A stretch of DNA of 43,841 nt. Origin: Cyclobacteriaceae bacterium (GTDB lineage Bacteria; Bacteroidota; Bacteroidia; Cytophagales; Cyclobacteriaceae). Under the pieces are notes generated by a model that had not been told where the DNA came from, ran no database searches, and saw only the letters and a program-made list of their open reading frames with translations. The position numbers and the translations under genes were made by a program. This document shows, piece after piece, positions 1 to 43,841 of this stretch (the stretch's first letter is position 1; every line of letters starts with the position of its first letter). The DNA lies in contig JAOUKH010000005.1 of NCBI GenBank assembly GCA_029882685.1, positions 1 through 43,841 of the forward strand, read 5' to 3'.

Positions 1-972
1 TCCAAAAGCCTTTTTAGTACCTACTCCTATTGATTCGCCAAAACCATAATTAAGATAAGCTATTTGTGGAGGAGCTAATGCGCCAACACCTATAATTGTA
101 TCATTTTTAAAGTATTCTGTAAAGGTTAACTCTTCTTCCCCTCGAAGTAATCTAATTGTAATACTATCAGTAGTAATGCTTTTCACTTCTTTAGCAAAAA
201 CATCAAATGAGTTGATTTTCGTGTTATTAACAGCTGTTATTATGTCACCAACTTTTATTCCTGCTCTTTCTGCAAGACCACCCTCAACTACTGTACCTAT
301 TTCTGGGGAGTATCTTATTCTAAATATTTTATCTGCATTTTTCTTGTCACTCAAATACTCCATGAAATTGTCAGGAATATTTACATCTACTGTGTTACCA
401 TTTCTCAACACAGTATAATAAGCATTGTCAACCAATAAATAATCTGGATTCAATATATCATTGATACTTTCAAAATCTTGGCCATTAATTTTTACTATTT
501 TATCTCCATCTCTCAGACCAATCTTCTCACCTATTTCAAGTGCTTCAATACCTCCTACTCTATTTACTTCATCTTTTGGCAAATATTCTTCCCCTACAAA
601 GTAAGTGAGACTTATAAAAATTAAAACGCCTAGGATAACATTTACAATAATTCCTCCTAGCATTACAATTAAACGTTGCCAAGCTGGTTTCGAACGAAAT
701 TCCCATTCCTTAGGCTCTTCCTTCATTGCATCAATATCCATTGACTCATCTATCATTCCTGATATTTTCACATAACCTCCTAATGGAATTGCACTTAATG
801 CATACTCAGTATCTTTCCATTTAAACTTAAATACTTTGGGAGGAAAACCTATTGAAAATTCTTCCACTCTCATTCCAAAAAATTTGGCTGCTACCAAGTG
901 TCCTAGTTCGTGCAGTCCTACTAAAATTGTTAAGCTCAATAAAATCTGAGCTGTCATTACTAATCCGTCCAT
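1..972 (-). CDS. rseP: RseP-type site-2 zinc metalloprotease (3' end outside window)
   Basis: Membrane-embedded protease of the S2P/RseP family, which cleaves transmembrane segments, typically of anti-sigma factors or signal-peptide remnants. The frame is open from the ATG at 970-972 to base 1, giving 324 residues; the C-terminal part, including the second metal-ligand motif, is cut off. The zinc-binding HELGH motif lies at residues 21-25 inside the first hydrophobic helix. A further membrane segment appears near residues 95-125, followed by a PDZ-like region with glycine-rich loops. The start codon overlaps the dxr stop by one base (TAATG arrangement), so the two genes are almost certainly translated from one mRNA. 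The dxr-rseP order is common in Bacteroidota. The identity is clear; the regulated substrate is not visible here. Confidence 0.93.
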   Translation of the reverse strand, partial: MDGLVMTAQILLSLTILVGLHELGHLVAAKFFGMRVEEFSIGFPPKVFKFKWKDTEYALSAIPLGGYVKISGMIDESMDIDAMKEEPKEWEFRSKPAWQRLIVMLGGIIVNVILGVLIFISLTYFVGEEYLPKDEVNRVGGIEALEIGEKIGLRDGDKIVKINGQDFESINDILNPDYLLVDNAYYTVLRNGNTVDVNIPDNFMEYLSDKKNADKIFRIRYSPEIGTVVEGGLAERAGIKVGDIITAVNNTKINSFDVFAKEVKSITTDSITIRLLRGEEELTFTEYFKNDTIIGVGALAPPQIAYLNYGFGESIGVGTKKAFG

Positions 973-2132
973 TAATTCACTAATTCTAAAGCTTTAATTC
1001 TTGTTTCTCTATCTGTGTGGATATAATCTTCCAACAAAGGATTTTTAATTATATCGGTATTATTTAAACATTCTTCTACTATACGTGGTATATCTAAAAA
1101 ACTAATTTTATCTTTTAAAAATTCAGCAACTGCCACTTCATTTGCTGCATTAAGCACACAAGGTGCATTTCCTCCTTTTTGCATTGCCTCAAAAGCAAGT
1201 GCTAAATTACGGAAAGTATCTTTATCGGGTTGCTCAAAGGTTAAATTTGGATAATCAACAAAATTGAACCTTGTGAAATCATTTTTAAGTCGCTCTGGAA
1301 ATCCTAATGCAAACTGGATGGGTAAACGCATATCTGGCAAACCAAGTTGCGCTTTTATTGATCCATCTTCAAATTGCACCATACTATGTATAATGGATTG
1401 AGGATGAACTACCACATCAATCTGATTAAAATCTACTCCAAATAACCATTTCGCCTCTATTACCTCAAGCCCTTTGTTCATTAAAGTAGCTGAATCAATT
1501 GTAATTTTAGCTCCCATATCCCAATTGGGATGCTTTAATGCTTGTGCTTTGGTAACACCTTCTAAATATTTTTTATCTTTCCCTCTAAACGGCCCTCCTG
1601 ATGCTGTAAGTATAATTTTCTCTATTGGATTATGAAATTCCCCAACTAAACATTGAAAAATGGCAGAATGTTCTGAATCAACAGGATAGATATTCACCCC
1701 TTTTTCCTGTGCCAATTTTGTGATTAACTCACCAGCCACTACCAAAGTTTCTTTATTCGCCAGTGCAATATGTTTTCCTGCTTCAATAGCCTTTATCGTT
1801 GGTGTTAGCCCTGCATACCCCACTAAAGCAGTTAATACAATATCCAAGGATTCCATCTGCACAACAGATGCAAGAGCATTTTCACCACTATATACCTTAA
1901 TATCTAATGGATCAAGAGCATTAAATACTTTGTTATACAACGCCTCATTGCCTATTACTACAGTATTAGGAGTGTACTTTGCAGCTTGTTCAATTAAAAG
2001 GTCAGCATTATTTTGTGCTGATAGTACTTCTACTACAAATCTATCTGGATTTATATCAACTACTTCAAGTGCCTGAGTACCTATTGATCCTGTTGAACCA
2101 AGAATGGCTATATGCTTTTTTTCTTCAGTCAA
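972..2132 (-). CDS. dxr: 1-deoxy-D-xylulose 5-phosphate reductoisomerase (DXR/IspC)
   Basis: Converts 1-deoxy-D-xylulose 5-phosphate to 2-C-methyl-D-erythritol 4-phosphate with NADPH, the committed step of the MEP isoprenoid pathway; cytosolic. The chain is 386 residues, normal for the family. The NADPH-binding GSTGSIG loop is at residues 12-18. The metal-binding region carries DSEHSA, with the second acidic site in the segment NKGLEVIEA, and the substrate loop has SGGPFRG. The start is a TTG at 2130-2132: a stop codon lies two codons upstream in frame and no ATG precedes the conserved N-terminus, so TTG is the only sensible start. It is followed by rseP with a one-base overlap. A textbook Bacteroidota promoter lies upstream at 2216-2246. 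Confidence 0.97.
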   Translation of the reverse strand: MTEEKKHIAILGSTGSIGTQALEVVDINPDRFVVEVLSAQNNADLLIEQAAKYTPNTVVIGNEALYNKVFNALDPLDIKVYSGENALASVVQMESLDIVLTALVGYAGLTPTIKAIEAGKHIALANKETLVVAGELITKLAQEKGVNIYPVDSEHSAIFQCLVGEFHNPIEKIILTASGGPFRGKDKKYLEGVTKAQALKHPNWDMGAKITIDSATLMNKGLEVIEAKWLFGVDFNQIDVVVHPQSIIHSMVQFEDGSIKAQLGLPDMRLPIQFALGFPERLKNDFTRFNFVDYPNLTFEQPDKDTFRNLALAFEAMQKGGNAPCVLNAANEVAVAEFLKDKISFLDIPRIVEECLNNTDIIKNPLLEDYIHTDRETRIKALELVN

Positions 2133-2215
2133 ATATTATTTAATAAGATAAAAACTCGCAGTTCTCCCAATTGCTATTTTATGATAGTCTTCAATAGGTG
2201 TCTATTAACGAATCG

Positions 2216-2246
2216 CAAATTTAACTCTTTTTCGACAGTGCACAAA
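2216..2246 (-). promoter_or_regulatory. Bacteroidota-type promoter for dxr-rseP
   Basis: On the minus strand the sequence reads TTTG (2246-2243), exactly 19 bases, then TAAATTTG (2223-2216). This is a perfect match to the Bacteroidota primary sigma consensus TTTG-N19-TAnnTTTG. It predicts a transcript starting about 75 bases before the TTG start of dxr. No transcript data are available, so activity is inferred. Confidence 0.65.
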
Positions 2247-2278
2247 TGCATGTGTATGTTTGCACAACAAACTGCAAA

Positions 2279-2310
2279 TTTGTCACGTTATCATTATTGC
2301 ATAATATTTG
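2279..2310 (+). promoter_or_regulatory. Candidate promoter for the HtrA gene
   Basis: TTTG at 2279-2282, a 20-base spacer, then AATATTTG at 2303-2310, which differs from TAnnTTTG in one base. It predicts a leader of about 45 bases before the ATG at 2363. It lies back to back with the dxr promoter, 33 bp away. Confidence 0.4.
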
Positions 2311-2362
2311 CTATTAAAAATATATAAATAAGTTATCACACATTTATTTGTTCAATAACAAC

Positions 2363-3826
2363 ATGAAAAGGACACTTGGAATTATCGTAATAAGTTTTGT
2401 AGCTGGGTTATTAGGTGCATACACCTATTTCAGTTTTGTTTTCTCTCCTGAATTTCTGTCAGCACCAATCCAAACGCTTGAAATAAGTAATAAAGATAAT
2501 CATATCGAAAACACACCTAAAAGTCATGAGACTATAAACAATATATACACTGCTGAAGACTTTGTGGAAGCTTCAAAAAGTAGTACCAATAGCGTTGTTT
2601 ATATAAAAAACATTTCGGAACGAAGATATGCAACTAGCTGGATGGATTTATTTCTTGGTGGACAATCAGGGTCTCAACAGCAAGTAAGTAGTGGATCTGG
2701 TGTAATATTTAGTAGTGATGGATTTATTGTTACAAATAACCATGTAGTTGAGGATGCAGAAAAAGTAGAAGTAATCCATAATAAAAAAACATATAATGCT
2801 CAAATTATTGGCACTGATCCTTCTACAGATTTAGCTGTATTAAAGATAGACGATGTTAAACTTCCTGCCATTACCATTGGCAGTTCTAAAGCCCTAAAAG
2901 TAGGAGAATGGGTAATTGCCGTGGGTAATCCATTTAACCTTACTTCCACAGTAACTGCTGGTATAGTAAGTGCGAAAGGTCGAGATATTAATATACTACA
3001 AGGTAAATTTCCAATCGAATCGTTTATACAAACTGATGCAGCAATTAACCCTGGGAATAGTGGTGGTGCTCTAGTAAACAAAAATGGAGAGTTAGTAGGT
3101 ATTAATACTGCCATTCTTTCTAAAACAGGTTCGTATGCTGGTTATGGATTTGCTGTTCCTGTCGATTTAGTAACCAAAGTAGTACACGATTTAATAGATT
3201 ATGGCGAAGTTCAAAAAGCATTTTTTGGAGGCGATGTAGTTGACCTAAATGCTGATATGGTAAAACGATTTGATTTAAACATAGATTTAACAAACACTAA
3301 AGGAGTTCTGTTAAGTTATTTACAAAAAGATGGCGCAGCTTCCAAAATTGGTCTATTGGAAGGTGATATTATTAATAGATTAAATGGAGAAGTAATAAAT
3401 AGTAAAGGGCAATTCGATGAAATAATTGGTTATTTCTCTCCAGGAGATAAGTTAACCGTTGGATACTTAAGAGATAACAAAGAACTAACAACAGAAATAA
3501 TACTTACAAATAGAGAAGGGACAACAGGAATATTAAAGCGCGAAATTTTTACATCAAAACTTTTGGGAGCTGACTTTGAAGCTCTTTCTAAAGTAGAATT
3601 AGATGAATATGGTATTGAACAAGGAATTCGTGTTTTTAACATTACAAGGGGTTTGATTAACGAAGTAGGTATTGCTGAAGATTTCATTATTCTTCGAGTG
3701 AATAGAAACACCATTAAAAGTCCTGAAAAATTAACGGAAATCCTTGAAAAAATTAGAGGACGAGTACTGATAGAAGGTATAAATTCTCGAGGTAGGTATG
3801 AGAATTTTTCATTTTATCTGAGGTAA
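2363..3826 (+). CDS. HtrA/DegP-family periplasmic serine protease
   Basis: Trypsin-like protease of the DegP/DegQ/DegS family, acting on misfolded or signalling proteins in the periplasm. From the ATG at 2363 the chain is 487 residues. An N-terminal hydrophobic segment (about residues 4-28) serves as signal or anchor. The catalytic triad is visible: His127 in TNNHVV, Asp156 in STDLAV and Ser233 in NPGNSGG. Two PDZ-like domains follow (about 275-380 and 390-487), the second more diverged. A TTG at 2348 would add five residues, but the ATG gives the better signal sequence. It is transcribed divergently from dxr-rseP, another envelope protease unit, and is followed after 10 bases by a small gene and then a strong terminator. 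Confidence 0.95.
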   Translation: MKRTLGIIVISFVAGLLGAYTYFSFVFSPEFLSAPIQTLEISNKDNHIENTPKSHETINNIYTAEDFVEASKSSTNSVVYIKNISERRYATSWMDLFLGGQSGSQQQVSSGSGVIFSSDGFIVTNNHVVEDAEKVEVIHNKKTYNAQIIGTDPSTDLAVLKIDDVKLPAITIGSSKALKVGEWVIAVGNPFNLTSTVTAGIVSAKGRDINILQGKFPIESFIQTDAAINPGNSGGALVNKNGELVGINTAILSKTGSYAGYGFAVPVDLVTKVVHDLIDYGEVQKAFFGGDVVDLNADMVKRFDLNIDLTNTKGVLLSYLQKDGAASKIGLLEGDIINRLNGEVINSKGQFDEIIGYFSPGDKLTVGYLRDNKELTTEIILTNREGTTGILKREIFTSKLLGADFEALSKVELDEYGIEQGIRVFNITRGLINEVGIAEDFIILRVNRNTIKSPEKLTEILEKIRGRVLIEGINSRGRYENFSFYLR

Positions 3827-3836
3827 ACAATATAGA

Positions 3837-3992
3837 ATGAAAATGTTTCAACGTATAAAAAATATAACTTGGAGCCTAATCATTGCTTTTATGGTGGGGG
3901 TACACAATTTTTATCATCAAGAATACAATAGTCCTGATGATCTAAAACGAAAAATAGAATGTGTTCAAAAATTTGAGAATATTAATAAATAA
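3837..3992 (+). CDS. Small hypothetical protein, 51 residues, downstream of HtrA
   Basis: An open frame of 51 codons starts with ATG at 3837, 10 bases after the HtrA stop, and ends at the TAA at 3990-3992. The protein starts with a basic stretch (KMFQRIKN), has a short hydrophobic stretch (SLIIAFMVGV) and ends in a charged tail with one cysteine (KRKIECVQKF). It looks like a small membrane-associated or signal-bearing peptide. The stop codon lies inside the left arm of the terminator hairpin, which fits a gene that ends the HtrA transcript. A second ATG is at 3843. I do not recognise a family. Confidence rests on position, spacing and composition only. Confidence 0.5.
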   Translation: MKMFQRIKNITWSLIIAFMVGVHNFYHQEYNSPDDLKRKIECVQKFENINK

Positions 3993-4026
3993 AGATGAAG
4001 CATTAAATACTTCATCTTTATTTATT
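3984..4026. terminator. Strong bidirectional hairpin terminator
   Basis: A perfect 17-bp inverted repeat: left arm 3984-4000, right arm 4010-4026, with a 9-base loop. The arm ends are A/T-rich, so each strand supplies a U-rich tail. It sits between convergent units (HtrA plus small gene on plus; the caspase cassette on minus) and probably ends both. Confidence 0.85.
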
Positions 4027-4094
4027 AGGCAAATATAATCCTTTTTAGGATGTTAAATCAAAGCAAAATTCGTCAATATTTCAAACACTTAGCT

Positions 4095-4670
4095 TTACCA
4101 GTTAATGTCTTGCGCATAAGTAAAACTAACAACCCCTGAACTTCCTCCATTTAGATATACTCCATCTGTAATTTTAGATGAAATATATCGAACACCTATT
4201 TCAGAAGAACTACTAAGTTGTATTTTAAGACCTACTAGCATTCCTCCTAAAGCATCTGTTGTCGAAAATCCTTCCTGCTTTTTTCCATCTATTATATATT
4301 TTTCACTTAAATGTAAAGACGTCAAGTTTTTACCAATTTCAAAACTAATATGTTCCGAAAAAGGAAAATACACATAGTGAACAATATCCATTACAAAAAA
4401 CGAGTACTTATGAGTTGTAGTCGTTGCCCCAGCTATTTCTTCATACTTGCCAGTCTTTAAACCTGGTAATATATCAACTCCCAAACCTACTCGATCAAAA
4501 ATATCAACATTCACAAACAACCCTGCTCCCAAAGAAACTCCTAGTTTAGAACTGCCTTCCAAAGAAGAAAGCCCAACATTACCTCTAATACCATAATCTA
4601 GATATCTGTATTGAGCTTGTACAGCAGATGTAGTCAAAATAATAATCACACAAAAAAATAAATTTTTCAT
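4095..4670 (-). CDS. Secreted outer-membrane beta-barrel-like protein
   Basis: 191 residues with a clear signal peptide (hydrophobic residues 3-16, cleavage likely after AVQA near residue 19). The mature part alternates short hydrophobic strands with glycines and polar turns, for example GVSLGAGLFVNVDIF and LGGMLVGLKIQL, and ends in a Trp (QDINW), as expected for a small 8-strand outer-membrane barrel. No specific family is recognised. It is the last gene of a three-gene unit, 10 bases after the lipoprotein gene and downstream of the caspase-like protease. The terminator at 3984-4026 lies beyond it. A structural outer-membrane role for the cassette is inferred. Confidence 0.75.
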   Translation of the reverse strand: MKNLFFCVIIILTTSAVQAQYRYLDYGIRGNVGLSSLEGSSKLGVSLGAGLFVNVDIFDRVGLGVDILPGLKTGKYEEIAGATTTTHKYSFFVMDIVHYVYFPFSEHISFEIGKNLTSLHLSEKYIIDGKKQEGFSTTDALGGMLVGLKIQLSSSSEIGVRYISSKITDGVYLNGGSSGVVSFTYAQDINW

Positions 4671-4680
4671 AACTCAATAT

Positions 4681-5226
4681 TTAATTTTTCTTTCTAAATA
4701 ATTTAATCGTTTTTTTATCTGAGCGTAGCTCAACTTCTTCAACCTCTTCGAAATCTATATCAGTAATATTCTCCTTATCAATTTTTACAATATTATTAGA
4801 TTGAATCATAAGCGTTTCACTTTTCCTGTTCCCTTCCGTTGTAATCATTGACACTAATGAATTATCTTTGAATAATAAATATGCCGTTTTTGGATCCTTT
4901 TTCTTATACGCTATATTGCCTTTTGTTTGAGATTCTTCATCAGTTGTTTTTCTCAATATTTCATCTTGATTAAAAGTTTTTATCTTATATCTCCTTTCTT
5001 TCAAACGATAAGAGAATGACAACAAAATACTACTCTCCTCATTAATGTGATACACATCATAAGGATCAATCCCCAATACACTTTTTACTTTATCGATGCT
5101 CATACCGGATTTCAACATAAGTAATTTTTGCACATCAGTAAAAGGAGGAGCCTTAAATACAGTATTGCAAGAAGGCAATAAAATAATTATTATAATAAAT
5201 AGTACAAACTGTTTTTTCATAGTCAT
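4681..5226 (-). CDS. Lipoprotein with BamE/SmpA-like N-terminal region
   Basis: 181 residues. The N-terminus has a hydrophobic run ending in the lipobox LPSC (lipidated Cys20), so the protein should be membrane-anchored in the envelope. Residues about 33-50 read KLLMLKSGMSIDKVKSVLG, close to the helix-turn pattern of BamE/SmpA-like folds (L..GMs...V...LG.P). The rest is strand-rich with a lysine-rich C-terminus. Start could be Met1 or Met3. It lies 25 bases after the caspase-like gene and 10 bases before the beta-barrel gene, so the three are one operon. The resemblance to BamE is by motif only; function is not known. Confidence 0.7.
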   Translation of the reverse strand: MTMKKQFVLFIIIIILLPSCNTVFKAPPFTDVQKLLMLKSGMSIDKVKSVLGIDPYDVYHINEESSILLSFSYRLKERRYKIKTFNQDEILRKTTDEESQTKGNIAYKKKDPKTAYLLFKDNSLVSMITTEGNRKSETLMIQSNNIVKIDKENITDIDFEEVEEVELRSDKKTIKLFRKKN

Positions 5227-5251
5227 ATGGTTTTATAATTAATGATAAAAT

Positions 5252-6778
5252 TTATTCGTTTATTATAAATAAAAAATCGCTGCCAGGCTGATTGTCTCCA
5301 AAGCCTCCTACTCTTGGCTCAGGAACAGTTTTCTCTACATAACTCATAATCTCTGACAAGGTTAATATTCCATCTTTACCTCCACCACTATTTAGTGCTT
5401 CAATAAAGTTATGTGCAAATGGCGAGTGATGACCAGGTCTACCATCAGGAACGTATTCATTACCCCCAGAAGTTAAATACACCCGGGTTTTATATTGCAT
5501 TTTTCTTTTAATAAACGTATTGTTATCTGTTCTTTCATAAATGTCTCCACCTCTATGGGCTATCGAAGGGTCGAATGTACCTCCGAAACAAACATCCATA
5601 ACCAGAAGTATGTGTTTACATGGAATATTATTAATAATTGTTCTCAAGTTAGAGTGCGAAACCAACGAACTCTTGGCCTCATCATTTTTTCGAGAGTCTT
5701 TACATACTATATAACCTTCTTTAAATGTGTTATCAAACTCTCCATGTCCAGCAAGAAATATGAGTAGTTGATCATCATCGGAAAATTCACGTTTAGAATA
5801 CTCCTTTATCTTTAGGTATAATTGATTTTGAGTAGGGTTTTTTAATAGATCTACTTGGAAACCAAATAAGTCAGTCAAATCAGATCCTATCCGTCTAGCG
5901 TCAAATAAAGGGTTAACAAGGTTATTATGTTCATTATATTCGCTTGTCGCTATAATTAATGCATAATCCTTACCTAATCTTCCATTATACTTATCATTAT
6001 CCCCTTGCAATTGACGATGGATTATATAATCCTTCTTCAAAAATGAGTTATCATTCGTAAATGCTACAATAGAAATAATATTATCAAAATATTTAATCAA
6101 CCTTACTTCTTCATTAAAATAACCTTCTGAATTTAACTCCACCACTTGACCATTAATAGTTAAACTTTGTACCAATAATGGATTCGACACTTTCCCTTTA
6201 ATTATGGTTTTATCATCTTTTGTATGATATACCTCTCCATTTTCTATTACATTTGGCTGGATAATATTAAGTGACAGACTACTGTCAACTGGTTTTTCAA
6301 CTTTATTCTCAACAGGTGTGTTTAACGAACTTGATCGAAATTCATTATCAAAAAATGGAGTTGTCAAATCTTCCTTATAAAAGAAATCAGACATTTTATT
6401 ACTAAATAATGAGTTGTCATTAATAATTCTTTCTCCTTCATATTTATTCTCTTTTATTAAAAGCATTTCATAATTATCATTAGTGTAAAGTTTAATGTAA
6501 TATGTATACCCTAATGAAATTTGGATACTTAATCCTTTAACCATTCCATTTTTATTCTTTCCTGTATCTGTAAGACCAAACAGATAATTACCTTCTGAAA
6601 ATAATTCACAAGTAACTTTTTGACCAGATTTTAACCTTGCTACATATTTACCATTTATTGTAATTGATGCTTGTCCAACTCCACTTCCTTTAGGTTTATA
6701 TATGTATACTGTTGAATTGTTCTGAGCGAAGGTGTGATTAATTATAAGTAATAATATTATAATAACATATATTTTCAC
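5252..6778 (-). CDS. Exported caspase-family (peptidase C14) protease
   Basis: 508 residues. A signal peptide (about 1-19, TFAQ cleavage) is followed by a beta-rich domain at about 22-110 that resembles DUF2846 or PEGA-like domains. A linker and a strand-rich, Ig-like part (about 185-255) precede a caspase-like domain (about 270-505). The catalytic dyad is visible: His345 in LAGHGEF and Cys397 in VMDVCFGG. Known bacterial metacaspase-type enzymes cleave after basic residues; the specificity here cannot be read off. It is the first gene of an operon with a lipoprotein and a beta-barrel protein, which suggests an envelope complex that presents or exports the protease (inference). A candidate promoter and hairpins lie upstream in 6780-6910. 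Confidence 0.88.
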   Translation of the reverse strand: MKIYVIIILLLIINHTFAQNNSTVYIYKPKGSGVGQASITINGKYVARLKSGQKVTCELFSEGNYLFGLTDTGKNKNGMVKGLSIQISLGYTYYIKLYTNDNYEMLLIKENKYEGERIINDNSLFSNKMSDFFYKEDLTTPFFDNEFRSSSLNTPVENKVEKPVDSSLSLNIIQPNVIENGEVYHTKDDKTIIKGKVSNPLLVQSLTINGQVVELNSEGYFNEEVRLIKYFDNIISIVAFTNDNSFLKKDYIIHRQLQGDNDKYNGRLGKDYALIIATSEYNEHNNLVNPLFDARRIGSDLTDLFGFQVDLLKNPTQNQLYLKIKEYSKREFSDDDQLLIFLAGHGEFDNTFKEGYIVCKDSRKNDEAKSSLVSHSNLRTIINNIPCKHILLVMDVCFGGTFDPSIAHRGGDIYERTDNNTFIKRKMQYKTRVYLTSGGNEYVPDGRPGHHSPFAHNFIEALNSGGGKDGILTLSEIMSYVEKTVPEPRVGGFGDNQPGSDFLFIINE

Positions 6779-6857
6779 AATAACTATTATTTACTATTAA
6801 ATGTTTGACATATACAACTTTATTGATGACAGTATTTCTGTCGGCTTAATAACATCA

Positions 6858-6888
6858 CAAGTTTATGAACACCAAGAGGAAGGCACAA
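6858..6888 (-). promoter_or_regulatory. Weak candidate promoter for the caspase cassette
   Basis: On the minus strand, TTG (6888-6886), a 20-base spacer, then TAAACTTG (6865-6858), one base off TAnnTTTG. It would give a leader of about 70-75 bases. The -33 element overlaps the left arm of the hairpin at 6887-6906. Confidence 0.25.
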
Positions 6889-6910
6889 TACCCTAAATTG
6901 GGTATTTTTT
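6887..6910 (+). terminator. Orphan terminator-like hairpin
   Basis: A perfect 7-bp stem AATACCC (6887-6893) and GGGTATT (6900-6906) with a 6-base loop, running into a T-tract at 6905-6910 on the plus strand. No plus-strand gene precedes it, so either it ends an unannotated small RNA or read-through, or it acts as a leader structure. Confidence 0.35.
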
Positions 6911-7109
6911 ACTCAACATTCTTATGAAGAATACTCTCTGATGTGGTCATTAGGGTTTCTTACCTGTAAAGGTTCGGTTTCCTAAAATAAGAGAGATATT
7001 TTTGTGGGGTAGAAAATTTTGACCTAATAGCAAAGCTACAATAGTAGATTATTGTCGATAATAATGTAAGTAGAGAATTAAATAATATTAGCAAAACTTA
7101 TGAGTATAA

Positions 7110-7140
7110 TGTCACATGTGACAGTTTTCAGATGTGACAT
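7110..7140. promoter_or_regulatory. Palindrome with an extra half-site, possible operator
   Basis: A perfect 14-bp palindrome TGTCACATGTGACA at 7110-7123 is followed by another copy of the half-site ATGTGACA at 7132-7139. Three half-sites in 31 bases suggests binding by a dimeric regulator, for example of the CRP/FNR type. The distance to the caspase start (about 330 bases) is long, so the target is uncertain. Confidence 0.3.
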
Positions 7141-7252
7141 TCACAGAATTAAAATGAACACCTCTATTGTTTTTTCCTTCATACTCATTTTTTCAACTAC
7201 ATCATCCCCTCAACTTAAGGTATCCTGTAGAGTAATAGCTTAACCCCTTAAA

Positions 7253-8674
7253 TCAAATAGCTTTCATCTTAAGCTTATTTCTCAATTCTTCAACCGAATT
7301 TTTATAATTAGCATCTGTATCCATCATATCATTTACGGTCTGTACCGCATGAATCACAGTACTATGATCACGGCCTCCAAAATGATATCCAATGGACTTT
7401 AATGAGTGATTAGTATATTCTTTACAGAAGTACATCGCTGTTTGACGTGCTATTACAATTTCTTTTTTGCGAATTTTATCTTTAAGATCATCCACTTTTA
7501 GATGAAAATATTCTGCAATAGTTTTCTGAATATAGTCTACTCCTACTTCCGTTTCTATGTCTTCTATAATATTTTTTAGAGTCTGCTTAGCCAACTCCAA
7601 GTCAATTTCAGCTCTATTTAATGAAGAGTGAGCAATCAAAGATATTATAACTCCTTCAAGTTCTCTGATATTTGTGTCTACACTATATGCCAAGTATTCA
7701 ATAACATCTTCTGAAATATTAATGCCATCTTCCTCCATTTTTTTATGGATAATAGCAATCCTAGTTTCCAAATCAGGCTGCTGAATATCGGCAGTTAACC
7801 CCCATTTAAAACGAGAAAGAAGTCGCTCTTGAAGCCCTTTTAAATCCCTTGGAGGACAATCGCTAGTCATTACAATTTGCTTCCCAGCCTGATGCAAATG
7901 GTTGAAAATATGAAAAAATATTTCTTGTGTCTTTTCTTTGCCAGACAAAAATTGGACATCATCAATTATTAAGATATCTACCTGAAGATAAAAATTCTGA
8001 AACTCCTGAATTTTATTATTCTTCACTGCATCCATAAACTGATTAGTGAATTTCTCGGAAGAGACATAAAGAACAAATTTATCAGGAAGGTTTTCTTTTA
8101 TTTCGTTTCCAATAGCTTGTACCAAGTGTGTTTTTCCTAAGCCTACTCCCCCATACAACATCAAAGGGTTGAAAGATGTTATGCCTGGCTTTTGAGCTAC
8201 TGCCTGTCCTGCGGAACGAGCTAAACGATTACAATCGCCTTCTATATATGAATCAAAAGTGTAGTTATCATTCAGTTGTGATGATTGAAAAACAGAATCT
8301 ACCGACTTTAATTCAAAAGGACTATTGTAATTTGGTCCAGAGTTATTGGAAGTCTGTTTTCTGTTTTGGTTATTTGGGAGGTTAATTGTATATGGAGCAG
8401 CTCCTGAATTTCCCCCTTGATCAACTACCACTGAATATGATAATTTAGCTCCAGGACCCATTACTGCATCTATAGCTCTTTTGAGTACATGAACATAATG
8501 CTCTTCTAGCCATTCATAAAAAAACTGACTAGGTACTTGTATAGTGAGAACTTTATCCTCAAGCTTATACGGCTTAATTGGCTTGAACCAAGTTATAAAA
8601 CTTTGTTCTGCTACATTGTCTTGAATTACACGAAGACAATCGTTCCAAACCGTACCACAATCAACTACAAGCAT
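7253..8674 (-). CDS. dnaA: Chromosomal replication initiator DnaA
   Basis: AAA+ ATPase that binds DnaA boxes and opens oriC. 473 residues, normal length. Domain I (about 7-82) has the family pattern WNDCL...QSFITWFKP. A polar linker (83-135) follows, then the AAA+ core with Walker A GGVGLGKTH (175-183), Walker B ILIIDDVQFL and the sensor segment SDCPPRDL. The DNA-binding domain IV carries the signature GGRDHSTVIHAV. The ATG at 8672-8674 fits the family start. The usual neighbours dnaN and recF are absent; it stands alone between an exported caspase cassette and an EEP-family gene. No DnaA-box cluster is visible on either side, so the origin may lie elsewhere. Confidence 0.98.
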   Translation of the reverse strand: MLVVDCGTVWNDCLRVIQDNVAEQSFITWFKPIKPYKLEDKVLTIQVPSQFFYEWLEEHYVHVLKRAIDAVMGPGAKLSYSVVVDQGGNSGAAPYTINLPNNQNRKQTSNNSGPNYNSPFELKSVDSVFQSSQLNDNYTFDSYIEGDCNRLARSAGQAVAQKPGITSFNPLMLYGGVGLGKTHLVQAIGNEIKENLPDKFVLYVSSEKFTNQFMDAVKNNKIQEFQNFYLQVDILIIDDVQFLSGKEKTQEIFFHIFNHLHQAGKQIVMTSDCPPRDLKGLQERLLSRFKWGLTADIQQPDLETRIAIIHKKMEEDGINISEDVIEYLAYSVDTNIRELEGVIISLIAHSSLNRAEIDLELAKQTLKNIIEDIETEVGVDYIQKTIAEYFHLKVDDLKDKIRKKEIVIARQTAMYFCKEYTNHSLKSIGYHFGGRDHSTVIHAVQTVNDMMDTDANYKNSVEELRNKLKMKAI

Positions 8675-8973
8675 TAAATATTAAATAAGAAGTATTAACC
8701 GATACATCCCCTAAAATTAAAAGGGGTAACAATTTTAGTCAAAAAAAAACGAAGAAAAAAATCCAATTTTATTTGACTTTCTAATAACATTGAAATGCAC
8801 AATGTAGAGCGTTTTTTGATTCAAAATTTCTTTAACAAATACAACCGCTTCGAATTTTATTACAGTAAAAAATATTGGAAATATTTTAATTATCGAAAAT
8901 AGTATACCTTAGTATTTAATCTACATCTATATAAGATTCGATTACTTCATTCTATATTTAAATTTTTCTATTC
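8675..8973. other. Divergent intergenic region upstream of dnaA
   Basis: 299 A/T-rich bases between dnaA and the divergent EEP-family gene. An 8-bp inverted repeat CTAAAATT (8711-8718) and AATTTTAG (8731-8738) lies in the presumed dnaA leader, overlapping CCCC and GGGG runs that could pair instead. No perfect promoter or DnaA box was found. It must contain the promoters of both flanking genes. Confidence 0.4.
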
Positions 8974-9981
8974 ATGAAAAAAATTTTAGGGATTATATTC
9001 ATCTTGTTGTTTACAGGTTTTGTTGTTTTTTATATTTGGGGAAGCACAGCAAACTTAGCACCAGAAGACTATTCTTCCATTTTATCTTACAATGACTCTC
9101 ATACCGTTGTCAATAAGGATACTTTTTCTATTTGTACATACAACATTGGCTATTTATCTGGTATGACAAATAATTTACCCTTTATTCCTGATCAAGACTT
9201 ATTCGAAAATAATCTTACTAAAGCCAAGACGTTACTCAAAATTTTAAATGCAGATTTAATAGGCTTTCAGGAAATAGATTTTAACTCTGCGCGTTCATTT
9301 CATGTTGATCAAATGGAAGAATTAGCTATCCATGCCAATTATTTCCAAGGAGCCAGAGCTATTAACTGGGATAAAAATTATGTTCCTTTTCCTTCTTGGC
9401 TTCCTTCAATGCAATTTGGAGAAATGTTATCTGGACAAGGAGTATTAAGTAAATACCCTATCTCTAATAATCATATCCGAACCTTAGTAAAACCAAAAAG
9501 TAATCCATTTTATTACAATGCATTTTACCTTGATAGATTAGCTCAAATAGTATTAATACAGCTCAATAAAACACCTGTTATAGTTATCAATGTTCATCTC
9601 GAAGCATTTGTTCAACCTACGAGGGAAAAACATGCGCAAACAGTGCTAGAAATTTATCGACATTATGCTGAAGATTATCCAGTACTTCTTGTAGGAGACT
9701 TTAATAGTACTCCTCCTTTTGTAAACAACAAAAAGTATAAAGGTGATAAAACAATGTTCGGTTTTTTCAATGAACCCAGCTTAGGGGTCGCTATACCTAA
9801 AGAACAATATTTAATAAATGAGGAAGGAAATTTTACATTTACTAGTCAAAATCCTTCCGTTAAAATAGATTACATATTTTATAATAAAGATAAAATCGCT
9901 CCTGTAAATGGAAGAGTTGTAAATGAAGCAAACGATATTTCAGATCATTTGCCTGTTTGGTTTCAGTTTACTTTAAAATAA
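8974..9981 (+). CDS. Membrane-anchored endonuclease/exonuclease/phosphatase (EEP) family protein
   Basis: 335 residues with an N-terminal membrane anchor or signal (about 4-24). The EEP fold is shown by its active-site motifs in order: TYNIGYL (catalytic Asn), GFQEID (metal-binding Glu), INVHLEAF, GDFNSTP (Asp and Asn) and the terminal ISDHLPVW (Asp-His pair). The family covers DNA-repair nucleases, sphingomyelinases and inositol-phosphate phosphatases. An exported single-domain member like this is more likely to act on phosphodiesters outside the cytosol than on chromosomal DNA (inference). It is divergent from dnaA and convergent with the next gene. Confidence 0.88.
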   Translation: MKKILGIIFILLFTGFVVFYIWGSTANLAPEDYSSILSYNDSHTVVNKDTFSICTYNIGYLSGMTNNLPFIPDQDLFENNLTKAKTLLKILNADLIGFQEIDFNSARSFHVDQMEELAIHANYFQGARAINWDKNYVPFPSWLPSMQFGEMLSGQGVLSKYPISNNHIRTLVKPKSNPFYYNAFYLDRLAQIVLIQLNKTPVIVINVHLEAFVQPTREKHAQTVLEIYRHYAEDYPVLLVGDFNSTPPFVNNKKYKGDKTMFGFFNEPSLGVAIPKEQYLINEEGNFTFTSQNPSVKIDYIFYNKDKIAPVNGRVVNEANDISDHLPVWFQFTLK

Positions 9982-10045
9982 ACTACTATCTAACAAAACA
10001 CATTATGGATTACTTTTAGCAGTTACTACTACTTATTCAACAACC

Positions 10046-10828
10046 TTAATTCTCTATCTTTTGATTACTTTCAGATTGCTTTTTGTAATCTTTTAAGCAA
10101 TTATTAATGGCAATCACAATCTCATATTGCGTAGAAATTTCAATGTATTTGTTATCCAATTTGCAAAAATTCATAAAATCTTCAACTATATCTTCTTGCA
10201 ACCCTGTTACTTCTTGAACAATCATAGGATTATATTTTTCAGCTATATTCTTCCATCCTTCATATTCTTTTTCTAACAACTTATATTTTCTTTCTTCCTT
10301 CGCTCTTTTACTAGTCTTATAATAGAAATATGATAAAGGGTTCAAAATAGAAGGGCTAACTTCACTCTTTACTCCATAATGTACTCCTGGTAGTTGTATT
10401 CGTGCTTGATTATTTTCATTATTAACTTCCAAGTCTAATATTGCTTGTTTAAAAGCCATTTCGTCCTTATATGCAAATACACTAACAGGAGCAAGTTCAA
10501 AACTATTTGTGTTCATCTCAATAGTTATATCTAATTGTTTAGTTTCTACCCGTTCACTTAGGTTGAAAATATATTTATCAAAACCAATAGCTGAGAAAAC
10601 AAGGGTGTCTGAATATTTTATTATTATTGAAAATCTTCCTTGCAAGTTACTTGCTGTTCCAGTTTTGTTACGAATATTTATAACATGCACAAATGGGACA
10701 GGTTTATTGTCTTCTTTATTAATAATCACACCATCAATCTGTATTTCTTGCTGCATAACTTCTTGTGCTTTAAGTTGAAAGCATGTGACAATGAAAAATA
10801 TTAGTGAAACAAATAGGCTAATCTTCAT
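10046..10828 (-). CDS. Secreted CarboxypepD-regulatory-like domain protein
   Basis: 260 residues from the ATG at 10826-10828, which gives a good signal peptide (MKISLFVSLIFFIVTCFQ, cleavage near LKAQ). Residues about 28-110 form a carboxypeptidase-regulatory-like beta-sandwich: the pattern IDGVIINKEDNKPVPFVHV...GTASNLQGRFSI is typical of Bacteroidota exported proteins and of TonB-dependent receptor N-termini. The remaining part is helical and charged with no recognised domain. A longer frame begins at 10888, but that would place the start upstream of the -7 box at 10866-10873. It is convergent with the EEP gene. Confidence 0.8.
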   Translation of the reverse strand: MKISLFVSLIFFIVTCFQLKAQEVMQQEIQIDGVIINKEDNKPVPFVHVINIRNKTGTASNLQGRFSIIIKYSDTLVFSAIGFDKYIFNLSERVETKQLDITIEMNTNSFELAPVSVFAYKDEMAFKQAILDLEVNNENNQARIQLPGVHYGVKSEVSPSILNPLSYFYYKTSKRAKEERKYKLLEKEYEGWKNIAEKYNPMIVQEVTGLQEDIVEDFMNFCKLDNKYIEISTQYEIVIAINNCLKDYKKQSESNQKIEN

Positions 10829-10865
10829 TCTAAAAAATATAGTTTTATTTGCTAACGATGACATA

Positions 10866-10873
10866 CAAAAATA
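10866..10873 (-). promoter_or_regulatory. -7 promoter box for the CarboxypepD-like gene
   Basis: TATTTTTG on the minus strand is a perfect TAnnTTTG element about 38 bases before the ATG at 10828. No TTTG is found at the usual -33 distance, so this is a partial match. If active, it favours the shorter start. Confidence 0.3.
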
Positions 10874-10949
10874 GATACATATTAACACTGGTTTTTATTA
10901 ACATATAATATATCCTATTTTAGCTGAATAAAACCAACAAATAATATTC

Positions 10950-12719
10950 ATGAAGTATTTCTATACATTAACCCTAATCATTTTTTCCTTTAGTGTTTTC
11001 GCACAAAATCCTATAGAACTGATTAGTGTAGGTTCTAAAATAAATACAGGTTACCATGAGGCAGCTCCTATTATTTCCTCTGACGGAACTAAATTATATT
11101 TTTTCGTAACTAATCATCCTGATAACACATATGGAAAAGATGGAAGTCAAGATATATGGTTTTCGGAAAGAATAAATAAAGGTGAATGGGGCGATCCTGT
11201 ACATCTACCAAAACCATTAAACGGACATCATTCAAACCAGGTGTTTACTATATTTTTAGATGGTAAAACCTTGTTTATCCGGGGAGGAAAAAGTAAAAAC
11301 AGTAAAGGGTTTTCATTTGCACATAAATCAGGGGATTCGTGGACATCTATAGAAGAAATTAAGGTAAATGATTTTAAAAAAATGAATAATGGCAGGTTCT
11401 ATGGAGCCAGCATGGATAGTGACAAAAAAGTTATGATTCTATATTTTAGTGAAAAAGAAAACAGTGCCATTAGTGATTTGTATATAAGCAAATTACAAAG
11501 TGATGGATCTTGGTCATCACCAGCAAAATTAGGATCACCCATTAATACAGGTCGGGATGAATTCGCTCCATTTATAGCCCCAGATAATGAAACAATGTAC
11601 TATTCTAGTAGTAGAAAAGATATCGGTATTGGTGGGGCTGATATTTACAAAACAAAAAGGCTAGATGATACATGGATGAATTGGTCTAAACCTATAAATA
11701 TGAAAGCCCCCATAAACACAAAAGGATTTGACGCCTATTTTTCAGTTGATGCTGAGGGTAATATTTTTACTACTTCATCAGGAAGGCAAATAGATGGAGG
11801 AAGTTTAGACATATTCACTCTTAAGCCTAAAGATCCTGAATTAAAGCTTATTTCAGTTGTGAGTGATGAAGAAACTCATGAAACAATAATTACTCAGGTA
11901 CAATTTAAAGCTGAAAAAAAAGGAATTGATACTACTTTAACTACAAGTGATGATGGCAGCTTTATTTTACTTCTTAAAAGAAAAGGAAATTACATTGTAT
12001 CAATGGAGTCAAATGGTTTTGAACCAAAAAATCAATCTATATCTATCCCTCCATTTGAAGAGGATACCACTATGATATTTGATTTTACTCTTAAACCAAT
12101 TCCTGCGAAATCTTTTATTTCTGTTACAGTGTATGATAAAAAAACAAAAGAAAAAATTGACGCTGAAATAAGTTATCGATTCAATAATAATTCTATACCT
12201 GAAATAGTAAACACTAATGAGGGATATTTTGAAGCAGAAATTGAACAAAAAGGAAAATATGTGTTTGATGTTAATGCCCAAGGATATATTAACACAAGCG
12301 ATAGCATTGATATTTCAACACTTTCTGATCCTATTTTTGCCAATACTGACATTTATTTAACACCTATTGAGATTGGTACTACCGTAAGATTAGAACATAT
12401 TTATTTTGATTTTGACAGAGCCACATTAAAAGAAGAATCATTTAAAGAATTAAATAAAGTGGTTAAATTCATGGAGGATAATGAAACGATAACCATAGAA
12501 ATTGGTGGGCACACTGATAGTAAAGGCTCAGAAGAATATAATCAAAGATTATCTCAAGAACGGGCAGAATCAGTAATGAATTACCTTTTTGAAAATGGTA
12601 TATATAATGAAAGAGTGAGTGCCATGGGTTATGGTGAATCTCAACCTGAAACCACTAATGAAACAGATGAAGGAAGAGCCATAAATCGGAGAGTTGTATT
12701 TACAATTACAAGCAAATAA
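10950..12719 (+). CDS. PD40 beta-propeller / OmpA-family outer-membrane protein
   Basis: 589 residues. Signal peptide about 1-18 (VFAQ). Residues about 30-290 contain PD40/WD40-like repeats with motifs such as [31 protein letters not shown] and GGADIYKTK. Two CarboxypepD-like beta-sandwiches follow (about 295-385 and 390-470). A C-terminal OmpA domain (about 480-589) has intact peptidoglycan-binding Asp in GHTDSKG and Arg in LSQERAESV. The architecture resembles PorE of the type IX secretion system minus its TPR part; other family members are general peptidoglycan anchors. The methylmalonyl-CoA mutase gene starts two bases after its stop, an unexpected pairing. Confidence 0.9.
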
Positions 12720-12721
12720 AA

Positions 12722-15700
12722 ATGCTTTTCAAAGAATTTGAACCATCTAATAAATCTGACTGGATTAATAAGGCTAATCAAGACCTTAATGGGAATCATG
12801 TAATTGAAAAATATAGTTGGGAACTGCAAGAAGGTATTGTAGTTTCTCCTTTTTACACAAAAGAGGATTTAGAAGGTTTGGATTATCTAAAACCTTTGGA
12901 AAACTCCTTCGCCAATCAAAATGACTCAGAAGGCGAAATTAGATTTTGGGAAAACCAAACTGACATTGTTGTAACTGATGAAAAATCAGCAAACCAAAAT
13001 GCTCTCTCAGCATTAAAACAAGGAGTAAATGGCATCTGTTTCATTATTAATGAACACAATGTCAATTTTGATGTTTTACTCAAGGATATTTTTTTAAACT
13101 ATTGCTTTGTTTCTTTTAATATTAAAAGCAATCCAGTAATCATAGTACATGATTATGTTAAATATATAAATTCAAAGGAATATGATTTGGACACTATACG
13201 TGGTGTCATTCAAACACAAAACAACATTACTGATCTTACAAGTCTAATTGAAATAACAAGTGATATTACTCTATTAAACGTTATCAGTATTTCATGTGAT
13301 GGCGCAAATTATACAGAACAATTATTTTCTGGGTTATCAGAGTTATCTGATATTACAACTGCAATACAAAAGAACGGTATTTCGTTTGATGAAATCATGA
13401 ATAATTGTTCTTTTACTCTAAATATAGGTGCTGAATATTTTGCTGAAATTGCTAAAATTAGGGCTCTACGGTTACTCATAGGAAAATTTTCACAGAGTAG
13501 ACAATTCAATTTAGCACTTTCAAAAATTCATATCCATTGCAATGGTACTGCTTTTTGTAATGAATTATACGCGCCACACGGAAATATGATTAAAGGCACT
13601 ACTTCTGCTATGTCAGCACTTCTTGGTGGTGCAAACGCTATCAAAATTATTCCCGAAGATAATACTAGTGCTATGCAACATCGTATAGCACAAAACATTT
13701 CTAGCATACTTAAAGAAGAATCATATTTCGGAAAAGTAGCTGATCCCGTAGCAGGAAGTTATTACATCAGTAATTTGGTAAATAAAATTGTCAAAAAAGT
13801 ATGGGCACAATATTCAAAACAAGAAAATATAACGGATAACATCAATGTACCAAGCAAAAACAATTCTGAAATTATTTTTGAAAATTGGTTATCACCAGAA
13901 AAAATAGAAATCACTCCTGTTTACTCAAAAGAGTCATTAATTGAAACAGAGCATACTGATTTTTCAGCAGGCGTACCTCCTTATTTAAGAGGTCCGTATT
14001 CTACCATGTATGCTACTCGTCCCTGGACAATCAGACAATATGCTGGATTTTCTACAGCCACTGATTCTAATGCATTTTACAGAAAAAATTTAGCAGCAGG
14101 ACAAAAAGGGCTTTCTGTAGCTTTTGATCTAGCAACACATAGAGGGTACGATTCTGATCACGATAGAGTAATTGGCGATGTTGGAAAAGCTGGTGTAGCT
14201 ATAGACTCTGTTTTGGATATGAAAATTCTTTTCGACCAGATTCCTTTAGATAAAATGTCGGTATCAATGACTATGAATGGAGCAGTAATTCCAATCATGG
14301 CATTTTATATAGTTGCGGCTGAGGAGCAAGGGGTAAAACCTGAACAACTTAGTGGAACCATTCAAAATGATATTTTAAAAGAGTTTATGGTTCGTAACAC
14401 ATATATATACCCTCCTGCTTCCTCCATGCGTATCATTTCGGATATATTTAAGTATACTTCGAAAAACATGCCCAAATTCAATAGTATTAGTATTAGTGGA
14501 TATCACATGCAAGAAGCAGGGGCAACAGCCGATATTGAACTAGCATACACTTTAGCAAATGGGTTAGAATATTTAAGAACGGGTATAAAAACAGGTATGG
14601 ACATTGATTCTTTTGCCCCTCGTTTATCTTTCTTTTGGGGTATTGGGATGAACCATTTTATGGAAATTGCAAAAATGAGAGCTGGCAGGTTACTTTGGGC
14701 TAAAATTGTTAATCAGTTTAATCCCAAGAATGCTAAATCGTTAGCTCTTCGAACTCACTGTCAAACTTCGGGATGGAGTTTAACACAACAGGATCCCTAT
14801 AACAATGTAACCAGAACTTGTGTTGAAGCGTTAGCTGCAGTTTTGGGACACACCCAATCACTTCATACTAATGCCTTAGACGAAGCTATTGCCTTACCTA
14901 CAGATTATTCTGCACGTATTGCTAGAAATACCCAATTATTTTTACAAAATGAAACAAACATTACCAAAGTAGTTGATCCTTGGGGAGGATCTTATTATGT
15001 AGAAAAATTAACACATGATTTGGCAAACAAAGCTTGGGAACTTATTGAAGAAATTGAAGAACTTGGAGGTATGACCAAAGCCATAGAATCAGGAGTTCCT
15101 AAAATGAGAATAGAAGAGGCTGCAACTAGAAAACAAGCACGGATAGATTCTGGTCAAGACTACATAGTGGGCATTAATAAATACCAGATAGATGAAGAAA
15201 CTGACATAGAGTTACTAGAAGTTGATAATGACACTGTTCGCAAAGAACAAATAGAACGATTAGAACAGCTTAAACTTGATAGGGATGAGAAAAAAACACA
15301 ACAAGCTTTGTCTGTTCTTACTACAAGTGCGTTAACTGGAGAGGGAAACTTATTGGAATTAGCTATTGATGCAGCTCGAAAAAGGGCGTCTTTAGGTGAG
15401 ATAACCTTGGCAATAGAACAAGTATTTGGAAGACATAAAGCAACTACTCACTCCATCTCTGGAGTTTATTCAAGTGAAATAAAAATGGATGAAAATTTTA
15501 GAGAAGCTAAACAACTTTCTGATCAATTTACAGCGTTAGAAGGAAGAAGACCACGTATTTTAATAGCAAAAATGGGGCAAGATGGTCACGACAGAGGAGC
15601 TAAAGTAATTGCTACTAGTTTTGCTGATTTAGGTTTTGATGTTGATATAGGGCCTCTTTTTCAGACACCTAAAGAAGTAGCTCAACAAGCTACAGAAAAC

Positions 15701-15937
15701 GATGTTCATATTATTGGTGCATCAAGCTTAGCAGCAGGTCACAAAACATTGATTCCTGAACTTATTGAGCACCTTAATAATTTAGGAAGGTCTGATATTA
15801 TGGTTATCGTAGGTGGTGTGATTCCTCCAAATGACTACGATTTTTTGTATAAGAAAGGTGTTTCAGGAATATTTGGACCTGGCACTATTATTACTAAGGC
15901 CGCAAAGGATGTTCTAATTAAGTTGCTGAATGAGTGA
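12722..15937 (+). CDS. Methylmalonyl-CoA mutase, small and large subunits fused
   Basis: Interconverts succinyl-CoA and (R)-methylmalonyl-CoA with adenosylcobalamin, linking propionate metabolism to the TCA cycle. The chain is 1071 residues. Residues about 1-385 match the small subunit MutA (barrel motifs such as [16 protein letters not shown] and [11 protein letters not shown]) but lack its C-terminal B12-type domain. From about 390 to the end is a complete large subunit MutB. By alignment with the Propionibacterium enzyme the active-site residues are present: Tyr430, Arg558 (VRNTYIYPP), His595 (GYHMQEAG), and in the cobalamin domain Lys950, Asp954 and His956 ([10 protein letters not shown]), His956 being the cobalt ligand. 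The subunits are normally separate genes. There is no stop or frameshift at the join. Confidence 0.95.
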
Positions 15938-15994
15938 AATTTAACCTAGTAATGGTTAGATTTATATTCGTACAGCAGATGAAAAATTAGTATA

Positions 15995-18900
15995 ATGAAA
16001 AATTTCATTTCAAAAATTGTCATAAGCTTTTTTCTGATGACAACTTTCTTTGTTACTTATGGTCAAACTAAGTGGGATAAGACCTTAGACAAAGCAGATG
16101 CTTACTATAAAGTTGGCGATTACCGCAAGTCTATAAAGACACTAACAAAATTTAATAAAAAAGTTACTAAAGCATTAGGTGTAGATCATGACTACATAAT
16201 GCGATACAATTTACAAATGGCTAAAAATAGTTTGGCCTCTGGGTTTTTGGAAGACTTTACTTCTAGAATAAATGAAACTGTAGCCAAAAGCTCAATAAAA
16301 TTTGGGTCTAACACTGTAGAACATGCCAAAGTATTGTTAGATGCCGCTCAGCTTTATACAATCTATGGTAACTACCTAACAGCCAAAAATTATGTTTACA
16401 ATGCAAAAAACACTCTTGAATCAAGTGGAAAAATCGAAGATAATTTAAGTGCTAAAATCCAATTAACAACAGCTGAAATATATTCGGGACAAGGTTTTTA
16501 CAATAAAGCATTATCTTATATCAATGAAATTGATCAATACTTTTCTGGAAGAGCATTCGCAAAAGAAACTTACGTAGACGCTAGTTCTGGAAAACTAAAA
16601 ACCAAAAAACTAGACCCAAAAGAAGTTCAGGATAGATTAGGAGATTATGCTACACTGTTGATCCTTAAAGCTGAAACTATGGGTAAACAGGGAGATGTTT
16701 TTAATGCTGATCCACTTTTTGCTAAAAATTCATTTTGGATAAAAAAAAATTTAGGCAGCCAGCATATTAAATATATTGAAAACAACTACCTATGGGGAAA
16801 AATGCTAGAAGCCAACGGTGTTCTTGACCTAAAAGATGCAGTAAAAGAAGCTAGCTTTGAAAAATCACTTTCACTGATTAAAAAAGGGTATGCAGCATCA
16901 CATTATCTTGCCTTTGATATTTACGAGAGCCTCATGAAAAACTACCTTTATCGGGGTGAAAATGGCAAATACAGAACCATAAGTAATGAGTATGAAAAGA
17001 TAATTAAAAAACACTTTAAAAAGTCGAGCATTCATTATATCACCCTAAACACAATTGAATTCAATACCAAACTCGATAAACAGAAAACTTCAAAACTACA
17101 AGCAAAAGCAGGTAGTTTACTCACTAGTCATAGTGGTATTCCAAAATATCACAAAAAAAGAATTGAAGTATTAGATTTTCTAGTGAAAGTAGCTATTACT
17201 AATAAAAACTATAAACATGGTGAGTCATACTTATTAGACTTACTAGAGGTGAAACGGAATCTTTTTGGTGATTTATCCCCTGAGTACCACCTTTCAAAAA
17301 TCAAATTAGGAAATTTTTATCTTGACTTCACTGGTAAGTTCAAAGAAGCTGGAGAAATATACGATACTAGCTTTCAAGAAATTATCAAAAAAGAAATTGA
17401 CATTAAACATGTGGATTATTTTGAGATATTAAACCATATGGCTATTTATTATGAGCAAAGCGATGAATATGAAAAAGCTTCTGAAATTCTTAATAGCGCA
17501 CTTACTGCTGCTCAAGCGAAATACGAAAAACTAGATATCGCATATGGCATAGAGTTAGACAGAATTGCGAGTTTAAAACTTAAAATTGGCGAATACGAGG
17601 AAGCTGAAAAATATATTGAAAATGCCATAAGTATTCTAAAAGACCACAGAAAAGATGATAAAGATGTAATCCACTATATCAAATCTTTAGAAACAAAAGC
17701 TAGATACGAAGCCATAAAAGGTGATTTCGAGGAAGCCGAAAATATTATTAACACTTCTCAAAAATTATTAAAAAAGGCAGACTCTAAGGTCGGCTATAAT
17801 GAACTAGCTTCTCAGGAAGAACTTGCCTCACTAGACATTGCTCTAGGAAAATATTCTTCTACTGATAAAATTCTAACTAATATCCTACGTACATACGAAA
17901 AACTATACGGCAAGGAGTCCAGAAACATTATCCGTCCTTTAATAGATTATGGTAAACTAAAATTGATAAATGGAGATTATACAGAGGCAGAAAAAATAGC
18001 TCGAAGAGCTAACAATATTGCGATAGCAATTTTTGGAGAACATTCCACTAAAACTGCCTCTACATATATCTTGCTAGCTGAAATAACCACCACACTAGGC
18101 GATTACGATAAAGCTTATGATTATATTTCTAAAGCTATTCCTATTCAAGAAGCTGCATTTGGAAGAGAACATGTTGAAGTTGCTAAATCTATATCACAAC
18201 AAGGGTTGATTTTATTTTACCAAGGAGGTTTTAATGACAAGGCAGAGCGCCTTATGAGAGAATCAATGTCAATAATAGCTCAAAAATTGGGAGGAAATAA
18301 CCCCATGTATGCAGAGGGACTTAAGGACTTGGCTACTGTTGCTATTGCTCAAAAAAAGTATGATGATGCTTTCAATTCATTAGAATTGGCTGAAAAAATA
18401 TGGGTATCAAAAATAGGAAAACACAATAACATTAATGCTGCAGAAATATACCTACTTACTGGAGATTTGTACTACCATCAGTATAACTATGCTAGAGCCG
18501 AAGAGTATTATGAAAAAGCAAAACAGCTTTACACTAAATTTTTTAATATCCAACACCCTGACTATGTAAAAGTAATATCAAAACTTAGCAAAGTATATTA
18601 CATGAAAGGGGAAAGTAAAAAGGCAGAAAACACAATCAATGAGGCCATCGATAGTTATAACTTATTCATAAAAAATTATTTTCCTTCTCTTAGTGAGCGT
18701 GAGAAAACTAAATTTTGGAATACAATAAAACATGATTTTGAGTTTTTCAACTCAATAGCACTAAGCCATACCACTGAGGATAAAAAATTGATGGAAAAAG
18801 TGTACAACAATGCACTTACAACAAAAGCATTATTGCTTAATACTTCAATCAAAATTCGTCATAATATTTTAGCAAGTGGTGACAAAGAACTAATTGAAAA

Positions 18901-20233
18901 CTATGATAAATGGCTAGCGAATAAAGAACTGCTGACACAGGCACTGTCAATGAATGAAGAACAACTAGTTGAAAATGGTATTAATTCTTCACAATTGGCT
19001 AATGAAGTAGAATTATTAGAAAAAGATTTAAGTGAAAAGTCTGATGCTTTTAAAATTGATGACTCTCTAATTACTTGGGAAAATATTCGAGAATCATTAA
19101 GCCCAAATGAGGTAGCTATTGAGATGATCAGATTCAGACATTTTGATCATGTATTTACTGATTCTGTTATTTACGCAGTACTATATTTAAAAAATGAAAA
19201 AGAAACACCACGTCCTGGTGTTTCTCTAATTACAAATGGAAAAAATTTAGAACAGAGATATTTTAAGTCGTATAGAAATAGTATTATTTACAAAATAGAA
19301 GATAAACATTCGAATGAAGTCTACTGGATGCCAATCAAAAAAATTGCTGGAAATTATGCTACAATATACTTGTCAGCAGATGGTGTATATAACCAAATAA
19401 ATTTGGAAGCAATACCTACTTCAAGTGGTAAATATGTATTGGATGACTCGAACATTGTTTTGGTGAGCAATACAAGAGATATTTATTACAATAAAAGTGA
19501 ACAAAAATCTAGAATAAGCGATAATAGAGCACTTATGTTCGGAAATCCCGATTTTTATTTAAGTGCAAGTGCTACCAATAAAATCGCTACCTTACCAGGT
19601 ACAAAAAAAGAAATTGATGAATTAAAAAATTTATTACTTCGAAAAGGTTGGATCGCACAAGATTACATGAATGAAAGTGCAAGAGAAGACCAACTTAAAT
19701 TAATTGACAACCCAAAAGTGTTTCATATCGCTACGCATGGTTTCTTCAGAGGTTCAGGTGATATGCTAAAACAAGAGAGTAGTCTTAATATCAATAAAAA
19801 CAAAGTATATGACAACCCACTTCTCCGAACAGGGTTACTGCTTACTGGAGCTGGCGATATTTTAGATAAAACAAAATCTAACTACAATACAGAAAGTGGA
19901 ATATTAACTGCGTACGAGGCAATGAATCTCAACCTTGATAATACCGAATTAGTTGTTTTGAGTGCTTGTGAAACAGGATTAGGAGATTTAGAAGTAGGAG
20001 AAGGAGTATATGGGCTACAGCGAGCATTCCTTGTTGCAGGTGCAAAAACTTTAATTATGAGTATGTTTAAAGTTGATGATAATGCTACTCAAAAACTTAT
20101 GATAAACTTTTATAGAAAATGGCTGGAAACAGGACAAATGCGACAATCATTTATTGATGCTAAAAAAGAAGTAAGGAACGAATTCCATGAACCTATATAT
20201 TGGGGATCATTTATTATGATTGGCATGGAATAA
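15995..20233 (+). CDS. Exported TPR-repeat / CHAT-domain protein (caspase-clan)
   Basis: 1412 residues. Signal peptide about 1-23 (VTYGQ). Most of the chain (about 30-900) is tetratricopeptide repeats, with repeated patterns like GDYTEAEKIARRANNIA and GDYDKAYDYISKAI. The C-terminal part (about 1080-1412) is a CHAT domain, a caspase-clan fold, with the His-Cys dyad visible: His1248 in IATHGFF and Cys1325 in LSACETG, followed by the typical GVYGLQRAFLVAGA stretch. TPR-CHAT proteins include separase-like and craspase-type proteases, but most bacterial members have no known target. It starts 57 bases after the mutase and is followed by a K+ channel gene. The signal peptide points to action outside the cytosol. 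Confidence 0.9.
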   Translation: MKNFISKIVISFFLMTTFFVTYGQTKWDKTLDKADAYYKVGDYRKSIKTLTKFNKKVTKALGVDHDYIMRYNLQMAKNSLASGFLEDFTSRINETVAKSSIKFGSNTVEHAKVLLDAAQLYTIYGNYLTAKNYVYNAKNTLESSGKIEDNLSAKIQLTTAEIYSGQGFYNKALSYINEIDQYFSGRAFAKETYVDASSGKLKTKKLDPKEVQDRLGDYATLLILKAETMGKQGDVFNADPLFAKNSFWIKKNLGSQHIKYIENNYLWGKMLEANGVLDLKDAVKEASFEKSLSLIKKGYAASHYLAFDIYESLMKNYLYRGENGKYRTISNEYEKIIKKHFKKSSIHYITLNTIEFNTKLDKQKTSKLQAKAGSLLTSHSGIPKYHKKRIEVLDFLVKVAITNKNYKHGESYLLDLLEVKRNLFGDLSPEYHLSKIKLGNFYLDFTGKFKEAGEIYDTSFQEIIKKEIDIKHVDYFEILNHMAIYYEQSDEYEKASEILNSALTAAQAKYEKLDIAYGIELDRIASLKLKIGEYEEAEKYIENAISILKDHRKDDKDVIHYIKSLETKARYEAIKGDFEEAENIINTSQKLLKKADSKVGYNELASQEELASLDIALGKYSSTDKILTNILRTYEKLYGKESRNIIRPLIDYGKLKLINGDYTEAEKIARRANNIAIAIFGEHSTKTASTYILLAEITTTLGDYDKAYDYISKAIPIQEAAFGREHVEVAKSISQQGLILFYQGGFNDKAERLMRESMSIIAQKLGGNNPMYAEGLKDLATVAIAQKKYDDAFNSLELAEKIWVSKIGKHNNINAAEIYLLTGDLYYHQYNYARAEEYYEKAKQLYTKFFNIQHPDYVKVISKLSKVYYMKGESKKAENTINEAIDSYNLFIKNYFPSLSEREKTKFWNTIKHDFEFFNSIALSHTTEDKKLMEKVYNNALTTKALLLNTSIKIRHNILASGDKELIENYDKWLANKELLTQALSMNEEQLVENGINSSQLANEVELLEKDLSEKSDAFKIDDSLITWENIRESLSPNEVAIEMIRFRHFDHVFTDSVIYAVLYLKNEKETPRPGVSLITNGKNLEQRYFKSYRNSIIYKIEDKHSNEVYWMPIKKIAGNYATIYLSADGVYNQINLEAIPTSSGKYVLDDSNIVLVSNTRDIYYNKSEQKSRISDNRALMFGNPDFYLSASATNKIATLPGTKKEIDELKNLLLRKGWIAQDYMNESAREDQLKLIDNPKVFHIATHGFFRGSGDMLKQESSLNINKNKVYDNPLLRTGLLLTGAGDILDKTKSNYNTESGILTAYEAMNLNLDNTELVVLSACETGLGDLEVGEGVYGLQRAFLVAGAKTLIMSMFKVDDNATQKLMINFYRKWLETGQMRQSFIDAKKEVRNEFHEPIYWGSFIMIGME

Positions 20234-20278
20234 CAGCATTTAATTAATAATAATTCTGGTTTTAATTAATTTATATCA

Positions 20279-21103
20279 ATGTCAGAAGAACCTGTAAGCG
20301 ATAAAAAATGGCGAAATAATATTTACATCATCATTTTTGAAGCCGATACTTTTTTAGGTAAGGTATTTGACGTTACTCTTTTAATTTCAATTCTACTAAG
20401 TGTAGTAGTAGTAATGCTTGAAAGTGTAGCCCATTTAAAAGTTGCTTATGGCAATATCTTCAATATTTTAGAATGGAGTTTTACCATCCTTTTCACTTTA
20501 GAATATTTCGCTCGTTTATTAGTAATTAAAAAGCCAACTAAATACGCTTTTAGTTTTTTTGGACTAGTAGATTTACTGTCCATTATTCCAACTTACCTTA
20601 GTCTATTTGCAGTAGGTTTTCATTCTTTACTAGTAATCAGGAGTTTAAGGTTGCTTCGTGTCTTTAGAATTTTTAAGTTAATGCGATTTCTAGGAGAAGC
20701 TTCTCAGCTTAATAGAGCATTAAAAGCTAGTAGAGCTAAAATTATTGTTTTCATTGGTGTAGTAAGTATTTCAGTAGCAATTTTGGGTACACTGATGTAT
20801 TTGATTGAGGGAGGTGAAAATGGATTCACCAGTATTCCAAGAAGTATTTATTGGGCTATTGTTACTTTAACAACAGTTGGTTATGGCGACATTGCCCCCA
20901 ACACAGTACTCGGCCAAACTATTGCCTCACTTGTAATGATTTTGGGGTATGGCATTATAGCTGTTCCAACTGGAATTGTAACTTCTGAAATCGCCTTACA
21001 AAAACAAAAAGAAAAACTCAACACTAAAGCTTGCTCATCATGCAGTAAAGAAGGTCATGATAACGATGCTCAACACTGTAAATATTGCGGAGAAGCTCTA
21101 TAA
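20279..21103 (+). CDS. Voltage-gated-type potassium channel with C-terminal zinc ribbon
   Basis: 274 residues. Six transmembrane segments: S1 near 30-50, S2 62-82, S3 92-112, S4 118-138, S5 155-176 and S6 212-235. S4 has basic residues at every third position (Arg121, 124, 127, 130, Lys133, Arg136). The pore loop carries the K+ filter TTVGYGD at 198-204. After S6 a short charged stretch leads to a zinc-ribbon-like tail with Cys252, Cys255, Cys267 and Cys270 (CxxC...CxxCG). The family conducts K+ across the inner membrane. The ribbon could sense zinc or redox state or hold the tetramer (inference). No cyclic-nucleotide or RCK domain is present. Confidence 0.93.
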   Translation: MSEEPVSDKKWRNNIYIIIFEADTFLGKVFDVTLLISILLSVVVVMLESVAHLKVAYGNIFNILEWSFTILFTLEYFARLLVIKKPTKYAFSFFGLVDLLSIIPTYLSLFAVGFHSLLVIRSLRLLRVFRIFKLMRFLGEASQLNRALKASRAKIIVFIGVVSISVAILGTLMYLIEGGENGFTSIPRSIYWAIVTLTTVGYGDIAPNTVLGQTIASLVMILGYGIIAVPTGIVTSEIALQKQKEKLNTKACSSCSKEGHDNDAQHCKYCGEAL

Positions 21104-21249
21104 AAAGATGGCTTAACACTTATAATTAGTATAAAAGTAGTGCCATTTAATTCATTTTTGTATATTAGTGCCAGTTTTTCAGGTAAATAAGTGCTTTTTT
21201 TCAACTATCGTAGTTAAGATTTTTTTGCTACATAAAATTATAATGAGTC

Positions 21250-22569
21250 ATGCTGCTTCCTATTGCAATAATCAATAACAGACTTACTGTATTGTTCTTG
21301 TTTTTATTATCTGTTTTACCAGTATTCAATTCATTTTCTCAAAGTAACATTCCTTACGATGCTAAATGCTATGTTATTGTAGGAGCTTTTAATTTGGAAC
21401 GTAATGCCGCTCTTTATAAAGCTTATCTAGAAAAGAAAAATATAAATACTACTTACCGAAAAAACACCTACCGAAATTTATACTACGTCTACTCTTTTGA
21501 ATCAAAAGATAGGGAAGAAACAAAAAGTAAATTATTTAAATTACGAAAAGATTACTCTTTTATTAAAGACTCATGGCTATATGCAGGAAACTTTAGAGGT
21601 CCACATATTCCTTCGGATCAATGGTCTACAACTGTCACAAAAAAAACAGAAACAATTTCTAAAGTCAATACAAGTATAAACCAGCCAGTAGAAGAAGTTG
21701 TTAATAAAGTTGCTACAACTGCACCTCCGAGAGAAGAAGTTAGGACTGTTGAAGATGTTAAAGTTGTTGAAGAAACAAAAAAACAACCAGAAGTAGTACC
21801 TTCTAAAGTTAAAAATGAAGTAGAAAGTGTAGCTGCTCCTCCACTAGAAGTTGGTACTTATCGTATTTATATTAATTCATTTGATGCCAATTCCTTAAAA
21901 GAAGTCTCTGGTAGGTTTTCGATTATAGATGCAGAACGCAACAAGACCATTCAAGACATTAATGCTCACAATGCTGTTGTAATAAATAAACCAAATAATG
22001 CTACCAATAGAATTACCATAATGTCTAATATTTTTGATTACAGAAGGGAAGATCATACAATAGACCTTGATGAGCCCTTAACTGATGCTGGAGACATCGT
22101 GGAAGTACTTGGCGATACCATTATGTTGAATTTCAACTTACTTAGATTCAATAAAGGTGACGTAATTACAATGTGGGAAGTATATTTTTACAAAGATGCT
22201 GCTATTATGAAAGAAGAATCGGTAGCACAATTGAGTCAATTACTTCGCATGATGCAATCTAATCCAAACATGAAAATAAAAGTTCATGGACATACCAATG
22301 GCAATTCACATGGTAAAGTATTACACCTAAGTGAAGGTGATAAAAATTTCTTTTCTTTAAGTGGAGAATCGCATCAAGAGATTCAAGCCAGTGCTAAAAA
22401 ACTGTCGGAATTTCGAGCTTATACCCTAGAGCATTGGCTAATAAATCAAGGAATCGATGAAAATAGAGTTTCAAGTGTTGGATGGGGAGGGAAGAAAATG
22501 ATTTACGACAAACATGACTCAAAAGCTCATAGAAATGTTAGAGTTGAAATTGAGATTTTAGAAGAGTAA
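21250..22569 (+). CDS. SPOR-like / OmpA-family envelope protein
   Basis: 439 residues. Signal peptide about 1-30 (NSFSQ). Residues about 38-115 look like a SPOR domain (CYVIVGAFNLERNAALYKAYL...NLYYVYSF), which in other proteins binds denuded peptidoglycan. A Val/Glu/Pro/Lys-rich linker (about 118-198) and an uncharacterised beta-rich middle follow. The C-terminus (about 305-439) is OmpA-like, but the usual GHTD is GHTNG, and about 28 extra residues separate it from the conserved Arg region (SEFRAYTLEHWL). The change at the peptidoglycan-binding Asp suggests altered binding. The next gene begins one base after its stop. Confidence 0.82.
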   Translation: MLLPIAIINNRLTVLFLFLLSVLPVFNSFSQSNIPYDAKCYVIVGAFNLERNAALYKAYLEKKNINTTYRKNTYRNLYYVYSFESKDREETKSKLFKLRKDYSFIKDSWLYAGNFRGPHIPSDQWSTTVTKKTETISKVNTSINQPVEEVVNKVATTAPPREEVRTVEDVKVVEETKKQPEVVPSKVKNEVESVAAPPLEVGTYRIYINSFDANSLKEVSGRFSIIDAERNKTIQDINAHNAVVINKPNNATNRITIMSNIFDYRREDHTIDLDEPLTDAGDIVEVLGDTIMLNFNLLRFNKGDVITMWEVYFYKDAAIMKEESVAQLSQLLRMMQSNPNMKIKVHGHTNGNSHGKVLHLSEGDKNFFSLSGESHQEIQASAKKLSEFRAYTLEHWLINQGIDENRVSSVGWGGKKMIYDKHDSKAHRNVRVEIEILEE

Positions 22570-22570
22570 A

Positions 22571-23104
22571 TTGAATTCTATATTATTAAAAAAAGAAATA
22601 CTAAAAGACCGATCAAGTTCTCATAGACAATTTTTAATAGAACAAATCAATAACAGCCCTGATTTATATAGTCACCTCATTGACTATTCTTTTGATAAAA
22701 ATCAAGTATTAGCTTTTCGAGCTTCTTGGATACTGGATAATGTCACTGAAAAATACCCAACTATCATTAGTCAGCCATCTCATCTACATAAGATAATAAA
22801 CAAGGTGGTTACACTATCCAATTACTCTGTCATTAGAGCAATTGTAAGACTTCTTACTCGCATTAACATTCCTGAAAAGTATTTGGGAACTATTGTACAT
22901 CAATGTTTTTTGTGGTTGGAAGCATCACAAACTCCAATAGCCGTAAAAGTACACTGTATGCAAATACTATTAAATGCTGTTAAACGTCAACCCGAATTAA
23001 AGAATGAATTGCAAATGGCAATTCAAACTCAATTGCCTTTTGGTAGTAAAGGTTATAAGGCAAGGGGTAAAAGAATTATAGAAGAGTTAGACAATATTTT
23101 CTAA
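22571..23104 (+). CDS. Helical-repeat (HEAT-like) cytosolic protein
   Basis: 177 residues, starting with TTG at 22571, one base after the preceding stop. No ATG occurs in frame before about residue 130, so the TTG start and translational coupling are likely. The protein is nearly all alpha-helical, with paired amphipathic helices such as LAFRASWILDNVTEKYP and SVIRAIVRLLTRI, the pattern of HEAT/ARM-type repeats. No signal peptide. I recognise no named family; a protein-binding scaffold role is inferred. It is convergent with the saccharopine dehydrogenase-like gene, their stop codons overlapping by four bases. Confidence 0.75.
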   Translation: MNSILLKKEILKDRSSSHRQFLIEQINNSPDLYSHLIDYSFDKNQVLAFRASWILDNVTEKYPTIISQPSHLHKIINKVVTLSNYSVIRAIVRLLTRINIPEKYLGTIVHQCFLWLEASQTPIAVKVHCMQILLNAVKRQPELKNELQMAIQTQLPFGSKGYKARGKRIIEELDNIF

Positions 23105-24441
23105 CTCTGTTCAATCTCTTTTTCGTTAAGTTCTATTCCAAGTTTACTTAATTCTTCCAATATAGGGTTATAAATTTCTTTCTTAATAGGTATATGAACG
23201 CCTTTTAAACTGATATTTCCTTTCAGAATTAGTTTTGTTGCTATACCCATTGGTAAACCTACAGTTTTAGACATACCTGTTTGGACTGCATCTTCTCCAA
23301 CTGCAATCATGGTAGATTGTATCTGTCTGCTTCTTCCATTATCCAAAAAATCAAATTTATGCCACATCACAATCATATCACGATCATCATTATTAAGTGT
23401 CCATTTTTTCTTTAAAATATGTTCAAGGATTTGAGCTGGTGTTCCTTTTTTTAAACCTACTTGATCATCATCAAAAATGCCTAACCACTTCAACCGATAC
23501 ATTTCCTGTCCGTCAATATCTAAACCAAGATAGTGCGCAAGTTTTAATTCTATAGAATCATGTGGATTATAAGAAAGAAATGAGTTAATGAAATCTCTAT
23601 GCGTCATATTCCCTACTCCATCCATAAGGTAGGTATCATCTGTTGCCCCTATCTGAACAAATATATCCCATGCTTTACAAAAGCCTGGACGTCTAAATGT
23701 ACCTCTATATAATGTTTTGATACCTCTTAAATTATATACATCCAAATACTTAAGTGAATCTCGATTAGCATACCCTTCAAAATACCCATACTTAGGTATA
23801 TGCACCTGTTCAGTTCTACGGAACAAACGATGATAAGGGATAAACTTATATTTTCCTTCCTGAATAAACTTTACTGAGCCCGTACCAGCCATCACAACAT
23901 TTCTGGGATTCCATGTAAACTTATACTCCCATGGGTTTTCTTCATCGCTTGGTGCTAGTAAACCACCAGTAAAAGACTCAAATGAAGTAAGTTCATGTCC
24001 CTCTTCTCTAATTTTATCAATCACTTTCATTGCCGACATATGATCAATACCTGGGTCTAATCCACACTCATTTAGTATTAAAACACCCTTTTCTTTTGCT
24101 TTTTCATCAAGAGCTTTCATTTCTGGAGACACATAAGATGCTGTTACTAAATTGACACCAAAGTCAACGCAAGTTTCTGCCACTAGGATATGAAAATCAG
24201 CAGGAAGCATAGAAATCACTATGTCTGCTTTACTTATTATTTTTTTTCTCTCTTGATCATTATTTACATCAATTTTAAGTGCTTCACCATTATTTCTTCC
24301 ATTAATTTTTTCATTTACCAATGCCAATGAGTAATCTGCTACGGTCACCAACCAGTCTTCTTTTTCAGCATTTTTCAATAAATAATCAATAAGTGATGAT
24401 GCGGATCTACCAGCTCCTAGAATTAATATTTTTTGTGTCAT
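23101..24441 (-). CDS. Saccharopine dehydrogenase-family oxidoreductase
   Basis: 446 residues. The N-terminal Rossmann fold begins ILILGAGRSASS (glycine-rich NAD(P) loop at residues 8-13) and continues with ADYS and DIVISMLPADFH. The catalytic and C-terminal region has NECGLDPGIDHM, a hallmark of saccharopine dehydrogenase and related lyases, and GTFRRPGFCKAWD. Family members act in lysine metabolism (saccharopine to glutamate plus aminoadipate semialdehyde) or on related carboxy-amines; the exact substrate cannot be fixed here. No ketoglutarate reductase partner is in the window. The gene stands alone on its strand, with its promoter in 24442-24583 shared back to back with cdd. Confidence 0.88.
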   Translation of the reverse strand: MTQKILILGAGRSASSLIDYLLKNAEKEDWLVTVADYSLALVNEKINGRNNGEALKIDVNNDQERKKIISKADIVISMLPADFHILVAETCVDFGVNLVTASYVSPEMKALDEKAKEKGVLILNECGLDPGIDHMSAMKVIDKIREEGHELTSFESFTGGLLAPSDEENPWEYKFTWNPRNVVMAGTGSVKFIQEGKYKFIPYHRLFRRTEQVHIPKYGYFEGYANRDSLKYLDVYNLRGIKTLYRGTFRRPGFCKAWDIFVQIGATDDTYLMDGVGNMTHRDFINSFLSYNPHDSIELKLAHYLGLDIDGQEMYRLKWLGIFDDDQVGLKKGTPAQILEHILKKKWTLNNDDRDMIVMWHKFDFLDNGRSRQIQSTMIAVGEDAVQTGMSKTVGLPMGIATKLILKGNISLKGVHIPIKKEIYNPILEELSKLGIELNEKEIEQS

Positions 24442-24583
24442 ATTACTTTCATTTCAATGTGAATTGGATCTCAAATTAAATTAATTCAACAGTATATCTC
24501 GTAATAAAACAAACTTTCTTCACGCTTTCCTATTTCTGTTTATTTGTAAATCTCTATATTAGATATCTTTTTGAAAATTACAC

Positions 24584-25060
24584 ATGATAATATTGAACAA
24601 TAACAAGATAACTTATAATAGCATAAATGATATCCCTGATGACGAGCAGGAATTAATAAAAAATGCTTTTATGGCTACCAACAATTCCTACGCTCCATAT
24701 TCTAATTTTCATGTGGGGGCAGCTCTACTATTAGGGAATGGTACAATTATTAAAGGGTCAAATCAAGAAAATGCAGCTTACCCGTCTGGTCTTTGTGCCG
24801 AACGTGTTGCAATTTTTCATGTCATGAACTCTTATTCTGATCAAAAAATTAAAAAAATTGCTATAACTGCTCGCAAAAAAGATTCAACTGATTATATACC
24901 AGCTTCACCATGTGGTGGTTGTCGTCAAGTAATGTTAGAACAAGAACAAAAACAACAAGAAAAAATTGAGGTGATTTTCCAAAGTAATGGAAATTGGATG
25001 AAAGTTTTTACCATAATGGAGCTACTACCATTCAGCTTTGACAAAAACTCATTAAAATAA
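24584..25060 (+). CDS. cdd: Cytidine deaminase
   Basis: Deaminates cytidine and deoxycytidine to uridines in pyrimidine salvage; cytosolic homotetramer. 158 residues, slightly above the usual 130-150. The zinc ligands and catalytic Glu are present: Cys71 and Glu73 in LCAERVA, and Cys110 and Cys113 in PCGGCRQ. The N-terminal SYAPYSNFHVGAAL is the conserved substrate-binding segment. Upstream a TTTG at about 24541 and a TATCTTTTTG near 24568 resemble a promoter with short spacing. It is a single-gene unit. Confidence 0.95.
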   Translation: MIILNNNKITYNSINDIPDDEQELIKNAFMATNNSYAPYSNFHVGAALLLGNGTIIKGSNQENAAYPSGLCAERVAIFHVMNSYSDQKIKKIAITARKKDSTDYIPASPCGGCRQVMLEQEQKQQEKIEVIFQSNGNWMKVFTIMELLPFSFDKNSLK

Positions 25061-25178
25061 AGTTGCAAATCATCCTTGATTAATCATTTTTTTGTAGATT
25101 AAAAGTTCGATTCGATTTTGAGGCGTAGTTGTATTAATGTTATGCTTTAAATTGAAATTTAGAAATCTAATACTTTTT

Positions 25179-27530
25179 ATGAAATTGAATTTGAAGAATA
25201 TTTCCATTAGGGATCGTATTTATTTTGTTATCTTCTTATTCCTAGTATCTGCTATATGTAGTGCAATAATACTTCATTCTTTCCTAAATAAAACTAATGA
25301 ATTCTCGTCACAACTAAGTGCCGTTCATAAGCTTCAAGATCATGTATTATTACTTAACAAAAACTGTAACACTATTTTTAAAAGAAATATCTACGATGTA
25401 AAAGAGGAAATAAAAAATCAAGAAGATATAATTAGCAACGATATTTTGGCTATAGCCATGGGAGGAAATGTTTCTCTACTAAACAAAAAAGTAAAGCCAC
25501 TTTCAAAAAACGCAGCAAAAAATATACAAACAACTATTACAAGTTGGGACTCAAACTTAACTAATCTTGCCCTAATTCAAGAACTTCCCCAGAAAATGGA
25601 TTCTACGTTTTTTGAAGAAAAATTGATACCGGTAAATGACTCTATCAATCAAAGTGTTTTAATTGAAAAAACCATATTAGTCAATAATGTTGAAATGAAA
25701 GAAGCTGTACAAACTGTTTCTAAATCATTACATAATCTTAATCAATCCATTCAAAAGATACTTGATAGTATTTTTATACAACTACAAAATAGCTACTCTA
25801 ATTACAATATTGCCTTTATTATCTTAGGAGTTATCAACTTAATCATTTTTAGCTTTTCCTTCTATTGGATAAGAAAGAGCGTTGTTATTCCACTCAAAAT
25901 GGTTGGTCAACATGCTCAAACAATAGCTAATGGAAATTTAAGCAACCAATTTGAATATAAAAATAGTGATGAAATAGGCGATATATCATCCTCAATCAAT
26001 AGAATGACATCCTATTTACAAAATGCATCTGAGTTTGTTCATCAAATAGGAGATGGAAATCTTGATAGCCAATTTAAAGGTATTGATGAGTCAAAAGTTA
26101 ATGAGGGTAGTCTGGCTCATGCACTTACCTCTATGAGAGAAAAGCTTAAAGTTATTTCTACTGCCGATGAAAAAAGAAATTGGACTACACAAGGGATCGC
26201 AAAATTCGCCAATATCATTCGTAATAATAATGATAGCCTTAAACAATTAAGCAGTGTTATAATGTCATCACTTGTGGAATATTCTGATACTAATCAGGGG
26301 TGCATGTACATTCTTGATGAAGATGAAAACGAAGTTCCTTATTTAAATCTCAGCACTTATTATGCATATGATGTTGAAAAATTTCATAAGGATAAAATAA
26401 TGCTCGGTGAAGGTATAGTAGGTCAGACATTTTTGGAACAAAAAACTACTTACTTGGTAGAAATACCTGAAGGTTATATGAGATTAAAATCTGGACTTGG
26501 TCGTTTAGACCCTCATGCGGTATTAGTAGTTCCTCTAATTGTAAACGATGAAGCATTTGGGGTTATAGAATTAGCTTCATTTAATGAAATAGATAAATAT
26601 AAAATTGAGTTTATTGAACAACTTGGTGAAATGATTGCTTCTTCCATTTCTAATGTTAGAAATAACGAAAGAACTCAGCAGCTTCTAGATGAATCGCAAA
26701 AGTTAGCTGAACAAATGAAATCACAAGAAGAAGAAATGCGTCAATACATTTTAGAAAACCTCTCTAACACTCAAGAAGGAAAAAGTGAAGAGGATAGTCA
26801 ATCACAGGTAATCATTACTGCTATAGAATCTTCTTTTGCAACTGCAGAATTATCTATAGAAAACATTGTAGAAAATGCAAATGCTGAATTTTTGAACTAT
26901 TCAAAATTCGATAGCTTAGACGATATTATCGGAAAGAATATATCAAACCTCATTACTCCTTATAATTCAGAAGGTACAATATCTAATTTGTCGAGAGATT
27001 TAAAAAGTGGAAATACCATTCAGGGAATATACTATATCAACAAAACATTATCGAACGTAGTAATGATACCTACAAAATTAATGAGTGACGAGCATAATAA
27101 AATAATGTTTTTCGCCCTACCTATTAATCAAGCTTTAATCCCTTCGGCTACTGACAATCATTTAACTGATCTAGAAGAAGAACTACAGCAAAATTTGGAT
27201 TCACTTCAGGTTGCAGAAGAGGCAATACGTAATAAAATTAATCATTATAACACGATTGAAGATATATTAGGAATTAGCATTATTGAGAAAATGCAAATTG
27301 TATTTGCAAATCAAACATTTAAAAATAGGTTCGGTAATGAATTTACAGTTAAAACTAATAAAATAATGCTTGCTGATATTTTAGATGACAAATTAATTAC
27401 TTCTATTCAAGAAGCTATTGATAATGTAGTGGAAATTAGTATTAATACCACTCTAGATGATAATGAGGTTAATTTAAAAATTATTCCTATAAAAGGATCA
27501 AAACAAACGGTCATGCTATCCTATAATTAG
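25179..27530 (+). CDS. Membrane sensor: periplasmic domain, tandem HAMP, GAF, coiled coil, PAS-like
   Basis: 783 residues from the ATG at 25179 (an in-frame ATG at 25137 would add 14). Numbered from 25179: TM1 about 14-36, a helical periplasmic domain about 37-208, TM2 about 209-229, HAMP about 231-286 (with DEIGDISSSINRM), a second HAMP-like unit about 287-330, GAF about 350-495 (GEGIVGQ, VEIPEGY, LVVPLIV), a coiled coil, then one or two diverged PAS-like domains to the C-terminus. No kinase, cyclase or methyl-accepting output is present, so it must signal through partners. Its HAMP-GAF part resembles that of the phosphatase at 30050. It is first in the signalling gene run. Confidence 0.85.
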   Translation: MKLNLKNISIRDRIYFVIFLFLVSAICSAIILHSFLNKTNEFSSQLSAVHKLQDHVLLLNKNCNTIFKRNIYDVKEEIKNQEDIISNDILAIAMGGNVSLLNKKVKPLSKNAAKNIQTTITSWDSNLTNLALIQELPQKMDSTFFEEKLIPVNDSINQSVLIEKTILVNNVEMKEAVQTVSKSLHNLNQSIQKILDSIFIQLQNSYSNYNIAFIILGVINLIIFSFSFYWIRKSVVIPLKMVGQHAQTIANGNLSNQFEYKNSDEIGDISSSINRMTSYLQNASEFVHQIGDGNLDSQFKGIDESKVNEGSLAHALTSMREKLKVISTADEKRNWTTQGIAKFANIIRNNNDSLKQLSSVIMSSLVEYSDTNQGCMYILDEDENEVPYLNLSTYYAYDVEKFHKDKIMLGEGIVGQTFLEQKTTYLVEIPEGYMRLKSGLGRLDPHAVLVVPLIVNDEAFGVIELASFNEIDKYKIEFIEQLGEMIASSISNVRNNERTQQLLDESQKLAEQMKSQEEEMRQYILENLSNTQEGKSEEDSQSQVIITAIESSFATAELSIENIVENANAEFLNYSKFDSLDDIIGKNISNLITPYNSEGTISNLSRDLKSGNTIQGIYYINKTLSNVVMIPTKLMSDEHNKIMFFALPINQALIPSATDNHLTDLEEELQQNLDSLQVAEEAIRNKINHYNTIEDILGISIIEKMQIVFANQTFKNRFGNEFTVKTNKIMLADILDDKLITSIQEAIDNVVEISINTTLDDNEVNLKIIPIKGSKQTVMLSYN

Positions 27531-27673
27531 GATGTACTATATGTTGTTACTGAAATACATTACATCATAATAAATATATTAATTTTTTGCCCTTATAATC
27601 CTTTAGATATGATATATTTATAGTGTCTATTTTTAGTGAAGTTGGTGGCTTTTAACATTCAATCATAAGTAAT

Positions 27674-28498
27674 ATGGCGGAAATCGAAATTGCAGACATA
27701 AAAAAGATTGCTGAGGTTGTAAAAAACAAATACAACTACGACTTTACAAATTATGCTATGTCTTCCTTTAAAAGGAGAATTCAACGTATTCTAGATTTAT
27801 ACAAAATAAATAATGTAAATGCTCTTTTAAAGAGAATTTCTGAAGACTCTGCTTTTTTTGAAGAGTTTTTAGTTGAAATAACCGTGAATGTTACTGAAAT
27901 GTTTCGCGATCCTTCGTTTTGGCGTGTGTTAAGAGATGACATTATCCCTTCTATTATGCTGAATCATGATAAAATTAGAATTTGGCATGCTGGCTGCTCA
28001 TCAGGGGAAGAAGTTTTTTCAATGGCTATTTTGCTTAAAGAAATGGGTGTTCTAGAAAACACTCAAATAATTGCCACCGATTTAGATAAAGAAATACTTA
28101 AGAAGGCTAAATCTGGAAAATATTCTTTAAAAAATATGGAGTTGAATAAAAAAAATTATGTTCGATTTCAGGGCAACTCATCAATTGAAGAATACTATAC
28201 TGAACAAAAAGGAATTGCAGTTATGAATCCCTCTTTGGTAGAAAATGTTTCTTTCAGAGAACACGATTTAGTGCAAGGCGAAGTCTTTAATAAATTCGAT
28301 CTTGTTCTATGCAGAAATGTAATGATTTACTTTAATCAAACATTGCAAAACAATGTGTTGAAAAAATTTCATGAAAGTTTATTCAAATTTGGATATTTAA
28401 TAATAGGCTCTAAAGAGTCATTAATTTGGTGTGATATCGCTAATAAGTTTATTGTAGTAAATAATGAAGAGAAAGTTTATAAAAAATATAAAGACTAA
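27674..28498 (+). CDS. CheR-type SAM-dependent protein methyltransferase
   Basis: 274 residues, standard length for stand-alone CheR, which methylates glutamates of chemoreceptors. The N-terminal helical domain (about 1-70) is followed by NVTEMFRDPSFW (72-83), the CheR signature region. The SAM-binding loop is HAGCSSGEEVFS (105-116), and ATDLDKEIL and DLVLCRNVMIYF also match the family. It sits 29 bases before a CheB gene, with no CheA, CheW or methyl-accepting protein in the window. Its substrate may be a neighbouring sensor (inference). It starts 143 bases after the HAMP-GAF sensor. Confidence 0.93.
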   Translation: MAEIEIADIKKIAEVVKNKYNYDFTNYAMSSFKRRIQRILDLYKINNVNALLKRISEDSAFFEEFLVEITVNVTEMFRDPSFWRVLRDDIIPSIMLNHDKIRIWHAGCSSGEEVFSMAILLKEMGVLENTQIIATDLDKEILKKAKSGKYSLKNMELNKKNYVRFQGNSSIEEYYTEQKGIAVMNPSLVENVSFREHDLVQGEVFNKFDLVLCRNVMIYFNQTLQNNVLKKFHESLFKFGYLIIGSKESLIWCDIANKFIVVNNEEKVYKKYKD

Positions 28499-28527
28499 GA
28501 ACTGCTCGAAATTGGTGATTTCCTAAA

Positions 28528-29121
28528 ATGAACAAATATAATTTAAACAATAAGTATAAAGCAATAGTTATCGGTGGATCGGCAGGTAGCTTCCAAGGTA
28601 TTACCAAGATTTTATCCAACCTTTCACCTGATTTTAAATTGCCTCTAATATTATGCTTACATAGACTGAAACATGTAAGAAATGGCTTTGTTGAGGCTCT
28701 ATCGCTTAAAAGCGTGATGACTGTTTGTGAACCTTATGATAAAGAAAATGTAAAAAAAGGGAAAGTATATTTAGCTCCAGCTAACTATCATATGTCAGTA
28801 GAACTCGGTAATTACTTTAGCCTTTCAACAGAAGAGATGGTGAATAATTCTCGGCCTTCAATAGACATTACCCTAGGAACATCGGGTTATGTATATAAAG
28901 AAAAACTAATTGGAATACTTTTATCTGGAGCTAATAAAGATGGAGCATTAGGAATGAAAAACATAAAAAATAAAGGAGGCCTTACAATTGTTCAAGACCC
29001 CAAAGAGTGTATGATTGACACTATGCCTTCTGCAGCTTTAGATATTACTGAAATTGACTATATTTTAGGGGTTGATGGAATTATATCTTTTTTAAATGAA
29101 TTAAATTCGCATTATAAATAA
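28528..29121 (+). CDS. CheB-type methylesterase, catalytic domain only
   Basis: 197 residues matching only the C-terminal catalytic domain of CheB, which removes methyl groups from receptor glutamates or deamidates glutamines. The serine-hydrolase triad is present: Ser18 in IGGSAGS, His45 in CLHRLK and Asp138 in SGANKDGA. There is no N-terminal receiver domain, so it is not regulated by CheA phosphorylation. It pairs with the CheR gene upstream; the GAF gene follows after 8 bases. Such CheB-CheR pairs in Bacteroidota are often found with non-chemotaxis sensors. Confidence 0.92.
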   Translation: MNKYNLNNKYKAIVIGGSAGSFQGITKILSNLSPDFKLPLILCLHRLKHVRNGFVEALSLKSVMTVCEPYDKENVKKGKVYLAPANYHMSVELGNYFSLSTEEMVNNSRPSIDITLGTSGYVYKEKLIGILLSGANKDGALGMKNIKNKGGLTIVQDPKECMIDTMPSAALDITEIDYILGVDGIISFLNELNSHYK

Positions 29122-29129
29122 TAGTAGGA

Positions 29130-30029
29130 ATGAGCGAAAAAAATATAAAACTTAACTATTTATTCACAACACTGTTCATCACCAGTATAATATACACTAC
29201 TTTTAAGCTATTTAGCTTACAAGATGATCTAATTCTTAGCTCACAAGTTTTGGATTCTAGCCAAATAGCATCAATAAGCCCTGTACTATTCCAATTGTAC
29301 ATTGCTGTTGGCTCTGTTATTCTTTCTGGGATAATTGTTTTAGCATTCAGTTTTAAATCTGAATCAATAAATAACGGAATAACCAATATCACTAGTGACA
29401 ACAACTATACTGAAGATTCAAAAAACAGTTCATCTTCTAACTCAGACAACAATAAAGCAAAGTTAGATGTGGGCTTTATTATAGATGCATTAAAAAACAA
29501 AAAAGATAAAAAGGAAGAGTTTAATATTATCTTAAATTTAATTTGCAAAAAGCTTGAACTAGGTCAAGGTGCTATTTATACCCCAGTAGAAATTAAAGGT
29601 GTTCGGTATGTTGAATTTAACACTGGCTATGCTTTTAGTTTTGCTGAAAGTGAAACTATTAAGTTCGAATTTGGAGAAGGGTTAATTGGACAAGCTGCCA
29701 AAGAGGGTGAGACTTTAGTTATTGATGAAATTCCCGACAATTACATCAATATCATTTCAGGCTTAGGAAATGCCTCTCCAAAACACTTACTTATATTACC
29801 GATTTTAAAAGGGAAGACAATACAGGCAGTAGCTGAATTTGCCTCATTCAATAAATTCTCTAATGAAAACATTGACTTAATTAAAGAAAGTTTTAATATT
29901 CTATTCAAATCAGTTTCTGAACCTAGTAAGACTGATAATAAAGGAAAAGAAAAGATAATCACTAAGTCTAACGATGAGAAATCAACAAAGTCTGAATCTT
30001 CAGCGAAGAATAAAAAATCAGGGAACTGA
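29130..30029 (+). CDS. Membrane-anchored GAF-domain protein
   Basis: 299 residues. Two transmembrane helices (about 8-30 and 51-75) form a hairpin. A Ser/Asn/Asp-rich linker (79-112) leads to one GAF domain (about 113-262) with the motifs GEGLIGQ, DEIPDNY, SGLG and EFASFNKF. A Lys/Ser-rich tail (263-299) ends the chain. No output domain is present. The GAF is closely similar to those encoded at 25179 and 30050, suggesting local duplication. It lies between cheB and the phosphatase gene with 8- and 20-base gaps, firmly inside the operon. Confidence 0.83.
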   Translation: MSEKNIKLNYLFTTLFITSIIYTTFKLFSLQDDLILSSQVLDSSQIASISPVLFQLYIAVGSVILSGIIVLAFSFKSESINNGITNITSDNNYTEDSKNSSSSNSDNNKAKLDVGFIIDALKNKKDKKEEFNIILNLICKKLELGQGAIYTPVEIKGVRYVEFNTGYAFSFAESETIKFEFGEGLIGQAAKEGETLVIDEIPDNYINIISGLGNASPKHLLILPILKGKTIQAVAEFASFNKFSNENIDLIKESFNILFKSVSEPSKTDNKGKEKIITKSNDEKSTKSESSAKNKKSGN

Positions 30030-30049
30030 ACTCATATTTAAATTTAATT

Positions 30050-33000
30050 ATGTTTAAAAATATTAAAATAGGGACAAAAATAACATCTGTAGTAATTGCA
30101 ATAGTTCTTATTACAGTAGCTACCATAAGTTATTTAACCTACAACCTTAGCAAAAAGTCAATTGAACGAAGACAAGATGATAATCTGAATGTTCTTGCAA
30201 ATATGCGAGTGGACAAAATCAAATCATATATTACTCAAATTAATAAAAATGCTCACCTTATAGCTTCATCTGAACTGGTTAAAAATGCTGTTACAACTAA
30301 AAACAATACTGACAACCCTTTCTCCACTAACCCTTTTGGCTCAACCTTAAATGAAGAAGAAGGGGCTATGGGTTTTTTCTTATCATCTTCTACAGAAGAT
30401 GATTTAAGAATTTATATCAACGATGTAAATAATGCTTTTGATTACAAAAATATAGCCATTACCGATCCTGATGGACAAACTTTATATGCTACTGATATTA
30501 CTAAAGAAGGAAATACTTACGCTACACCAACTAAGAAGTTTATTAGTGAAGCAAATGATACCCTTGTATATAGCAGCACTTTTATAGAAAAAGGGGGGTT
30601 CTATATAATAAATGGATCTCCAATCAAAGATAATTTCAACGTCACTATTGGACTAGTCTTTATCAAATTTGAAATTAGTTCTATATACGATATTCTACAA
30701 GACTCTACTGGCCTTGGTAAATCAGGAGAGGTAGTTCTGGGAACTCAAGACCAAAGTAAAACACGAATACTATTTCTTAACCCACTAAAAACTAATAATA
30801 ATGAAATTCTTAGTCCAAAAGAGTGGGAGAATAACATAGAAAATGCTACTCCTATTCAATTGGCAATTGATGGAAATAATGATGCAGGTAAAGAATTTGA
30901 CTACAGAGGAACTCCAATTCTAGCTGCATGGAGAAATATTCCAGAATTAAATTGGGGATTGGTTACTAAAATAGATCAAAGTGAAATCTATGCTGAGATT
31001 GATGAATTACTGTGGAAATTTGTGTTTTCAGGATTATTCATAGCCTTAATCACTTCATTTATTTCAATTTTATTTTCTAAAATACTTGTTGCTCCTATTC
31101 AAGTATTAAAAAATACACTCGATTTAGTAGGTCAGGGTATATTACCTGAAGAAGTCAATTTAAAATCAAACGATGAAGTTGGTCAAATGGCATCGACAGT
31201 TAACAACTTAGTACAGGCACTAAAAAGAACCGCTAGCTTTGCCAACCAAATTGGTACTGGAGATTTTGATGCAAAGTTTAAACCCTTGGGAGAAAATGAT
31301 GCTCTGGGATTATCATTGATTACTATGCGTGACAATCTTGTGGAAGCTGAAAAACGTGATACGGAACGTAATTGGATTGTGACAGGAGTTGCCGAAATAG
31401 GGGAAATTCTTCGAATACATAACAATTTGGAAGATTTAGGTGATGATGTAATAAAGTTTATCATCGGTAAAATTGATGCCATTCAAGGAGCTTTTTATGT
31501 AGTAGAAGATAGTCAAGAAGATGATCATGGAATTATTTCTTTAAAATCTAGTTATGCCTATAATAGAAAAAAATATCTTCAAGCAGAATTTAAATTTGCT
31601 CAAGGACTTGTTGGGCAAGCTGCAATAGAACAAGACACTATCATTCGTACTGAAATCCCAGATGAATATGTGACCATTACTTCTGGTATTTTAGGTGATA
31701 AAAAACCTACCTGTATTCTTATTGTACCGCTTATTACTAACGAAAAAGTGTTTGGTGTTCTTGAATTTGCAGGTTTTAATCGATTCTCTGATGTACAGAT
31801 AAAGTTTGTAGAAGAGCTAAGTTTAATTCTAGCACGTACAGTGTATAACATTAAAGTTAATGACCGTACTAAAAACCTTTTGGAAGAATCTCAAGCAATG
31901 AGTACTGAATTACAGGAAAAACAAGAAGTGCTACGACAAAATGCTGAGGAAATGCAGGCTACACAAGAAGAGTTAAAGCGTTCTAATTCTCAGCTCGAAG
32001 AACAAATTGAAGAAGTAAATAACTCACAAAAACGTATGCAATTACTTCTAGAAAATGCTTCTGAAGTAATTACTATATATGAGGAGAATGAATCAATTCG
32101 ATATGTAAGTCCATCGGTTGAGCCTATATTAGGCTATAAACAAAATGAACTTATAGATACCACAGATATTAATTTTGTATTACCTGAATATGTTGAACTT
32201 GTAAAAGGTATGTTTGAAAAATTATTAAATAATCCTTACGAACAGGTTACTATTCAATACGAATACATGACTAAAAGAGGTGTGCCTATCTGGATTGAAT
32301 CAACTGGTACTAATTTCATGTCAAACCCAGCCATTCAAGGTATAATAGTTAACTCTACAGATATTACTGAACAAAGAAGAGCCGAGCAAGAACAACGTAT
32401 GCGAAGTAAAATGCAAGCTCTATCCGAAAATTCTCCTGATTTAATTACTAGACTTGAAAATGATGGTCCCATTTCCTATATCAATCCAGTTATCGAAACC
32501 ATTACTGGAAACAAACCTGAGGAATACCTAAATAAAAATTTAGTAGATACAGACATTAATAAATCAATTGTTGATCAATGGTTAAATATTATTGAAGATG
32601 TAAAAAACACTAATAAAAACATTGCCGATGAAATTGATTTTATTTCTGAAGAAGGAAAAAGGATTATGCATGTAAATGCTATTCCAGAATTTGATGAATC
32701 AAAAAATTTGGAATCTGTTTTAGTTGTATCACATGATATTACTGCAAGAAAATTGATAGAACTTGAAGTTCAAAACAAGAATAAGAAGATAAATGACAGT
32801 ATCAACTATGCTAAACGTATTCAGGGTGCCATCCTACCAAATACAAACATCATAAATCGTACACTTCCTGATTCATTTATTTTTTATAAGCCAAAAGATG
32901 TTGTAAGTGGTGATTTTCCTTGGTATGTACGTGTAGGTGAAGAAATTTATATTGCTGCTGTAGATTGTACTGGGCATGGTGTTCCAGGAGCATTACTTTC

Positions 33001-33541
33001 TTTGATTGGCTACTTTTTATTAAACGATATAGTGAGAAGCCGGAAAGTAAATGATCCTGGGCAAATATTGGATCAACTAGATGAAGGGGTTACAACTACG
33101 CTTCGTCAAGATCAAGATGATTCTAAAACTAAAGATGGAATGGATATAGCCCTATGCAAAATTGACCATGAAAAACGCCATGTTGAATATGCTGGAGCAC
33201 ACCGTCCTCTCTATGTTATGAAAAATAATGAAATGGTGGAGATTAAAGGAAATAAATTTGCTATCGGTGGTGGTATATATAAAAACCAAACCAACTTTAC
33301 TACTAGTAAATTGAAATTGGAAAAAGGAGATTCTATATATTTCTGCTCTGACGGCTATCCTGATCAATTTGGTGGGCCCGAAAACAGAAAATTTGGACCA
33401 AAGAGAACGAGAGAAATCATTCATAATGTGTACGATAAATCTATGCGAGAAGCATCAGAAGAATTTGAGAATCAATGGATAAATTGGCAAGGTGATGAAA
33501 AACAGACCGATGATGTATTATTAATCGGAATAAAATTTTAA
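30050..33541 (+). CDS. SiaA-like sensor phosphatase: Cache-HAMP-GAF-PAS-PAS-PP2C (SpoIIE type)
   Basis: 1163 residues. TM1 about 10-31, a large extracytoplasmic double-Cache-like domain (about 33-322), TM2 about 324-346, HAMP about 347-400 with a second HAMP-like unit, GAF about 455-603, a long coiled coil (605-662), PAS1 about 662-775, PAS2 about 785-900, and a SpoIIE/PP2C phosphatase domain from about 935. The phosphatase has KPKDVVSGDF, AVDCTGHGVPG (metal-binding Asp972), SDGYPDQFGG and TDDVLL. In Pseudomonas, SiaA dephosphorylates SiaC in response to an extracellular cue. SiaB- and SiaC-like genes follow directly, which supports that role. Confidence 0.88.
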   Translation: MFKNIKIGTKITSVVIAIVLITVATISYLTYNLSKKSIERRQDDNLNVLANMRVDKIKSYITQINKNAHLIASSELVKNAVTTKNNTDNPFSTNPFGSTLNEEEGAMGFFLSSSTEDDLRIYINDVNNAFDYKNIAITDPDGQTLYATDITKEGNTYATPTKKFISEANDTLVYSSTFIEKGGFYIINGSPIKDNFNVTIGLVFIKFEISSIYDILQDSTGLGKSGEVVLGTQDQSKTRILFLNPLKTNNNEILSPKEWENNIENATPIQLAIDGNNDAGKEFDYRGTPILAAWRNIPELNWGLVTKIDQSEIYAEIDELLWKFVFSGLFIALITSFISILFSKILVAPIQVLKNTLDLVGQGILPEEVNLKSNDEVGQMASTVNNLVQALKRTASFANQIGTGDFDAKFKPLGENDALGLSLITMRDNLVEAEKRDTERNWIVTGVAEIGEILRIHNNLEDLGDDVIKFIIGKIDAIQGAFYVVEDSQEDDHGIISLKSSYAYNRKKYLQAEFKFAQGLVGQAAIEQDTIIRTEIPDEYVTITSGILGDKKPTCILIVPLITNEKVFGVLEFAGFNRFSDVQIKFVEELSLILARTVYNIKVNDRTKNLLEESQAMSTELQEKQEVLRQNAEEMQATQEELKRSNSQLEEQIEEVNNSQKRMQLLLENASEVITIYEENESIRYVSPSVEPILGYKQNELIDTTDINFVLPEYVELVKGMFEKLLNNPYEQVTIQYEYMTKRGVPIWIESTGTNFMSNPAIQGIIVNSTDITEQRRAEQEQRMRSKMQALSENSPDLITRLENDGPISYINPVIETITGNKPEEYLNKNLVDTDINKSIVDQWLNIIEDVKNTNKNIADEIDFISEEGKRIMHVNAIPEFDESKNLESVLVVSHDITARKLIELEVQNKNKKINDSINYAKRIQGAILPNTNIINRTLPDSFIFYKPKDVVSGDFPWYVRVGEEIYIAAVDCTGHGVPGALLSLIGYFLLNDIVRSRKVNDPGQILDQLDEGVTTTLRQDQDDSKTKDGMDIALCKIDHEKRHVEYAGAHRPLYVMKNNEMVEIKGNKFAIGGGIYKNQTNFTTSKLKLEKGDSIYFCSDGYPDQFGGPENRKFGPKRTREIIHNVYDKSMREASEEFENQWINWQGDEKQTDDVLLIGIKF

Positions 33542-33628
33542 CTTAGGAAATTAAGCATTGGTTTTATTTCCAATGTATTATTAATACTTTTAAATAATTG
33601 AAATGAATATCAATAAAAAAGCAAACTC

Positions 33629-34168
33629 ATGAAATATATCTATGAATTGCACAAAAGAATGGTGGATCATGACCTGATTTTGGTGTACGAAGGAGAGTTT
33701 ACTCAAGAAATCACAAAATCTGTTTTATCCATGGCGGAACGAAACATGGATTCTTCGGGGGAAGAATCAACAATAAAAAGAAAAGTATTCAACGTCATGG
33801 TTGAATGTCTGCAAAATGTGGTAAAACATGCTGATCAACTTAATAATAAAAACCCCAATCACAATGCTGTTTTTATGGTTGGTAAACATGAGGATCAATA
33901 CACCATTATTTCTGGAAATCCTATAAAAGATGAAAACATCTCTATAGTTCAAGAAAAAATTGACCAGATTAATAGTTTGGATAAAGATGGTTTGAAACAA
34001 CTTTATAAGGATATTATTAAAACTACCGAAATATCTGAAAAAGGAGGTGCTGGTCTTGGGTTTGTAGATATGGCTCGAAAATCTGGACAAAAATTAGAGT
34101 ATGATTTTGAAAAAATGGATAACGGTTTTTCCTTTTTTGCGCTTAAATCAAATATAAAAAGACAATAA
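33629..34168 (+). CDS. SiaB-like GHKL-fold protein kinase
   Basis: 179 residues, cytosolic. A histidine-kinase-like ATPase (GHKL) fold is indicated by an N-box, VECLQNVVKHAD (Glu59, Asn63, His67), and a G-box, GGAGLGFVDMA (139-149). In the Sia system of Pseudomonas the SiaB kinase phosphorylates a Thr of SiaC, opposing the SiaA phosphatase. The SiaC-like gene follows 21 bases downstream and the phosphatase lies 87 bases upstream. Length and partners match SiaB better than anti-sigma RsbW-type kinases, which pair with STAS proteins. Confidence 0.82.
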   Translation: MKYIYELHKRMVDHDLILVYEGEFTQEITKSVLSMAERNMDSSGEESTIKRKVFNVMVECLQNVVKHADQLNNKNPNHNAVFMVGKHEDQYTIISGNPIKDENISIVQEKIDQINSLDKDGLKQLYKDIIKTTEISEKGGAGLGFVDMARKSGQKLEYDFEKMDNGFSFFALKSNIKRQ

Positions 34169-34189
34169 CTATTATAAATAATAATCGAT

Positions 34190-34552
34190 ATGGAAATTTT
34201 AAATCTGGAAGGAGCTGAAGATACCCCTAAAATAATTTTAGATAAAGGAAATGGAATTTATGAAATTTCAGGAAGGTCATTACCTGAAGATTCAGCAGAA
34301 TTCTATCAACCTGTTTTGGATTGGATCGAAGAGTACAATAAAGATCCTAACCCTGAGACAGAATTTGTTTTTAAATTAGAATATTTTAACACAGCTTCTT
34401 CAAAATTAATTTTAGATGTGCTTTCAGCACTTGAAGATGTACAAGGGTGCAAAATCACTTGGTATTTCCATGAGGATGATGAAGACATGGAAGAAGCTGG
34501 AGAAGAATTTTCGGAATTGGTGGAAATTCCATTTGAATATAAAACATATTAA
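34190..34552 (+). CDS. SiaC-like (DUF1987) regulatory phosphoprotein
   Basis: 120 residues, acidic, cytosolic. It matches the DUF1987/SiaC pattern: a strand-rich N-terminus (PKIILDKGNGIYEISGRS), then FKLEYFNTASSKLILDVL and the acidic WYFHEDDEDMEEAGEEF. Thr68 in YFNTAS falls at the same position as the Thr that, as I recall, SiaB phosphorylates in Pseudomonas SiaC. There, unphosphorylated SiaC binds and activates the diguanylate cyclase SiaD. No GGDEF gene is present here; an ABC transporter follows after 57 bases. SiaC's target in this organism is unknown. Confidence 0.82.
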   Translation: MEILNLEGAEDTPKIILDKGNGIYEISGRSLPEDSAEFYQPVLDWIEEYNKDPNPETEFVFKLEYFNTASSKLILDVLSALEDVQGCKITWYFHEDDEDMEEAGEEFSELVEIPFEYKTY

Positions 34553-34609
34553 TTTTTTAGTTGCTCTCTTTCCATTCAATCTATTAAAAGCAACTTTTAG
34601 AAATAGTAT

Positions 34610-37600
34610 ATGAGCGAGGAAATACTTAAAGCCTTAACACAATTATTTGGTATTATCACTAAACAGGATGGTGGTGTTACGGAAAAAGAACGACAATTTG
34701 TTATTGATTTTTTTCAACAGGAATTAGATCAGGATTCTGTTAAAGAATACCTTGAGCTATATGATAAATACGTTGGTTATAAAAAAGAAGGCGAAAAAGA
34801 AAATGTAGAAGAGGAAAGCAAGGAAAAATCCCAAAAAAAGAAAGGTAAACTTACCTCTGTACGGGACTCTGTAAAAACCTTGGGGCTTTGTAAAAAAATC
34901 AACAAAACCCTTACTCAGAAACAAAAAGTAGTCGTTTTGGTGAAAATTCTTGAACTAGTAGGTTCTGATAAGAATTTTACTCCACAACGGATGGAAATCA
35001 TTGACACTATTTCATCTGTATTTAATATTGTTAAAGATGAGTATAAGCTTATTGAAAGCTTCGTTTTACAAGAAAATACTGAAAATCTTCAGTTTAACGA
35101 TATTTTATTAGTAAATAAAGAAATAGTTGATGATAACAAAGAGAGTAAAAGTAAAGAAGAAATAAAAACTGATGAAGCAGGCTTTCCAATTGAAAAAGGG
35201 AAAGCAAAGCACTTTCAGGCCGAATTAGATGGTAATCTAATTTTTATGAGCCTTAAGACGGTTGATATGTACTTTGTAAAGTACTTGGGTAGTAATGAAA
35301 TTGTGATGAATGGCTTCATTATGTTAACCAATCGAGTTTACTTATTTTCACAAGGAAGTACAATTAAAACCCCAGCTGGTGATGCTCTGTATTATAGTGA
35401 TCTCATCACCCATTTCATTTCTGATTTAAAAATCAGTAACATTTCCTTTAATGCTAATAATATTGTTTTCAAATTTCCTAATGGGGGAATAGGTCTTCGA
35501 GATGTAAATATTTCAGAAGGGCCAGGGAAACTCATAGGTATTATGGGAGCTAGTGGAGCGGGGAAAACCACCTTATTAAATGTACTTGCTGGCATTGAAA
35601 AACCTACTGAAGGAGAACTACTTATTAATGGGTATAATATCCATACGCAAGAAGATAAAGTTCAAGGAGTAATTGGTTATATAGCACAAGATGATCTTCT
35701 TATTGAAGAGTTAACCGTTTACGAAAATCTTTACTATAATGCCAAACTCTGCTTTGCTAACATGTCAGAAGATGAGTTAGATGAACGAGTAATGAACGTT
35801 CTTACTAGCTTAGGTCTAGATCAACGTAAAGATCTTAAAGTAGGTAGTGTTTTGGATAAAACAATAAGTGGTGGACAAAGAAAACGCCTGAATATTGCAC
35901 TCGAATTAATAAGAGAGCCTGCCATAATGTTTGTTGATGAGCCTACATCAGGTCTATCTTCTAGGGATTCGGAAAATGTTATTGATTTACTGAAAGAGCT
36001 TTCCTTAAAAGGAAAATTAATTTTCGTTGTCATCCATCAACCTTCATCGGACATCTATAAAATGTTTGATAAGATGTACATTATGGATACAGGTGGTTAC
36101 CCTATTTTTTATGGAAACCCAATTCATGCAGTTACTCATTTTAAAGAAGTCACCCGTCAAGTAGATAGCCAAAGAGGTCAATGCGAAACCTGTGGTAATG
36201 TAAATCCAGAACAAATATTTAACATTATTGAGGCAAAAGTAGTTGATGAATATGGTCAGCTTACTAATAAGCGTAAAATGAGTCCTCCACAATGGAATGA
36301 ACAATACCTTAAGAAATTTAAAATTGATAAAATAGAAGATGTAAAAGAAGAACCTCCTCAGTCTTTAAATATTCCTTCTAAAATAAAGCAGACCATAATA
36401 TTTACTGTGAGAGACACACTGTCAAAACTCAGCAACAAACAGTACTTATTAATTAACTTATTGGAGGCTCCTCTTTTAGCTATAATTTTAGCATTCATTA
36501 TACGTTACAAAAGCTCTCCTGCGGGGGATGAGTATATTTTCAGGTTTAATGAAAATATACCTGCATTTATGTTAATGAGTATTGTTGTTGCCTTATTTAT
36601 GGGTTTAACAGTAAGTGCTGAAGAAATCATTAGAGATAGAAAAATACTTAAAAGAGAGTCTTTTCTTAATCTTAGCTGGAACAGTTATTTATTTTCAAAA
36701 TTATTAATCTTATTCACGATGTCTGCCATACAAACATTCATGTTTGTATTAATTGGCAACCTTATCCTTGAAATTCAAGGAATGACTTTTAGTTTTTGGC
36801 TCGTGCTATTTTCCGTTTCATGCATGTCAAACGTATTAGGGTTAAATATATCATCAGCATTTAATTCTGCCGTTACTGTATATGTAATTATACCTCTACT
36901 TCTTATTCCTCAAATGATTTTAAGTGGATTATTATTTAGTTTCGATAAATTAAATAATATAATAAGTACAAAGGGGAAAGTGCCTATTGTAGCTGATTTC
37001 ATGGCCTCTAGATGGGCATATGAAGCAATGGCTGTTTATCAATTCAAAGAAAATGATTATTCAAAACCTTATTATAAATACGAGAAACAAGAATTACAAG
37101 CTGATTTTAAGTCTTCATATTTAATTAAAGAATTGAAAAAGAAAAATCAGTATGTAATAGAAAATATTGCAACTGAAAATGATTCAATCAAAAATATTAT
37201 ATCAAAAGATCTAAATATTATTAAAGAAGAAATTTATAAGGAAAAATTTAGAGTAGGGCTTGAAGATTTAGATATAAACAAGGCATTAAATATAGAAACT
37301 TATAATTCATCCATTAATAAAATTATTGCGAACTACTTTGATGCATTAAGAAAAAATTATTTAGGCTCTTACAATGAAGCTGTAAATACTAGAGAGAAAT
37401 TCGTGTTATTTAAGGAAAAGTCTGGAGATTATAATTTGAATGAATATAAAAACAAATATTATAATGAAAGCCTATCCGATTTTGTTAGAAATATAAGTGT
37501 TAAAGAAAGAATAATTGAGTATAAAGGAAAGTTATTGCAACAGGTTGATCCCATATATCACGATCCTGATAAACCAAATCACTTTCTTGATTACAGAACA

Positions 37601-37774
37601 CATTTTTTCGCACCTGTTAAACATATTGGGGGTCAGTATTTTGATACTTACGGGTTTAACTTATCTGTAATATGGATAATGACATTAGTTTTCTATATCA
37701 CATTGTATTTCGAATTACTTAGAAAATTCTTATCTTCATTTGAGAAATTTAATTTTTTCAAAAAGAAAGAATAG
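34610..37774 (+). CDS. ABCG-type ABC transporter half with TerB-like N-terminal domain
   Basis: 1054 residues. Residues about 1-155 are helical and acidic with two TerB/TerL-like segments (ILKALTQLFGIITKQDGGVTEKE at 5-27 region; LVKILELVGSDKNFTPQ at 110-126) around a Lys/Glu linker. A beta-rich stretch (about 205-275) precedes the nucleotide-binding domain (about 276-510): Walker A GASGAGKTT, signature ISGGQRKR (419-426), Walker B IMFVDEP and H-loop His476. The membrane part has ABC2-type helices from about 620, interrupted after SRWAYEAMAVYQF by roughly 200 mostly helical extracytoplasmic residues before the last helix. Domain order (NBD then TMD) is ABCG-like. The substrate is unknown. Confidence 0.87.
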   Translation: MSEEILKALTQLFGIITKQDGGVTEKERQFVIDFFQQELDQDSVKEYLELYDKYVGYKKEGEKENVEEESKEKSQKKKGKLTSVRDSVKTLGLCKKINKTLTQKQKVVVLVKILELVGSDKNFTPQRMEIIDTISSVFNIVKDEYKLIESFVLQENTENLQFNDILLVNKEIVDDNKESKSKEEIKTDEAGFPIEKGKAKHFQAELDGNLIFMSLKTVDMYFVKYLGSNEIVMNGFIMLTNRVYLFSQGSTIKTPAGDALYYSDLITHFISDLKISNISFNANNIVFKFPNGGIGLRDVNISEGPGKLIGIMGASGAGKTTLLNVLAGIEKPTEGELLINGYNIHTQEDKVQGVIGYIAQDDLLIEELTVYENLYYNAKLCFANMSEDELDERVMNVLTSLGLDQRKDLKVGSVLDKTISGGQRKRLNIALELIREPAIMFVDEPTSGLSSRDSENVIDLLKELSLKGKLIFVVIHQPSSDIYKMFDKMYIMDTGGYPIFYGNPIHAVTHFKEVTRQVDSQRGQCETCGNVNPEQIFNIIEAKVVDEYGQLTNKRKMSPPQWNEQYLKKFKIDKIEDVKEEPPQSLNIPSKIKQTIIFTVRDTLSKLSNKQYLLINLLEAPLLAIILAFIIRYKSSPAGDEYIFRFNENIPAFMLMSIVVALFMGLTVSAEEIIRDRKILKRESFLNLSWNSYLFSKLLILFTMSAIQTFMFVLIGNLILEIQGMTFSFWLVLFSVSCMSNVLGLNISSAFNSAVTVYVIIPLLLIPQMILSGLLFSFDKLNNIISTKGKVPIVADFMASRWAYEAMAVYQFKENDYSKPYYKYEKQELQADFKSSYLIKELKKKNQYVIENIATENDSIKNIISKDLNIIKEEIYKEKFRVGLEDLDINKALNIETYNSSINKIIANYFDALRKNYLGSYNEAVNTREKFVLFKEKSGDYNLNEYKNKYYNESLSDFVRNISVKERIIEYKGKLLQQVDPIYHDPDKPNHFLDYRTHFFAPVKHIGGQYFDTYGFNLSVIWIMTLVFYITLYFELLRKFLSSFEKFNFFKKKE

Positions 37775-37814
37775 TCAATGAAATAACTATATATTAGCAA
37801 TTACAATATTAATA

Positions 37815-37845
37815 TTTGTAATACTTAAATGAATTTTTAATTTTG
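37815..37845 (+). promoter_or_regulatory. Bacteroidota-type promoter for the lipoprotein gene
   Basis: TTTG (37815-37818), exactly 19 bases, then TAATTTTG (37838-37845): a perfect consensus match. The start site would fall near 37851, so translation must begin at the ATG at 37867, not at the earlier in-frame codons at 37843 or 37849. It gives the last two genes of the run separate expression. Confidence 0.65.
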
Positions 37846-37866
37846 TTTATGGTAAACAAAAAGTAT

Positions 37867-38775
37867 ATGAAAAAATTACTGATAGGAATAATAGTGTTGA
37901 GCATTGCTGCATGTGGACCTAGCAAGGATGAACAAGCTCAAAATGAATTTGAAAATCAATTGGCAGCTGATTCTACCAATTCTGGAGGGCCTGAAATTTC
38001 TCCAGAGGTTATTGCGTCTATTATTGAGTCCATACCCTCTCCATTGGAAATCTCAGTATTGCTAAAAGAGTCTGGCACGAAATATGACGTAGCATTATTA
38101 AATGCTTCAAGTAACACTTCTAAATATAACAGCAACTATAGTAAGTCGCTTAATTTAGGAATTTATGGTACTGATCTAGGGTATACCAATATTTACTCTC
38201 AGAATCAAGATGGATTAGATTATATGTCATCTATTAAAGAATTAGCTGACGGATTAAATATTGGACAGTTCTTTGATATTGAAACTATTGGAAAGTTAGC
38301 TACAAACAGTAATAATTTAGATTCTTTGCTATTAGTCACTACTCAAAATTTCAACGCAATTAACACTTATTTACAAGATCAGGAACGTTCGCACTTAAGT
38401 GTACTATTATTGACTGGAGGGTGGATAGAAGCGATACATATTACATGTCAAGTTTCTTCTAAGGATCCTGAAAATCTACAATTGCAAGAAAAAATAGGTG
38501 AGCAAAAAATTATTTTAGAAAACATTATGCTTCTATTATCATTCTATAGTGAAACTTATCCAAATATTGCGACCCTAATGCAGGATTTTGAAGAATTAAA
38601 AGGAGCATTTGATGACATTGAAATTACTACCATATACAAAGAATCAACAATGGAAATTGTTGATGGTGTTATGGTAATACATGACAATAGTGAAAGTAAT
38701 GTAAATATTACAACTGAAAATGTAGAAGAAATTAAAAATCTTATCTCTAAAATAAGAAGTAAGATAATAAGCTAA
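37867..38775 (+). CDS. Envelope lipoprotein of unknown function
   Basis: 302 residues from the ATG at 37867. The signal sequence ends in the lipobox SIAAC, with lipidated Cys16, followed by GPSKDEQ. The mature protein is acidic and mostly helical, with patterns such as SKYNSNYSKSLNLGIYGTDLGY and LTGGWIEAIHITCQ and a C-terminal helix (EEIKNLISKIRSKI). No named family is recognised. It lies 92 bases downstream of the ABC transporter but has its own promoter. The small secreted protein follows after 33 bases. Position suggests it works with the signalling and transport locus (inference). Confidence 0.8.
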   Translation: MKKLLIGIIVLSIAACGPSKDEQAQNEFENQLAADSTNSGGPEISPEVIASIIESIPSPLEISVLLKESGTKYDVALLNASSNTSKYNSNYSKSLNLGIYGTDLGYTNIYSQNQDGLDYMSSIKELADGLNIGQFFDIETIGKLATNSNNLDSLLLVTTQNFNAINTYLQDQERSHLSVLLLTGGWIEAIHITCQVSSKDPENLQLQEKIGEQKIILENIMLLLSFYSETYPNIATLMQDFEELKGAFDDIEITTIYKESTMEIVDGVMVIHDNSESNVNITTENVEEIKNLISKIRSKIIS

Positions 38776-38808
38776 ATAACACAAAGATAATAACGAAAGA
38801 ATTAGTGT

Positions 38809-39240
38809 ATGAAAAAGTTATTCAATTTACTAGCACTGGGAACAGTTTTGAGTTTAATAAGCATTGATGCTAATGCACAATGTAATGCAGATACATATAC
38901 AAATACCTGTATTCCTAAATTGTCTTCTGGTTTTAATTTTTTAAAGAGTTATAAAATTGATGGTGCTGGAGGAGGTAAATCAAAAGTTGAGTATTCCTAC
39001 GTGTTTACAAAAGGCACTCAATACATGATTAATATATGTGCCGAGGGAGAAACAACTGACGGTATTGTTGTTACCTTGTACGATTCAAAGCGTCAAAAAG
39101 TAGGAACTAGTGTATATAATGGTCAGTATTTAACAGCTATGGCTTACCCATGTAACACAACCGGGATTTATTATATTACTTACACTTTCGAGAATTCTGC
39201 AAACTATTGCGGAGGTAGTGCTCTAGGATTTAAACGATAA
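38809..39240 (+). CDS. Small secreted cysteine-containing beta-rich protein
   Basis: 143 residues. Signal peptide about 1-23 (DANAQ). The mature part has five cysteines (25, 34, 77, 115, 134), suggesting disulfides, and an all-beta pattern: YSYVFTKGTQYMINIC, DGIVVTLYDSK and TGIYYITYTFE. This resembles pre-peptidase C-terminal (PPC) type beta-sandwiches, by pattern only. It is co-transcribed with the lipoprotein gene from 37815-37845 and ends before a strong terminator. Function unknown. Confidence 0.78.
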   Translation: MKKLFNLLALGTVLSLISIDANAQCNADTYTNTCIPKLSSGFNFLKSYKIDGAGGGKSKVEYSYVFTKGTQYMINICAEGETTDGIVVTLYDSKRQKVGTSVYNGQYLTAMAYPCNTTGIYYITYTFENSANYCGGSALGFKR

Positions 39241-39274
39241 GTATTCTAGTATAGTATACACAACCATTCATTTG

Positions 39275-39315
39275 TCCTGAATGTCAATTATAAATTTGAT
39301 ATTCAGGATTTTTTT
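39275..39315 (+). terminator. Rho-independent terminator
   Basis: A 13-bp stem, 39275-39287 with 39296-39308, containing one G-T pair and an 8-base loop, followed by a T-tract from 39309. It ends the lipoprotein-secreted protein unit only about 14 bases before the hydrolase ATG. Confidence 0.85.
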
Positions 39316-39328
39316 ATAGGCAACAATT

Positions 39329-39973
39329 ATGAATGATCGTAGTGTCAATTTTCAATATAAAGCACGATATTTTGAATATGGTGATCCAGCAACTGCCAAA
39401 GAACTTTGGATAGTCCTTCATGGTCATGGACAACTAGCTCAATATTTTATTCAAAAGTTTAAGATACTAGACTCTAATCAATATTACATAATTGCATCAG
39501 AAGGTCTTTCAAGATATTATCTTACTGGTTATTCTGGTAGAGTTGGAGCTACATGGATGACTAAAGAAGACAGGCTAACTGACATCGATAACTATGTTAA
39601 TTACCTTAATTCTGTATATCAAAATATTAATAATATAAGGTCGAAAGTGAAAATTACAGTACTTGGATTTTCACAAGGTACAGCTACAGTATCAAGATGG
39701 ATAGCACAATCAGAAATTAAAATTGACAGATTAATATTATGGGCAGGTCTATTCCCTAAAGATATGAATTATAAATTAGCACATGAGCGATTCAAAAATA
39801 TTGAAATACTTAATATTTATGGAAGAAATGATGAATTTCTAAATGATGATCGTTTGAATGATCAACAAGAAATTGTTGGAAAGTTAGGCATAAAACCAAC
39901 TACAATAGTATTTGATGGAAATCACTCAATACATCATCAAACATTAATAAAGATAGCTACAAATTCTTATTAA
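39329..39973 (+). CDS. Alpha/beta hydrolase, phospholipase/carboxylesterase type
   Basis: 214 residues, no signal peptide, cytosolic. The serine-hydrolase triad is visible: Ser115 in LGFSQG, Asp168 in YGRNDEF and His199 in DGNHSIH. The oxyanion-hole segment is VLHGHGQ (29-35). It resembles the small esterases of the YpfH/EstB group. The terminator directly upstream leaves no room for a normal promoter, so expression may depend on read-through. Its 3' end overlaps the convergent SDR gene by 17 bases. Confidence 0.87.
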   Translation: MNDRSVNFQYKARYFEYGDPATAKELWIVLHGHGQLAQYFIQKFKILDSNQYYIIASEGLSRYYLTGYSGRVGATWMTKEDRLTDIDNYVNYLNSVYQNINNIRSKVKITVLGFSQGTATVSRWIAQSEIKIDRLILWAGLFPKDMNYKLAHERFKNIEILNIYGRNDEFLNDDRLNDQQEIVGKLGIKPTTIVFDGNHSIHHQTLIKIATNSY

Positions 39974-40703
39974 AAACTGTAGTAGATGCCTGATCTGTTG
40001 ATAACACCAACAAATCGGCAATATTTACATGCTTAGGCCGAGTGATAATAAAATGAATTATATCGGCAATATCTTGAGGTTTTAAAGGTTGATATCCTTT
40101 ATATGCATTTTCTGCTAGTTCTTCATCACCTTTAAACCTTACTTTAGCAAACTCCGTTTCTACCATTCCAGGATTAATGGATGAAACGCGAATTCCATTC
40201 TTATTCAAGTCAATTCGCATTCCTTGTGAAATTGCATCAACTGCATATTTTGATGCACAATAAACATTACCATTAGGATAGACTTCCTTACCCGCAATTG
40301 ATCCAATATTTATGATATGGCCTCCTCCTTTCTCTATCATACTTGGGATAATAGCTTTTGAAACATACAATAATCCTTTTACATTTATATCTATCATGGC
40401 ATCCCAGTCTGCTATATCTCCATCTTGAATAGCACTTAATCCGTGAGCATTACCTGCATTGTTTAATAGTACATCGGGCACGATATCTAACCCTCCAAGA
40501 ACACGCTTTACTTCTTTTTGATTACTAACATCAAATTTAAGTGTCTTAATATTTGAAAATTTACTTAGCTCTTCTTTCAAATTGATCAACCGCTCTTCTC
40601 TCCTTCCACATAAAATAAGATCAAACCCATTTTTTGATAATAACCGAGCTGTTTCTAATCCTATTCCTGATGTAGCTCCTGTAATTAGTACTGTTGTAGC
40701 CAT
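39957..40703 (-). CDS. Short-chain dehydrogenase/reductase (SDR)
   Basis: 248 residues, classical SDR. The cofactor motif is TGATSGIG (8-15), with an Arg-rich CGRREERL after strand 2, which favours NADP(H). NNAG is at 81-84, and the catalytic Ser135, Tyr148 and Lys152 are in place (YCASK). SINPGMVETEF is the typical post-catalytic loop. The family member closest in pattern is YdfG-type (serine/3-hydroxy acid dehydrogenase), but the substrate is not certain. It lies four bases downstream of porT in the ubiE-porT unit. Confidence 0.93.
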   Translation of the reverse strand: MATTVLITGATSGIGLETARLLSKNGFDLILCGRREERLINLKEELSKFSNIKTLKFDVSNQKEVKRVLGGLDIVPDVLLNNAGNAHGLSAIQDGDIADWDAMIDINVKGLLYVSKAIIPSMIEKGGGHIINIGSIAGKEVYPNGNVYCASKYAVDAISQGMRIDLNKNGIRVSSINPGMVETEFAKVRFKGDEELAENAYKGYQPLKPQDIADIIHFIITRPKHVNIADLLVLSTDQASTTVFNKNL

Positions 40704-40707
40704 ATTT

Positions 40708-41448
40708 TTATTGAAATAATAAATAAAGTGTGATAGTATTTACATTTAAACTTTTAATGCCCAAACTCAAGTCATTCGATTTACTTGATAATAACATATT
40801 CGATAAACCTCTTGAAAACCTTAATTCTGGCGAGAACTTGAACAAAGGATAATATAGGTCAAAACCAAAACCAAAGTCAACTGACAAATTACTTCCTTGT
40901 ACAAATAATCCCTCACTATTTTTTTGATTGTCTTTATTTTTACCTGATGCTTCAATTCCAAATTTTCCTCCGCCTACAATATACATTCCAATATTACCCC
41001 ATCTAACAGATTTATATTTCATAATCAAAGGAAGTTCAACTACAGTACTTTCAACTGTCTCGGTCAAAATAGGGTCATTTGTTCTAATATAATCTAATGT
41101 ATGCTCATAAAAAGCCACCTTAGGGAGTAAGCGAAGATCAAGAAATTGTGTGAGTCTAAGGTTAACTATAAAACCTAGAGAAAACCCTAAAGAAGATTGC
41201 GGCTGAATAGAATGCAATGAATCAATATTATCAAAAGCATCAGCATATTTTATTTTGTACCCCGATGTATGTAATCCAATTAGGAATCCATAACTAATCA
41301 AATGATTATCGTATTCTGGGTTGTTCATATTTGGTTTGCGTAGTTGAGCAAAAGATGGACTCATGCACATACCAAAAATAATCACAAACAATACAGCTAT
41401 TTTTCGCCTACGTAAATTGAACTGATACCAAATGTTAATGATATGCAT
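40708..41448 (-). CDS. porT: PorT-family outer-membrane beta-barrel protein (type IX secretion/gliding)
   Basis: 246 residues. A signal peptide follows a basic stretch (RRRKIAVLFVIIFGM, cleavage near SFAQ). The mature part has the PorT-like N-terminal ISYGFLIGLHTSGYKIKYAD, then alternating strands, ending in LYLLFQ. PorT is an outer-membrane barrel of the type IX secretion system of Bacteroidota. The gene order ubiE-porT is widely conserved in the phylum and supports the call. The only in-frame ATG before the signal sequence lies inside ubiE, giving a 52-base overlap in another frame, so translation is probably coupled. Confidence 0.8.
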   Translation of the reverse strand: MHIINIWYQFNLRRRKIAVLFVIIFGMCMSPSFAQLRKPNMNNPEYDNHLISYGFLIGLHTSGYKIKYADAFDNIDSLHSIQPQSSLGFSLGFIVNLRLTQFLDLRLLPKVAFYEHTLDYIRTNDPILTETVESTVVELPLIMKYKSVRWGNIGMYIVGGGKFGIEASGKNKDNQKNSEGLFVQGSNLSVDFGFGFDLYYPLFKFSPELRFSRGLSNMLLSSKSNDLSLGIKSLNVNTITLYLLFQ

Positions 41449-42119
41449 TTTGTGTTTTTAAAACCCGATTCAGAAAATATTTTTAAAAATTCATCACCAT
41501 CGGGAAAGTTTTTGACAGATTCAGGGAGATAAGTATAAGCTGCATTGTCTTTAGAAACTAATCGCCCTATTTTTGGTAAAACAAATCTAAAATATAGATT
41601 GTATACCTGTTTTAAAGGAAATATTTTTGGTTTAGAAAACTCTACTATCACTGCCTTCCCACCTTTTCTTAACACCCTATTCATATCTTCTAAACCTTTC
41701 CTAAGATTTTCGAAATTCCTTACTCCAAAAGAAACGATTACAGCATCAAACTTATTATCTTCGAACAACAATTTTTCGGAGTCTCCCATTTGAAGTTCAA
41801 TTTTATCCTCCAACCCCTTCCGCTTCATTTTTTCTCTTCCTACTTCTAACATTCCTTCCGATATATCAACTCCAATTACTTTATTTGGACTAAGTTTTAA
41901 TGCTTCAATTGCAAAATCACCTGTACCAGTAGCAATATCTAGAATTAATTTTGGCTTATCTTCCTTCAATAGCCGAATTGCTTTTTTTCTCCAAAGAATA
42001 TCAATACCTAGGCTTAAGAAATGATTTAAAAAATCATACTTACGACTTATGTTATTAAACATATCGGCAACCTGTTCTTTTTTTCCAGCTTGCTGTTCTT
42101 TATAGGGTAGTACAGTCAT
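41397..42119 (-). CDS. ubiE: Demethylmenaquinone / ubiquinone methyltransferase UbiE (MenG)
   Basis: SAM-dependent C-methyltransferase for the last step of menaquinone synthesis; in Bacteroidota the product is menaquinone. 240 residues. Family motifs are KYDFLNHFLSLGIDILWR, SAM motif I DIATGTGDFAIE, VIVSFGVRNFENL and KPKIFPLKQVYNLYF. The C-terminal SSIYVGEK matches the family end. It is the first gene of the ubiE-porT-SDR unit, whose promoter should lie in 42120-42190, although no perfect match was found there. Confidence 0.96.
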   Translation of the reverse strand: MTVLPYKEQQAGKKEQVADMFNNISRKYDFLNHFLSLGIDILWRKKAIRLLKEDKPKLILDIATGTGDFAIEALKLSPNKVIGVDISEGMLEVGREKMKRKGLEDKIELQMGDSEKLLFEDNKFDAVIVSFGVRNFENLRKGLEDMNRVLRKGGKAVIVEFSKPKIFPLKQVYNLYFRFVLPKIGRLVSKDNAAYTYLPESVKNFPDGDEFLKIFSESGFKNTKCISLTFGISSIYVGEK

Positions 42120-42186
42120 TTCTTATAATCAACTTGGATAATCAAACAAATATCCAATTAAGTTTGATGTATTAAAAGGGATATTA

Positions 42187-42223
42187 AATAAAAAGCCTTA
42201 GTTCATTATTTAAACCAAGGCTT
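42187..42223 (-). terminator. Rho-independent terminator of the PD40-OmpA gene
   Basis: On the minus strand an 11-bp stem with one G-U pair (42223-42213 with 42203-42193) and a 9-base loop is followed by a U-rich tail. It begins 22 bases after the stop at 42245. Confidence 0.75.
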
Positions 42224-42244
42224 CATAATAGTACTATGATATAT

Positions 42245-43841
42245 TTATTTATTGAGAATTTTAAATTCGACTCTACGATTAATCTCTCTTCCCTCACTTT
42301 CGTCATCATTACTTGCCAGTGGTCTTTCTTCACCATAACCAACCGCTGTTAATCTTCTTTGGTCTATTCCTTTTTCCATTAAATATCTGATTACAGCTTC
42401 AGCTCTTAATAGAGATAGCTTTTTATTATACTTATCATTACCAACAGCATCGGTATGTCCAGATATTTCTACATTTACAGTAGGGTTATCAGCTAACATT
42501 TTTTCTAGCTTATTAAGTTCTGTATAAGAGTCTGTTGTAAAAGTCGCTTTATTAAACTCGAAATAAATATTCCTTAATACTTTACTCACACCTACACTCC
42601 TCCTAACTTTCTTCAGACTTATCGTTCTTGAAATTTGTTTAGGTTCTACACCTGCTACTGCCTGAATATTTATCTTTGTGTTACTAAACACATACCCAGG
42701 TTGTTCTACTGAAAGCATATATTCTGTACTAGCTGCATTACTAACAGTAAATTTATATATTCCCACACTAGCTTTTTTGGAAGCTACAATACGGTTTTCT
42801 CCAACCGTTCTCAAGTTAATTTTTGCATCCATCAGCATAGCTGATTGTGCATCTTTTACATTTACTGTCAATATCACTGGTTGCAAAGTGAGTTCAGGTT
42901 CTTTACGCTCAGCCTCAGAAGTAGTTTCTATTGGTTTTACTTCAATATTTTGATTTGGCTCTTCAGTTGATGTTGTCTCAATTTGCTTTTTATTATCTAC
43001 AGCTGCAATTTCTTGATCATCTTGTAGTATAGTTACCATATAGATGTCATTATAACCCATACCATCCTCTCGAACAGAAGCATAATACCCTCTTTTACCA
43101 TCCTTAGTACTCACAAAATAGATGTCATCATCTGGAGTGTTAATAGGGTATCCTATATTTTGTGGTGCTCCCCATACTCCTTCAGCACTATCATAAACAG
43201 AACGAAATATATCAAATCCACCCATTCCTTTTCTACCATTAGAACTAAAATATAGCGTTTTACCATCGTAATCCATAAATGGAGCATCTTCATCAAATTC
43301 CGTATTTATTTCCTCACCTAATGTTTTTGGTCTTCCCCATTCTCCATTTCTATCTTTCGTACAATAATAAATATCTGTGTTTTCTACATCACCTACATGT
43401 GAAGGCCTGTTACTAGAAAAGAAAAGCATACTCCCATCACTTGATAGACTTACTGATTTTTCAGCATAGCTAGAATTAATATTATCATTTAATGGCTCAG
43501 GACTCGTCCATGTGCCATTCTCCAATTTTTTTGATAATAGAATGTCTCCATTGTTATCATCAGTGTAAACAAATAACTGAGCCCCATCAGCCGATAGTGC
43601 TAAATTTGAATTATGAAATTCGTCATTAACAACATCTCCAATGTTTTTGGCATATTGCCATTGTCCATTTACTTTTTCCGAAATAAAGATATCCTCATAT
43701 GGAACATTATCATCAGCTACGTTTTCATTCAAATTACCATCCTGCCTTCTTGAGGTAAAAACCATTAGGGTTTCATCTTCATTTACTACTGGACCATATT
43801 CTCTAGACTCAGAATTGATAGCAGGACCTATATTAACTACT
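42245..43841 (-). CDS. PD40 / CarboxypepD / OmpA outer-membrane protein, N-terminus outside window
   Basis: The frame is open to the window end, so the start is missing; 531 residues are visible. The first visible residues (GPAINSESREYGPVVNEDETL) are already a PD40 repeat, followed by further repeats (NSNLALSADGAQLFV, EKSVSLSSDGSMLFFSSNR, DEDAPFMDYDGKTLYFSSNG). After a linker rich in Glu, Thr and Pro comes a CarboxypepD-like beta-sandwich and a C-terminal OmpA domain with intact GHTDAVG and LSLLRAEAV. This is the PorE-like order; whether an N-terminal TPR part exists cannot be seen. It is located upstream of ubiE-porT and ends at its own terminator. Confidence 0.9.
   Translation of the reverse strand, partial: VVNIGPAINSESREYGPVVNEDETLMVFTSRRQDGNLNENVADDNVPYEDIFISEKVNGQWQYAKNIGDVVNDEFHNSNLALSADGAQLFVYTDDNNGDILLSKKLENGTWTSPEPLNDNINSSYAEKSVSLSSDGSMLFFSSNRPSHVGDVENTDIYYCTKDRNGEWGRPKTLGEEINTEFDEDAPFMDYDGKTLYFSSNGRKGMGGFDIFRSVYDSAEGVWGAPQNIGYPINTPDDDIYFVSTKDGKRGYYASVREDGMGYNDIYMVTILQDDQEIAAVDNKKQIETTSTEEPNQNIEVKPIETTSEAERKEPELTLQPVILTVNVKDAQSAMLMDAKINLRTVGENRIVASKKASVGIYKFTVSNAASTEYMLSVEQPGYVFSNTKINIQAVAGVEPKQISRTISLKKVRRSVGVSKVLRNIYFEFNKATFTTDSYTELNKLEKMLADNPTVNVEISGHTDAVGNDKYNKKLSLLRAEAVIRYLMEKGIDQRRLTAVGYGEERPLASNDDESEGREINRRVEFKILNK

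Follow-up and report, generated by a model that had tools for sequence, protein, structure and literature searches.

A SiaA-SiaB-SiaC-type threonine switch probably directed at an ABCG-type exporter in Bacteroidota

In the SiaABCD system of Pseudomonas aeruginosa, a PP2C phosphatase (SiaA), a SiaB-family kinase and the SiaC protein with its residue Thr68 are encoded consecutively, and the partner of SiaC shown so far in the accessible parts of the open-access literature is a diguanylate cyclase. Rv1747 of Mycobacterium tuberculosis, a putative exporter, is encoded in an operon with the Ser/Thr kinase PknF, which modulates Rv1747 (PMC3908365), and the FHA domains of Rv1747 bind a regulator (PMC5549992). 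An action of SiaC or SiaB on an ABC transporter is not described in the titles and abstract openings of the open-access literature, and nothing was found in that literature that joins SiaC, an ABC transporter and SpoIIE; a modulating effect of DUF1987 proteins on their neighbours is suggested in one report (PMC8457831).

We analysed a window of 43,841 nt from the forward strand of contig JAOUKH010000005.1 of a Cyclobacteriaceae bacterium (GCA_029882685.1); all coordinates are positions in this window. The original prediction had placed a phosphatase, a SiaB-like kinase, SiaC and a transporter consecutively at 30050-37774, and the coordinates and domains of these four genes are as it described. 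It had, however, drawn the system too narrowly: the conserved unit, cheR-cheB-gafM-siaA-siaB-siaC-transporter-lipoprotein-secreted protein, spans 27674-39240, and the cheR, cheB and gafM genes, the lipoprotein, the secreted protein and an FHA-like domain of the transporter had been missed. The features are as follows.

27674-28498, forward strand: cheR, methyltransferase, first gene of the cassette (Pfam CheR, 1.8e-45)
28528-29121, forward strand: cheB, methylesterase of 197 aa, sole Pfam domain CheB_methylest (1.5e-46), without a receiver domain
29130-30029, forward strand: gafM, N-terminal hydrophobic segments and a GAF domain (Pfam GAF_2, 8e-8)
30050-33541, forward strand: siaA-like sensor phosphatase, dCache-HAMP-GAF-PAS-PAS-PP2C (Pfam; PP2C match to SiaA, 6k4e)
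33629-34168, forward strand: siaB-family kinase, DUF6272 (NCBIfam SiaB_fam_kinase, 179.9 bits; cut-off 85)
34190-34552, forward strand: siaC, predicted phosphoprotein with Thr68 (Pfam PF09345 SiaC, E 3.3e-38)
34610-37774, forward strand: TerB-FHA-like-ABCG half transporter (ABC_tran, ABC2_membrane, TerB below cut-off)
34610-35074, forward strand: TerB-like helical domain, transporter aa 1-155 (structure model matches 2h5n, Z 10.2, and 2ou3, Z 8.2)
35087-35407, forward strand: FHA-like beta domain, transporter aa 160-266 (Foldseek and VIA matches of the model)
37843-38775, forward strand: lipo, conserved lipoprotein (lipobox Cys column nearly invariant in 15 sequences)
38809-39240, forward strand: sec, small secreted protein (signal-peptide-like N terminus, by eye; QC invariant in 12)

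The cassette occurs in Cytophagales and in Bacteroidales/Marinilabiliales. Among 80 named loci, cheR is kept upstream in 56, while cheB is present in 57, gafM in 58, lipo in 71 and sec in 68. The membrane segments of GafM were read by eye from its sequence. Neither Lipo nor Sec matched an entry in Pfam or NCBIfam, and a search of PDB sequences yielded no clear relative of either protein.

Similarity to the Pseudomonas proteins is clear for the PP2C domain and for SiaC. The PP2C domain of the SiaA-like protein matches that of SiaA (6k4e) with an E-value of 6e-40, and its site is intact, with five Asp columns that show no variation across the 80 homologues examined (95 were found). The domain order proposed for this phosphatase was confirmed: a dCache_1 match (29.8 bits, under the Pfam cut-off of 45) is followed by HAMP, GAF, two PAS and SpoIIE/PP2C domains. 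The GAF and two PAS domains distinguish it from Pseudomonas SiaA, which is not known to carry either. In SiaB, Glu59 and Asn63 are invariant in all 114 homologues examined; Glu61 of Pseudomonas SiaB is predicted to be catalytic, and by this comparison Glu59 and Asn63 are the likely catalytic residues. Thr68, which had been called conserved by position, is residue 68 of the window SiaC and shares an alignment column with the NTS motif of the P. aeruginosa protein (6kko/6k4f, E 4e-15); of 113 distinct SiaC proteins that are linked to a transporter and at least 95 aa long, 112 have it. All three proteins missed the NCBIfam equivalog cut-offs (SiaA, 220.6 versus 700 bits; SiaB, 88.8 versus 225; SiaC, 82.7 versus 150). 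Judging from family membership and the intact catalytic residues, SiaB would phosphorylate SiaC at Thr68 and SiaA would remove the phosphate. Since the active sites of kinase and phosphatase are invariant in the homologues examined and Thr68 is kept, selection seems to maintain the switch wherever it occurs.

In contrast to the Pseudomonas system, there is no siaD here; an ABCG exporter gene follows siaC, and genes for CheR, CheB and a GAF protein precede siaA. As the original prediction had held, SiaD is missing, and no SiaD-type GGDEF protein was found elsewhere either: GGDEF domains number zero in the window's own genome (89% complete) and zero in 148 genomes of the order. With this result, a SiaD-type diguanylate cyclase output was rejected.

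The transporter had been described as a TerB-like ABCG protein, and it indeed carries ABC_tran and ABC2_membrane domains together with a TerB match (1.6e-4) that, at 22.4 bits, stays under the Pfam cut-off of 24.4. Its core shares the fold of the ABCG2, ABCG5-ABCG8 and ABCG25 structures (VIA Z about 30-32 over roughly 520-560 residues). These entries are eukaryotic, and the N-terminal TerB-FHA part lay outside the range aligned in the full-length model search; this part was folded alone. In the model of the TerB-like domain, aa 61-82 form a charged linker of low confidence. For the beta domain located between TerB and the nucleotide-binding domain (NBD), most Foldseek and VIA rows were FHA domains (Z 6-8), with a best Foldseek E-value of 0.03; the sequence profile was sub-threshold (E 0.47), and Pfam calls no FHA domain in the transporter. 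On the strength of the model, an FHA fold N-terminal to the NBD is moderately supported. Canonical FHA domains bind phosphothreonine through the GR, SxxH and first NG residues. None of these was evident by eye in the window transporter or the A1 alignment, and the domain is apparently a degenerate one that has lost the canonical phosphothreonine-binding residues.

An ABCG-type core of NBD and transmembrane domain (TMD), preceded by an FHA fold, is the architecture of the Rv1747 type, a likeness that is moderately supported here. Unlike Rv1747/PknF, however, the present locus combines TerB with one degenerate FHA-like domain, has SiaA, SiaB and SiaC instead of a Hanks-type kinase, and includes a lipoprotein and a secreted protein. 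Among the ten proteins encoded at 25137-39240, we found no Pkinase match and no sigma or anti-sigma family member. The locus also differs from RsbU-RsbW-RsbV in that the window SiaC belongs to PF09345 and is not called STAS.

The transporter proved to be conserved next to siaC in relatives. On the same strand and at most 600 bases upstream of the transporter gene, siaC is found in 65 of the order's 92 transporter-bearing genomes and in 69 of the 80 named loci; adjacency conserved across genomes to this extent rules out chance. Variants exist: siaC is upstream with one gene in between (L172), 1212 bases upstream (L089), or divergent from the transporter together with siaB (L153), while at L132 the transporter has siaB as its neighbor and the locus yielded no siaC. 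The transporter has no siaC upstream in 26 of the 92 genomes, five of which offer fewer than 500 bases of upstream sequence, and in G437 it is present with neither SiaB nor SiaC detected. Across the 148 genomes of the order, SiaC was found in 95; both proteins occur in 90 genomes, only the transporter in two, only SiaC in five and neither in 51. Within the window's own family, five genomes have both and six have neither. In a first, thinned SiaC tree (32 linked of 113 and 28 unlinked of 35 rows), the transporter-linked proteins were strongly clustered, with two label changes compared with a mean of 20.5 after shuffling. A second thinned tree (15 linked, 24 unlinked and 13 class-level rows) placed second-copy SiaC proteins of L091, L092 and L100, which are not beside a transporter, on long branches within the linked clade. 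Among the ORFs listed at the fetched loci, we noticed no fusion of SiaC to the transporter.

A natural deletion is the strongest evidence that SiaC acts with the transporter, as far as comparison of genomes can suggest it. In four Cyclobacteriaceae/Cytophagales MAGs (L102, L106, L111 and L115), no SiaB and, at E 1e-5, no SiaA-type PP2C protein was detected, and there is exactly one SiaC each, whose gene adjoins the transporter gene. In L102, L111 and L115, genes matching window positions 23101-24441 and 24584-25060 are followed by siaC-transporter-lipo-sec, and the genes from the HAMP-GAF gene through siaB are missing. In the three with a complete siaC, this gene is under purifying selection, its dN/dS ratio of about 0.05-0.07 being close to the 0.04-0.05 of the transporter. 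The four MAGs are related, and a single loss event may account for them. Like gene order, orthology and the absence of GGDEF domains from the searched genomes, this retention of SiaC and transporter without the switch enzymes was computed directly. Because Lipo and Sec carry export signals, the transporter is the sole cassette-wide product within reach of a cytosolic SiaC.

We therefore favor, at a probability of roughly two in three, the view that the locus encodes the full SiaA-SiaB-SiaC threonine switch, with an ABCG-type exporter and not a diguanylate cyclase as its output. The original suggestion that phosphorylation of SiaC may control the transporter, an output other than c-di-GMP, gains support from this comparative evidence. 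The target of SiaC would most likely be the cytosolic TerB-FHA part of the exporter, with unphosphorylated SiaC as the permissive form.

It is also conceivable, though rather unlikely, that the cassette SiaC acts on another target, for instance an anti-sigma-like regulator encoded elsewhere, and that the exporter is merely co-transcribed as part of the same response. SiaC structurally resembles anti-sigma-factor antagonists, according to one report (PMC7647112), and two further SiaC proteins are present in the genome, which has three in total; it also has three TerB-ABC proteins, so that cross-talk is possible. Moreover, the transporter family often occurs without a nearby siaC: in a class-level sample of one locus for each of 33 families, taken among the transporter matches listed, 20 of the 33 fetched stretches showed no siaC. 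Nor did SiaC co-vary with TerB once NBD and TMD were taken into account (partial r -0.10, 95 rows). Against this stands the persistence of SiaC next to the transporter in genomes without detectable siaA and siaB, and the recurrence in other families (among the class-level matches listed) of a tail-to-tail arrangement of siaC and transporter, which one transcript cannot explain; these tail-to-tail loci mostly carry a SiaC outside the cassette clade in the second tree. In favor of the exporter as target, the TerB domain has 31 conserved positions in linked transporters versus nine in unlinked ones, with smaller differences in NBD and TMD; this comparison used hand-picked rows from the fetched loci (66 linked, 47 unlinked and 8 tail-to-tail) with phylogeny not controlled. 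Against it, few of the 31, namely two, are specific to linked copies, and positions corresponding to the SiaD contacts of Pseudomonas SiaC were not enriched among those distinguishing linked SiaC (permutation p 0.64). By eye, the TerB helix at aa 82-100 bore no convincing likeness to the motif through which SiaD binds SiaC.

Improbable in our judgment is that SiaC is mainly a transporter subunit needed for assembly or stability, its phosphorylation playing a minor role or none today. Such a role would fit the retention of SiaC without kinase and phosphatase, and the replacement of Thr68 by Pro in L106, but it is at odds with the invariant active-site residues of both enzymes in the homologues examined and with Thr68 in 112 of the 113 linked proteins. 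Very improbable is a reversal of roles, with the transporter as sensor and the switch as its output, in which transport flux or substrate binding would feed SiaA/SiaB/SiaC much as flux-sensing ABC transporters signal to some histidine kinases. The conservation of sensor phosphatase and transporter together in one cassette would fit this view, but the four genomes keeping SiaC and the transporter without detectable SiaA and SiaB are the reverse of what it predicts, and for this reason we rejected it as the main explanation.

With an exporter as the output of the switch, signaling might proceed as follows. The dCache sensor of SiaA would read an envelope signal, with the CheR, CheB and GAF proteins possibly tuning SiaA; SiaB would phosphorylate SiaC at Thr68 and SiaA would reverse this step. 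Unphosphorylated SiaC would then bind the cytosolic TerB-FHA module and permit transport, whereas phospho-SiaC could not; we infer this sign from the genomes that lack kinase and phosphatase and keep SiaC and transporter. Exporter, lipoprotein and small secreted protein would together handle an envelope substrate.

The CheR and CheB methylesterase domains are those of chemotaxis systems, but the cassette CheB has no receiver domain, and Pfam detects no MCP, CheA or CheW in the cassette. The window's own genome has three MCP and four CheW matches, all on other contigs. A match to the MCP signaling domain is absent from 16 of the 33 genomes with a cassette cheB, so that the substrate of CheR/CheB is probably not a canonical MCP there. 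We would raise, tentatively and as a doubtful proposition when taken as a whole, that CheR and the receiver-less CheB adapt the sensor phosphatase, whose substrate SiaC would be an activating subunit of the TerB-FHA-ABCG exporter; in a machine widespread in Bacteroidota, threonine phosphorylation of a small partner protein would then directly gate an ABC transporter, with no part played by c-di-GMP, a sigma factor or a Hanks kinase.

SiaC was found in 95 of the 148 genomes of the order, in none of which a GGDEF domain was detected, and the cassette offers a concrete alternative target for it, making a role of SiaC outside c-di-GMP signaling directly testable. The cassette also raises the possibility that CheR and CheB adapt a protein phosphatase. 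If our main reading is true, an exporter would be added to the outputs of partner switching of the SiaA/SiaB/SiaC kind, and a transport locus conserved in Bacteroidota, which includes two uncharacterised envelope proteins, would for the first time become approachable.

The nine genes of the cassette occupy positions 27674-39240 of the window, and their short intergenic gaps (29, 8, 20, 87, 21, 57, 68, and 33 bases) and location on a single strand are consistent with their being one operon. The gene coordinates and domain calls on which the original prediction was built were correct when the window was re-examined.

Genes of the cassette (window 27674-39240), in order
cheR: first gene, + strand
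cheB: second gene, + strand, methylesterase domain only
gafM: third gene, + strand, GAF protein with hydrophobic segments at its N terminus
siaA: fourth gene, + strand, phosphatase (dCache-HAMP-GAF-PAS-PAS-PP2C)
siaB: fifth gene, + strand, DUF6272 kinase
siaC: sixth gene, + strand
TerB-ABCG transporter: seventh gene, + strand
lipo: eighth gene, + strand, lipoprotein
sec: ninth gene, + strand, small secreted protein

Directly upstream of cheR, window 25137-27530 encodes a HAMP-GAF membrane protein resembling the HAMP regions of MCP and SiaA; it did not cluster with genes of 20 relatives' and paralogue loci. From their translations, we take the products of window 5252-6778 and 15995-20233 to be caspase-like and TPR-CHAT-like, respectively.

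Taken at a probability of roughly two in three, our sequence comparisons point to a SiaA-SiaB-SiaC threonine switch whose output would be an ABCG-type exporter rather than a diguanylate cyclase. Thr68 of the window SiaC falls at the NTS motif in an alignment with P. aeruginosa SiaC, whose phosphosite is likewise Thr68 (PMC7278518; PMC8457831), and among 113 distinct transporter-linked SiaC proteins of at least 95 aa this position is Thr in 112 and Pro in one. Glu59 and Asn63 of SiaB are invariant in all 114 homologues examined, as are the five PP2C aspartates of SiaA in the 80 homologues compared, out of 95 found. A search with the window's PP2C domain hits the solved phosphatase SiaA with an E value of 6e-40, and NCBIfam labels the window SiaB a SiaB-family kinase; none of the three proteins reaches its NCBIfam equivalog cut-off. 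By analogy, the cassette may work like Pseudomonas SiaABC, but it is not a member of the SiaABCD systems because SiaD is absent. Searched at E 1e-8, the order's 148 genomes yielded no GGDEF domain, and no match passed the Pfam cut-off; none was found in the window's own genome either (3.43 Mb in 248 contigs, 89% complete), while the same search detected them in 8 of 14 control genomes; on these searches, a SiaD-type output in this order is not supported.

Transporter and SiaC were detected in 92 and 95 of these 148 genomes, respectively (together in 90, the transporter alone in 2, SiaC alone in 5, and neither in 51), a co-occurrence whose p-values are inflated by kinship among the genomes; in the family to which the window belongs, the two occur together in five genomes and neither was found in six. 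Judged by the best transporter of each genome, siaC lies on the same strand no more than 600 bases upstream in 65 of 92 genomes (locus L011 included), and one gene intervenes in L172; five of the remaining 26 (L174, L178, L208, L218, L222) offer less than 500 bases of upstream sequence. A scan of named genomes yielded 80 loci, which are best query matches and not a random sample, with siaC at most 600 bases upstream in 69 (L091 and L094 included) and at 1212 bases in L089. siaC precedes the transporter in, among other hosts, Fulvivirga, Marivirga, Nafulsella, Persicobacter, Flexithrix, Flammeovirga, Alkaliflexus, Carboxylicivirga, and Plebeiobacterium. Counts of the other genes across the 80 loci, depressed by contig ends, are siaB 65, siaA 61, gafM 58, cheB 57, cheR 56, lipo 71, and sec 68. 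In the Bacteroidales-type loci (L131-L163), a second cheR is often present, and SiaA often has a shorter length of about 870 aa.

Linked SiaC proteins cluster strongly in the SiaC tree (2 label changes vs. 20.5 in shuffles); the single unlinked row inside the cluster is L153, where siaB and siaC are divergent, beside the transporter. In a second tree, the second-copy SiaC of L091, L092, and L100, not adjacent to a transporter, falls on long branches within the linked clade. These copies follow the cassette at a distance of a few genes, encoded on the other strand and accompanied by a SiaB-like protein of 366-367 aa, double the usual length.

At the class level, the transporter is present in 157 and SiaC in 172 of 295 genomes. 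Among one locus each for 33 families among the matches listed, siaC is directly upstream of the transporter in three (L252, L253, L256), directly tail-to-tail with it in six (L259, L260, L273, L274, L277, L283), and one to five genes away in four (L257, L261, L263, L284); it was not seen in the stretch around the transporter in 20. Seven of eight tail-to-tail or nearby SiaC proteins (L257 and L261 included) fall outside the clade holding the cassette SiaC, so that the pair occurs as neighbours in either of two orientations, and the SiaC subfamilies involved differ. The tail-to-tail order may be a single inherited arrangement.

A natural deletion bears on the sign of the proposed switch. In L102, L111, and L115, siaC, the transporter gene, lipo, sec, and a hydrolase gene come straight after counterparts of window 23101-24441 and 24584-25060, with no counterpart of the HAMP-GAF gene, cheR, cheB, gafM, siaA, or siaB in between; in L106, the contig starts within siaC. 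The four genomes, all MAGs that may descend from one event, yielded no SiaB, no SiaA-type PP2C at E 1e-5 (present in two comparison genomes), and exactly one SiaC, the copy beside the transporter. The L106 SiaC has Pro in place of Thr at position 68. Among the other three, dN/dS is 0.05-0.07 for siaC and 0.04-0.05 for the transporter, approximate values as dS is mostly >1. Of the remaining products, lipo and sec bear export signals, which leaves the transporter as the only one that SiaC in the cytosol could encounter, save for the less conserved hydrolase or a product encoded elsewhere. That selection maintains the transporter alongside a SiaC with no SiaB to phosphorylate it argues that unphosphorylated SiaC would permit transport. 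In Pseudomonas, unphosphorylated SiaC activates SiaD (PMC7278518).

The full-length transporter model (mean pLDDT 87) has an ABCG core (VIA Z about 30-32 against ABCG25, ABCG5/8, and ABCG2). Its N-terminal 277 residues, modelled alone (pLDDT 88.6), contain a TerB-like bundle (2h5n, Z 10.2; the tellurite resistance protein 2ou3, Z 8.2), with a low-confidence prediction for aa 61-82 between TerB helices, and a beta domain for which FHA domains make up most of the structural hits (Z 6-8; best Foldseek E 0.03; FHA profile match at E 0.47 only). We call this modelled domain degenerate FHA-like because the canonical phosphothreonine-binding residues of FHA are not evident by eye. The transporter resembles FHA-ABCG exporters such as Rv1747, which, according to PMC3908365, is modulated by a kinase of its own operon. 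Conserved positions in linked vs. unlinked copies number 31 vs. 9 (TerB), 134 vs. 109 (NBD), and 91 vs. 85 (TMD); TerB thus appears relatively more conserved in linked copies, in sets that differ in relatedness.

Two sequence tests of the SiaC-transporter link were negative, namely co-variation of SiaC with TerB given NBD and TMD, and enrichment of Pseudomonas SiaD-contact positions among those distinguishing linked SiaC. In L132, siaB adjoins the transporter and no siaC turned up at the locus; genome G437 carries a transporter, but no SiaB or SiaC was detected in it, so at least some members do without SiaC. The window's own genome has three SiaC proteins and three TerB-ABCG transporters, and we cannot say which pairs interact. 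Its second siaB-siaC pair lies downstream of POT-family transporter genes (L066, G000:C10, 2643-3583), its third siaC beside a radical-SAM/SPASM gene (L067, G000:C180, 12386-12757). TerB-ABCG paralogues lacking a nearby siaC (L064 1292-5402, L069, L072, L075; L065, L070, L073) adjoin the same lipoprotein family in some cases and not in others.

The window's own genome has three MCP and four CheW matches, all on other contigs. Of 33 genomes whose cassette includes cheB, 16 gave no match to an MCP signalling domain, so CheR and CheB there probably modify something else, perhaps SiaA or a GAF protein.

Genomes G047 and G102 each yield 27 or more SiaC matches (27 being the number of candidates scored), and such abundance in an order without detected GGDEF domains suggests that SiaC probably has many other outputs in these bacteria. 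No description of this SiaC-transporter system was found in the titles and abstract openings surveyed. DUF1987 proteins have been suggested, in PMC8457831, to modulate adjacent proteins, and the present locus makes a strong case of such a protein beside a new kind of neighbour.
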